From an uncultured Bacteroidales bacterium (GTDB lineage Bacteria > Bacteroidota > Bacteroidia > Bacteroidales > F082), in assembly GCA_947302205.1 (NCBI GenBank), contig CAMYVD010000015.1:1-37917 (forward strand): a stretch of 37,917 nucleotides of DNA. The letters run 5' to 3'. Below the pieces are notes generated by a model, which saw nothing but the letters and a program-made list of their open reading frames with translations, did not search any database and had not been told where the DNA came from. The translations under genes and the position numbers were made by a program. The stretch's first letter is position 1, and every line of letters begins with the position of its first letter. Below are positions 1-37,917 of the stretch, one piece after another.

Positions 1-54
<54 letters not shown>

Positions 55-70
55 TCATTGTTTGCGGATG

Positions 71-100
71 CAAAAATACAGCTTTTTTTGAAACCGACAA
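71..100 (-). promoter_or_regulatory. Promoter of tRNA-Phe
   Basis: On the minus strand TATTTTTG (78-71) fits the Bacteroidota -7 consensus TAnnTTTG. A TTG lies at 100-98 with a 19-bp spacer. It sits about 17 bases upstream of the mature tRNA 5' end, which suits a short leader. Confidence 0.65.
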
Positions 101-158
101 TATTTTTTTCAAAAATTTCAGTTTTTTTTCGGATATTTGCACCCCGAAACAGATTATA

Positions 159-1451
159 ATGAAGAATCACAAGAGGATAAAACTGATATTCACGCTGCTG
201 CTTGCTGTCCTATGCACTGGAGCCTTTGCACAAGGCGACATCGATTCGCCGTATTCATTATTCGGTGTCGGACAGTTGAGGGAAGGAACCATGAACGGCC
301 GCCTCAAAGGCATGGGTGGTGTGGCCAACGCCATGGGTGACAAAGCCATGATCAACACCGCTAATCCGGCTACGTACGCGATGATTGACACTTTGGCATT
401 CCTGTTTGATGCGGGATTGTACTTCAAGTCATCCTCATTCAGCACCTCCGCCCTGACGGAAAAGGCTGCCGGTGCCTCGTTCGACTATGTAGCCATGGGC
501 TTTGCCCTCACCAATTGGTGGAAGATGGCCGTTGGCGCCCAACCCTACAGCAACGTAGGTTACAATATTGAGACTTCTTTCTACGACCCATCCATAGGCA
601 AGTATTCCGAGGTGTTCAAAGGTGAGGGCGGCTTGAACCAAGTCTTTTGGGGCAATGGCTTCCGTCTTGGCAAGCACTTCTCGATAGGTGGCAATGCCAG
701 TTACATTTTCGGCGACAGCAAGTCAACCACCACAGTGCTTTATCCAGACACTTCTTTTATGATCTGCACACGCCGCAGCCGCGATTTCATGGTACGTTCC
801 TTTATGTTCGATTATGGTGTGATGTACCAAGGCAATCTGGGCAACGACCTTACCCTCTCTGTGGGCGCTACCTACAAGCAAAAAATCAACCTCAGGGGAA
901 TTCAAACCACGTTCATTCGCTCCATCGAAGAAACGGACAATACGATAACGACTGAATATCTGATTGACACCATCGCCTATAATGTTGATAAAAATGCCCG
1001 TTATACCATGCCTCATGGCATTGGTTTTGGCATAGCCCTTCAAAAAAACAATCGCTGGACCATAGGTGCCGACTTTAATTGGGCCCAATGGAGCGCCTTT
1101 GCGAAAAACGGTGTGAACCAAGGCTTGCAAGATTCTTGGAATGTGGCTATTGGTGCTGAGTTTTTGCCCAAATCAACCTCGTTGTCAAGCTATTGGACAA
1201 AGGTGGCATACCGTGTAGGTGGCTTTTATGAACAGACGTTCCTGAATATTGACGGTACCTCCATTAATAAAATAGGTGCTACCATTGGAGCGACTTTACC
1301 GGTGCCCAAAACGATGTCAAAAGTAAATGTTGGGCTGGAGTTTGGACATTGTGGCACGAAATCTGCAAACCTCATCCAAGAGGATTACATCAAACTGAAC
1401 GTCGGCGTCTCCATTTTCGAGCGTTGGTTCGTGAAGCGGATGTATAAGTAA
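159..1451 (+). CDS. FadL-like outer-membrane beta-barrel protein
   Basis: A 430-residue protein with a Sec signal peptide (cut near residue 25, after GAFA-QG). The mature start SPYSLFGVGQ followed by a Gly/Asn-rich segment with NPATYA (about residues 60-80) is typical of a Bacteroidales outer-membrane protein family resembling FadL/OMPP1 transporters. The rest alternates hydrophobic and polar residues as in a beta-barrel, and the C-terminus is short and basic after an aromatic-rich strand. It is the first gene of an envelope block followed 31 bases later by a TPR protein and then lptC, an order I know from other Bacteroidales. The substrate is unknown. A degenerate -7 (GATATTTG, 132-139) lies upstream. 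An ATG at 137 opens only a short out-of-frame ORF. Confidence 0.85.
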   Translation: MKNHKRIKLIFTLLLAVLCTGAFAQGDIDSPYSLFGVGQLREGTMNGRLKGMGGVANAMGDKAMINTANPATYAMIDTLAFLFDAGLYFKSSSFSTSALTEKAAGASFDYVAMGFALTNWWKMAVGAQPYSNVGYNIETSFYDPSIGKYSEVFKGEGGLNQVFWGNGFRLGKHFSIGGNASYIFGDSKSTTTVLYPDTSFMICTRRSRDFMVRSFMFDYGVMYQGNLGNDLTLSVGATYKQKINLRGIQTTFIRSIEETDNTITTEYLIDTIAYNVDKNARYTMPHGIGFGIALQKNNRWTIGADFNWAQWSAFAKNGVNQGLQDSWNVAIGAEFLPKSTSLSSYWTKVAYRVGGFYEQTFLNIDGTSINKIGATIGATLPVPKTMSKVNVGLEFGHCGTKSANLIQEDYIKLNVGVSIFERWFVKRMYK

Positions 1452-1482
1452 AGAAAAGTTAAACCATAAAAATACAAGAGAG

Positions 1483-2934
1483 ATGAAAACAAGAAGATTT
1501 GCAATCCTGGCTGTTATCTTAGGAATGGCTTTCGGCGTTTCCGCACAGGATGTAACTGAATCCAAGTATGGTGCCGACAGCGTGAATTGCGTCACCAAGC
1601 TTTCGATTTATCGTGAATATTTTAAGCAATGGGAAGCTACCAAGTACTCTCCCGAATCCGTTAGCGGTGAGATGATTGAAGCTTGGCGTGAGGTGTTTCT
1701 TTCATGCCCCCGTTCCAGCCAGCTGATCTATACCAATGGTGAGAAAATCCTGGATTATCTCATTCGTAAGAACCCTAAAGACAAAGACGCATACATCGAC
1801 ACGCTCTGCCTGCTGATGGATACCAGAATCCAGTGCTTCCCGAATGATCCTAAGACGGGTCTGTCGCAAGTGGCAAGCATCATGGGTCGTAAGGGAATGT
1901 TGATCTATAATTACAACAAAAAACGTTACGAAGAAGCCTACAATGTGCTGAAAGCAGCCGTCGCCCTGGATCCTTCGCAGCTGCAAGGCGCTTTCATCGA
2001 CGCTTATTTCAAGGCTACCATTGACATGGTGAACAACGAGAAAGAAGAGAAGATGACCATTATCAATGTGTATCAGGAACTTACTGATGTGCTTGATGGC
2101 AATATCAAGGTGCTAGCCGAGAAGGAAACCCAACTGCTTGAAGCCAGAACCAATGCCGAGGAATCAAACGATGCTGAAGCCGTCGCCAGTTTCGATAAGC
2201 AGATTGAGAAGAACGAGAAGTCCATTGTCAACTATAAAGGTGTGAAGAACAACGTGGATAACCTGTTCCAACCCTACGCTTCATGCGAAGACCTGATCAA
2301 GGTGTTCTCTGCAAAGATGGCCGAAACGCCTGACGATGTCAACCTGCTGAAACGCATTACCACCATCCTTGACAAGAAGGACTGCACCGATTCCAAGCTC
2401 TTCCTTGACGCCAGTAAGAACCTCTATGAACTTGAACCCAGCCCTGAAGCCGCTTACAACATCGGTATCCAGGAGTTCAAGAACAAGAGATACAACGAAG
2501 CTGCCAAGTACTTTGAACAGGCTACCGCTTCTGAAAACAACGACCGCGTTTACCGCGCCTACCGTAACCTGGCTTTCTGCCACCAAAACGTAGGTAGTTT
2601 CGGCAAAGCCCGTGAGGCAGCCAAGAAAGCTTCTCAAGTCGACCCGACAGCAGGCGAACCTTACCTCATCATCGCTCAGCTCTATGCTGAAAGCGGTAAG
2701 CAGTTCAGCGGCGATGTCGAAAGCAAGGCCGTGTTCTGGGTAGCTGTTGACAAGTGCTTCAAGGCTAAGCAAATTGATCCTACGGTCGCTGACAGAGCCA
2801 ACGCTTTGATTCACGCTTACTCACAGCACTTCCCGTCAACTGAAACCATCTTCTTCAACGACTATGCGGAAGGCCAGTCCTTCACCGTCGGAGGTTGGAT
2901 CAATGAAACGACTACCATCAGAGCCGCGAAATAA
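1483..2934 (+). CDS. Secreted/periplasmic tetratricopeptide-repeat protein
   Basis: 483 residues with an N-terminal signal peptide (basic start, hydrophobic core, cut near VSA-QD at residue 22). The middle is helical and charged, including a Lys/Glu-rich stretch around residues 185-260 that could form a coiled coil. Clear TPR units occur at about residues 318-410 (YNIGIQEFKNKRYNEAAKYF, then a second helix pair ending in DPT). TPR proteins are scaffolds; no enzymatic motif is seen. It lies between the barrel protein and lptC and overlaps lptC by 32 bases, so it probably serves envelope assembly, but that is inferred from position only. Confidence 0.85.
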   Translation: MKTRRFAILAVILGMAFGVSAQDVTESKYGADSVNCVTKLSIYREYFKQWEATKYSPESVSGEMIEAWREVFLSCPRSSQLIYTNGEKILDYLIRKNPKDKDAYIDTLCLLMDTRIQCFPNDPKTGLSQVASIMGRKGMLIYNYNKKRYEEAYNVLKAAVALDPSQLQGAFIDAYFKATIDMVNNEKEEKMTIINVYQELTDVLDGNIKVLAEKETQLLEARTNAEESNDAEAVASFDKQIEKNEKSIVNYKGVKNNVDNLFQPYASCEDLIKVFSAKMAETPDDVNLLKRITTILDKKDCTDSKLFLDASKNLYELEPSPEAAYNIGIQEFKNKRYNEAAKYFEQATASENNDRVYRAYRNLAFCHQNVGSFGKAREAAKKASQVDPTAGEPYLIIAQLYAESGKQFSGDVESKAVFWVAVDKCFKAKQIDPTVADRANALIHAYSQHFPSTETIFFNDYAEGQSFTVGGWINETTTIRAAK

Positions 2935-3487
2935 ATCGGGACGATTCCTACTATGCAACATCACAGCCTTTTTGGCTGTGATGTTGTTTTCGTGTGGGAA
3001 CCCCAATTCGGTCATCCAGCAGTTGGCTTCCGACGATACGCTGTCGGGTGTTGTCGCATACGACATCGTTTACTATCGCAGCGACTCGGGCATCGTGCAG
3101 GTGGCATTGACCGCGCCGATGATGGTCAACCAAGGAAACGATACCAGCTATCTTGAATTCCCCCAGGGCTTTCATGCCCAAATCTTTAACAACAGGCATC
3201 AGGTGGTTTCTGAAATCAGTGCCGATTACGGCATCAACCATAGCAAAGAGCGCGTCGTTGAAGCCGTGGGCAACGTCTGTGTCGAAAACCGCGAAAAAGG
3301 ACAGAGCATGTACTCCGACCGCCTGTATTGGTATCAGGATACCAAGATGATCTACACCCGTTCGAAAGTAAGGATTATCATGCCCGACAAGGACATTACT
3401 GGCGACAGTCTGGTGGCGGGCGAAAACTTTGAGGAGTACACCATTTACAATAGTCAGGCTACATTTGAAGTGGAGGACGAAGGATGA
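2903..3487 (+). CDS. lptC: LptC-like lipoprotein (LPS export periplasmic component)
   Basis: 194 residues from the ATG at 2903, preferred over an upstream in-frame ATG at 2864 because a GGAGG-type site stands just before it and the N-terminus then makes a sensible lipoprotein signal. The lipobox is LFSC with Cys31 as the lipidated residue. The remainder is beta-rich, with a stretch YDIVYYRSDSGIVQVALTAP and a second AnYGinH/vVEavGNVcV block that resembles the LptC/OstA jellyroll in Bacteroidales proteins. LptC takes lipid A-linked polysaccharide from LptBFG and hands it to LptA. The gene overlaps the TPR gene upstream (other frame) and the CNNM gene downstream by ATGA, indicating translational coupling. 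Confidence 0.8.
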   Translation: MKRLPSEPRNKSGRFLLCNITAFLAVMLFSCGNPNSVIQQLASDDTLSGVVAYDIVYYRSDSGIVQVALTAPMMVNQGNDTSYLEFPQGFHAQIFNNRHQVVSEISADYGINHSKERVVEAVGNVCVENREKGQSMYSDRLYWYQDTKMIYTRSKVRIIMPDKDITGDSLVAGENFEEYTIYNSQATFEVEDEG

Positions 3488-4764
3488 GTGATTGGATTAT
3501 AGTCGTCATCACGCTTTTTTTCTCGGCTCTGTGCTCGGGGCTTGAGATTGCCTTCAATAGCACCAACAGGCTTCAATTGGAGGTCGATCTGAAGAAAAAT
3601 AAGTTCTCGGCCAAGATCGTCAGCCTGTTTTTCAAACGGCAGTCGCACTTCATTACCTCGTTGCTCATTGGTAACAACATCGCGAACATTGTTTACGGTA
3701 TCGCCATGGCACGATTGCTGCGTCCTGTCGTGGTTTGGATGCTTCCCGCCTCGCTTGAGTTGGAGTTTTTCATTCTGTTGTTGCAATCCATCTTTTCGAC
3801 CCTGATCGTGCTGGTGCTGGCGGAGTTTCTTCCCAAGATCCTGTTCCGCATCAATCCAAACGCCATCCTGTCGTTTTTTGCCTTTCCAACCGTAGTCGTT
3901 TACTATTTGCTCTATCCCTTGACTTTGATCTACTCGGGTGTTGCCGCCTTGATCATCCGGGTGTTTTTCGGCATGAAGGTGGATCAGCAGAAATACCAAA
4001 TCAGCACCGTCGATTTTGATGACTATATCACTGAATATGCCGATCCCAAGGAGGCCGACGAGGACATTCAGCAAGAAATCCAGCTGTTCCAGAACGCCAT
4101 GGACTTCCGTTCGGTGAAATTGCGCGAGTGCATGGGCCCGCGTAACGAAATCGAATCGGTGAAGATCACTGACGACATCCGCTTCATCAAGGATCGTTTT
4201 GAGGAAACCAAACACTCCAAACTGATCGTTTATTCCGATACGATTGACAATATCGTGGGTTACATCCACCTTAACGATGTGGTCAACGCCATTGCGAACA
4301 GCAAGAACCTCACTACTGCCGACTTGGTTAGGCCTATCGATTTTTTCCCGGAAACGTATACGGCCGACCGTCTGCTGAAGCACTTCATCCAAAAGCATCA
4401 GGGTGTGGCGGTGGTCGTCGATGAGTTCGGCGGCACTGCGGGTATCGTCACCATGGAAGACGTGATCGAAGAGATTTTCGGTGAAATTGAAGATGAATAC
4501 GATGAGGAAGAGGAGACCGAAGAAGTGGTCAAGGAAGACACCTACGTGTTCTCGGCCCGTTTGGAGATCGATTACCTGAACGAGACCTATAAGCTCGACC
4601 TTCCTGTGTCGGACGATTATGAGACCTTGGCCGGAATGATTCTTCATTTCTATGAGAACATTCCTGAAGTGGGTGAGGAGCTGGTCATCGGGAACTATAA
4701 AATCAAGGTGCTCAAGGCCACTGACATGAAATTGGAAGAGGTTGAATTGAAGCGTGTTCAGTGA
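3484..4764 (+). CDS. CNNM/CorC (HlyC-type) membrane protein
   Basis: 426 residues. Residues 1-185 form a DUF21/CNNM transmembrane domain with the hallmark CSGLEIAFNSTNR near residue 17 and GNNIANIVYG. A pair of CBS modules follows (about 205-325, with DEFGGTAGIVTMEDVIEEIFGEI), then an acidic linker and a C-terminal CorC_HlyC domain (about 345-425). Members of this family are linked to Mg2+/divalent ion transport or its control; some relatives (GldE) act in gliding. The start overlaps the lptC stop (ATGA). The order lptC, CNNM, ppiD recurs in Bacteroidales. Substrate specificity cannot be read from the sequence. Confidence 0.9.
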   Translation: MSDWIIVVITLFFSALCSGLEIAFNSTNRLQLEVDLKKNKFSAKIVSLFFKRQSHFITSLLIGNNIANIVYGIAMARLLRPVVVWMLPASLELEFFILLLQSIFSTLIVLVLAEFLPKILFRINPNAILSFFAFPTVVVYYLLYPLTLIYSGVAALIIRVFFGMKVDQQKYQISTVDFDDYITEYADPKEADEDIQQEIQLFQNAMDFRSVKLRECMGPRNEIESVKITDDIRFIKDRFEETKHSKLIVYSDTIDNIVGYIHLNDVVNAIANSKNLTTADLVRPIDFFPETYTADRLLKHFIQKHQGVAVVVDEFGGTAGIVTMEDVIEEIFGEIEDEYDEEEETEEVVKEDTYVFSARLEIDYLNETYKLDLPVSDDYETLAGMILHFYENIPEVGEELVIGNYKIKVLKATDMKLEEVELKRVQ

Positions 4765-4793
4765 AAGAAAAAAATAAAGTTGCATCAACTTTA

Positions 4794-4823
4794 TTGTGGA
4801 TTAAAATCCTTTTACTAAATTTG
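4794..4823 (+). promoter_or_regulatory. Promoter of the ppiD-like gene
   Basis: TTG (4794-4796) and TAAATTTG (4816-4823) with a 19-bp spacer match the Bacteroidota -33/-7 pattern. The A+T-rich leader runs to the ATG at 4868, so this gene has its own promoter in addition to any read-through from the operon. Confidence 0.7.
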
Positions 4824-4867
4824 CAGGCTCAAATTTTGAATAATTATTAATTATATAGCATTAAATT

Positions 4868-6991
4868 ATGGCAGCAATTGAAAAAATCAGAAAGCGTTCA
4901 GGATTGTTGATCGCAATCATCGGTCTTGCCTTGTTGGCGTTCGTCCTGCAAGACCTTTTCCAGAGCACTGGTAGACACCGCGAGTACAACGTGGCCGTCA
5001 TCGATGGAGAGAAGATCCCCTACAAGGATTTCGAGGATCTGAAGAACAAGAATCTGGAAAACATGAAGAGAAGCTATGGCAACAGCCTCACTTCCTCACA
5101 GACCTACAGCGTTTACAACAGCACGCTTGAACAGATGATCAAGGATCACATTATGACCAAGGAATACGATGCCATTGGAATGAATGTGACAAGCGATGAG
5201 CTTTACGACCAGTTTGTGGGCGACGAACCTCATCAGTGGGTGGTCCAGAATTTCTCCGACGCCAACGGCAACTTCGACCGTGCAACGCTCGAGAACTACA
5301 TGCAACAGTTGGAAAATGCCCCAATCGAATATCGCACCCAGTGGGTTGATTTCGAAAACGCCGTCAAGGATAATAGACTTCAGACCAAGTTCGAAAACCT
5401 TGTCAAGGCTTCCTATATGGTTCCTGAAAAGTTGGCCAAGAAGTATTATGACAACAAGAACGTGAAGGCTTCGGCTGAAGTGGTGGCTCTGCGTTATTCA
5501 ACCATCCCTGATTCAACCGTTACCGTTACCGACAAGGATAACCGTAAGTTCTACGAGGAAAACAAGTACAAGTACGAAACCGACGAGACCCGTGCCATCG
5601 ACTATGTGGTGTTCGACATCAAGCCGTCAGCACAGGACGATCAAGATGCCCGCGCTTTTGTTGAGGGCATGAAGGCTGACTTTACTGCCACCGACAACGT
5701 GGCCAGCTTCGTCAACGCCAACTCCGACCAGCGTTATGACAGCACTTGGATGGGCCGCACAGCCGTTCCCGCCGCTATCGAAACTGTGGTTTTCGATGAA
5801 GGCAACCAGCCTGGTTTCGTTTACGGTCCATATTTCGACAACGAATCCTACAACTTGGTTCGCATCGTTGACCTGCAGAACCGTGCCGACTCACTGAAGG
5901 CCAGCCATATCTTGATTTCCTATAAGGGTGCACTCCGCAGCATGGACACTGTCAATACCAAGGAAAGAGCTCAGGCGATCGCTGACAGCTTGCTCGTCGT
6001 ATTGAAGAAGAACGCCAAGAACACCGAACTCTTTGGCGAGCTCGCCACTGAGATGTCGGCTGACAAGGCTTCGGCTGAAAAGGGCGGCGATTTGGATTGG
6101 TTCACCGACGGCATGATGGTGTATGCCTTCAACGAGTTCGTGATGGACAATGCAGTGGGTCAGATGGGCGTTGTTGAGACTCCTTTTGGCTTCCACGTCA
6201 TCAAGGTGACAGGTAAGACCGAGATGCAGCCCAAGGCTCGTCTCGCCATCTTGAAGCATGATCTCACCTTCAGCACCAAGACCTATCAGGATATGTTTGC
6301 CGTGGCTAACAAGTTCGTCACTGAAAACCGCACTTTGGATCAGTTCAACGCAGCTGTTGAGGCTGAGGGTATGACCAAGCGCACCATGCCTCGCCTGAAC
6401 GCTTCAACCTATCAGATTACTGGCATCGACAACCCACGTCAGATTGTCCGTTGGGCATTTGATGACAAGACTAAGGTTGGTGAAGTTTCATCCATCTTCG
6501 AACTTGACAACATGTTCGTTGTGGCTGCTTTGACCGAGATCGTTCCTGAAGGCTATGCTCCTATCGAGAAGATTGCCGAGCAGTCGAAGTACCAGATTCT
6601 CAACAAGAAGAAAGGTGAGGTTGCCGTTGAGAAGATGAAGGCTTGTGGCACCGATTACGACCGTATGGTCAGCGAGTTGGGTGCTGAGAGCACTACCGTT
6701 AACGATGTCAACATGGAAAGCCGTGGCGTTGGTAACTTCGGCGTCGAAAGCGACATCGTCGGTACCATCATGGGTATGAAGGACGGCGAAGTGGTCGGTC
6801 CAGTTGCCGGTAACACCAGCGCTTTCATCATCAAGAACGTGAAGATTGCCGGAACACCCGAAGAGGTTGACCTGAGCGCTATCCATAGAGAAAAGAAAGC
6901 CCAGTTCGACAACAGAGTGTTGAACAACGGCGTTTACAACGCTCTCCGCAACAATGCCAAGATTGAGGATAATAGAGTGATCTTCTATTAA
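4868..6991 (+). CDS. ppiD: PpiD/SurA-type periplasmic peptidyl-prolyl isomerase
   Basis: 707 residues. One N-terminal membrane anchor (about residues 13-31, LLIAIIGLALLAFVLQDLF) is followed by a SurA_N/PpiD-type helical chaperone region and a parvulin (PpiC) domain at about 343-450, recognised by SLKASHILISY, the loop AEKGGDLDWF and the end FGFHVIKV. A second, weaker PPIase-like or chaperone segment fills the C-terminus. PpiD-type proteins assist folding of outer-membrane and secreted proteins at the periplasmic face of the inner membrane, which fits the envelope block upstream. Codon use is strongly biased, suggesting high expression. The stop is followed at once by a heptamer array and a strong terminator. 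Confidence 0.92.
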   Translation: MAAIEKIRKRSGLLIAIIGLALLAFVLQDLFQSTGRHREYNVAVIDGEKIPYKDFEDLKNKNLENMKRSYGNSLTSSQTYSVYNSTLEQMIKDHIMTKEYDAIGMNVTSDELYDQFVGDEPHQWVVQNFSDANGNFDRATLENYMQQLENAPIEYRTQWVDFENAVKDNRLQTKFENLVKASYMVPEKLAKKYYDNKNVKASAEVVALRYSTIPDSTVTVTDKDNRKFYEENKYKYETDETRAIDYVVFDIKPSAQDDQDARAFVEGMKADFTATDNVASFVNANSDQRYDSTWMGRTAVPAAIETVVFDEGNQPGFVYGPYFDNESYNLVRIVDLQNRADSLKASHILISYKGALRSMDTVNTKERAQAIADSLLVVLKKNAKNTELFGELATEMSADKASAEKGGDLDWFTDGMMVYAFNEFVMDNAVGQMGVVETPFGFHVIKVTGKTEMQPKARLAILKHDLTFSTKTYQDMFAVANKFVTENRTLDQFNAAVEAEGMTKRTMPRLNASTYQITGIDNPRQIVRWAFDDKTKVGEVSSIFELDNMFVVAALTEIVPEGYAPIEKIAEQSKYQILNKKKGEVAVEKMKACGTDYDRMVSELGAESTTVNDVNMESRGVGNFGVESDIVGTIMGMKDGEVVGPVAGNTSAFIIKNVKIAGTPEEVDLSAIHREKKAQFDNRVLNNGVYNALRNNAKIEDNRVIFY

Positions 6992-7039
6992 GAAGGCAGA
7001 AGGCAGAAGGCAGAAGACAGAAGTCGGAAGACGGAAGTC
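6991..7039 (+). repeat. Seven tandem heptamers (RGAAGNC) after the ppiD stop
   Basis: Starting on the last base of the ppiD stop codon, seven head-to-tail 7-mers can be read: AGAAGGC three times, then AGAAGAC, AGAAGTC, GGAAGAC, GGAAGTC. Degenerate 7-mers of the same family in the opposite orientation (GTCTTCT, GGTCTCC, TATCTTC at 7086-7106) sit directly behind the stop of the convergent C69 peptidase gene. Confidence 0.85.
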
Positions 7040-7042
7040 TAC

Positions 7043-7080
7043 AAGAAAAGGGATGGTTCCAACGAACCATCCCTTTTCTT
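7043..7080. terminator. Bidirectional intrinsic terminator
   Basis: A perfect 17-bp stem (7043-7059 with 7064-7080) closes a 4-nt loop CAAC. The stem starts AAGAAAAGGG and ends CCCTTTTCTT, so a T-rich 3' side exists in both directions. It separates the convergent ppiD and C69 peptidase genes. Confidence 0.9.
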
Positions 7081-7107
7081 ATGCTGTCTTCTGGTCTCCT
7101 ATCTTCT

Positions 7108-8712
7108 TCAGAATCCCATACTGAACCAGTACCAGAACTGGCTTTCCATTTCTCTCCAGGTCTGGCGTGCGGCAGCGGCGAAGTCCTTGGTGTATTGGTT
7201 GAGCACCTTGGTGGCTTCGTCTTTCTTGCCATCGTTGAGCAGGGCTTGGGCTTTCTGCTCCATAGCGGGAATCTCTTCAAAAGCTTTGTCCTCGAGGCGT
7301 TTGGCGTTGCCCATCAGGACGGGTTTGGTACGTCCCCACATCACGGTGGCAAGCTTGTTGGCCTTGCGGTAGTGCCAGATCCAAGCTTCTTCGCGATAGC
7401 GCAACTGACCGCATTTGTCGAAGCCTTCGGGCAGGGTGGTGGAACCTGAGAAGATGGGGATGCGAGGGCTCTGTCCTGGGTTGTCGCAAGCCATCCAGCA
7501 GATTGCGCCAATCTCGTCAGGCACCCAGCTGCGGCATTGGATGATGGTATGGTAGCTGCTCCAGGCCACGGCTACGGTACGCTGGAACTTCACGGTTTCA
7601 GGTGCCAGGAAGTTCAAGGTGCTTTGCATGGTGCCGTTCATCCATGGGTTGGCGATAGGGCTGATGATGGTGTCTTCCTTGACACTGCCGTCGTCTTGGC
7701 GTTTCTTGCTCACCATCTTGATGTTGCGGGTCATGTCCATGTCGGTGCCTTCGTAGGTGCTGCGGAAGAGTTCCATCACCTTGCGCACGTCGACGTTTTC
7801 ATCGGGTTTCACCGAGAAGGGCAGTTCGGGCATGTCGCGGTTGAGGTTCAAAGAAGGAGCCAGTTGGCTGAGGATGAAGAACTCGCGGTCACTGTAGTTC
7901 TTGCCGCCGCCGTACTCGGCACGGAAAGCCTTCCAGAAAATGAACTCGCCTTCGCCGTCCCAGAGGCCGTATTTCTTGGCTACTTTCTCGCAGTTGTCGG
8001 AGCAGTAAAAGTCCTTGCTCTTGCGCTCCAGTTTGCCGATGCGGGCAATGTTGGCGCTAACGCCCACCTCGTCATCGGGAATGCGTTTGGCGGCCCACAC
8101 GCCACCGATTTGGTCCGGACCTTCGCCAAGGATTTCCATTTGCCACACCTCGTTCTTATCGGCAATGGTGATGCATTCGCCGCCGTCACCGTAGCCATAT
8201 TCCTTCACCAGTTTGCCGATGAGTTTGATGGCATCGCGGGCGTTGTCGCAACGCATCAAGGCGACACGCTCAAGCTCTTCAATCATGAACATGCCGTTTT
8301 CGTTAACTAAGGTGTCTGGGCCCGAGAAGGTTGTCTCGCCGATGGCCAGTTGTTTTTCGTTAAGGCAGGGATAAGCGGTGTTGAGGTAGGCATAAGTGTG
8401 TTCTACCTGTGGGATCTCACCGGCGAGTTCCACTTTGCGGTTGTCAAAGGGGTCTTCGGTGTGCATGGTGCCTTTGTACACCTTATGCATCTCGCCTTTC
8501 TCATGATCTGCAGCGGCTTCCCAGCGCATCCAAGTGCGGTAGCGACCGTCGCAAGTGTGAGAGGTGATCACAGAGCCATCGGTGGAGGCGTTTTTGCCCA
8601 CCATGATGCTGGTGCAGCAGGCTCCGACGTACATTTCTTGGTCTTCCTGGGCCTTCACATTGAAGCCGATGAGCAGGAGACCGACTAAAAGTAGTGATTT
8701 GAGTTTGAACAT
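7108..8712 (-). CDS. Secreted C69-family dipeptidase
   Basis: 534 residues. A Sec signal peptide ends at about residue 21 (NVKA-QE). The mature N-terminus carries the Ntn-hydrolase nucleophile motif GACCTSIMVGKNASTDGS; Cys33 (the one before Thr) is the likely catalytic residue, Cys32 the alternative. Further family landmarks are LNEKQLAIGETTFSG, the Cys/Asp-rich GDGGECITIADKNEVWQMEI and VGVSANIARIG. C69 enzymes (PepD/DipA type) cleave dipeptides after self-removal of residues before the Cys. A secreted form suits growth on peptides, like the tryptophanase nearby. Convergent with ppiD. The start at 8712 is the only one giving a signal peptide. Confidence 0.9.
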   Translation of the reverse strand: MFKLKSLLLVGLLLIGFNVKAQEDQEMYVGACCTSIMVGKNASTDGSVITSHTCDGRYRTWMRWEAAADHEKGEMHKVYKGTMHTEDPFDNRKVELAGEIPQVEHTYAYLNTAYPCLNEKQLAIGETTFSGPDTLVNENGMFMIEELERVALMRCDNARDAIKLIGKLVKEYGYGDGGECITIADKNEVWQMEILGEGPDQIGGVWAAKRIPDDEVGVSANIARIGKLERKSKDFYCSDNCEKVAKKYGLWDGEGEFIFWKAFRAEYGGGKNYSDREFFILSQLAPSLNLNRDMPELPFSVKPDENVDVRKVMELFRSTYEGTDMDMTRNIKMVSKKRQDDGSVKEDTIISPIANPWMNGTMQSTLNFLAPETVKFQRTVAVAWSSYHTIIQCRSWVPDEIGAICWMACDNPGQSPRIPIFSGSTTLPEGFDKCGQLRYREEAWIWHYRKANKLATVMWGRTKPVLMGNAKRLEDKAFEEIPAMEQKAQALLNDGKKDEATKVLNQYTKDFAAAARQTWREMESQFWYWFSMGF

Positions 8713-8743
8713 GATGAAAATTCTATTGGATGATTTGAAGTTT

Positions 8744-8769
8744 CAAAGATAGGAAAAATATTTTTCCAA
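8744..8769 (-). promoter_or_regulatory. -7 box and palindromic operator candidate upstream of the C69 peptidase
   Basis: On the minus strand TATCTTTG (8751-8744) matches the -7 consensus. Immediately upstream is a perfect 16-bp palindrome GGAAAAATATTTTTCC (8752-8767), with TTGG at its upstream edge. The -33 spacing is short (about 15 bp), so promoter strength is uncertain. The palindrome lies where a repressor would block polymerase. Confidence 0.5.
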
Positions 8770-8786
8770 AATAAAGAATATGTTCA

Positions 8787-9033
8787 GCGCCCTTTTAGGG
8801 CGCGTTCTTTATGTACTTTTCTCTTGAAAGAAAAGTACCAAAAGTTCAAGGCCGACATGATCGGTTCTTCCGCACGCCTCTCTAAGTGGGTGAGATTCAA
8901 GGCGGGGAGTGCTTTCTTCGAAAGCAAACGCTCCGCTGAAGCTCCGCGCCCCGCCTTGAATCTCAACCCACTTAGTTCGGCTTTGGGCGAGCGCTTCCCC
9001 GCATGTCGGCCATGGCCCGCGCGCCTAGCCCGG
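8787..9033 (+). repeat. Structured GC-rich interspersed repeat, copy A
   Basis: The element reads, in order: palindrome GCGCCCT-TTT-AGGGCGC (8787-8803); hairpin GTACTTTT/AAAAGTAC (8813-8820 with 8831-8838); an outer helix GGCCGACATG (8850-8859) with CATGTCGGCC (9002-9011); a 26-bp inner helix (8882-8907 with 8949-8975, one bulge); a terminal hairpin TGCTTTC/GAAAGCA (8910-8916 with 8920-8926); and a GC-rich tail to about 9033. A second copy in opposite orientation lies at 12139-12487 with helices preserved by compensatory changes. ORFs over it are by-products of the palindromes. It may be a structured RNA, a mobile palindromic element, or a recombination or terminator site; nothing decides between these here. 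Confidence 0.8.
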
Positions 9034-9076
9034 GAGAGGTTCGTCGTTCTTAATGGTAATAAAAAGCTTTTTGGTC

Positions 9077-9373
9077 TCAATCAGCGATGATTTGAACTCC
9101 CATCGTTTGTTCCAGCTTTGTTAGGGTTTCCAGCGACATGTTTTCTTTGCCTTTGAGGATTCTTGAGACATATTGCTGGGTGCAGCCCAACCGTTGGGCC
9201 ATGGAGTTTTGCGTCAGTTGTTCTTGTTTCATAAACAACAGCACCTTCACGGCTATGTGTTGTGAGTGTCGCAGCCATGCCTTGTTTTCACGCCGCCACT
9301 CCGCTTCACCTTTCCAGGCCGAAGGTGTTTCGCTCTGGTGTGATTCCAGATAATCAAGTGTTTTCTGTTTCAT
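9077..9373 (-). CDS. XRE-family HTH protein, HigA-like antitoxin
   Basis: 98 residues. The C-terminal half is a standard XRE/Cro helix-turn-helix (LTQNSMAQRLGCTQQYVSRI followed by KGKENMSLETLTKLEQTMG, about residues 53-95). The N-terminal half is charged and contains AWLRHSQHIAVKVLLFM, as in Bacteroidales HigA-type antitoxins. Its start overlaps the end of the preceding gene by 4 bases (ATGA), a toxin-first order usual for HigBA. The candidate operator palindrome upstream of the pair fits autoregulation. Its partner is interrupted by an amber codon, so the pair may be inactive. Confidence 0.8.
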   Translation of the reverse strand: MKQKTLDYLESHQSETPSAWKGEAEWRRENKAWLRHSQHIAVKVLLFMKQEQLTQNSMAQRLGCTQQYVSRILKGKENMSLETLTKLEQTMGVQIIAD

Positions 9374-9933
9374 TTGTTGTTGCTCAATAGTTCATTTGTG
9401 TAATCTTCAAATCCTTCAGCGTCTACAACTCCTTCTTCAATTAACAAGTTTCTAACTTGTTCCATCTTTGCAAGTTCTTTGAGTGTGTGATCACGCTCCT
9501 GCATTGTGCGAGTCAATTTGATGGCTCCTCCTGTGATGATGTAGTGACCAGGTTCTAGTTTGATGGCGTAAAGACGAAGCCATGAAGCGTGTTCCTCGCG
9601 GTTTTGTAACCGAGCCTTTTCTTTGCCTAACATCATTTCCACTGTGCGGTTGTTCTCAAGTGGACGAAACAAGTGGTCAAGATTGGCGTCGGGAGATATG
9701 TCCAAAATAAGACACTCCAATTCTTCGCTATCCTCGATGGTGTCATAAATGGCTTGATCTACGTCAGTAATCTTAAAATACGATTCTAGATCAGAGAGAT
9801 TCTCTGTAAAGAAATTCCACAACTATTCGGGGTTGTTCCACTGGTTAAAAACTATCTGGAGGGCGTTGTCGCTCTCTCCATCGTATCTGACCGCCCAGAG
9901 TCTGTTGTCATCAAGGATTTTGTCGAAAGTCAT
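9370..9933 (-). pseudogene. HigB-like partner gene interrupted by an in-frame amber codon
   Basis: Reading from the ATG at 9933 gives MTFDKILDDNRLWAVRYDGE to ...FNQWNNPE, then TAG (9825-9823), then in the same frame LWNFFTENLSDLESYFKITD and on to ...DYTNELLSNNK at 9370, 188 codons in all. Both halves look like one protein: I recall a Bacteroidales family of about this length, with YAIKLEPGHYIITGGAIKLT, that precedes an XRE gene and has a Trp where the stop is (TGG to TAG). A 150-residue product from the TTG at 9822 is possible, but it would lack the N-terminus and sits 110 bases behind the natural start. No catalytic residues were identified. Either a nonsense mutation, suppression, or a sequencing error. 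Confidence 0.65.
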
Positions 9934-9950
9934 CGTGGTTAATTTTGACG

Positions 9951-9991
9951 CAAAGATAAGAAAAAATTCTAAAATACAACTATAAGTTGTA
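9951..9991 (-). promoter_or_regulatory. Promoter and palindromic operator of the HTH pair
   Basis: On the minus strand TATCTTTG (9958-9951) is a good -7 box 18 bases before the ATG at 9933. A perfect inverted repeat TACAACT-ATA-AGTTGTA (9975-9991) covers the -33 area and is the natural binding site for the XRE protein of the operon. Confidence 0.6.
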
Positions 9992-10053
9992 ATATTATTT
10001 ATAAAACGCTCAAATTGGGACCAATGACGGACTGCTAACATTTAGACCTTTGT

Positions 10054-10085
10054 TTTGTAGTTTGCTCAAAAAATGATTATCTTTG
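10054..10085 (+). promoter_or_regulatory. Promoter for the restriction-modification operon
   Basis: TTTG (10054-10057) and TATCTTTG (10078-10085), 20-bp spacer. Transcription would start near 10092, leaving a leader of about 260 nt before the endonuclease start at 10351. A 10-codon ORF (ATG at 10096) lies at the head of that leader. Confidence 0.6.
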
Positions 10086-10207
10086 CATCATTAACTATGA
10101 GATACAATAGAACTGAAAGAAAGAAATAAGACAACTAACATATTATAAATCATAGCGTTTGCTAATTATTCGGTACTGCTTCAGGAATCTGCAAATTTCA
10201 AAACAAG

Positions 10208-10342
10208 TATTGATTACGAATAAGTCGGCGAACGTCCGTGCGTTAGCGTGGACGGAGACTTATCAATCAATACGGGCTTTGCAGAGCCTCTGGAGCGTGG
10301 TAGGTCAAAATCCACGCTTTTTTGTGGCTCTCTCAAGCCCGT
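10208..10342 (+). ncRNA. Two adjacent multi-helix hairpins in the leader of the endonuclease gene
   Basis: Hairpin 1 stacks three helices: TATTGATT/AATCAATA (10208-10215 with 10265-10272), ATAAGTC/GACTTAT (10220-10226 with 10257-10263) and CGTCC/GGACG (10233-10237 with 10250-10254). Hairpin 2 abuts it with ACGGGCTT/AAGCCCGT (10272-10279 with 10335-10342), AGAGCC/GGCTCT (10283-10288 with 10326-10331) and GCGTGG/CCACGC (10295-10300 with 10312-10317). All helices are perfect. Hairpin 2 ends 8 bases before the ATG. No T-run follows, so it is not a plain terminator. The flanking 10086-10207 is A+T-rich without a supportable gene. Function inferred only: translational control or a stand-alone RNA. 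Confidence 0.6.
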
Positions 10343-10350
10343 TGGTCTGA

Positions 10351-11232
10351 ATGATAGGCATGCGCCACAAAGAAACGCACATGTGGTCGAGACAAGATGA
10401 ACTGGATTTCTTCAGATACGCCATCAATCTGTCCAGTATTGAAAACCTGATGGTTAATGTAAAAGGCAAGTATTATGCTTTTCAGCCAAAAAACACGGAA
10501 GCAAAAGTAAGTACACCTCAATCTAGAAATAGCTTTGTTGGTTCAACAACAGAGAAATGGTGTAAGAATCTTTTTTCCCAGATTGCCAGACAAAACGGCT
10601 TGTATGCAGTTAATGGAGTGGTTTGTGAAGAGATTGGTCTGTCAAGACAAAGCTCTGCCGATATGGCTTTTTGTACCTCTGAAAGTACTTTTCAAAGACC
10701 GGAAAACATCAAATTGATTTTCGAAATTAAAATGGGCATCGTTAATAACTATCTTTATTGTGACGATGACGATTTTGAATTTTGTGGAGATTACACTACT
10801 CATAAGGGTAATCCCTCTTTGCTGCGCTCGGACAGTATGCTAAAAGCCATTGGAAAATCAATCAACTTGCGTGTTGATAGTTCTCGGGCAAAAAAGATTC
10901 CGATTATCATTCTCGGTAATTCACCGATAACCACCAGTTATGTGAAAAAGGTTGATTGCTTGAAACAAAGCGGAGTTATTCAAAAGTTTATCTCGCTTTA
11001 TCCGAATCCAACAAACCAAGACTTTATAAAAGAATCTCCAGAAAGAGGATTTGAAACCTTCGGTTCTATTGAGGAAATAGAAGAGTATATTGGTCAGATA
11101 TTAAACTCAAATATGAACTATTTCAGTTCAATGATGAGCAATAGAGATTTGGGAAGAATTATTTCTATTGCTAATTCTGAATCAACGGATGAACTCAAAG
11201 GGCAACGTTTCATTGAAATGCTGAAGCTATGA
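10351..11232 (+). CDS. Putative type II restriction endonuclease
   Basis: 293 residues, not recognised as a named enzyme. A PD-(D/E)xK-type core is visible: SADMAF with Asp104, followed 21 residues later by LIFEIKMG with Glu125 and Lys127, spaced as in many type II nucleases. It overlaps by ATGA the methyltransferase that follows, which is the main support for the call. Other starts at codons 4 and 11 are possible; MWSRQDELDFF (codon 11) looks like a plausible true N-terminus. The gene is clearly richer in A+T (many TTA, ATA, AGA codons) than the core genes either side, suggesting horizontal transfer. Expression may be limited by the hairpins directly upstream. Confidence 0.7.
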   Translation: MIGMRHKETHMWSRQDELDFFRYAINLSSIENLMVNVKGKYYAFQPKNTEAKVSTPQSRNSFVGSTTEKWCKNLFSQIARQNGLYAVNGVVCEEIGLSRQSSADMAFCTSESTFQRPENIKLIFEIKMGIVNNYLYCDDDDFEFCGDYTTHKGNPSLLRSDSMLKAIGKSINLRVDSSRAKKIPIIILGNSPITTSYVKKVDCLKQSGVIQKFISLYPNPTNQDFIKESPERGFETFGSIEEIEEYIGQILNSNMNYFSSMMSNRDLGRIISIANSESTDELKGQRFIEMLKL

Positions 11233-12101
11233 AGAAAGGAACCGAAACATCTTCTTTCGGCGTTTCAACAAGAGAAGGACATAATGCCGAAAAGTTTTAC
11301 AAGTCAAACCTATATCAAGGTATTGGCCTAGTTGAGTGTGGCAAAACCGAAGATGCCGTTTTGGACGATGGCCTGGTTAATATAATTTACACTCATTCTT
11401 CGGAAGAAATGAAGGAATTGTCAGATAACTCCGTCCACTTGATGATAACGTCTCCTCCCTATAATGTGACCAAAGAGTATGATCAAAACCTAACGCTTCA
11501 GCAGTACCTTCAGTTGATTGAAAAGGTGATGAGGGAAACCTATCGTGTTTTGGTAAATGGCGGTAGAGCCTGTGTCAATGTGGCAAATTTGGGTAGAAAG
11601 CCTTATATTCCTTTGTCTGATTATATTGGAAGAATAATGACGGGAATTGGGTTTAATAATAGAGGACAGATAATATGGGACAAAGCGGCTTCATCGGGAG
11701 GCTCATGTGCTTGGGGGAGTTGGAAAAGCGCTGCAAATCCAAGTCTTCGTGATGTTCATGAGTATATTTTAGTTTACAGTAAGGGAAGTCTTAGTCGTAA
11801 AAAAGGTAAGGATACGATTACCAGGGAAGATTTTCTCGAATGGACTAAAAGCATATGGAAGATGAATACAGAAAGCGCCAAGAGAGTGAAACATCCAGCA
11901 CCTTTTCCTGAAGAGCTTCCTCACAGGTTGATTAATCTTTATAGTTTTGAGGGGGATGTTGTTCTGGATCCTTTTATGGGGAGTGGAACCACTGCCGTTG
12001 CAGCTTTAAAAAACAAGCGCAAATTTGTCGGTTACGACATTTCGGAGGAGTATGTCAAGGTTGCGAATGAACGAATTGCCAACGTAGGCAAACTCTTTTA
12101 A
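11229..12101 (+). CDS. Type II DNA methyltransferase (N4-cytosine or N6-adenine)
   Basis: 290 residues. Motif IV is TSPPYN (residues 74-79) and motif I is DPFMGSGTTAVAA (from Asp247), in the order IV then I of beta-class amino-methyltransferases. SPPY suggests N4-cytosine but N6-adenine members also carry it. KFVGYDISEEYVKVANERI closes the SAM-binding fold. It would protect host DNA against the product of the upstream overlapping gene (ATGA). The recognition sequence cannot be told from the sequence. A+T-rich like its partner. The N-terminal 50 residues have no recognised motif. Confidence 0.9.
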   Translation: MKKGTETSSFGVSTREGHNAEKFYKSNLYQGIGLVECGKTEDAVLDDGLVNIIYTHSSEEMKELSDNSVHLMITSPPYNVTKEYDQNLTLQQYLQLIEKVMRETYRVLVNGGRACVNVANLGRKPYIPLSDYIGRIMTGIGFNNRGQIIWDKAASSGGSCAWGSWKSAANPSLRDVHEYILVYSKGSLSRKKGKDTITREDFLEWTKSIWKMNTESAKRVKHPAPFPEELPHRLINLYSFEGDVVLDPFMGSGTTAVAALKNKRKFVGYDISEEYVKVANERIANVGKLF

Positions 12102-12138
12102 AGGTTTTTCTAGTGTTCAGTATTAAGCACGACTCACT

Positions 12139-12487
12139 GCCCCGAACTGGGTGCGTGGGCCAAGGCCAAAAATCGGAGGGGCGGCTGCCCAAAGGACGAG
12201 CTAAAAGGCTTGAGCCTCAGGGCGGGGCGCGGACTGCGACCGCGAGCGAAGCGTGGCGGGAAGCAGGGAGCGTTTGCCTTCGGCACGAAGGCACTCCCCG
12301 CCTTGATGGCTCAGCCTTTTAGAACGGCCGTGCGGTGGGCCGATATTTTTGGCCTTGATTTTTTAGCTTCGCTGATTCTGCTGCGCCTCAGCAAAGCTCG
12401 AGCAAGCTCGGCTTTGCGTTCGGCTTAAGCAGAATTGGTACTTTTCCATCAAGCCAAAAGTAACAAGAAACGCGCCCTCTAGGGCGC
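12139..12487 (-). repeat. Structured GC-rich interspersed repeat, copy B
   Basis: Read on the minus strand from 12487: palindrome GCGCCCT-AG-AGGGCGC (12487-12472), hairpin TACTTTT/AAAAGTA, an extra hairpin absent from copy A (ATTCTGCT/AGCAGAAT enclosing GCAAAGC/GCTTTGC, about 12374-12435), outer helix (12340-12357 with 12161-12176), inner helix (12296-12322 with 12201-12227), terminal hairpin TGCCTTCG/CGAAGGCA (12275-12282 with 12286-12293) and a tail matching copy A (GGCC.TGGCCC.CGC.CC). ORFs through it are spurious. It begins about 40 bases after the methyltransferase stop and could also end that transcript. Confidence 0.8.
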
Positions 12488-12506
12488 TACAAAAAGAAAA
12501 ATCTTC

Positions 12507-12535
12507 TTGTTTTTCCGAAAAATTTCGTATCTTTG
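12507..12535 (+). promoter_or_regulatory. Promoter of the tryptophanase operon
   Basis: TTG (12507-12509) and TATCTTTG (12528-12535), 18-bp spacer. The inferred start near 12542 leaves a leader of about 160 nt that contains a 19-codon ORF. Confidence 0.7.
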
Positions 12536-12558
12536 ACCGACTTTTGAAAGCATAATTC

Positions 12559-12618
12559 ATGCAAAAAATCATCGCCAAAGCGATCTACCTTAACGTCAAG
12601 GAACGTGACCGTTTCTGA
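12559..12618 (+). CDS. Candidate 19-residue leader peptide upstream of tryptophanase
   Basis: ATG at 12559, product MQKIIAKAIYLNVKERDRF, stop TGA at 12616. It starts about 17 bases after the predicted transcription start and ends 87 bases before the tryptophanase ATG. Placement is like TnaC of enterobacteria, but there is no Trp codon, so the TnaC stalling mechanism cannot simply be assumed. After the stop, a weak pairing AAGGGT/ACCCTT and T-runs (12630-12665) are visible. Could also be a chance ORF. Confidence 0.35.
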   Translation: MQKIIAKAIYLNVKERDRF

Positions 12619-12705
12619 GCTCCCGCTTGGAAACAAGGGTTGTTTTTATGCTTTTTCACCCTTAAAGTAAAATCTTTAAATCTTGAATTTTTAAATCTAT
12701 AAATC

Positions 12706-14082
12706 ATGGAATTACCATTTGCAGAAGCGTGGAAAATCAAGATGGTCGAACCCATTAAGAAATCCACTAGAGAACAACGTGAAAAGTGGCTCGAAGAAGC
12801 CCATAACAACATCTTCATGCTGAAGAGCGACTATGTGTACATTGACTTGCTGACTGACTCTGGCACCGGCGCCATGAGCGACCGTCAGTGGAGCGCCATG
12901 ATGATGGGCGATGAAAGCTACGGCGGCGCTCGTTCGTTCTACCATATGAAAGACACCATCACCGAGATCACTGGTTTTGAGTATGTCATCCCCACCCACC
13001 AGGGTCGTGCTGCTGAGAATGTGCTGTTCAGCTACCTCGTGAAGCCTGGTATGGTTGTCCCGGGCAACGCCCACTTCGATACCACCAAGGGCCACATCGA
13101 GAGCCGTAAAGCCTTTGCCATCGACGTCACTGTGCCTGAGGCCTACGACACCCAGTTGGAAGTGCCTTTCAAGGGTAATGTCAGCCTCGAGAAACTCGAG
13201 AAGGTGCTCGTCGAGAATAAGGGCAACGTGCCGTTCATGGTTCTCACCGTCACCAACAACACCGTTGGCGGTCAGCCCGTGAGCATGCAGAACGTCCGCG
13301 AGACCTGCGCCCTCTGCCATAAATATGGCGTGCCGGTGATCGTGGATAGCGCTCGTTTCATCGAGAACTGCTACTTCATCAAGACCCGCGAAAAGGGTTA
13401 CGAAAACAAGACCCTTCGTGAGATTGCCAAGGAAATGTACTCCTACGCCGATGCCATGACCATGTCGGCCAAGAAGGACGCTCTCGTTAACATGGGCGGC
13501 TTCATCGCTACCAACAAAAAGGAATGGTACGAAGGTGCCAAGTTGTTCTGCATCCCGTTTGAGGGCTTCCTCACCTACGGTGGTATGAACGGCCGTGACA
13601 TGGACGCTCTGGCTGTCGGTCTGAAGGAAAACATTGAATTCGACATGGTCGAAACCCGCATCAAACAGGTGCATTACCTTGCCTCCAAACTCGATGAATA
13701 CGGCATTCCTTACCAGCGTCCTGCTGGTGGCCACGCCATCTTCGTCGATGCTGACAAGGTGTTGACCAACATCCCGAAGGAAGAGTTCCCGGCTCAGACC
13801 TTGACCTGCGAGCTCTATCTCGAAGCTGGCATCCGTGCTTGCGAAATCGGCTATGTCCTCGCTGACCGTGATCCGGTCACCCGTGAGAACCGCTTCGGTG
13901 GCAACGACTTCGTGCGTCTGTGCATCCCACGCCGTGTGTACACCAACAACCACATGGACGTGATTGCCGCTGCCCTGAAGAACGTCTACGACCGCCGCGA
14001 CACCATCAAACGCGGTCTGGAGATCACTTGGGAAGCCGAGCTGATGCGCCACTTCACCTGCCAGTTCAAGAGACTGGGATAA
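12706..14082 (+). CDS. tnaA: Tryptophanase (tryptophan indole-lyase)
   Basis: 458 residues, full length for the family. A PLP-dependent beta-eliminating lyase that turns L-tryptophan into indole, pyruvate and ammonia in the cytoplasm. Visible landmarks: YIDLLTDSGTGAMSDRQW (about 45-62), IPTHQGRAAEN, DSARFIENCYF, and MSAKKDALVNMGG, in which Lys257 is the Schiff-base lysine by comparison with Lys270 of E. coli TnaA. I recall Bacteroides tryptophanase as close throughout (MELPFAE.WKIKMVEPI start). Tyrosine phenol-lyase is the nearest alternative but is less similar. Codon bias is strong, suggesting high expression. Followed 4 bases later by a membrane-protein gene. Confidence 0.92.
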   Translation: MELPFAEAWKIKMVEPIKKSTREQREKWLEEAHNNIFMLKSDYVYIDLLTDSGTGAMSDRQWSAMMMGDESYGGARSFYHMKDTITEITGFEYVIPTHQGRAAENVLFSYLVKPGMVVPGNAHFDTTKGHIESRKAFAIDVTVPEAYDTQLEVPFKGNVSLEKLEKVLVENKGNVPFMVLTVTNNTVGGQPVSMQNVRETCALCHKYGVPVIVDSARFIENCYFIKTREKGYENKTLREIAKEMYSYADAMTMSAKKDALVNMGGFIATNKKEWYEGAKLFCIPFEGFLTYGGMNGRDMDALAVGLKENIEFDMVETRIKQVHYLASKLDEYGIPYQRPAGGHAIFVDADKVLTNIPKEEFPAQTLTCELYLEAGIRACEIGYVLADRDPVTRENRFGGNDFVRLCIPRRVYTNNHMDVIAAALKNVYDRRDTIKRGLEITWEAELMRHFTCQFKRLG

Positions 14083-14086
14083 ATCT

Positions 14087-14656
14087 ATGACTACACCCGC
14101 CATCATCATCGGAATGATCTATGTGTTGGCGCTGACCACCAGCATTGTGCCATGGGCCGTGGGGCTTGACCCGAAAGGGGAGAGCACCGTCTCGCGGCAA
14201 GTGCTGGTGGCTTTGGTGTTTGCCGCCACACAAGCCTTGATGGCATTCATCGGCTATTTATTAGGCTCGTTGATTGACTATCTGTTTGGCGATTTTATCA
14301 AATATTTGGTTTTTGGCTTGATGGTCATCGTGGCAGCGAAAATGATTGTTGACTCGATGAAGGTGTTGAAAGCCAAGCGCTTATATTCATTTACCTCCAA
14401 CTGGGGCTATCTGCTGTTAGGCATCATTGCCTCGATGAACACCCTGATCATGGGCCTCTGCAGTCAGGGTTTCATGCCCTTTGGCAATGGGTATTTCCTT
14501 GCCGTTGCAGCCGCAGGCTTCCTGTGGGCTTTCTTCTCAGTGCGTACCCAATACACGCCCAAAATGCTCCGTACCACGAGCTTTATCGAGTTTTCGGGAG
14601 CGGTGTTCATGATTATCATAGCGATCATTTATCTTTTTACTGATCTAATCCAATGA
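14087..14656 (+). CDS. Six-helix membrane protein, MntP/YebN-like
   Basis: 189 residues with about six transmembrane segments and almost no soluble part. The pattern resembles the MntP (YebN, DUF204) manganese-efflux fold: a first helix, a loop with conserved charge, then GYLLGSLIDYLFGDFIKYLVFGLMV-type helices and an internal second half of three helices. The acidic residues of true MntP are only partly evident, so the substrate is open. It starts 4 bases after tnaA and overlaps the next gene by ATGA, so it is in the tnaA operon; a role in moving tryptophan or indole is an inference from position only. Confidence 0.6.
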   Translation: MTTPAIIIGMIYVLALTTSIVPWAVGLDPKGESTVSRQVLVALVFAATQALMAFIGYLLGSLIDYLFGDFIKYLVFGLMVIVAAKMIVDSMKVLKAKRLYSFTSNWGYLLLGIIASMNTLIMGLCSQGFMPFGNGYFLAVAAAGFLWAFFSVRTQYTPKMLRTTSFIEFSGAVFMIIIAIIYLFTDLIQ

Positions 14657-15666
14657 AAATGAAACGTTTACTCTTTTTCGTTATAGCGTTTTCCATGGCT
14701 GTATCTGCCATGGCCCAGGCTCCGGCGAATTATTATAATTCCGCCAATGGTTTGACCGGCCAACAATTGAAATCGGCCCTGCACAACATCATCAAGGGGC
14801 ATACTTCGATATCCTATGGTGATATTTGGGATGCCTTCTGGAGTACCGACAACAAAGGCAATGGCGTAGTGTGGGACATGTATTCCGACCGTCCAAACGG
14901 CAATCCGCCTTACCTCTATTACCTTGGACAGGATCAATGCGGTACCTATGGTGGCGAGGGCGACTGCTATAACCGTGAGCACTCGTGGCCTTCGAGTTGG
15001 TTCAACGACCAAAGCACGCCGCGTACCGACATGCACCATATCTTTGCCACTGACGGCTATGTGAACAACCGCCGCAGCAATTATCCTTTAGGCGAAGTGC
15101 GGTCGGCTACGTGGACTTCACAGAACGGATCCAAGTTGGGCACTTGCAAGACTTCGGGCTACAGCGGTACGGTGTTTGAGCCTATCGATGAGTATAAGGG
15201 CGACTTTGCCCGTGCCCTCATGTATATGAGCGTACGCTACTACAGTGAGGATTCCAGTTGGGGCACCAGCGACATGACCAACAAATCGGTCATCAAGCCG
15301 TGGGCGATCGACATGCTGTTGCGTTGGAACGAACTCGATCCGGTAAGCCAAAAGGAGATTGATCGTAACAATGCTATCTATAATGGTTACCAGCACAACC
15401 GTAATCCTTTCGTGGATCATCCGGAATATGCCAACATGATTTGGGATGCAACATGGAGTGTAGGCGACTATGCTGAACAAAATGAAGCCAAAGCCAGTCG
15501 GTTGGTGGTTTACGATCTTACCGGTCGTATGCTGTTGCAAATGGATATCAATAGTGAAAAAGAAACTGATATTGATTTGAGCGGAAAATTACGTCAAGGT
15601 TGTTATTTTCTTCAATACCTTGATGGAAATCGTGTGATTAAGAGCAGGAAATTGTTGGTTAATTAA
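14653..15666 (+). CDS. Secreted endonuclease I with C-terminal sorting-like domain
   Basis: 337 residues. Signal peptide to about residue 22 (SAMA-QA). The endonuclease I (EndA/Endonuclease_1) catalytic region has CYNREHSWPSSWF (Arg108, Glu109, His110) and DMHHIFATDGYVNNRRSNYPLG, the His-Asn-containing beta-beta-alpha-metal signature. Residues about 282-337 (LVVYDLTGRMLLQM ... LRQGCYFLQYLDG) look like the end of a T9SS type A sorting domain, but the usual YPNP strand in front is missing, so it may be shortened. Likely digests extracellular DNA for nutrients. Overlaps the upstream gene by ATGA; an in-frame ATG at 14659 is an alternative start. Confidence 0.88.
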   Translation: MKMKRLLFFVIAFSMAVSAMAQAPANYYNSANGLTGQQLKSALHNIIKGHTSISYGDIWDAFWSTDNKGNGVVWDMYSDRPNGNPPYLYYLGQDQCGTYGGEGDCYNREHSWPSSWFNDQSTPRTDMHHIFATDGYVNNRRSNYPLGEVRSATWTSQNGSKLGTCKTSGYSGTVFEPIDEYKGDFARALMYMSVRYYSEDSSWGTSDMTNKSVIKPWAIDMLLRWNELDPVSQKEIDRNNAIYNGYQHNRNPFVDHPEYANMIWDATWSVGDYAEQNEAKASRLVVYDLTGRMLLQMDINSEKETDIDLSGKLRQGCYFLQYLDGNRVIKSRKLLVN

Positions 15667-15684
15667 AAATAATAACTAAATTTG
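15655..15684 (+). promoter_or_regulatory. Promoter of purL
   Basis: TTG (15655-15657) and TAAATTTG (15677-15684), 19-bp spacer, 31 bases before the purL ATG. The -33 element overlaps the end of the endonuclease gene. No obvious purine riboswitch or terminator is seen in the short leader. Confidence 0.65.
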
Positions 15685-15715
15685 CGAGCATATTAATTAG
15701 CAAAATTCTGCGAAT

Positions 15716-18700
15716 ATGATATGCTTTTTCCAGTCTGGAAATCAACGAGTTATAGCTGTTGATTCTGTATCGGAGCTTTCTTCGGAACACATTTCACGCC
15801 TTTCATGGCTTTTTGGCAAGGCCACTTTGGTCAAGGCCAAGTCAGTGAAGGGCTTTTTTATTGGTCCCCGTCGTGAAATGATCACGCCTTGGAGCACCAA
15901 TGCCGTTGAGATTGCCCAAAACATGGGTGTGAATGGCATCCTGCGCATTGAGGAATTCCATCAGGTGGAATCGAAAGACGCCCCTTATGACCCGATGCTT
16001 CAGGCCATGTACAACAACCTTGACCAAAAGGTCTTCACGGTGAAGCGCAAGCCTGAACCGTTGCAATATATCGATGACATCGAAAGCTACAACGAAAAGG
16101 AAGGTCTGGCTTTGAGCCCAGAGGAAGTGGAATACCTGAAGGGGGTCTCCGAGAAGATCGGCCGTAAGTTGACCGATAGCGAGGTTTATGGCTTCGCTCA
16201 AGTGAATTCGGAACATTGCCGTCATAAGATCTTCAATGGTACTTTCGTCATCGACGGAAAGAAGATGGGCAGCTCGCTGTTCGCTTTGATCAAGAAGACC
16301 TCGAAGGAGAATCCGAATAAGTTGGTGTCGGCCTACAAGGATAACGTAGCCTTCATCCTGGGTCCCAAGGTGGAGCAGTTCGCTCCCAAAGGCCAGTTTG
16401 AGCCCGACTATTTCCAGATCAAGGATATCAACACCATCATTTCGCTGAAGGCTGAGACCCATAACTTCCCGACTACCGTGGAGCCTTTCAATGGTGCTGC
16501 CACAGGTACGGGCGGTGAGATCCGCGACCGTTTGGCCGGCGGTCAGGGTAGCTTGCCACTGGCCGGCACGGCAGTGTATATGACTTCCTATCCGCGCACG
16601 GAGGACAACCGCGACTGGGAACAAGGCGCTGAACCTCGTAAGTGGTTGTATCAGACACCTGAAGAGATTCTGATTAAGGCCTCCAACGGAGCCTCCGACT
16701 TTGGCAACAAATTTGGCCAACCGTTGATCAACGGCAGTTTGCTGACCTTTGAGCATCAGGAACAACAGACCCTGGGTTACGATAAAGTGATCATGCTGGC
16801 AGGCGGTATTGGCTTTGCCAAACAGGAAGACGCCAAGAAACTGGAACCCGAACCTGGTGATATCATCGTGGTGTTGGGTGGCGACAACTACCGCATCGGT
16901 ATGGGCGGTGGTGCCGTGTCGAGTGTCGATACCGGCCAATACAGCAACGCCATCGAACTCAACGCTGTGCAACGTGCCAACCCCGAAATGCAAAAGCGTG
17001 TCAGTAATGTGATTCGTGCTATGGCAGAGATGGGCAAGAATCCTATCCGTAGCATCCATGACCACGGCGCAGGTGGCCACCTCAACTGCCTCTCCGAGTT
17101 GATCGAAGACGCTGGTGGCGTGGTTTACGTCGACAAACTTCCAGTGGGCGACCCAACCTTGTCCGATAAAGAAATCATCGGCAATGAGTCGCAAGAACGT
17201 ATGGGTCTGCTGGTGCGTAAGAAAGACCTTGAGTTGATTCGCAAGACCGCTGAGCGTGAGCGCGCCCCGTACTACGAAGTGGGTGAGGTGACCGGCGACG
17301 AACGTCTGCGTTTTGTCCGCAAGAAAGGCGTTGCACCGATCGACTTGGCTTTGTCAGACTTCTTTGGCAGAGCGCCCAAGACTGTGCTTCACGATACCAC
17401 GAAGCCTTATCGCTTCAAGAAAATCAGCTATACCAAGCGTGATTTCCATAAATATCTCGAAAAAGTGCTGCAACTCGAGGCTGTAGCCTGCAAGGATTGG
17501 TTGACCAACAAAGTGGACCGTTCCGTGACGGGTCGCGTAGCTCAGCAGCAGTGTGTGGGTGAGATCCAGTTGCCTTTGAGCAATCTCGGCATCAGCGCCT
17601 TGGACTACAAGGGCGTTCGTGGCATTGCCACCGCGCTCGGACACGCCTCCATCCCCGCTTTGATTGATCCGGCAGCGGGTTCACGGCTCTCCGTCTCCGA
17701 AGCCTTGACCAACATCGTTTGGGCTCCCATTGAGGATAACCTGAAGGGAGTCTCGCTGAGCGCTAACTGGATGTGGCCTGCCAAGCAGGAAGGTGAGACC
17801 GCACGTCTCTACCAGGCTGTGAAGGCCTTGAGCGACTACTGTGTTGCCTTGGGCATCAACGTGCCTACAGGTAAGGATTCGCTTTCCATGACCCAAAAAT
17901 ATCCTAACGGTGACAAGGTGGTGGCTCCTGGTACCGTCATCGTTTCCGCCGCAGGCGAGGTAAGCAACCTCCGCCAGACTGTGCAGCCCGTGATGAAGGG
18001 TAATCTCAATACCGAACTGCTCTACATCGATTTCTCGAAGGACGGCTTCGAGTTGGGCGGCAGCAGCTTTGCCCAAGCCATCAACGCCATCGGCCAGAAA
18101 GCTCCGGATGTGAAGAGCCCCGCTTATTTCAAGAAGGCTTTCAATGCCATCCAAAAGCTTATCGAAGAAGGCTTGATCATGGCAGGTCACGACGTCTCCG
18201 CTGGCGGTTTGATCACCACCCTGCTGGAGATGAACTTCGCCAACACCGAATACGGCATGGACATCAACCTGAAGGACTTCGACGAGGAAGACTTCACGGC
18301 AGTGATGTTCTGCGAAAAGCCTTCGGTGGTCATCCAAGTGGCCAACGACGGCGTGGCCAAGAAGATGCTCCGTGAGTCGGGCGTTAGCTTCAAGGTCATC
18401 GGCAAGCCTTGCCAGAAGCGCCGCTTGACCATCCGTCATGCCGGTCACGACCATCTCTTTGAGATCGATGCGCTGCGTGATGTCTGGTACAAGTCGTCCT
18501 ACCTGCTTGACCGCAAGCAGAGTGGTGAACGCAAGGCCCAGGAACGCTTTGAGAACTACAAGAAACAAGATTTGCACTATAGCTTCGGCCACGGCTTCAC
18601 AGGCAAGGCCAAAGATTTGGGCATCAGCATGAAACGCCGCAAGAAGTCAGGAATCCAGGCTGCCATCATCCGTGAGAAGGGTTGCCAGTGCGACCGTGAG

Positions 18701-19405
18701 ATGGCTTACGCCTTGTATCTTGCCGGCTTCGACGTGAAGGATGTCACCATGACCGACTTGGCATCGGGTCGCGAGAACCTGAAGGACGTCAACATGATCG
18801 TGTTCGTGGGAGGTTTTTCCAACTCCGATGTGTTAGGCTCGGCCAAAGGCTGGGCAGGCGCTTTCCTCTACAACAAGAAAGCCAAGAAGGCATTGGATGA
18901 CTTCTATGCCCGTGAGGACACCTTGAGCCTTGGTGTGTGCAACGGCTGCCAGCTGATGATGGAACTCGGATTGATCTATCCCGACCATGAGGAGCACCCC
19001 GTCATGAAGCACAATGATTCGCACAAGTTCGAGTCGGCCTTCCTGAATGTGGAGATCGCCCAAAACGAGAGCGTGATGCTGAAGTCGCTCTCAGGTCGCC
19101 GTCTCGGCGTATGGGTGGCTCACGGTGAAGGCAAGTTTTACTTCCCATACTACCGCGACAAGTACAAGATCGTGATGACTTACGGTCAAGAGAAATATCC
19201 GGGCAACCCCAATGGCAGCGACTGGTCGGTGGCAGGCATCTGTTCCAACAACGGCCGCCATTTGGCGATGATGCCTCACTTGGAGCGTGCCTTCCTGCCT
19301 TGGCAGTGGGCGCATTACCCGGACAACCGCAAGAACGACGAGGTCAGCCCGTGGATCGAGGCCTTCGTGAACGCCCGCAAGTGGGTTGAGGAAAACAAAA
19401 AATAA
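15716..19405 (+). CDS. purL: Phosphoribosylformylglycinamidine synthase (FGAR amidotransferase)
   Basis: 1229 residues, the large single-chain form that joins the PurL synthetase and PurQ glutaminase. It converts FGAR, glutamine and ATP to FGAM in purine synthesis. Landmarks: GPRREMITPWSTNAVEI (about 46-62), the substrate loop VNSEHCRHKIFNG, TGTGGEIRDRLAGG, a second AIRS-like half with VPTGKDSLSMTQK, and a C-terminal glutaminase with GVCNGCQLMMELG (nucleophile Cys1075) and the His/Glu pair near MMPHLERAF. No frame breaks. Followed 9 bases later by nadE, so the two may be co-transcribed. Confidence 0.96.
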   Translation: MICFFQSGNQRVIAVDSVSELSSEHISRLSWLFGKATLVKAKSVKGFFIGPRREMITPWSTNAVEIAQNMGVNGILRIEEFHQVESKDAPYDPMLQAMYNNLDQKVFTVKRKPEPLQYIDDIESYNEKEGLALSPEEVEYLKGVSEKIGRKLTDSEVYGFAQVNSEHCRHKIFNGTFVIDGKKMGSSLFALIKKTSKENPNKLVSAYKDNVAFILGPKVEQFAPKGQFEPDYFQIKDINTIISLKAETHNFPTTVEPFNGAATGTGGEIRDRLAGGQGSLPLAGTAVYMTSYPRTEDNRDWEQGAEPRKWLYQTPEEILIKASNGASDFGNKFGQPLINGSLLTFEHQEQQTLGYDKVIMLAGGIGFAKQEDAKKLEPEPGDIIVVLGGDNYRIGMGGGAVSSVDTGQYSNAIELNAVQRANPEMQKRVSNVIRAMAEMGKNPIRSIHDHGAGGHLNCLSELIEDAGGVVYVDKLPVGDPTLSDKEIIGNESQERMGLLVRKKDLELIRKTAERERAPYYEVGEVTGDERLRFVRKKGVAPIDLALSDFFGRAPKTVLHDTTKPYRFKKISYTKRDFHKYLEKVLQLEAVACKDWLTNKVDRSVTGRVAQQQCVGEIQLPLSNLGISALDYKGVRGIATALGHASIPALIDPAAGSRLSVSEALTNIVWAPIEDNLKGVSLSANWMWPAKQEGETARLYQAVKALSDYCVALGINVPTGKDSLSMTQKYPNGDKVVAPGTVIVSAAGEVSNLRQTVQPVMKGNLNTELLYIDFSKDGFELGGSSFAQAINAIGQKAPDVKSPAYFKKAFNAIQKLIEEGLIMAGHDVSAGGLITTLLEMNFANTEYGMDINLKDFDEEDFTAVMFCEKPSVVIQVANDGVAKKMLRESGVSFKVIGKPCQKRRLTIRHAGHDHLFEIDALRDVWYKSSYLLDRKQSGERKAQERFENYKKQDLHYSFGHGFTGKAKDLGISMKRRKKSGIQAAIIREKGCQCDREMAYALYLAGFDVKDVTMTDLASGRENLKDVNMIVFVGGFSNSDVLGSAKGWAGAFLYNKKAKKALDDFYAREDTLSLGVCNGCQLMMELGLIYPDHEEHPVMKHNDSHKFESAFLNVEIAQNESVMLKSLSGRRLGVWVAHGEGKFYFPYYRDKYKIVMTYGQEKYPGNPNGSDWSVAGICSNNGRHLAMMPHLERAFLPWQWAHYPDNRKNDEVSPWIEAFVNARKWVEENKK

Positions 19406-19414
19406 AGCAATAAC

Positions 19415-20164
19415 ATGAAAACATTCAACGCAAAAGAAGTGAAGGACCAAGTGGTCCAATGGATTAGGGATTGGTTTGAACAGAACGGCCCTGGCTGCAA
19501 TGCCGTTATCGGCATCTCCGGTGGCAAGGACAGCAGTGTGGTAGCTGGCCTCTGTGTGGAAGCCCTTGGCAAGGATCGCGTCATTGGCGTGACCATGCCC
19601 AACGGCGTGCAGAAGGACATCTCCGACAGCATGAAGCTCATCAATCACCTCGGCATCCGTTATTTCAATATCAATATCTTTGATGCCTACAATGCCTTGA
19701 TGGGAGCTGTGGATGAGGCATTGAGAAGTCAGCAGTCAGAAGTCAGCAGACAGACCGTCATCAACATGCCTCCGCGTCTGCGCATGACCACATTGTACGC
19801 CCTCTCGCAGTCGATGAACGGCCGTGTGGCTAACACCTGCAACCTCTCTGAGGACTGGGTGGGCTACAGCACCCGCTATGGAGACGCTGCTGGCGATTTC
19901 TCTCCCTTGGGAGGCCTTACCGTGCAGGAAGTGAAAGCCATCGGCAAGGAACTCGGTTTGCCAATCGAACTGGTGGAAAAGACCCCTGCTGACGGCCTTA
20001 CCGACAAGAGTGATGAGGACAACCTCGGCTTCACCTACGCCGTGCTCGACCGTTATATCCGCACTGGTATCTGCGACGATCCCGTCATCAAGGCCAAGAT
20101 CGACGACAAGCATGTGAAGAACCTCTTCAAGCTTTTGCCGATCCCCCATTTCGAAATCCAATAA
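19415..20164 (+). CDS. nadE: NAD synthetase, ammonia-dependent type
   Basis: 249 residues. The PP-loop SGGKDS (residues 35-40) binds ATP; VANTCNLSEDWVGYSTRYGD and TPADGLTDKSDED are the nicotinate-adenine-dinucleotide and Mg2+ binding segments. It amidates deamido-NAD with free ammonia, since there is no glutaminase domain. At residues about 104-113 (RSQQSEVSRQ) the coding sequence consists of four heptamers of the kind seen after ppiD, apparently an in-frame intrusion in a surface loop. The active-site segments are intact, so it should be functional. Confidence 0.93.
   Translation: MKTFNAKEVKDQVVQWIRDWFEQNGPGCNAVIGISGGKDSSVVAGLCVEALGKDRVIGVTMPNGVQKDISDSMKLINHLGIRYFNINIFDAYNALMGAVDEALRSQQSEVSRQTVINMPPRLRMTTLYALSQSMNGRVANTCNLSEDWVGYSTRYGDAAGDFSPLGGLTVQEVKAIGKELGLPIELVEKTPADGLTDKSDEDNLGFTYAVLDRYIRTGICDDPVIKAKIDDKHVKNLFKLLPIPHFEIQ
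19724..19751 (+). repeat. Four heptamers inside nadE
   Basis: AGAAGTC, AGCAGTC, AGAAGTC, AGCAGAC head to tail, that is, a 14-base period repeated twice. They belong to the same RGAAGNC-like family as the array at 6991-7039 but lie inside a coding sequence, in frame. Confidence 0.75.
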
Positions 20165-20171
20165 ATTTGAT

Positions 20172-20179
20172 TATCTTTG
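20172..20179 (+). promoter_or_regulatory. -7 box upstream of mrp
   Basis: TATCTTTG, a consensus -7 element 22 bases before the mrp ATG. No clear -33 TTG is found at the right distance, so this may be a weak or activator-dependent promoter inside the nadE-mrp junction. Confidence 0.5.
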
Positions 20180-20200
20180 CATCCCTGATTATTCTGAATT

Positions 20201-21217
20201 ATGCTGAATAAAGAAAACGTTATCGAAGTACTGAAAGACGTCATCTATTTCCCGAAGGGTGACAACATCGTTGCCTTGAACATGGTGGAAAACCTGATGG
20301 TGAGTGAGAGCGGCATCCGTTTCGACCTCGTCGTGGAAAAGGCTGACGACCCCAAAAATGAGATTATGGTCAATGCCGCCAAACGCACGCTGACTGGCGT
20401 GTTTGGTGAGGTTGAAATTGATATTAAGGTCAAGGAAGCGGCTACGGCCCTTTCCAAGGTGAAACACATCATAGCCGTGGCATCAGGCAAAGGCGGTGTG
20501 GGCAAATCGACGGTGGCGGCCAACTTGGCCATCGCACTGGCTCGCGCCAACCAACGCGTGGGCTTGATCGACGCCGATATCTACGGCCCTTCCGTTCCGA
20601 TGATGTTCGGAGTGGAACACGAGCAGCCCGCCTGTTTCGAGAAAGACGGCAAGGCTGTGATGGTGCCATTGGAGAAATATGGCATCAAGCTGCTGAGCAT
20701 CGGCTGTTTTGTGGATACCGACCGTCCGCTGATCTGGCGTGGACCTATGGCAACCAGCGCCCTTAACCAGCTGATGAACGACACCCTTTGGGGTGAGCTT
20801 GACTGGATGGTGGTGGACATGCCTCCTGGAACCGGTGACATTCAACTGACATTGGCACAGCAATATAAAGTGTCGGGTGCCGTCATCGTGACCACTCCGC
20901 AGAAGGTGGCTTTCGCAGACGTGCTGCGCGCAGCCATGATGTTCAAGGAAGAAGCCCTTCAGATTCCGATCTACGGCTTGGTGGAAAACATGGCCTACTT
21001 CACGCCATCTGACATGCCTGAGAAGAAATACTACATCTTTGGTAAGGAGATGGGCAAGCAGTTTGCCGACCAACTCGGTGTCCCGCTCTTGGGCCAGATC
21101 CCGATGGTGGAGAAGATCGCTGAGTGCGGTGACAAGGGCACGCCGCTCGCTTTGGATGCCGATTCGCCGGTCACCAAGGCTTTCGACCAAATCGCCCAAT
21201 CAATCATTAATGCCTAA
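20201..21217 (+). CDS. mrp: Mrp/ApbC-type ATPase, Fe-S cluster carrier
   Basis: 338 residues. An N-terminal MIP18/DUF59 domain (1-85) is followed by a P-loop NTPase of the Mrp/Nbp35 family with deviant Walker A GKGGVGKST (about 97-105), DADIYGPSVP and the Walker-B-like VVDMPPGTGDIQLTL. These proteins carry Fe-S clusters to apo-proteins in the cytoplasm. The Cys-x-x-Cys of E. coli-type Mrp is not present; its place is taken by FTPSDMPEKKYYIFG, which I recall as the usual form in Bacteroidota. Six bases separate it from the NifU-like gene, which supports the Fe-S role. Confidence 0.93.
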   Translation: MLNKENVIEVLKDVIYFPKGDNIVALNMVENLMVSESGIRFDLVVEKADDPKNEIMVNAAKRTLTGVFGEVEIDIKVKEAATALSKVKHIIAVASGKGGVGKSTVAANLAIALARANQRVGLIDADIYGPSVPMMFGVEHEQPACFEKDGKAVMVPLEKYGIKLLSIGCFVDTDRPLIWRGPMATSALNQLMNDTLWGELDWMVVDMPPGTGDIQLTLAQQYKVSGAVIVTTPQKVAFADVLRAAMMFKEEALQIPIYGLVENMAYFTPSDMPEKKYYIFGKEMGKQFADQLGVPLLGQIPMVEKIAECGDKGTPLALDADSPVTKAFDQIAQSIINA

Positions 21218-21222
21218 TTGCC

Positions 21223-21462
21223 ATGGAAAAAGAACTTTTGGAAAAACGGGTAATGAACATCTTGGAGCAAGTGCGTCCGTACTTGCAGGCTGATGGTGGC
21301 GACGTGAGTTTCGTGGAACTCACCGACGACATGGTGGTGAAAGTGGAACTCACCGGCGCTTGCGGCAGTTGCCCCTATAGCACCATGACGCTCAAAAACG
21401 GCATCGAAACCGTGATGAAGAAATCCATCCCCGAAATAAAAGCAGTGGAACAAATTCAATAA
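21223..21462 (+). CDS. NifU C-terminal-domain (Nfu-type) Fe-S scaffold protein
   Basis: 79 residues, a stand-alone NifU C-terminal domain. VRPYLQADGGDVSFVEL and GACGSCPYSTMTLKNGIE are the family hallmarks; the two Cys of CGSC bind the cluster in a dimer. Directly behind mrp, with which it probably works in cluster delivery. Confidence 0.93.
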   Translation: MEKELLEKRVMNILEQVRPYLQADGGDVSFVELTDDMVVKVELTGACGSCPYSTMTLKNGIETVMKKSIPEIKAVEQIQ

Positions 21463-21484
21463 TCAATCATAAAAACAAATCGCT

Positions 21485-23149
21485 ATGAAGAAAAATTTAC
21501 TTTCAATCTTCGCAATGGCAGTGCTGATGGTGATCACTTCCGTCGGTTTTGCCCAAACCACGTACACCAAGGTTACTTCAGATGCTGGACTCGAGGCCGG
21601 CGCCAACTACCTTATCGTGGCCCATTACGATGACTTGGGCGTTCTTGCCATGGGTTATCAACAAAACAACAACCGTAAGGCTGTGGTCGTTTCGGAAGAC
21701 GGTGAATCCATCACGCTCACTCCCGGTGAGGACCCGACAAGCAACACTGATGTGTTCCAATTCACTCTTGGTGGCAATGCAGGTGAATGGACCCTCTATG
21801 ACGCCGCAAAAGGTGGTTACCTCTATGCCGCCAGTAGCAGTAGCAACTATTTGAAGACTCAGACTGATCTCGATGCCAACGGCCAATGGGCTATTAGCTT
21901 CAACGCCGATGGTACGGCAACCGTGGTTGCTCAAGGTGAAAACACCCGCAATTACATGCGTTTCAACCCCAACACCCAAAACCAGGCCCCGCTCTTCAGC
22001 TGCTATGGTGAGTCATCCACCGTTGGTGCCCAGGTCAGCTTCTACAAAGCCGGTGAAGCCGTCATTGCTCCTGAACCGAGCAACTATCCTACCGACTTCG
22101 CCGCTTCCGTGGTGGGTTCCGATATTACCTTGATGTGGCACGATGCCACTGGTGCCCAACTGCCCGCCAAATACTTGGTCATTGGCTCTACCACTTCCAT
22201 CAATCCTCCCGTCGATGGCATCCCTGTGCCTAATGGCGAACTGGTTGCCAATGTAGCTTATGGTGTCGGAGCCGTTACTTTCGGCGATCTGACTCCCAAC
22301 ACCACCTACAACTTTGCCATCTTCCCCTATACCAATAGCGGTAACGATATCAATTACAAGACCGATGGCAATTATCCTACCACTGAAGTCACTGTTGGTG
22401 AGGTCGCTTACCTGCTTGACGAAGACTTCGAATCCGGACTTGGCATGTTCACAGAATACAGCGTCCTCGGTGATAAGGTATGGGAGCAGGCTGAGCATAA
22501 CGACAACCATTATGCCTATATGAATGGCTATTTTACCAGAGACTATGAAGCCAATGAAGACTGGCTGATCAGCCCTGAGATTCCTTTCAACCGTGATTTC
22601 GGTGCCATCATGCTTGAATTCAAGTCCGCGAAGAATTTTACCGGCGACAACATCCGTGTGATGATTTCCAGCGATTTCAACGGCGGCGATCCTTCAACCG
22701 ACGGCTACTGGGAAGATATTACCGAAATGTTCCATCTTTCCGCAGGTTCTTACAACTGGGTTGAATCAGGTAGAGTGAACGTGCTGGATGTCATCTCCAA
22801 TGAGTTGGGCTTCTTCCATTTCGCTTTCGTTTACACTTGCACTACAGAGGCAGCTGCTGCATGGGAGATTGATGATGTGAAAGTGGTCGGCGGAACCGTT
22901 TCGGTTAAAGAGTACGAGTTCACCAAGGTCAGCGTGTATCCGAACCCCGCTCATGACATGGTTTCCTTCAACCTTGAGAGCGATGCCCAAGTGAACATCT
23001 TCGACATGACTGGACGTATGGTCAGCACGATGAGCATGGCTGCAGGCCAAGGCCAATACAGCGTTGCCAACCTTGAGAACGGCGTTTATTTCCTGAACAT
23101 CCGTTACAACGACGGTAAGACTGCAGTCGCCCGTTTCGTTAAGTTCTAA
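21485..23149 (+). CDS. Secreted multidomain protein with T9SS sorting domain
   Basis: 554 residues. Signal peptide to about residue 23 (VGFA-QT). Residues about 25-195 form a beta-rich unit with YLIVAHYDDLG and similar repeats; 205-300 is a fibronectin type III-like domain (PTDFAASVVGSDITLMWHDA ... TYNFAIFPY); 310-465 is a choice-of-anchor J/MAM-like jellyroll (LDEDFESGLGMF, DWLISPEI, AWEIDDVKVVGG); 475-554 is a T9SS type A sorting domain (VSVYPNPAHDMVSF, VNIFDMTGRMV, GVYFLNIRYNDG). Probably exported to the cell surface; ligand or substrate unknown. Stop and next start overlap by one base (TAATG). Confidence 0.85.
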   Translation: MKKNLLSIFAMAVLMVITSVGFAQTTYTKVTSDAGLEAGANYLIVAHYDDLGVLAMGYQQNNNRKAVVVSEDGESITLTPGEDPTSNTDVFQFTLGGNAGEWTLYDAAKGGYLYAASSSSNYLKTQTDLDANGQWAISFNADGTATVVAQGENTRNYMRFNPNTQNQAPLFSCYGESSTVGAQVSFYKAGEAVIAPEPSNYPTDFAASVVGSDITLMWHDATGAQLPAKYLVIGSTTSINPPVDGIPVPNGELVANVAYGVGAVTFGDLTPNTTYNFAIFPYTNSGNDINYKTDGNYPTTEVTVGEVAYLLDEDFESGLGMFTEYSVLGDKVWEQAEHNDNHYAYMNGYFTRDYEANEDWLISPEIPFNRDFGAIMLEFKSAKNFTGDNIRVMISSDFNGGDPSTDGYWEDITEMFHLSAGSYNWVESGRVNVLDVISNELGFFHFAFVYTCTTEAAAAWEIDDVKVVGGTVSVKEYEFTKVSVYPNPAHDMVSFNLESDAQVNIFDMTGRMVSTMSMAAGQGQYSVANLENGVYFLNIRYNDGKTAVARFVKF

Positions 23150-24699
23150 TGCGTAAGTTTTATCTTATCGCAATCCTCCTTGTCTCCGCCTGTTGTGGCT
23201 TTGCCCAACAGGCGGAGACATCACGTTTTGAGGTGGGGCGATGGTCGAAAACCCAGAGCTGCCGCTTCGAGCCGTTTGCCGAACAAGGCGGCATGATGGT
23301 GTATGACACCGAAAAGACCGACGAGGACAAGAACCGGCTTTGGAATTTTGTCACCATTGACACCAATCTCTTCGAGCAGCGCTCCGACCTGATTCCTTTG
23401 CCCGACAAACTGAAGTTGTTCGATTCCAAGAGCTCACAGGAGTGGGCTGTTTTTGCCTTTGTCGAGGAAAAACCATCCCGATCGGATTCCGTCTCGTTCT
23501 TTGTGGTGACATGTCATCGCCCTGACCTGAAATTCAGCACGTTTTCCGATAAACTACCCGGAAAGACCGTGCTGCAATCCATGGCTTTGGTTGAAGGCAA
23601 CCTGATGCTGTCAGTCAACTTTAAGACCGGTGGTGGTTTCCTGAAGCAATACGACTTGGATCGCCATACCCAACGTATCATTACCCCGAATATCAGCAAT
23701 GATTTTATCCTGTTTCAGTTTGCGGCTTTTCCTGCGGAGCGTATGTTTGTGCTCGCAGGGCGCGAGTTTGTGGATAAGCATTACAAAGCCACCACGTTTC
23801 AAGTGTATTCGCAGGACGGCTTCCTGTTGAGCTCGTATCGATTCGAGAATGTTGAGGGAGTCGGCTTGGGCCGCATGTGCTTTGCTTTCGACGACCAGCG
23901 TCAGCTGATGGTCTACGCCACCTTGGAGCGCGAAAGCAACAAAAAGGTTACTGTGGAAGGCATGACGGAAGACTTTAGCAAGATTGCGGTGGGTGTCATC
24001 TGGATCAAGTTCGGTGCAGGAGGCATGACGAATAAGACCTATCTTTTCAAAAACCTGCCTGAGATCGAACAGGCTTTGACGGCTTCGGATCGCTTAAAGG
24101 TGAAGGAGGAGCTGCTGAAGATGAAACAGGGCAAGAAACAGGAGAAAGGGGAGATCGCCTTCCAGTTTTATGCACCGAGGTTGGTGAAGTTCGGCGACTT
24201 GCAGGTGTTTGCCGCTGAGGCCTTCCAACCAGTTTATCATACCGAGACCCGTATGGAATACGGCTTTCGCGGTACTTATCCCGTGCATTATACCGTTTTT
24301 GACGGCTACGACTTCTTCAGCGAAATCCTGCTGGCGTTTGACCAGAATGGAGGGCTGCAATGGTTCAACGCCGTTCGCTTTGAGAACGATTTGACCGAGA
24401 CGCTGTTTGCCCATGCATCGGAAGCCGTTTGTCATGATGAGCTCTTGGTGACTTCGCCCAGCCATCAACAGCTACGCTATGAGGTGTTCGATGTCGATGG
24501 CAGCCGCTTGCTTGATCAGGAGACGGTTTCGCTGGATTTCTACTACGGCACCGATTCATTCTTCCATGAATTCAGTGCAGGCATTTACCCATGGTATGGC
24601 GACCGTTTCCTGGTCCATGGTTGCCAAGTGATTGAAAATCCAAAGCTGCGCAATACCTCAAGGGTAGTGTTTTACGTGCAAAAAATTCAGTACGAGTGA
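23149..24699 (+). CDS. Secreted protein of unknown function, possible beta-propeller
   Basis: 516 residues with a signal peptide (cut near CGFA-QQ, residue 20). No family recognised. The body is rich in beta strands with recurring FxxYxxDGxLLSSYRF- and ILLAFDQNGGLQWF-type blades, as in propellers of quinoprotein/Kelch style, and a Lys-rich helix (KVKEELLKMKQGKKQEKGE, about 318-336) interrupts them. It lacks a recognisable T9SS sorting domain, unlike its upstream neighbour. Start overlaps the upstream stop by one base, so the two are translationally coupled. The signal-peptide codons form a perfect 15-bp hairpin. Confidence 0.7.
   Translation: MRKFYLIAILLVSACCGFAQQAETSRFEVGRWSKTQSCRFEPFAEQGGMMVYDTEKTDEDKNRLWNFVTIDTNLFEQRSDLIPLPDKLKLFDSKSSQEWAVFAFVEEKPSRSDSVSFFVVTCHRPDLKFSTFSDKLPGKTVLQSMALVEGNLMLSVNFKTGGGFLKQYDLDRHTQRIITPNISNDFILFQFAAFPAERMFVLAGREFVDKHYKATTFQVYSQDGFLLSSYRFENVEGVGLGRMCFAFDDQRQLMVYATLERESNKKVTVEGMTEDFSKIAVGVIWIKFGAGGMTNKTYLFKNLPEIEQALTASDRLKVKEELLKMKQGKKQEKGEIAFQFYAPRLVKFGDLQVFAAEAFQPVYHTETRMEYGFRGTYPVHYTVFDGYDFFSEILLAFDQNGGLQWFNAVRFENDLTETLFAHASEAVCHDELLVTSPSHQQLRYEVFDVDGSRLLDQETVSLDFYYGTDSFFHEFSAGIYPWYGDRFLVHGCQVIENPKLRNTSRVVFYVQKIQYE
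23181..23220 (+). repeat. Perfect 15-bp inverted repeat inside a signal-peptide coding sequence
   Basis: TGTCTCCGCCTGTTG (23181-23195) pairs with CAACAGGCGGAGACA (23206-23220) around a 10-base loop. It lies at codons 11-24 of the gene starting at 23149, shortly after the coupled start. No T-run follows. Confidence 0.85.
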
Positions 24700-25046
24700 T
24701 GCTGTTGAGTTACCTCCGATATATCGTAGATCGGAAGAATGAATTCCACATCCATTCCCCGTTTGTTTACAAGCTTTATACGCAGGTGATTAGGGGAGGG
24801 GACGAGGAGGCGTTAAAGGCCTTGGGCGTCGAACGTACGGAGGTTGTGATGGAAGGTGAGATACCAGCAGGCGACAGCAAAGTGATGTATGTGGTAGAGG
24901 GCATCCATCGTGATCAAAAGAAAGAAATGTTTTGGCATACGATTTGTGACCGTCCAGACGTTACTCTTACGATAGACTTATATGATAAAGGGTTGTTTTT
25001 TTACCGTGAAGGCATGGAAAAGCAACACTTCGTTTTAAAAAACTGA
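24699..25046 (+). CDS. Short protein with both ends of a Bacteroidota class I methyltransferase family, core missing
   Basis: 115 residues from the ATG at 24699 (overlap TGATG with the upstream gene). The N-terminus YLRYIVDRKNEFHIHSPFVY and the C-terminus IDLYDKGLFFYREGMEKQHF strongly recall the two ends of a SAM-dependent methyltransferase family of Bacteroidota of roughly twice this length; the middle part with the SAM-binding glycine motif is absent. The reading frame is clean and coupled to its neighbours (next gene 1 base after the stop), so it may be a working truncated protein, or an in-frame deletion remnant. Family assignment is from memory. Confidence 0.55.
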   Translation: MLLSYLRYIVDRKNEFHIHSPFVYKLYTQVIRGGDEEALKALGVERTEVVMEGEIPAGDSKVMYVVEGIHRDQKKEMFWHTICDRPDVTLTIDLYDKGLFFYREGMEKQHFVLKN

Positions 25047-25047
25047 A

Positions 25048-25611
25048 ATGATGAAAAACGTTACTTATACCAAGACTGGCGATGCCGGAACGACTTCCTT
25101 GGTTGGAGGCCGTCGGGTACCCAAATATGACGACAAGGTAGAGGCCTATGGCACTGTGGATGAGCTGAGTGCTTACATAGGCGTGCTCTATGACCTTGAA
25201 GGCGTTTCTGACGCTGTCAAAGAGACTTTGAGTGTGATTCAGAACAAGTTATTCACCTTGGAATCACATTTTGCCATGGACAAGGATACGGAGATTGCCA
25301 AGATGATCCCCGTGCTGGCAGAGGAAGACGTGGCTTTTTTGGAAGGAAAGATTGACGCGATGAATGCCGAGTTGCCTGTGTTGCGCGCCTTTGTGATCCC
25401 TGGAGGTAACATGCGTGCGTCGGTGAGCCATGTGTGCCGCACGGTGTGCAGGCGTGCCGAGCGTCAGGGTTGGCGCTTGGCTTCGCATGAGGAAGTCGAT
25501 GCCATTGATTTGAAGTATCTGAATCGGCTTTCGGATTATTTCTTTGTTTTGGCCAGATATTTCGATTTTTTGGTAAAAAACGATGAAAAGTGCTGGGAAT
25601 CAGATAAATAA
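25048..25611 (+). CDS. Cob(I)alamin adenosyltransferase, PduO type
   Basis: 187 residues. The N-terminal TKTGDAGTTSLVGGRRVPKYDDKVEAYGTVDELSAYIG is shared by PduO/MMAB-type enzymes and contains the ATP-binding loop (TKTGD.G.T) and the Asp/Glu that contact ATP. The C-terminal CRTVCRRAERQGW and LNRLSDYFFVLAR complete the five-helix bundle. It makes adenosylcobalamin from cob(I)alamin and ATP for B12-dependent mutases. Last gene of the run that begins at mrp. ATG at 25051 is an equally possible start. Confidence 0.93.
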   Translation: MMKNVTYTKTGDAGTTSLVGGRRVPKYDDKVEAYGTVDELSAYIGVLYDLEGVSDAVKETLSVIQNKLFTLESHFAMDKDTEIAKMIPVLAEEDVAFLEGKIDAMNAELPVLRAFVIPGGNMRASVSHVCRTVCRRAERQGWRLASHEEVDAIDLKYLNRLSDYFFVLARYFDFLVKNDEKCWESDK

Positions 25612-25638
25612 AAATTTTAAATTTTTTATAAAAAACAC

Positions 25639-25668
25639 TTGACATTTATCTGATATGATGTAATTTTG
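25639..25668 (+). promoter_or_regulatory. Promoter of the DUF2795 gene
   Basis: TTG (25639-25641) and TAATTTTG (25661-25668) with a 19-bp spacer, 28 bases before the ATG. A clean match to the Bacteroidota pattern. Confidence 0.75.
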
Positions 25669-25696
25669 CACCCTCAAATTTAAAACTGAAAAGACT

Positions 25697-25918
25697 ATGT
25701 ATTGGACACTGGAATTAGCATCGAAATTGGAAGACGCTCCGTGGCCTGCAACACGTGATGAGCTGTTGGATTGGGCTTTGCGTACCGGCGCTCCGCAAGA
25801 AGTGATAGAGAACCTTCAGGAGATTGAAGACGAAGGGGATGTTTACGAACGCATTGAGGATTTGTGGCCGGATTATCCAACGAAAGACGACTTTTTCTTC
25901 CATGAAGATGAGTATTAA
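25697..25918 (+). CDS. DUF2795 small acidic protein
   Basis: 73 residues, rich in Asp/Glu, with YWTLELASKLEDAPWPATRD at the start and DLWPDYPTKDDFFFHEDEY at the end. I recognise this as the DUF2795 family, very widely conserved in Bacteroidota as a short single-domain protein. Function unknown. Own promoter and own terminator, though the terminator lies within the next coding sequence. Confidence 0.88.
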   Translation: MYWTLELASKLEDAPWPATRDELLDWALRTGAPQEVIENLQEIEDEGDVYERIEDLWPDYPTKDDFFFHEDEY

Positions 25919-27962
25919 AAAAAAAGACGCATTAAGCGTCTTTTTTCATATCGCCATATTTTTTCTCTTTGCTTTCACATTGCTTTTTAATAAAGTGCAA
26001 GCACAATGGCAGCCCATGGGCGGCCCCCAAGGGCGCTATGTCAGGAGTATTCTCTGCACCGACAGTCTATATTATGCCGCCACAGGAGGCGGCGTCATGG
26101 TGAGCAGCGACCAAGGCGTCAACTGGGAGTTCCGCAACAACGGGCTTACCTCATGCGACACCAAATGCCTCGTCACCTATAACGACACGGTCTTCCTCGC
26201 CACCGACGAAAACATTTTCCGTACCACCGACTGCGGCCTCCACTGGACGCCAGACCCATACCTGCACAACCATTACATCAAGCACCTGCTAGTCCACAAC
26301 GGTTCACTTCTTGCTTCCACCTACATCCAAGGCGTTTACCAATCCACCGAAGGCACCCAAGGCGAATACGTCACAGGCCTTTTCCCCAGCGACGTGCGCT
26401 ACCCCTATTACATGTCCGACAACGAAGACGCCATCTTCATCGCCACCTATAGGCGCGGCGTTTACCGTTCTTTCGACAACGGAGCCTCATGGGAATCATG
26501 CAACAACGGCCTCAACAGCGATGTCCTCGGCATCTACTGCCACAATGGAAAGGTTTTCGCTACTGTACTCGGGCAAGGCATCATGGTCTCTAGCAACAAC
26601 GGCGACAGTTGGGCAAGTAGCGGTCTCAATAAGCAAGCGAAAGGCTATGCCCATTTAGGCGACACCCTCTATGCCTCCTGTTTCGGAGAGGGCGTCTTCG
26701 CTTCTTTCGACAATGGCATCTCCTGGTATGACTACAATTCCAACCTCCCTTCGAAGAACCTTTGGTGCATTGCAGCCTATGACGGACACATCTTTGTTGG
26801 CGACACCCAAGGTCGCATCTACCGAGGCAACAGCGACGGAACTGGCTGGATTCGCACCAATACGCCCACATTTCTCGCCTCAGTGGGCAATATTGGCATC
26901 AGCAACGGACGTATGCTGGCAGCTACCCACGGCTCTGATTTCTTTTACACCGACGATGGCAGCACTTGGACCCAGAGCACTGGCATCGGGACGGTAGAAA
27001 TCCGCGGCATGATGGTGGAAGGCAACAATGTGTTCATCGGCACTGACATGCTAGGCAGTTTCCTCTCCACCAACAAAGGCACATCGTTCACTTCTGCAGG
27101 TTCCGGATTGCCCGAGGCCCAATGGCTTCAAAGCCTTGTGCGCTGCGATTCACAAATCATTGCAGGAAGCAAGGATAGGATGTATGTCTCTTTCGGTCTT
27201 GGCCAGCAATGGTATGTGCCCACCTGCCTGCCTTATGAAATCGATGTCGTTGACCTCACTTGGGACGGCACCACGATGTTTCATGTCTCCTACGACGGCG
27301 TGTTGCGCCACAGCCGTGAACAAGGCAACAATTGGCAAGTCCTCAACTCCCCGTTCGAGGGTGTCAACTACACCACATTGCGTTACCATGACAACGGCTT
27401 GTATTTAGGTACTCGTGAGCACGGCCTTCACTTCAGCGACGACATGGGAGCGACTTGGTATGCTGTCGACGCACTGCCCAGCGATGCCACCATCAGGCGC
27501 ATCACCACCACCGACACCATCGTTGCGGTGGGATGTGAAGACGGTTCCATTTACCTGAAATACGACCATAGCGACGAATGGCAACAGATGGATAACATTC
27601 CCGTTGATGGCCCCATCCTCGACATCTGCATCGACGGGGAGCGTCTCTACGCCTCACCTATGGCTGGAGGCATTTGGTACACCGAGTTGCCCGCAATGCC
27701 ATGTTTCGTTGGCGAATCCAAAGAAGTCACGCTGACGATTGCGCCCAACCCAGCCTCAACGTTCCTCACCGTTGCTGTCAGCGAGCCTTTACACAATGCT
27801 GAGCTGACCGTCTATGACCTTCAAGGGAAGGTCTGCTACAGCAGCAAGATGCAAGGCGATAGATGCCTAATAACAACAAATGATTTTCTATCAGGAATCT
27901 ATTTCGTGAAAGTTGTGGGAGACAATGCTTCTATTGTCCGAAAAGTAACCATTCAGCACTAA
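25902..27962 (+). CDS. Secreted beta-propeller (BNR/YCF48-like) protein with T9SS sorting domain
   Basis: 686 residues from the ATG at 25902 (MKMSIKKKDALSVFF); 25908 is a second option. No later start keeps the signal peptide, whose core is FHIAIFFLFAFTLLFNKVQA-Q. The body carries many repeats of about 40 residues with SxDxGxxW (for example VSSDQGVNWEF, RSFDNGASWESC, FSDDMGATWYAV), typical of sialidase-like/YCF48-like propellers. The end (LTIAPNPASTFLTV ... LTVYDLQGKVCY ... SGIYFVKV) is a T9SS type A sorting domain. Starts 17 bases before the upstream stop, in another frame, and its first codons are the upstream gene's terminator. Ligand unknown. Confidence 0.85.
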   Translation: MKMSIKKKDALSVFFHIAIFFLFAFTLLFNKVQAQWQPMGGPQGRYVRSILCTDSLYYAATGGGVMVSSDQGVNWEFRNNGLTSCDTKCLVTYNDTVFLATDENIFRTTDCGLHWTPDPYLHNHYIKHLLVHNGSLLASTYIQGVYQSTEGTQGEYVTGLFPSDVRYPYYMSDNEDAIFIATYRRGVYRSFDNGASWESCNNGLNSDVLGIYCHNGKVFATVLGQGIMVSSNNGDSWASSGLNKQAKGYAHLGDTLYASCFGEGVFASFDNGISWYDYNSNLPSKNLWCIAAYDGHIFVGDTQGRIYRGNSDGTGWIRTNTPTFLASVGNIGISNGRMLAATHGSDFFYTDDGSTWTQSTGIGTVEIRGMMVEGNNVFIGTDMLGSFLSTNKGTSFTSAGSGLPEAQWLQSLVRCDSQIIAGSKDRMYVSFGLGQQWYVPTCLPYEIDVVDLTWDGTTMFHVSYDGVLRHSREQGNNWQVLNSPFEGVNYTTLRYHDNGLYLGTREHGLHFSDDMGATWYAVDALPSDATIRRITTTDTIVAVGCEDGSIYLKYDHSDEWQQMDNIPVDGPILDICIDGERLYASPMAGGIWYTELPAMPCFVGESKEVTLTIAPNPASTFLTVAVSEPLHNAELTVYDLQGKVCYSSKMQGDRCLITTNDFLSGIYFVKVVGDNASIVRKVTIQH
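25920..25946 (+). terminator. Terminator of the DUF2795 gene, inside the next coding sequence
   Basis: AAAAAAGACGC (25920-25930) pairs with GCGTCTTTTTT (25936-25946) around ATTAA. A stem with a terminal T-run two bases after the DUF2795 stop. The same bases encode KKKDALSVFF of the propeller protein's signal peptide. Confidence 0.85.
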
Positions 27963-28012
27963 TCAAAGCAGGGGTTGCATCGTGTTAGTCTCGTAACAGA
28001 CAAGTAGGTGCT

Positions 28013-28159
28013 CCGTGGTTGCTCCCTCATTTGCTATATTGTTATTCGATTGTTGTTCGTTTGTTATTCGTTTTTTAATCGAAGAACAATCGAATAACAG
28101 TATAATAATAATCGAATAAAGACCGAGGTAATCAGCTGTTAGGTGCGGAGCAACCACGG
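28013..28159. repeat. Long nested inverted repeat downstream of the propeller gene
   Basis: Outer arms CCGTGGTTGCTCC (28013-28025) and GGAGCAACCACGG (28147-28159) are perfect. Inner arms of 20 bases (28040-28059 with 28080-28099) match at 19 positions. The interior is A+T-rich with repeated TTATTCG. It could serve as a terminator, but the two-arm, about 147-bp shape is also that of a small non-autonomous mobile element. No target-site duplication is obvious. Confidence 0.7.
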
Positions 28160-28458
28160 TGTAATCCCTGTACAACTTTGAGGCTATCCAGATTGCTTTG
28201 TGAAGGTGACATGGTGTCGGTCATGTTTTTTGTATGTATTATTCCTTTTTGTTATATTCGCGAAAAACGAACACCACTTTCCGAGTTGTATCTATCTCGT
28301 AAAGGAATAGTCTTTTTTAAGTCTTCCATAATAAAGTCAATCTGTTCTTTAGTTATAGTTTTGTGTATCATTATTATAATGGATGATACTCGTCTTCCTC
28401 GAAGAAGAAATCATCTTTCTTTGAACATTAAGTGACACTTAAACAATTGAAACTGCCT
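28160..28458. other. About 300 bases without a supportable gene
   Basis: A+T-rich. An 85-codon open frame from 28178 shows no family features, odd composition and no promoter, and is not accepted. A short hairpin GTCTTC-CTC-GAAGA near 28393-28406 recalls the TCTTC.ACGAAGA segment of the dispersed repeats that follow. Confidence 0.5.
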
Positions 28459-28667
28459 GGGTTAACTTATTTTGCTGTTTGATTAAAAATCATCGAAATG
28501 GATGCAGTTATAAGCTACCCTAAATTTAAACGCGACCTTTGTAACTTATTGGTTTCCAGCTACCATCTCCAATCTTCCACGAAGATGAATATTGATTAGT
28601 AAACGATTGTTTATCAAAACAACGAATAGGCTGTCAGGTTAACTGATGGCCTGTTTTGTGTTCAAAT
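28459..28667 (+). repeat. Dispersed repeat, copy 1
   Basis: Begins GGGTTAACTTATTTTGCTG and ends with a hairpin GGCTGTCAGGTTAACTGATGGCC followed by TGTTTTGTGTTCAAAT. By eye about 85 percent identical to copy 2 (30692-30976) over some 200 bases. The hairpin here keeps pairing with G-T wobbles and one compensatory pair relative to copy 3. Confidence 0.8.
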
Positions 28668-28700
28668 CATCGTATCCCATTTCAGATTCTAGGCAAAGAC

Positions 28701-28728
28701 TTGGGTTGCGGTTTTTTTTGTAGTTTTG
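28701..28728 (+). promoter_or_regulatory. Promoter of the 28777 membrane-protein gene
   Basis: TTG (28701-28703) and TAGTTTTG (28721-28728), 17-bp spacer. A 9-codon ORF (ATG at 28734) lies in the leader before the ATG at 28777. Confidence 0.5.
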
Positions 28729-28776
28729 CAGCCATGAAAACACTGGCGCATTGGAAAAGATAGTTAATATACTGCC

Positions 28777-29274
28777 ATGAATTGGACAATCATAATCATC
28801 GAGACTATCGTTCTCACCTTCGCCTTCACGGCGATGATCCTGTTTCCGCTGATGAAAAATCCCGTTTGGTGGATTGCCGACTACCCGGAAGACATTCAGG
28901 AAGAATACTTCAAAACGCACGAACGTATACCTTCCAAATTCTTCTCGCCCGTGGTGCTGCTGAAGAAAGGGATGGCCCTGCTTATCGCCCTCGCCCTGTT
29001 GCTTTTAGTGGTCAAGCTGGCTGGAGCCTACGATTTCTGGTCGGCTTTAGCAGTGGGCTATGGAATATGGCTCTTCATCGACTGGTATGACTGCTTCTTC
29101 TTGGATTGGGTGCTGTTTGCTAACCTGAAAAAGGTCCGTTTGCCTGGTACAGAGCACATGGACGAGGCCTATCACCAAAAGAAATATCACTTCATTCAAT
29201 CCTGCTGGGGTATGCTCATCGGCCTTATCCCTTGCCTTGTCGGTGCAGGACTTTACTCATGGTTGTTGTGCTAA
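28777..29274 (+). CDS. Small integral membrane protein, unknown function
   Basis: 165 residues with about four transmembrane helices (residues roughly 3-25, 60-82, 86-108, 142-163). The loop WYDCFFLDWVLFANLKKVRL and the acidic/His-rich TEHMDEAYHQKKYHF look conserved in style, as in uncharacterised membrane proteins of gut bacteria, but I cannot name the family. It stands alone between a dispersed repeat and the AbiE pair, with G+C and codon use like the core genes. Confidence 0.7.
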   Translation: MNWTIIIIETIVLTFAFTAMILFPLMKNPVWWIADYPEDIQEEYFKTHERIPSKFFSPVVLLKKGMALLIALALLLLVVKLAGAYDFWSALAVGYGIWLFIDWYDCFFLDWVLFANLKKVRLPGTEHMDEAYHQKKYHFIQSCWGMLIGLIPCLVGAGLYSWLLC

Positions 29275-29348
29275 AACTATTATGATGACGAGTACGATAT
29301 ATGGAAAAAGATACTGATAAATACTTTTTTCTCAAAAGACAATTTCTG

Positions 29349-29378
29349 TTGCTGGTATTGAAATAATGTGTATTTTTG
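29349..29378 (+). promoter_or_regulatory. Promoter of the AbiE pair
   Basis: TTG (29349-29351) and TATTTTTG (29371-29378), 19-bp spacer. Transcription would begin near 29385, which rules out an ATG at 29368 and favours the in-frame GTG at 29407 as the start of the first gene. Confidence 0.65.
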
Positions 29379-29406
29379 TGAACTGAAAATACTAATAATT
29401 AGAATT

Positions 29407-29985
29407 GTGAGTTCACAGATAAAAATATTGGAAACGATATTGAGAAGCCGGAAAACGGTGTTTACACTTCAATCGCTGATGATGCTTACGGAATGTAGCG
29501 ACACTAAGAAACTGACGAAATCGTTGCATTATTATGCAAAAGGCGGGAAACTTTTGAATCCGCGTAAAGGCGTTTACACGAAGCTGAAATACGACGAGCA
29601 GGAGATGGCTTGCAGCCTGTTCCGTCCCTCGTACATCTCCTTGGAGTATGTGCTGGGCAGGGCAGGTGTAGTATTCCAGTGGGACGACACCGTAACCAGC
29701 GTGAGCTACCTTAGCCGTGAGGTAGATGTTGACGGCAAGACCTATCGCTTCAGGAAGATAAACCCCGAGATCTGGGTCGGAATGGAAGGCATCGAACAAC
29801 GGGGCAACGTGGCAATGGCCACTCCCGAGAAGGCTTTCCTGGACACTGTCTATCTGAGTGCGGGCAACTGCTACTTTGACAACCTGCGGCCGCTTTCCAT
29901 CAAGAAGATAAACGAGCTGCTTCCTTTCTTCAATTCTCCGACGTTGAATGAAAGGGTAAGGGAAATGTTCAACCAAAAACCTTAG
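29407..29985 (+). CDS. AbiEi-type antitoxin / regulator
   Basis: 192 residues from the GTG at 29407. The N-terminal part (LETILRSRKTVFTLQSLMML, then TKSLHYYAKGGKLLNPRKGVYT) is the winged-helix of AbiEi-like proteins, followed by the SYISLEYVLGRAGVVFQ and ATPEKAFLDTVYLS segments typical of the family. AbiEi represses its own operon and neutralises AbiEii (type IV toxin-antitoxin, phage abortive infection). Three bases separate it from the toxin gene. Lies between two dispersed repeats. Confidence 0.82.
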   Translation: MSSQIKILETILRSRKTVFTLQSLMMLTECSDTKKLTKSLHYYAKGGKLLNPRKGVYTKLKYDEQEMACSLFRPSYISLEYVLGRAGVVFQWDDTVTSVSYLSREVDVDGKTYRFRKINPEIWVGMEGIEQRGNVAMATPEKAFLDTVYLSAGNCYFDNLRPLSIKKINELLPFFNSPTLNERVREMFNQKP

Positions 29986-29988
29986 ACT

Positions 29989-30684
29989 ATGGACAAACAG
30001 AAACACAAGCTTTACATGGCCCAGATCCTGACCATGGTGTTCAAGGACAAGGAACTGTGCAACCTGTTGGGATTCAAGGGCGGCACGGCGTTGATATTCT
30101 TCCATGACTTGCCGAGGTTCTCCACCGACCTTGACTTTAATTTACTGGATGAAGGCAAGCTGGACGTTGTTTATGAGAGGATAAGGAATATCTTGACGAG
30201 ATTCGGCACCATTGACGATGAGGCGAAGAAGTTTTTCGGTCCCGTGATGGTCCTGGACTACGGCAAGGGGGAGCGCATGCTGAAGGTTGAGATCTCCGCC
30301 CGTCAATACGACAACCATTACGAGACGAAGACCCTGGCGGGGACTGACATCAGGGTGCTCACCATGCCGGATATGTTCGCCCACAAGCTATGCGCCATGG
30401 GGGAGAGGCTGTCGCCTCGCGATGTGTTTGACGTCTGGTTCTTCCTGCAGAAGAAACACGCTAGCATCAACGAACAGATTGTGAAGCTTAGAACCGAGAA
30501 AAGCGTGTCGGAATATGCCCAGTGGTGCGCCCAAAGGGTGCGTGAGACGAGTCCCAAGCTGTTGATGCAGGGGTTGGGTGAGGTGGTTGACGATAACCAG
30601 ACCAAGAGTTTCATCAAGACGAAACTCATTGAAGAGACCGCCCAGGCGTTGGAGCTTTTTGCTGCTTTCCCACAGATTGAGTGA
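29989..30684 (+). CDS. AbiEii/AbiGii-type nucleotidyltransferase toxin
   Basis: 231 residues. The nucleotidyltransferase signature is complete: GFKGGTALIFF (GGT at 31-33) and FSTDLDFNLL with Asp47 and Asp49 as metal ligands. The helical C-terminal part contains MPDMFAHKLCAMGERLSPRDVFDVWF, also typical. AbiEii toxins modify nucleotides or tRNA and stop growth when the antitoxin is limiting. No frame damage, so the pair looks functional. Confidence 0.9.
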   Translation: MDKQKHKLYMAQILTMVFKDKELCNLLGFKGGTALIFFHDLPRFSTDLDFNLLDEGKLDVVYERIRNILTRFGTIDDEAKKFFGPVMVLDYGKGERMLKVEISARQYDNHYETKTLAGTDIRVLTMPDMFAHKLCAMGERLSPRDVFDVWFFLQKKHASINEQIVKLRTEKSVSEYAQWCAQRVRETSPKLLMQGLGEVVDDNQTKSFIKTKLIEETAQALELFAAFPQIE

Positions 30685-30691
30685 AATAGCT

Positions 30692-30976
30692 TAGGTTAAC
30701 TTATTTTGCTGTTTGATTAAAATACATCGAAATGGATGCAGTTATAAGCTACCCATTATTTAAACGTGGCCTTTGTAATTTATTGGTTTCCAGCTACTAT
30801 CTCCAATCTTCCACGAGGATGAATATTGATTAGCTAATTAGTTGATTATCAATAAATTACAAAGGTCGTTAGGTTAACTAACAGCCTTTTTTGTGTTCAA
30901 ATAAGTCATTATTTGACGTCATTTGATCCGAAAAGTTAACCTAAAGTTGTACATAATTACTCCTTTTTTTCTAAGA
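30692..30976 (+). repeat. Dispersed repeat, copy 2 (longest)
   Basis: Starts TAGGTTAACTTATTTTGCTG right after the AbiEii stop. It contains CCTTTGTAATTTATT (30770-30784), which pairs perfectly with AATAAATTACAAAGG (30851-30865), then a hairpin (30864-30886) with a T-run, and ends AAAAGTTAACCTAAAGTTG. TTAGGTTAAC at the left (30691) and GTTAACCTAA at the right (30935) are inverted ends. The left 200 bases match copy 1 and the right 110 bases match copy 3. Confidence 0.8.
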
Positions 30977-31104
30977 AGATGAATAGTAGGAATACTACTC
31001 GCTTTTGTCCCTAAGAAGAATGCTAAGTAAGTGGTTCCGAGGGGATGTTTTGCCGGCAGGGCGTGGCCTTTTTAGGCACCGTACCCATGGATGCGGGAAA
31101 TTTG

Positions 31105-31112
31105 TACCTTTG
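31105..31112 (+). promoter_or_regulatory. -7 box of the DUF1905 gene
   Basis: TACCTTTG, consensus -7, 20 bases before the ATG at 31133. No good TTG at the -33 distance. It makes earlier in-frame starts unlikely. Confidence 0.5.
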
Positions 31113-31132
31113 CGTTGACAAAGCAAAGTACT

Positions 31133-31399
31133 ATGTCAGGACTCTTGGAATTCGATGCCGTTATCCTTCAGAACGGCGATATGGATGCTGCTTACGTGGA
31201 GGTGCCATTCGACATCAAGGCGTTGTTCGGCAAGGGCCGTTTACTGGTCCACGCCACTTTTGACGGTGTGCCATACGACGGCCAAATCGTGAAGATGGGG
31301 ACACCATGCTTCATCATCGGGCTGCGAAAGGACATCCGCAAACAGATTGGCAAGAGTTTCGGCGACAGGGTGCATGTGACGTTTTGCAAACGGAATTGA
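31133..31399 (+). CDS. DUF1905 domain protein
   Basis: 88 residues from the ATG at 31133. The pattern [33 protein letters not shown] and [23 protein letters not shown] is the DUF1905 fold, a small beta-barrel often fused to a YdeI-like part, here alone. Function unknown. Terminated by the hairpin at 31426-31460. Confidence 0.85.
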
Positions 31400-31425
31400 T
31401 AATAGATACCGATCGCGTAATAGTT

Positions 31426-31460
31426 ACCGCCGCAAGGGTTTTCGTGACCTTTGCGGCGGT
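31426..31460. terminator. Bidirectional terminator between DUF1905 and the lipoprotein gene
   Basis: ACCGCCGCAAGG (31426-31437) pairs with CCTTTGCGGCGGT (31448-31460) with one bulged base and a loop GTTTTCGTGA. It lies between two convergent genes. Confidence 0.7.
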
Positions 31461-31472
31461 GTTTGTATTACC

Positions 31473-32456
31473 TTACAGGCTCAGCTCATACATATACCCG
31501 TGGTACTGCAGCGAGCCGTCGATGATGGGGAAGAAGAACTCGTTGTCGTGTTCCACGTTCTTCAGCTTGAGGTTCTCCATGATGACAGTCTTGGTGCCAT
31601 CGTCATTGGTGGTGACAGTTAGTTTGCCTTCCTTGGCGATGTAGCCCGTTTGGGGCTGGAAGGTCCAGAAATCACTGTCGAGAGCCACGTGTACGCAGGG
31701 GAACACGGGCAAGTAAGGTGTGCCGATGTAACCGAGGTTGTACTCGCCGTCGATGACTTGACCACCCAGATAACTGACGATGAAGAAACGCTTGCGGTTG
31801 GCCGACATGAAGAGCATCGACTTCACGTCAAGGCCCAGCGAGCTGAGACCGTCGAGTGAGGCGACGCCTGCCAGACCGATGGGGCTTTCAATGTTCTTGA
31901 TCTTGAACTTGTTTTCTGTGTCGAAGGTGTAGGGTGTCAGTGGACCGTTGAAGTTAAGTGCCAGATTGACATTTTGGCCGTTGTTGTTGACGCCCATGCA
32001 TTGCGACAAAATGACGCTATAGGTGCCATCGTTGTTTTGAACGACAGCCAGTTCACCGTTCATCCAATAATAGGTTTCACCGTAGAACAAAGTGTCGGCG
32101 CCCATGATGAAGGGTAGCTCGCCGAGGTTGAACTCGTGGAAGCCGACCACAGTGGGGACGGGGTCTTTTGTGTTGTTGCCCATAGTGTAGGTGCCGGGGG
32201 TGATGGGACCGTTGAAGACTATGGCGATGCCTTCGTTCTTGTCGGCAGTCATCTCCTTGTTGGCCAGGACGATGGCGTTTGTCTGGCCGTAAGTGACGGC
32301 TTTGGCGGTGACGATGTCGGAGGTGGTGGTATTCACCGTCATTTTACCTGATTGTACTTCGGGGGTAACGGGCGTCCCGTTATTGTCGTCATTGCAACTG
32401 GTGCTGATCAGGGCCAGGCCGCAGAGGAGCACTAAACTAAAAAACACTTTTTTCAT
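31473..32456 (-). CDS. Lipoprotein of unknown function
   Basis: 327 residues. Lipobox STSC with Cys21, then an Asn/Asp-rich linker. The mature part is beta-rich with Gly-Pro turns (FNGPITPGTYTMGNN, NFNGPLTPYTF), suggesting repeated jellyroll-like units. I recognise no family. Probably on the outer membrane. Convergent with DUF1905. No clear TAnnTTTG promoter was seen upstream (32457-32520). Confidence 0.75.
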   Translation of the reverse strand: MKKVFFSLVLLCGLALISTSCNDDNNGTPVTPEVQSGKMTVNTTTSDIVTAKAVTYGQTNAIVLANKEMTADKNEGIAIVFNGPITPGTYTMGNNTKDPVPTVVGFHEFNLGELPFIMGADTLFYGETYYWMNGELAVVQNNDGTYSVILSQCMGVNNNGQNVNLALNFNGPLTPYTFDTENKFKIKNIESPIGLAGVASLDGLSSLGLDVKSMLFMSANRKRFFIVSYLGGQVIDGEYNLGYIGTPYLPVFPCVHVALDSDFWTFQPQTGYIAKEGKLTVTTNDDGTKTVIMENLKLKNVEHDNEFFFPIIDGSLQYHGYMYELSL

Positions 32457-32585
32457 AACGATAAGTCTTTAGGTTTGTCTTAATACCAAAACGAGTTATT
32501 ACTACAAAAATTGTGCTGAAATCTAGTGGGCTGCTGTAAATGCGACTTTTCTTCGCATAAGTTGTAAATAATAATTGAGAATTAC

Positions 32586-32904
32586 ATGGCCGAATTGCAT
32601 GTGAAACACCTGAAGTCAGATATCGACCAATTTCTCAGCTCTACAACTGAGATAATGGTCGATAAATCGGTTTTAAAACAGAAAATGGTCGATAAAGCCC
32701 ACTTTGGCCGAGAAACTGGTCGGTGTTCTTGAATACGTGGCCGATAAAGACGAATTTACCACTGAAACCATCGTCAGTCATTTTGGTTTCACTGCCACTA
32801 CGGCCAAGCGCTATTTGCGCCAGCTCACAGAATTCGGCTATCTGGAGTCGCATGGCGGCAACCGCAACCGCAGTTTTCGAATCAAGGATCTTAGATGTAA
32901 ATAA
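32586..32904 (+). pseudogene. Remnant of a winged-helix C-terminus (ATP-binding/Fic-type regulator), frameshifted
   Basis: An ATG frame at 32586 gives MAELHVKHLKSDIDQF ... KQKMVDKAHF and stops after a shift near 32705; the next frame continues AEKLVGVLEYVADKDEFTTE ... LRQLTEFGYLESHGGNRNRSF to 32904. Together they look like a linker plus winged helix-turn-helix found at the C-terminus of Bacteroidota ATP-binding (AlbA_2/AAA_4) or Fic proteins. The catalytic part is missing and no promoter is evident. A 66-residue stand-alone HTH from 32704 is an alternative reading. Confidence 0.45.
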
Positions 32905-32976
32905 AGTCTTTATCAAGATCTATATTGTTACTTAAAGAATATGGTGTAAAAATCTGTAAAATAATGTAAATTAAAG

Positions 32977-33201
32977 CTAACCTAAAGTTGTACATAGCGC
33001 CCGTAACTTATTGGTTTTCAATGTTCTTCCTTTTCTTCCACGAAGATGAGTACTAAACAACTAAATCACTGATTATCAGTAGAATAAAGGAGGCTGTTAG
33101 GTTAACTAACAGCCTTTTTTGTGTTCAAATAAGTCATTATTTGACCTAATTTGATCCGAAAAGTTAACCTAAAGTTGTACATAATTACTCCTTTTTTTCT
33201 A
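32977..33201 (+). repeat. Dispersed repeat, copy 3, with terminator-like hairpin
   Basis: Opens with CTAACCTAAAGTTGTACATA, a motif repeated at its end (33166-33184). The middle has TCTTCCACGAAGATGAGTA as in the other copies. The hairpin GGCTGTTAG/CTAACAGCC (33092-33100 with 33106-33114) is perfect and followed by TTTTTT. The 110 bases from the hairpin onward are almost identical to copy 2. The start GGGTTAACTTATTT of another unit appears again at 33269. Confidence 0.8.
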
Positions 33202-33242
33202 CGATGAAGTAATTGCACGGAATTTTTTGTAAGTCATTGGTA

Positions 33243-33320
33243 ATGAATGTGTTTAATGCGAAAAGTTGGGTTAACTTATTTCCCGATGAAGATTTTGATG
33301 AATATAGCAAAGAAGAGTGA
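33243..33320 (+). CDS. Possible 25-residue peptide or gene-end remnant
   Basis: ATG at 33243 gives MNVFNAKSWVNLFPDEDFDE and a short acidic end YSKEE, then TGA at 33318. The acidic C-terminal composition reads like the tail of a real protein, but the first codons overlap the repeat end GGGTTAACTTATTT. Low support; most likely a remnant. Confidence 0.2.
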   Translation: MNVFNAKSWVNLFPDEDFDEYSKEE

Positions 33321-33334
33321 AGTATGATAAATTA

Positions 33335-33362
33335 GAATGCCAGCCCGTACAGGCTGGCATTC
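33335..33362. terminator. Terminator of the ATPase gene
   Basis: A perfect 11-bp stem GAATGCCAGCC/GGCTGGCATTC (33335-33345 with 33352-33362) with a 6-base loop, 22 bases past the minus-strand ATPase stop. Confidence 0.75.
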
Positions 33363-33384
33363 ATTCTTCTAAGCTTTTTTCATT

Positions 33385-34803
33385 TCAGTTAAACAGATCA
33401 TCCATCAGCACTTGATATTGGACGGCAGTTGAATACTCGTTTTTAAAGAGACCGTAAGTGGTGATCCAAGTGGGCAGGATGCCGTACTTGGTCTTGGCTT
33501 CACGTGTGAAGGCTGCCGTGCGGTTGCGGAATTTCTGGTCCTCTTCGGCAGTGATGACGTATTCGGACTGGGTGTATTTGATCTCGCAAAGGTTGATGAG
33601 CCGGTCGGCACGTTCAATAATCATATCGACTTGGGCTTTTTGATTCGTGGAGCTGCGCCAAGAGTAGTATTCCACGGCAATACGGTCAAGTCCCAAGGCG
33701 TGGCGGACTTGTCCGATATGAGCCATACAGACATGTTCGAAGGCAAGTCCCAGCCAGGTGTTGACGACGGGCGTATTGAGGTGCTGCTTCCAATAGTCCT
33801 CGGTGGTAAGCTTCTTTGAGAAGGTGAGGTGGAAAAGCGTGAAGAGGTCAACCAACTGGAAATAGGCTTCGTTGGTTTTTGGCTTGCCGCCCACCTTGGT
33901 CACATAACGGCGGATGATGTCGCAGTACTCCAGGTTTTCGAGTTGCTTGCTCAGCGTGCCGTTTGACGAGATTTTCAGGTTTTCGGCAATCTCGCCTCGC
34001 GTGAGGCCCTGCTTGTTTCTGCCAAGCGCCTCGACAATGCGGATGTAGGGGTCGGGCGATTTGAACAGCGAGGCATAGAGGCGGCGGTATTCCTGTCCCA
34101 GCTCTGAGTTTTTGCGGAAATAGAGCCTGTCAATGTTCTGGGCGAGGCTTTCCTGCGGACTGAGCAGGCTGAGATAGTAGGGTACGCCTCCAAGCATCAT
34201 GTAGGTCTCTGTTATGGTCTGGCGTGGCCAATGTATTTTCCTGGATTTTAGGTAAGTCTCGGTTTCGGCTAGCGTGAACTGCCTGAGATAGAGGGTGTGG
34301 GTGGTGCGGTCGTGGAGGCCTCCGTGGTCGTTGACAATGTTCTCAATCATCCACGAGGTGGCGGATCCACAGACGACGAGGATGACATCCTTTCGCAGCG
34401 AAGCCCAGGTGTTCCAGAAATGCCCCAGGGCCCGAACAAAGCCCGATTTCGGGGTGTCGAAGCAGGGGAGTTCGTCGATGTAGATGACCTGTCGGCCCTT
34501 GCGTGGCTGCTTGTCCAGAACTGATTTGAGCGCTTCGAAGGCCTCGAGCCACGTTTTGGGTTGGCGGCCCGAATAGCCGATGCCAATCATGGCGCTTGTG
34601 AAAGCAAAAAGCTCTTCCTCTCGTGTGCCTTCGATGATGCCGGTTGCGGAGAAGGCGAAACTGTTGTTGAAGAACTGCTGTATCAAATAGGTTTTACCTA
34701 CGCGGCGGCGTCCATAAACCGCAACGAATTCAGCTTTCCCTGAATCCTTGATATCCTGCAATAGCTTTATTTCCTGCTCTCTTCCGATAAAATCCTTGTC
34801 CAT
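33385..34803 (-). CDS. ATPase of the ATPase_2 / DUF234 family
   Basis: 472 residues from the ATG at 34803 (MDKDFIGREQEIKLLQ), chosen because the -7 box at 34835-34828 lies just upstream and excludes in-frame ATGs at 34845 and 34866. Walker A is GRRRVGKT (residues 31-38); Walker B is QVIYIDELPCF; FYLRQFTLAE and the winged-helix (LTRGEIAENLKISSNGTLSKQLENLEY, about 288-315) follow, and the C-terminus (VEYYSWRSSTNQKAQVDMII ... CEIKYTQSEYVI) looks like a PD-(D/E)xK nuclease-type DUF234. Common in Bacteroidota and archaea; role unknown. Confidence 0.88.
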   Translation of the reverse strand: MDKDFIGREQEIKLLQDIKDSGKAEFVAVYGRRRVGKTYLIQQFFNNSFAFSATGIIEGTREEELFAFTSAMIGIGYSGRQPKTWLEAFEALKSVLDKQPRKGRQVIYIDELPCFDTPKSGFVRALGHFWNTWASLRKDVILVVCGSATSWMIENIVNDHGGLHDRTTHTLYLRQFTLAETETYLKSRKIHWPRQTITETYMMLGGVPYYLSLLSPQESLAQNIDRLYFRKNSELGQEYRRLYASLFKSPDPYIRIVEALGRNKQGLTRGEIAENLKISSNGTLSKQLENLEYCDIIRRYVTKVGGKPKTNEAYFQLVDLFTLFHLTFSKKLTTEDYWKQHLNTPVVNTWLGLAFEHVCMAHIGQVRHALGLDRIAVEYYSWRSSTNQKAQVDMIIERADRLINLCEIKYTQSEYVITAEEDQKFRNRTAAFTREAKTKYGILPTWITTYGLFKNEYSTAVQYQVLMDDLFN

Positions 34804-34827
34804 AACGATACTGTTTGATTGTGATGG

Positions 34828-34835
34828 CAAAGATA
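34828..34835 (-). promoter_or_regulatory. -7 box of the ATPase gene
   Basis: TATCTTTG on the minus strand, 24 bases before the ATG at 34803. The nearest upstream TTG is about 23 bp away, longer than usual. Upstream, GATAAATCGCCAAAA occurs twice in direct repeat (about 34850 and 34900), a possible regulator site. Confidence 0.5.
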
Positions 34836-35034
34836 TGTATTTCATTTGGATAAATCGCCAAAACAATTAAAAATTATTAAAAATGGTCAAAAATAAATTC
34901 GATAAATCGCCAAAATCAAAGTTTTCCAATACGTTTTGGCGTAGAATCTTTGTCTCGCCGCTGCCGAAGAGTACAATCCGAAATGTCCTTGGTGACTTTT
35001 GTAGATTTCCAAGGGAGAAAAGTATTAGAAAAAT

Positions 35035-35991
35035 CTATCTACTATTACGGACTGCTGCAAAGCAGCCCCTCGTTCCTATCTTGCTCTTAAGTCGTTGCCG
35101 GGCTTTGGTGACCGAAGCGGGCGAAATGCCTAAGAGGAGGGCTTGCTCGGTCACGGAAAACTGGAGACGGGAGAGGATGAACATGCGGACATCGCCCCGA
35201 GTGAGATTGGGGTGCTCCTCCCTGAGGGATTCCGGGGTGAGGGAAAAACTGTTTCGGAACACACGTTCCATTTCTGTCCATTCGCTGTCCTGAATATATC
35301 GGGGATTGGCATGAAGTTCTTGCAGCAAGTGGTTTTGGCTTGCAAGGGTATGCATTAGGAGATAGGAACTTACGTCGCCTTCTGGCCCGTTACCTTTGCT
35401 GGGCATGAAAGATTCGCGCTCATCACCTCCGGCGCGGATGACCATCAAAAAGGCCCGCACATTCTTGCCAATGATTTCTGATGCTTGGAAAATGCTCAGT
35501 GGAGCGTGACCTTCTACGCAGGTATGGGCCAGACCAAGACCGACCAGAAGCAGTTGATAATAAAGCATTTCGGCGTCTTTGCCATGAAGGTCGAAGGACT
35601 GGGCTATGGCTGCAAGTGACTCCTGTTTGAAACCTATGTGAGTGTCGATGTACTCCTCGAAAGATGTCACCGAAGACTCACCGCCCATCACTACTTTAAA
35701 AAGCTCAGGCTCGTCCATAGCAAACCACAGAAGAGCCATTCCAAAACCTTTGAAGGGAGGATTTAGGGCAAATCCTGCACCTACACGTTCCTTAAACATA
35801 TTGCGGGCTTGGGCTCGTACAGCTTCCAAAACACCCTCCATGGAGCTGTATGCCGAGAAAATGGGATTGACACCACACCCTAATGCGGATGAGAGGTTTC
35901 GGGCTGTGAGGGCAGAGGCACCGCCTTTTCTCACCACATCCAAAGCGGCTGCAAGAATCTTGTCTTTTGTAATGCTTACTGGTCTTGCCAT
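35035..35991 (-). CDS. TetR-type regulator with an additional C-terminal HTH
   Basis: 318 residues, longer than the usual 190-220 for TetR. Residues 1-50 are a TetR HTH (ITKDKILAAALDVVRKGGAS, LSSALGCGVNPIFSAYSSME); about 75-205 match a TetR ligand-binding core; about 255-305 hold a second helix-turn-helix, LTRGDVRMFILSRLQFSVTE followed by QALLLGISPASVTKARQRLK, of the LuxR/sigma-4 style found at the ends of Bacteroidota regulators. Divergent from the flavodoxin-like gene 36150, which it probably controls. The second DNA-binding unit is unusual for TetR proteins. Confidence 0.82.
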   Translation of the reverse strand: MARPVSITKDKILAAALDVVRKGGASALTARNLSSALGCGVNPIFSAYSSMEGVLEAVRAQARNMFKERVGAGFALNPPFKGFGMALLWFAMDEPELFKVVMGGESSVTSFEEYIDTHIGFKQESLAAIAQSFDLHGKDAEMLYYQLLLVGLGLAHTCVEGHAPLSIFQASEIIGKNVRAFLMVIRAGGDERESFMPSKGNGPEGDVSSYLLMHTLASQNHLLQELHANPRYIQDSEWTEMERVFRNSFSLTPESLREEHPNLTRGDVRMFILSRLQFSVTEQALLLGISPASVTKARQRLKSKIGTRGCFAAVRNSR

Positions 35992-36022
35992 AATAAAATT
36001 GTTGTTCCGTTATTGTATGCTG

Positions 36023-36030
36023 CAAAAGTA
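36023..36030 (-). promoter_or_regulatory. -7 box of the TetR-type gene
   Basis: TACTTTTG on the minus strand, 31 bases before the ATG at 35991. No clear -33 TTG. Confidence 0.5.
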
Positions 36031-36117
36031 GGTAAAACACTTATATGTCTAGCCTGAAATGCCCTAATGTCCACGTTTTGTCCATATCTTGTTTCCATTT
36101 CGGAACGGATAATACGC

Positions 36118-36125
36118 TAATTTTG
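36118..36125 (+). promoter_or_regulatory. -7 box of the flavodoxin-like operon
   Basis: TAATTTTG, 24 bases before the ATG at 36150. The region between the divergent genes contains TGTCCA twice (about 36069 and 36080) and ATGTCC/GGACAT in inverted order, possible operator half-sites. No consensus -33. Confidence 0.5.
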
Positions 36126-36149
36126 CAGCCAACATAAGGGACATTGAGT

Positions 36150-37325
36150 ATGACAATAGTATTAAACACAATAGGACTTGAAGCGACATCCGAACAAATT
36201 CGCACGTTAATCAAAGACCAAGAGGCGAAAATCATTGACACCTCGGAGATGAAAATTGCGCATTGTATGGGCTGCAACCAGTGCTGGCTCAAAACGCCGG
36301 GCATCTGCGCCATTAAGGATGATTACGAGAACATCCTTAAAAAGCTGGTCAAAGCCGACAGCCTATGGCTTGTTTCCAACACACAGTTCGGCTTCTTGGA
36401 CTACAAAGGTAAGCGCGTGATGGACCGTATCATGCCCATGCTGAACATGCCCATCGGCTTCCGCGACGGCTGGATGCGCCATGAGTTGCGCTACCACGCG
36501 CTCAACATCGGACTTTTGTATAAAGGTGCAGCTGACCAAGCAATGATGGAAGATTGGTGCAAACGTACCGCCGCCAACATTGGTGGACATTCGTTGGGTG
36601 CGATTGCCCTTGATGGGACACAGAGTTCTGCCTTTGCCAACAAAGAAACCATCCCCGCCATGAATGGCGCCATCGACCATCTGGTGATCATTAACGGCAG
36701 TCCACGCACGGCGAAATTCAGCAACACGGACAAAATCATTCACTCTTTTGCCAAAGGCTTGGAAGAGACTGACACCACTTGGGAACTGCACAATATTTCC
36801 AATCGTAGCGAATGGGATGCGGCGCGTGAGGCTTTTCTCACGCATCCGCGCACCCTTATCGCTCTTCCGCTCTATGTGGAATGTGTACCAGGCCTGCTGT
36901 TGGAATTTATAGAGACGCTGCCAAAAGAACGTCAGACCCCGGGCGAGCTTTCTTTCCTGCTTCATGGAGGCATGGACGAAGGAAATGAATTCCGCTTGGG
37001 TGAGCGTTTTCTACAAGGACTGCCTGCGCAGTTAGGCTGCAGTTATGGCGGAACGTTGGTTCGTGGTGGCAGTTTCCGCATCCGCACATCCGAAGGTGAA
37101 GAGCGGGCCAAGATGGTGACTCCTTTCCAGGAAATGGGCCGTGTGTATGCACAGAAAGGCACGTTCAACACCCCCGAAGCCAAGCGGTTCACCGGCCCGG
37201 AGCAATATCCCTGGCTGCTACGCAAGATGGTGAGTCTGCTGTTCATGAAGAAAGTGAACAAGAGTTTTGAAGACTTCGCCCAGTGTTGGGGCTGCACTCG
37301 ACCGTTGGACCACAAACCGTATTGA
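36150..37325 (+). CDS. Tandem flavodoxin-like / NADPH-dependent FMN reductase family protein
   Basis: 391 residues from the ATG at 36150 (a TTG two codons upstream is an alternative). Residues 1-165 carry a flavodoxin-like reductase half with the cysteine cluster CMGCNQCWLKTPGIC (Cys39, 42, 45, 53), known from flavoproteins of this family in anaerobes. A second flavodoxin-like half starts near residue 173 with HLVIINGSPRTAKFSNTDKI (the FMN-phosphate loop) and ends in a Cys-containing CWGCTRPL. The first half lacks a GSPR loop, suggesting that only the second binds FMN. Divergent from the TetR-type gene, leader of a small redox/detoxification set. Confidence 0.78.
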   Translation: MTIVLNTIGLEATSEQIRTLIKDQEAKIIDTSEMKIAHCMGCNQCWLKTPGICAIKDDYENILKKLVKADSLWLVSNTQFGFLDYKGKRVMDRIMPMLNMPIGFRDGWMRHELRYHALNIGLLYKGAADQAMMEDWCKRTAANIGGHSLGAIALDGTQSSAFANKETIPAMNGAIDHLVIINGSPRTAKFSNTDKIIHSFAKGLEETDTTWELHNISNRSEWDAAREAFLTHPRTLIALPLYVECVPGLLLEFIETLPKERQTPGELSFLLHGGMDEGNEFRLGERFLQGLPAQLGCSYGGTLVRGGSFRIRTSEGEERAKMVTPFQEMGRVYAQKGTFNTPEAKRFTGPEQYPWLLRKMVSLLFMKKVNKSFEDFAQCWGCTRPLDHKPY

Positions 37326-37330
37326 AAAGA

Positions 37331-37777
37331 ATGAACAATAAAGCACTTGTCGTTATCGACATCCAGAACGACATCACCAAACACTACCGCGATATCATTG
37401 ATAACATCAATGCCGCCATAGAATGGGTTGTGGCAAAGGGAATACTGGTTGTGTATATCAAGCATAACAATATCACCGCTGCTACGCGAACGTTCAAGCC
37501 TGGCAGCAAGGGCGAAGAACTGGTGCCTGAGATGAGAGTCGTGTCAGACAATATCTTCGTGAAGACGAAGAGCAATGCCCTTACAAGCGAGGCGTTTTCT
37601 GCTTTCATTGCAGCGAACGGCATCAATGAATTCTACGTGGCTGGTGCAGACGCTACGGGCTGTGTGAAATCGACGTGTTTCAACATGGCCAAGGCTGGAT
37701 ACACGGTGCATGTCCTCTCCGACTGTGTCACCAGTTATGATCTGAAGAAGTTACCAGAGATGCTGGCCTATTACTAG
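37331..37777 (+). CDS. Isochorismatase-type cysteine hydrolase
   Basis: 148 residues from the ATG at 37331, 6 bases after the upstream stop. Visible: ALVVIDIQNDI with Asp10, FVKTKSNAL with Lys78 or Lys80, and AGADATGCVKST with nucleophile Cys111, the Asp-Lys-Cys triad of the family. It hydrolyses small amides or enol ethers; the natural substrate is open (nicotinamidase-like or isochorismatase-like). It is slightly short at the C-terminus. Same operon as the flavodoxin-like gene. Confidence 0.85.
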   Translation: MNNKALVVIDIQNDITKHYRDIIDNINAAIEWVVAKGILVVYIKHNNITAATRTFKPGSKGEELVPEMRVVSDNIFVKTKSNALTSEAFSAFIAANGINEFYVAGADATGCVKSTCFNMAKAGYTVHVLSDCVTSYDLKKLPEMLAYY

Positions 37778-37831
37778 AGTAAAGGCTGTGAGGTCAAAAC
37801 GCTTGCCGATTATAAACAATGAAAGAACAAT

Positions 37832-37917
37832 ATGAAACAGGAAATCGCTCCCAAGGACAGCAGACGAGCGCAAGCATTTGAACTGTGGATGAAGTCGCCC
37901 ATGCCGATGGTGACGCT
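37832..37917 (+). CDS. Start of a chloramphenicol acetyltransferase-like gene, cut by the window
   Basis: ATG at 37832; 28 codons visible before the end. The start FELWMKSPMPMVT is characteristic of CatA-like O-acetyltransferase family members in Bacteroides relatives, as I recall them. These proteins include true drug-resistance enzymes and housekeeping look-alikes; the catalytic His region is outside the window. Confidence 0.55.
   Translation, partial: MKQEIAPKDSRRAQAFELWMKSPMPMVT

Follow-up and report, generated by a model that had tools for sequence, protein, structure and literature searches.

Paired elements with a conserved fold bracket exchangeable gene cassettes in a genus of Bacteroidales

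Results

A gene cassette between two inverted elements

The window, a 37,917-nucleotide stretch of DNA from an uncultured Bacteroidales bacterium, contains a putative type II restriction-modification (RM) gene pair and a second pair made up of an HTH gene and a partner gene, located between a dipeptidase gene and tnaA and bracketed by two inverted copies (A and B) of an element termed E here (Table 1). Our main finding, missed by an earlier sequence-only reading of the same DNA, is that these copies form the two ends of a gene cassette. The two inverted, covarying copies which that reading described are real; all strings it quoted were located in copy A on the plus strand and in copy B on the minus strand.

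The 293-aa cargo protein has no match in Pfam, PADLOC, NCBIfam, PDB sequences or PHROGs. It has 1813 homologues at E <= 0.001, one of which is named a restriction endonuclease by UniRef among the 120 listed. No Pfam family matched the 150-aa cargo protein. Copy B is longer than copy A, partly because of an insert between the head hairpin and the main stem; similar inserts are also present in loci L051 and L053.

Table 1. Features of the cassette and its flanks in the window
Feature	Position	Strand	Evidence or remark
Left flanking gene, C69-family dipeptidase, outside cassette	7108..8712	-	Pfam PF03577, E 1.6e-51; adjoins tnaA without full E in related genomes
Outer hairpin 0 (GCGCCCT TTT AGGGCGC), just outside left core	8787..8803	+	Varies between sites; degenerate single copy at empty site of L106
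E copy A core, head outward, tail facing cargo	8814..9051	+	Profile match 2-242; fold; strings located
Copy A head hairpin	about 8813-8838	+	
Copy A stem arms	8850-8859 / 9002-9011	+	
Copy A inner stem	8882-8891 / 8966-8975	+	
Copy A terminal hairpin	8910-8916 / 8920-8926	+	
Copy A tail	to 9051	+	
Cargo: HTH_3 protein, antitoxin or control-protein like	9077..9373	-	PF01381, E 6e-10; PADLOC PDC-M64C
Cargo: 150-aa protein, perhaps partner of HTH protein	9370..9822	-	Weak PDC-M64B similarity, PADLOC E 1.6e-4
Cargo: 293-aa putative type II restriction endonuclease	10351..11232	+	Homologues; overlaps methylase gene
Cargo: type II DNA methyltransferase (N6/N4 class)	11229..12101	+	PF01555, E 2.7e-49; PADLOC MTase_II, E 5e-118; PDB methylases
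E copy B core, inverted	12125..12462	-	Profile match 2-242; covariance model match 12201-12322; fold
Copy B head hairpin	about 12435-12462	-	Insert separates it from main stem
Outer hairpin 0 (GCGCCCT AG AGGGCGC), outside right core	12472..12487	-	String located
Right flanking gene, tryptophanase tnaA, outside cassette	12706..14082	+	NF053783, E 1.5e-265

Across one genus, E varies in sequence but keeps its fold

The E copies form a genus-level family of ~240-bp elements with a conserved and covarying fold. A covariance model matched 40 of the 99 genomes of one Bacteroidales genus (59 gave no match), and E was found in no other of the 183 genera of an order sample. Further copies in related genomes, on which the sequence-only reading had made its proposed fold depend, were thus found. 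Members of the genus inhabit the gut of ruminants. Outside the genus, the head hairpin also occurs in other Bacteroidota and one fusobacterium, again as inverted pairs with the heads outward. Five pattern scans of viral contigs returned no match, a search of phage records yielded nothing, and a first sequence pattern run over genome contigs also gave no matches.

Compared with shuffled sequence, copy A folds with a z-score of -10.1 as DNA and -9.5 as RNA (0/200 shuffles as good in either case), and copy B with -6.3 as RNA (0/100 shuffles). Across 48 aligned copies, standard pairs make up 96.7% of cells in a structure that was itself drawn from this alignment, and pairing falls to 33-47% when the 3' partner is shifted by 1-3 columns. 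Double changes are seen in 17 of the 39 pairs, with both sides changed in 122 cells compared to a mean of 27.7 in shuffles that kept relatedness, none of which (0/500) scored as high. This pairing, together with the double changes, supports the earlier suggestion that an RNA or DNA fold is under selection. On the folded strand, G-U outnumbers A-C (71 versus 9), with 56 of the 71 in two pairs and the structure itself predicted on that strand.

Several details had to be revised. The GCGCCCT/AGGGCGC end, previously described as fixed, is an outer hairpin beyond the core that varies between sites; as it varies in this way, it was rejected as a fixed part of the core. The outer helices, said to be entirely different in the two copies, are in fact homologous arms (GGCCGACAT and GGCCAAAAAT) with GGCC in common. 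Within AACGCTCC, likewise thought to be fixed, only AAAC is identical in all 48 copies; the G after it is almost invariant, and CTCC is absent from several.

E pairs face head outward around varied cargo

We examined 62 loci selected for holding E, with 106 copies in total. Neighbouring copies are inverted in 27 of 44 pairs and direct in the remaining 17, the direct ones occurring in array loci. All 27 opposed pairs are oriented head-out and tail-in, with none in reverse; they are spread over about 15 sites when grouped by flank clusters, and in 10 of them the match to one member covers fewer than 150 of the 223 positions in the profile. In the same grouping, the right flanks of the window and of L060 cluster with L048-type flanks, which was attributed to the insert beside the head and set aside. 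Arrays with the same-orientation order gene-E-gene-E and a spacing of 0.5-1.1 kb are found in L074, L075 and L081. We also found E pairs without cargo, fused and half-deleted pairs, hairpin scars, sites that lack E, and truncated and fused copies (L065, L069 and L100).

The cargo between E pairs is 1-15 kb in length. Restriction-modification genes are bracketed in the window, L045 (type II), L073 (IIG/Eco57I), L082 (type I) and L083 (m5C RM with Vsr). Other pairs enclose Ssp/Pbe genes (L081), Cas9 and Cas1 with a CRISPR array (L080), a DdmD-like gene (L074), UvrD-type genes or agmatine-deiminase-like genes. Many of these gene packages are probably antiviral systems; part of the cargo is not defence.

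Related species hold different cargo at the same site

Where related species have E pairs at one chromosomal site in common, the enclosed cargo is not the same. At the sites in common, flanks are 75-96% identical, with the cargo wholly different at three sites and largely so at two. No blastp matches were obtained between the cargo proteins of L057 and L065 (1 versus 1 protein; flanks 84.6-88.7% identical), L082 and L083 (7 versus 8; 93.6-95.8%), the window and L060 (6 versus 1; 82-86%), or L045 and L072 (3 versus 4; 75-82%), although the last two do have pieces of 436 and 107 bp in common. Remnants of the L045 cargo are retained in L043, and the cargo of L045 and L046 is related. L083 and L097 have 463 bp in common, while a DUF3267 gene is common to L074, L081 and L085 at 97-98%, with three more ORFs common to L074 and L081.

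On two sides read base by base, homology stops at the tail of E: the left-hand match between L082 and L083 stops at GCGAAGCCATGA, and the right-hand match between L057 and L065 starts at the tail end TCCTGCTTA. The left match of the latter pair ends inside E because the left E of L065 is truncated.

At the tnaA site, the peptidase gene still adjoins tnaA, or lies nearby, without a full E in 7 of 30 loci. At a second site, both flanking genes are present without E in 9 of 30 loci and E is present in 5 of 30. Cargo related to that of L048, together with an E pair, is found at other places in L088 and, across the same flanking gene, in L056; L088 is the main evidence for any movement to new sites, because the L056 pair is shifted across one gene only. 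The GCGCCC hairpin at both window borders is a candidate target-site duplication that also resembles a part of the element, and the second site offers only an ambiguous TAAT/TAATT as a candidate. We rejected the reading of the head hairpin as a simple target duplication, because its TTGA loop has opposite orientations at the two ends, so that the hairpin is not a direct repeat.

Search for an enzyme and for known element classes

We scanned with Pfam 54 proteins encoded between E copies or next to them, thereby covering part of the cargo ORFs. Within this set we found no enzyme that moves E cassettes: there were no transposase, integrase or recombinase families, except for the Cas1 of the CRISPR cargo, and no tns genes (tnsB/tnsC). 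A sub-cut-off zinc ribbon was seen in a UvrD helicase. The integron integrase TIGR02249 was over cut-off in none of 13 E-bearing genomes (several incomplete), with sub-cut-off matches in all 13 and likewise in 14/14 control genomes; as no IntI was over cut-off, an integron proper was rejected.

The Y1 (HUH) transposase PF01797 occurs in 70 of the 99 genomes of the genus, and was not found in the window's own genome or in G038, G041, G049, G051 and G054, all of which hold E (some are incomplete). A REP/RAYT or IS200/IS605 system was rejected given that this transposase does not track E across the genus. Across the entire window, Rfam 15 at gathering score returned a partial tRNA at 1-54 and nothing else, and a known structured RNA family was rejected as E has no match at that score.

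Discussion

From the sequence comparisons, we propose that copies A and B bound, in inverted orientation, a non-autonomous gene cassette, with E a putative folded recombination or transposition end served by an enzyme in trans, a model whose chances we judge to be evenly balanced. We propose that E is recognised in hairpin form, from a folded strand and not from the duplex sequence, given that both arms of the stems vary and the head loop and inner single-stranded motifs are retained. The putative enzyme presumably acts in trans, because no recombinase of the cassette's own is present among the cargo proteins scanned. Defence genes would be favoured as cargo because rapid exchange benefits them.

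A serious alternative to a folded end is homologous recombination between E copies. E would then consist of passive homology patches kept by selection for some other role, with recombination between resident and incoming copies swapping the cargo without a dedicated enzyme. At fixed sites the cargo is swapped and homology ends at E or within it, exchange of this kind is equally expected from homologous recombination, the truncated and fused copies (L065, L069, L100) resemble products of recombination or slippage, and no recombinase of the element was found in the proteins scanned. This leaves unexplained the related cargo and E pair at unrelated flanks (L088 versus L048), the fixed head-out orientation and the occurrence of paired heads outside the genus, including in a fusobacterium. 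Nor does it account for a drifting sequence with a kept fold, where homology-based exchange would want the opposite. We rate homologous recombination as the less likely of the two.

The inverted ends, empty sites and cargo without a transposase could also be the decayed ends of a conventional transposon family, its transposase genes lost or located elsewhere in the genome. We regard this as improbable: at ~240 bp, with a conserved fold and drifting stems, E is unlike short conserved TIRs, no autonomous copy was recognised among the loci read, and PF01797 was not found in the window's own genome or in several E-rich ones (partly incomplete). More improbable still is a structured RNA, or a terminator or insulator that shields foreign cargo from neighbouring transcription and comes in pairs because both cargo borders need one. 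Strong RNA folds, intergenic placement with several copies directly after an ORF end, and GC-rich hairpins beside T-rich stretches all fit such a role. However, E at the second site lies between two divergent TATnTTTG motifs, which we take to be -7-like boxes, where a terminator is unneeded; the head hairpin is followed by no clear T-run, no Rfam family matched at gathering score, and the exchange boundaries and scars are left unexplained.

The folded-end model invites comparison with known systems. Integron recombination sites (attC) are conserved in secondary structure rather than sequence (PMC9024848). Both attC and E are thus structure-conserved sites accompanying swappable accessory genes, and some E loci are same-orientation arrays. 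In contrast, attC sites are direct repeats after single genes, whereas E of the window type forms inverted pairs around whole operons, measures ~240 bp and has a separate head hairpin, with no integron integrase over cut-off in the 13 genomes. The RM units of Furuta and Kobayashi have imperfect inverted repeats, no known mobile element and apparent self-mobility (PMC3874152). RM genes, imperfect inverted repeats and lack of a transposase are likewise combined in the window, L045, L082 and L083; E ends also bracket non-RM cargo. The E ends differ from such units in being common to many species of the genus, in their covarying fold and in the range of their cargo, which extends to type I RM and CRISPR-Cas9.

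REP/REPIN elements with RAYT or TIRYT are palindromic intergenic repeats of 20-40 bp whose enzyme reads single-stranded DNA (PMC3733652). E is also palindromic and intergenic, but is ~240 bp long, brackets cargo and is not tracked by the Y1 transposase. To our knowledge, REPs carry no cargo. Tn7-like transposons have defence-rich cargo, ends composed of arrays of ~20-bp TnsB sites and core tns genes inside (PMC8649781). Paired ends around defence-rich cargo are common to both, unlike the tns genes, none of which is among the 54 proteins scanned here. We found no description of E in the titles, abstract openings and passages surveyed on such elements, the passages being from PMC3733652, PMC11834463, PMC8649781, PMC9024848 and PMC3874152, and an exact-sequence literature search gave no paper on E by title.

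We tentatively extend the proposal to a genus-wide system, in which inverted, fold-conserved DNA ends and a putative trans enzyme reading their folds would bring whole defence operons, even an entire CRISPR-Cas9 locus, into fixed chromosomal sites and remove them again; in other Bacteroidota and in Fusobacteriota, the head hairpin may represent the same principle in a cargo-free form. Defence genes turn over fast in bacterial genomes, and their vehicles are often unclear. Here, many cassette borders are readable from one structural signature, and turnover can therefore be counted across about 100 species, unnamed cargo can be searched for new defence systems, and the missing enzyme becomes a defined target. 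An end that is read by its fold and used as an inverted pair around operons would fall between integron attC sites and transposon ends.

Structure and distribution of the E element

Copies A and B of the ~240-bp element E were located where the sequence-only reading had placed them, with all the strings it quoted, and both are strongly folded (z -9.5 as RNA and -10.1 as DNA for copy A, -6.3 for copy B). The GCGCCCT/AGGGCGC end, taken by that reading as a fixed part, is instead a hairpin beyond the E core that varies from site to site. This outer hairpin is GCCTTGTCAGGC at L082, where the cargo is type I RM, and GCCCTTAGCAGGGC at L080 (L-numbers denote loci), and it is absent from many E copies. 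A hairpin-rich insert separates head from main stem in copy B, L051 and L053; similar sequence is also present in flanks at other loci, and the insert could represent another small family of repeats.

The fold is conserved across the family. RNAalifold of 48 E copies gave 39 pairs, 17 of which contain at least one double change. With the structure derived from this same alignment, and with shuffles in which kinship among copies remains, 96.7% of cells were paired compared to 88.7% when shuffled, double-change cells numbered 122 vs 27.7, and the covariation score was 0.230 vs 0.095 (0/500 shuffles as high in each case); further pair types numbered 34 vs 30, a level reached by 17/500 shuffles. 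Versions of the structure that had been slid paired only 33–47%. Head hairpins were counted separately in the CTTGA-loop form, leaving out others such as ATTGA (66 heads, 33 distinct). One loop-side pair occurs in three types and the other in four, all of them Watson-Crick in 33/33 distinct heads; some mismatches are seen among the four outer stem pairs. By our reading, short E variants have the head, outer stem and tail, and are missing the inner hairpin.

Further copies do occur in related genomes, with blastn matches in 42 of 149 relatives, all of one genus (1/60 genera). A covariance model (R1) built on the 96 inner positions matched 40/99 genomes of this genus and 3/295 in a sample of the order, all from the same genus (1/183 genera), using strict filters by which weak matches may be lost. 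One exact core pattern was found in 24 stretches among named records, all Bacteroidales or Bacteroidia MAGs, and the record titles often name ruminant sources (goat, sheep, yak, red deer, water buffalo). The window's own genome contains five full copies. Besides A and B there are one close to the end of contig 64 and two on contig 47, the latter tail to tail with 2–40 bases between them, depending on the profile used.

E pairs bracket diverse cargo in a fixed orientation

Arrangement was determined for 62 loci (duplicate locus L076 omitted, pieces <15 bits discarded), comprising 106 E copies, which form 44 neighbouring pairs. All 27 opposed pairs have heads out and tails in, with none heads in; same-direction pairs run 12 one way and 5 the other. 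The opposed pairs fall at about 15 sites, as grouped by us on flank similarity, and in 10/27 one member matched over <150 of 223 profile positions, such members being short variants, truncations, a tail alone (L041) or a weak match (L084, 17 bits). Pair spacing ranges from fused (-4) to 15.2 kb.

Same-orientation copies 0.3–4.5 kb apart, with small ORFs between, occur in L074, L075, L077, L081, L084 and L085, and this gene/E order is integron-like. Some of these ORFs have LPD3, PBECR1 or PBECR3 domains (ORFs scanned in L074, L075 and L077).

Features and cargo of E loci (cargo lies between opposed E pairs; its names are family matches of chosen ORFs)
Locus	Feature	Position	Strand	Remarks
Window	E core copy A	8814-9051	+	profile match; head hairpin to tail
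Window	E core copy B	12125-12462	-	profile match; head hairpin to tail
Window	head/main-stem insert	about 12364-12434		in copy B
L051	head/main-stem insert	6310-6585		
L053	head/main-stem insert	3269-3582		
Window	partial tRNA gene	1-54	-	interrupted by window end
Window	cargo			N6/N4 methylase, putative endonuclease, HTH pair
Window	putative endonuclease	10351-11232		293 aa
L045/L046	cargo			EcoRI-type methylase, GmrSD/HNH endonuclease
L072	cargo			Eco57I-type methylase
L073	cargo			Eco57I methylase, IIG-like protein
L080 (G041:C57)	type II CRISPR locus (cargo)	4399-13545		Cas9 (1572 aa), Cas1, CRISPR array
L081	cargo			SspC, PbeA, DUF4007
L082	cargo			type I R, S, M; AbiH-like and AAA_13 proteins
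L083	cargo			C5 methylases, REase_II, Vsr
L084	cargo			C5 methylase, AAA_21, PDC-M33
L074	cargo			AAA_21, HNH_4, DdmD-like
L085	cargo			SMODS/DncV-like, radical-SAM-like
L057, L041, L087	cargo			UvrD-type helicase
L068	cargo			PBECR1
L048, L056, L088	cargo (non-defence/unknown)			agmatine-deiminase-like PAD_porph
L065	cargo (non-defence/unknown)			CN_hydrolase
L060	cargo (non-defence/unknown)			TSP3-like, 551 aa
L074	DUF3267 gene	3394-4074		
L081	DUF3267 gene	18107-18745		
L085	DUF3267 gene	15143-15829		
L100	fused element	about 5315-5544		
L069	fused element	7501-7797		

Remnants of the L045/L046 cargo persist at L043, and the L080 array has 33 reported repeat copies in ~77-bp units. The putative endonuclease of the window has 1813 homologues, with ~55–57% identity in distant phyla among the matches listed, and no match in Pfam or PDB.

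Cargo is exchanged at the borders of E

At shared sites, cargo differs between similar flanks: L057 and L065 have flanks 84.6–88.7% identical and different cargo, and L082 and L083 differ in every cargo protein between flanks 93.6–95.8% identical. Base-by-base reading covered two of these four borders. The left match of L082/L083 extends through the tail to GCGAAGCCATGA and breaks there, and the right match of L057/L065 starts at the tail end TCCTGCTTA. By blastn, the right match of L082/L083 extends about 30 bp beyond the boundary that the profile gives for E; on the left, the L057/L065 match stops inside E because the left copy of L065 is truncated. At the window's site, between the C69-family dipeptidase and tnaA genes, L060 carries other cargo (flank identity 82–86%), and the stretch left of its left E differs too.

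Several shared pieces argue against a pure swap. A DUF3267 gene (putative zincin peptidase, 97–98% identity) is common to L074, L081 and L085 just inside one end, where most other cargo differs, and L074 and L081 have three more ORFs in common. Similarly, two stretches of DNA (436 and 107 bp) are common to L045 and L072, and L083 and L097 share 463 bp.

Empty and scarred sites

tnaA was matched in 94/99 genomes, and 30 loci around it were examined. Seven have the peptidase gene without full E (L102, L104, L106, L107, L110, L111, L115); two are the E-bearing places of the window and genome G008, and 21 without a peptidase match were left out. A solo head hairpin and outer hairpin remain in L102 and L104, while L115 has a head-like remnant plus another gene. 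At a second chromosomal site (30 loci), 9 loci have both flanking genes and no E, 5 carry E, and in 16 the other flank was not matched. The window's own genome has no E there (L172, contig 17); its version holds a different small gene along with a degenerate hairpin resembling the head.

Opposed E pairs without cargo are present in L010 and L069. In L100 and L069 the head half of a plus-strand E is joined to that of a minus-strand E; these fused elements are probably remnants left by loss of cargo and tails.

Possible mechanism of exchange

E pairs enclose related PAD_porph cargo at L048–L053, at L088, where the flanks are unrelated, and at L056, on the opposite side of the same flanking gene; the inner flanks of L048, L056 and L088 are common to L051–L053. 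Its presence at different places lends slight support to the movement of whole units. The conserved fold, the constant orientation, the exchange at the borders and the empty or scarred sites are observed, whereas the mechanism is inferred: a trans-acting enzyme would read the folded strand of E, as DNA or RNA. Apart from Cas1 in the CRISPR cargo, none of the 54 proteins scanned was assigned to a family of transposases, integrases or recombinases, and the occurrence of Y1 transposase does not follow E. The strongest rival to such an enzyme is homologous recombination between E copies as the driver of the border exchange, and it may contribute.

The head hairpin extends beyond the genus

The head hairpin followed by CAAAAG(A/T)TCAAG was found in 8/395 Bacteroidota genomes (7/171 genera), where a reversed control matched in no row; no head in the window's own genome fits this strict pattern. 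It was also detected in a single record of Parabacteroides distasonis and in the Ilyobacter polytropus plasmid pILYOP01 (2/72,556 plasmid records). The 23 loci examined contain 8 inverted head pairs (two being the same place), all heads out and 215–1050 bp apart, and other loci have a single head within the stretch covered. Such pairs, with short spacers, thus come from further genera and from a second phylum (L238, P. distasonis; L239, Ilyobacter; L240, L246, L248, L256, L259). The paired-head design is therefore wider than its use in cassettes.
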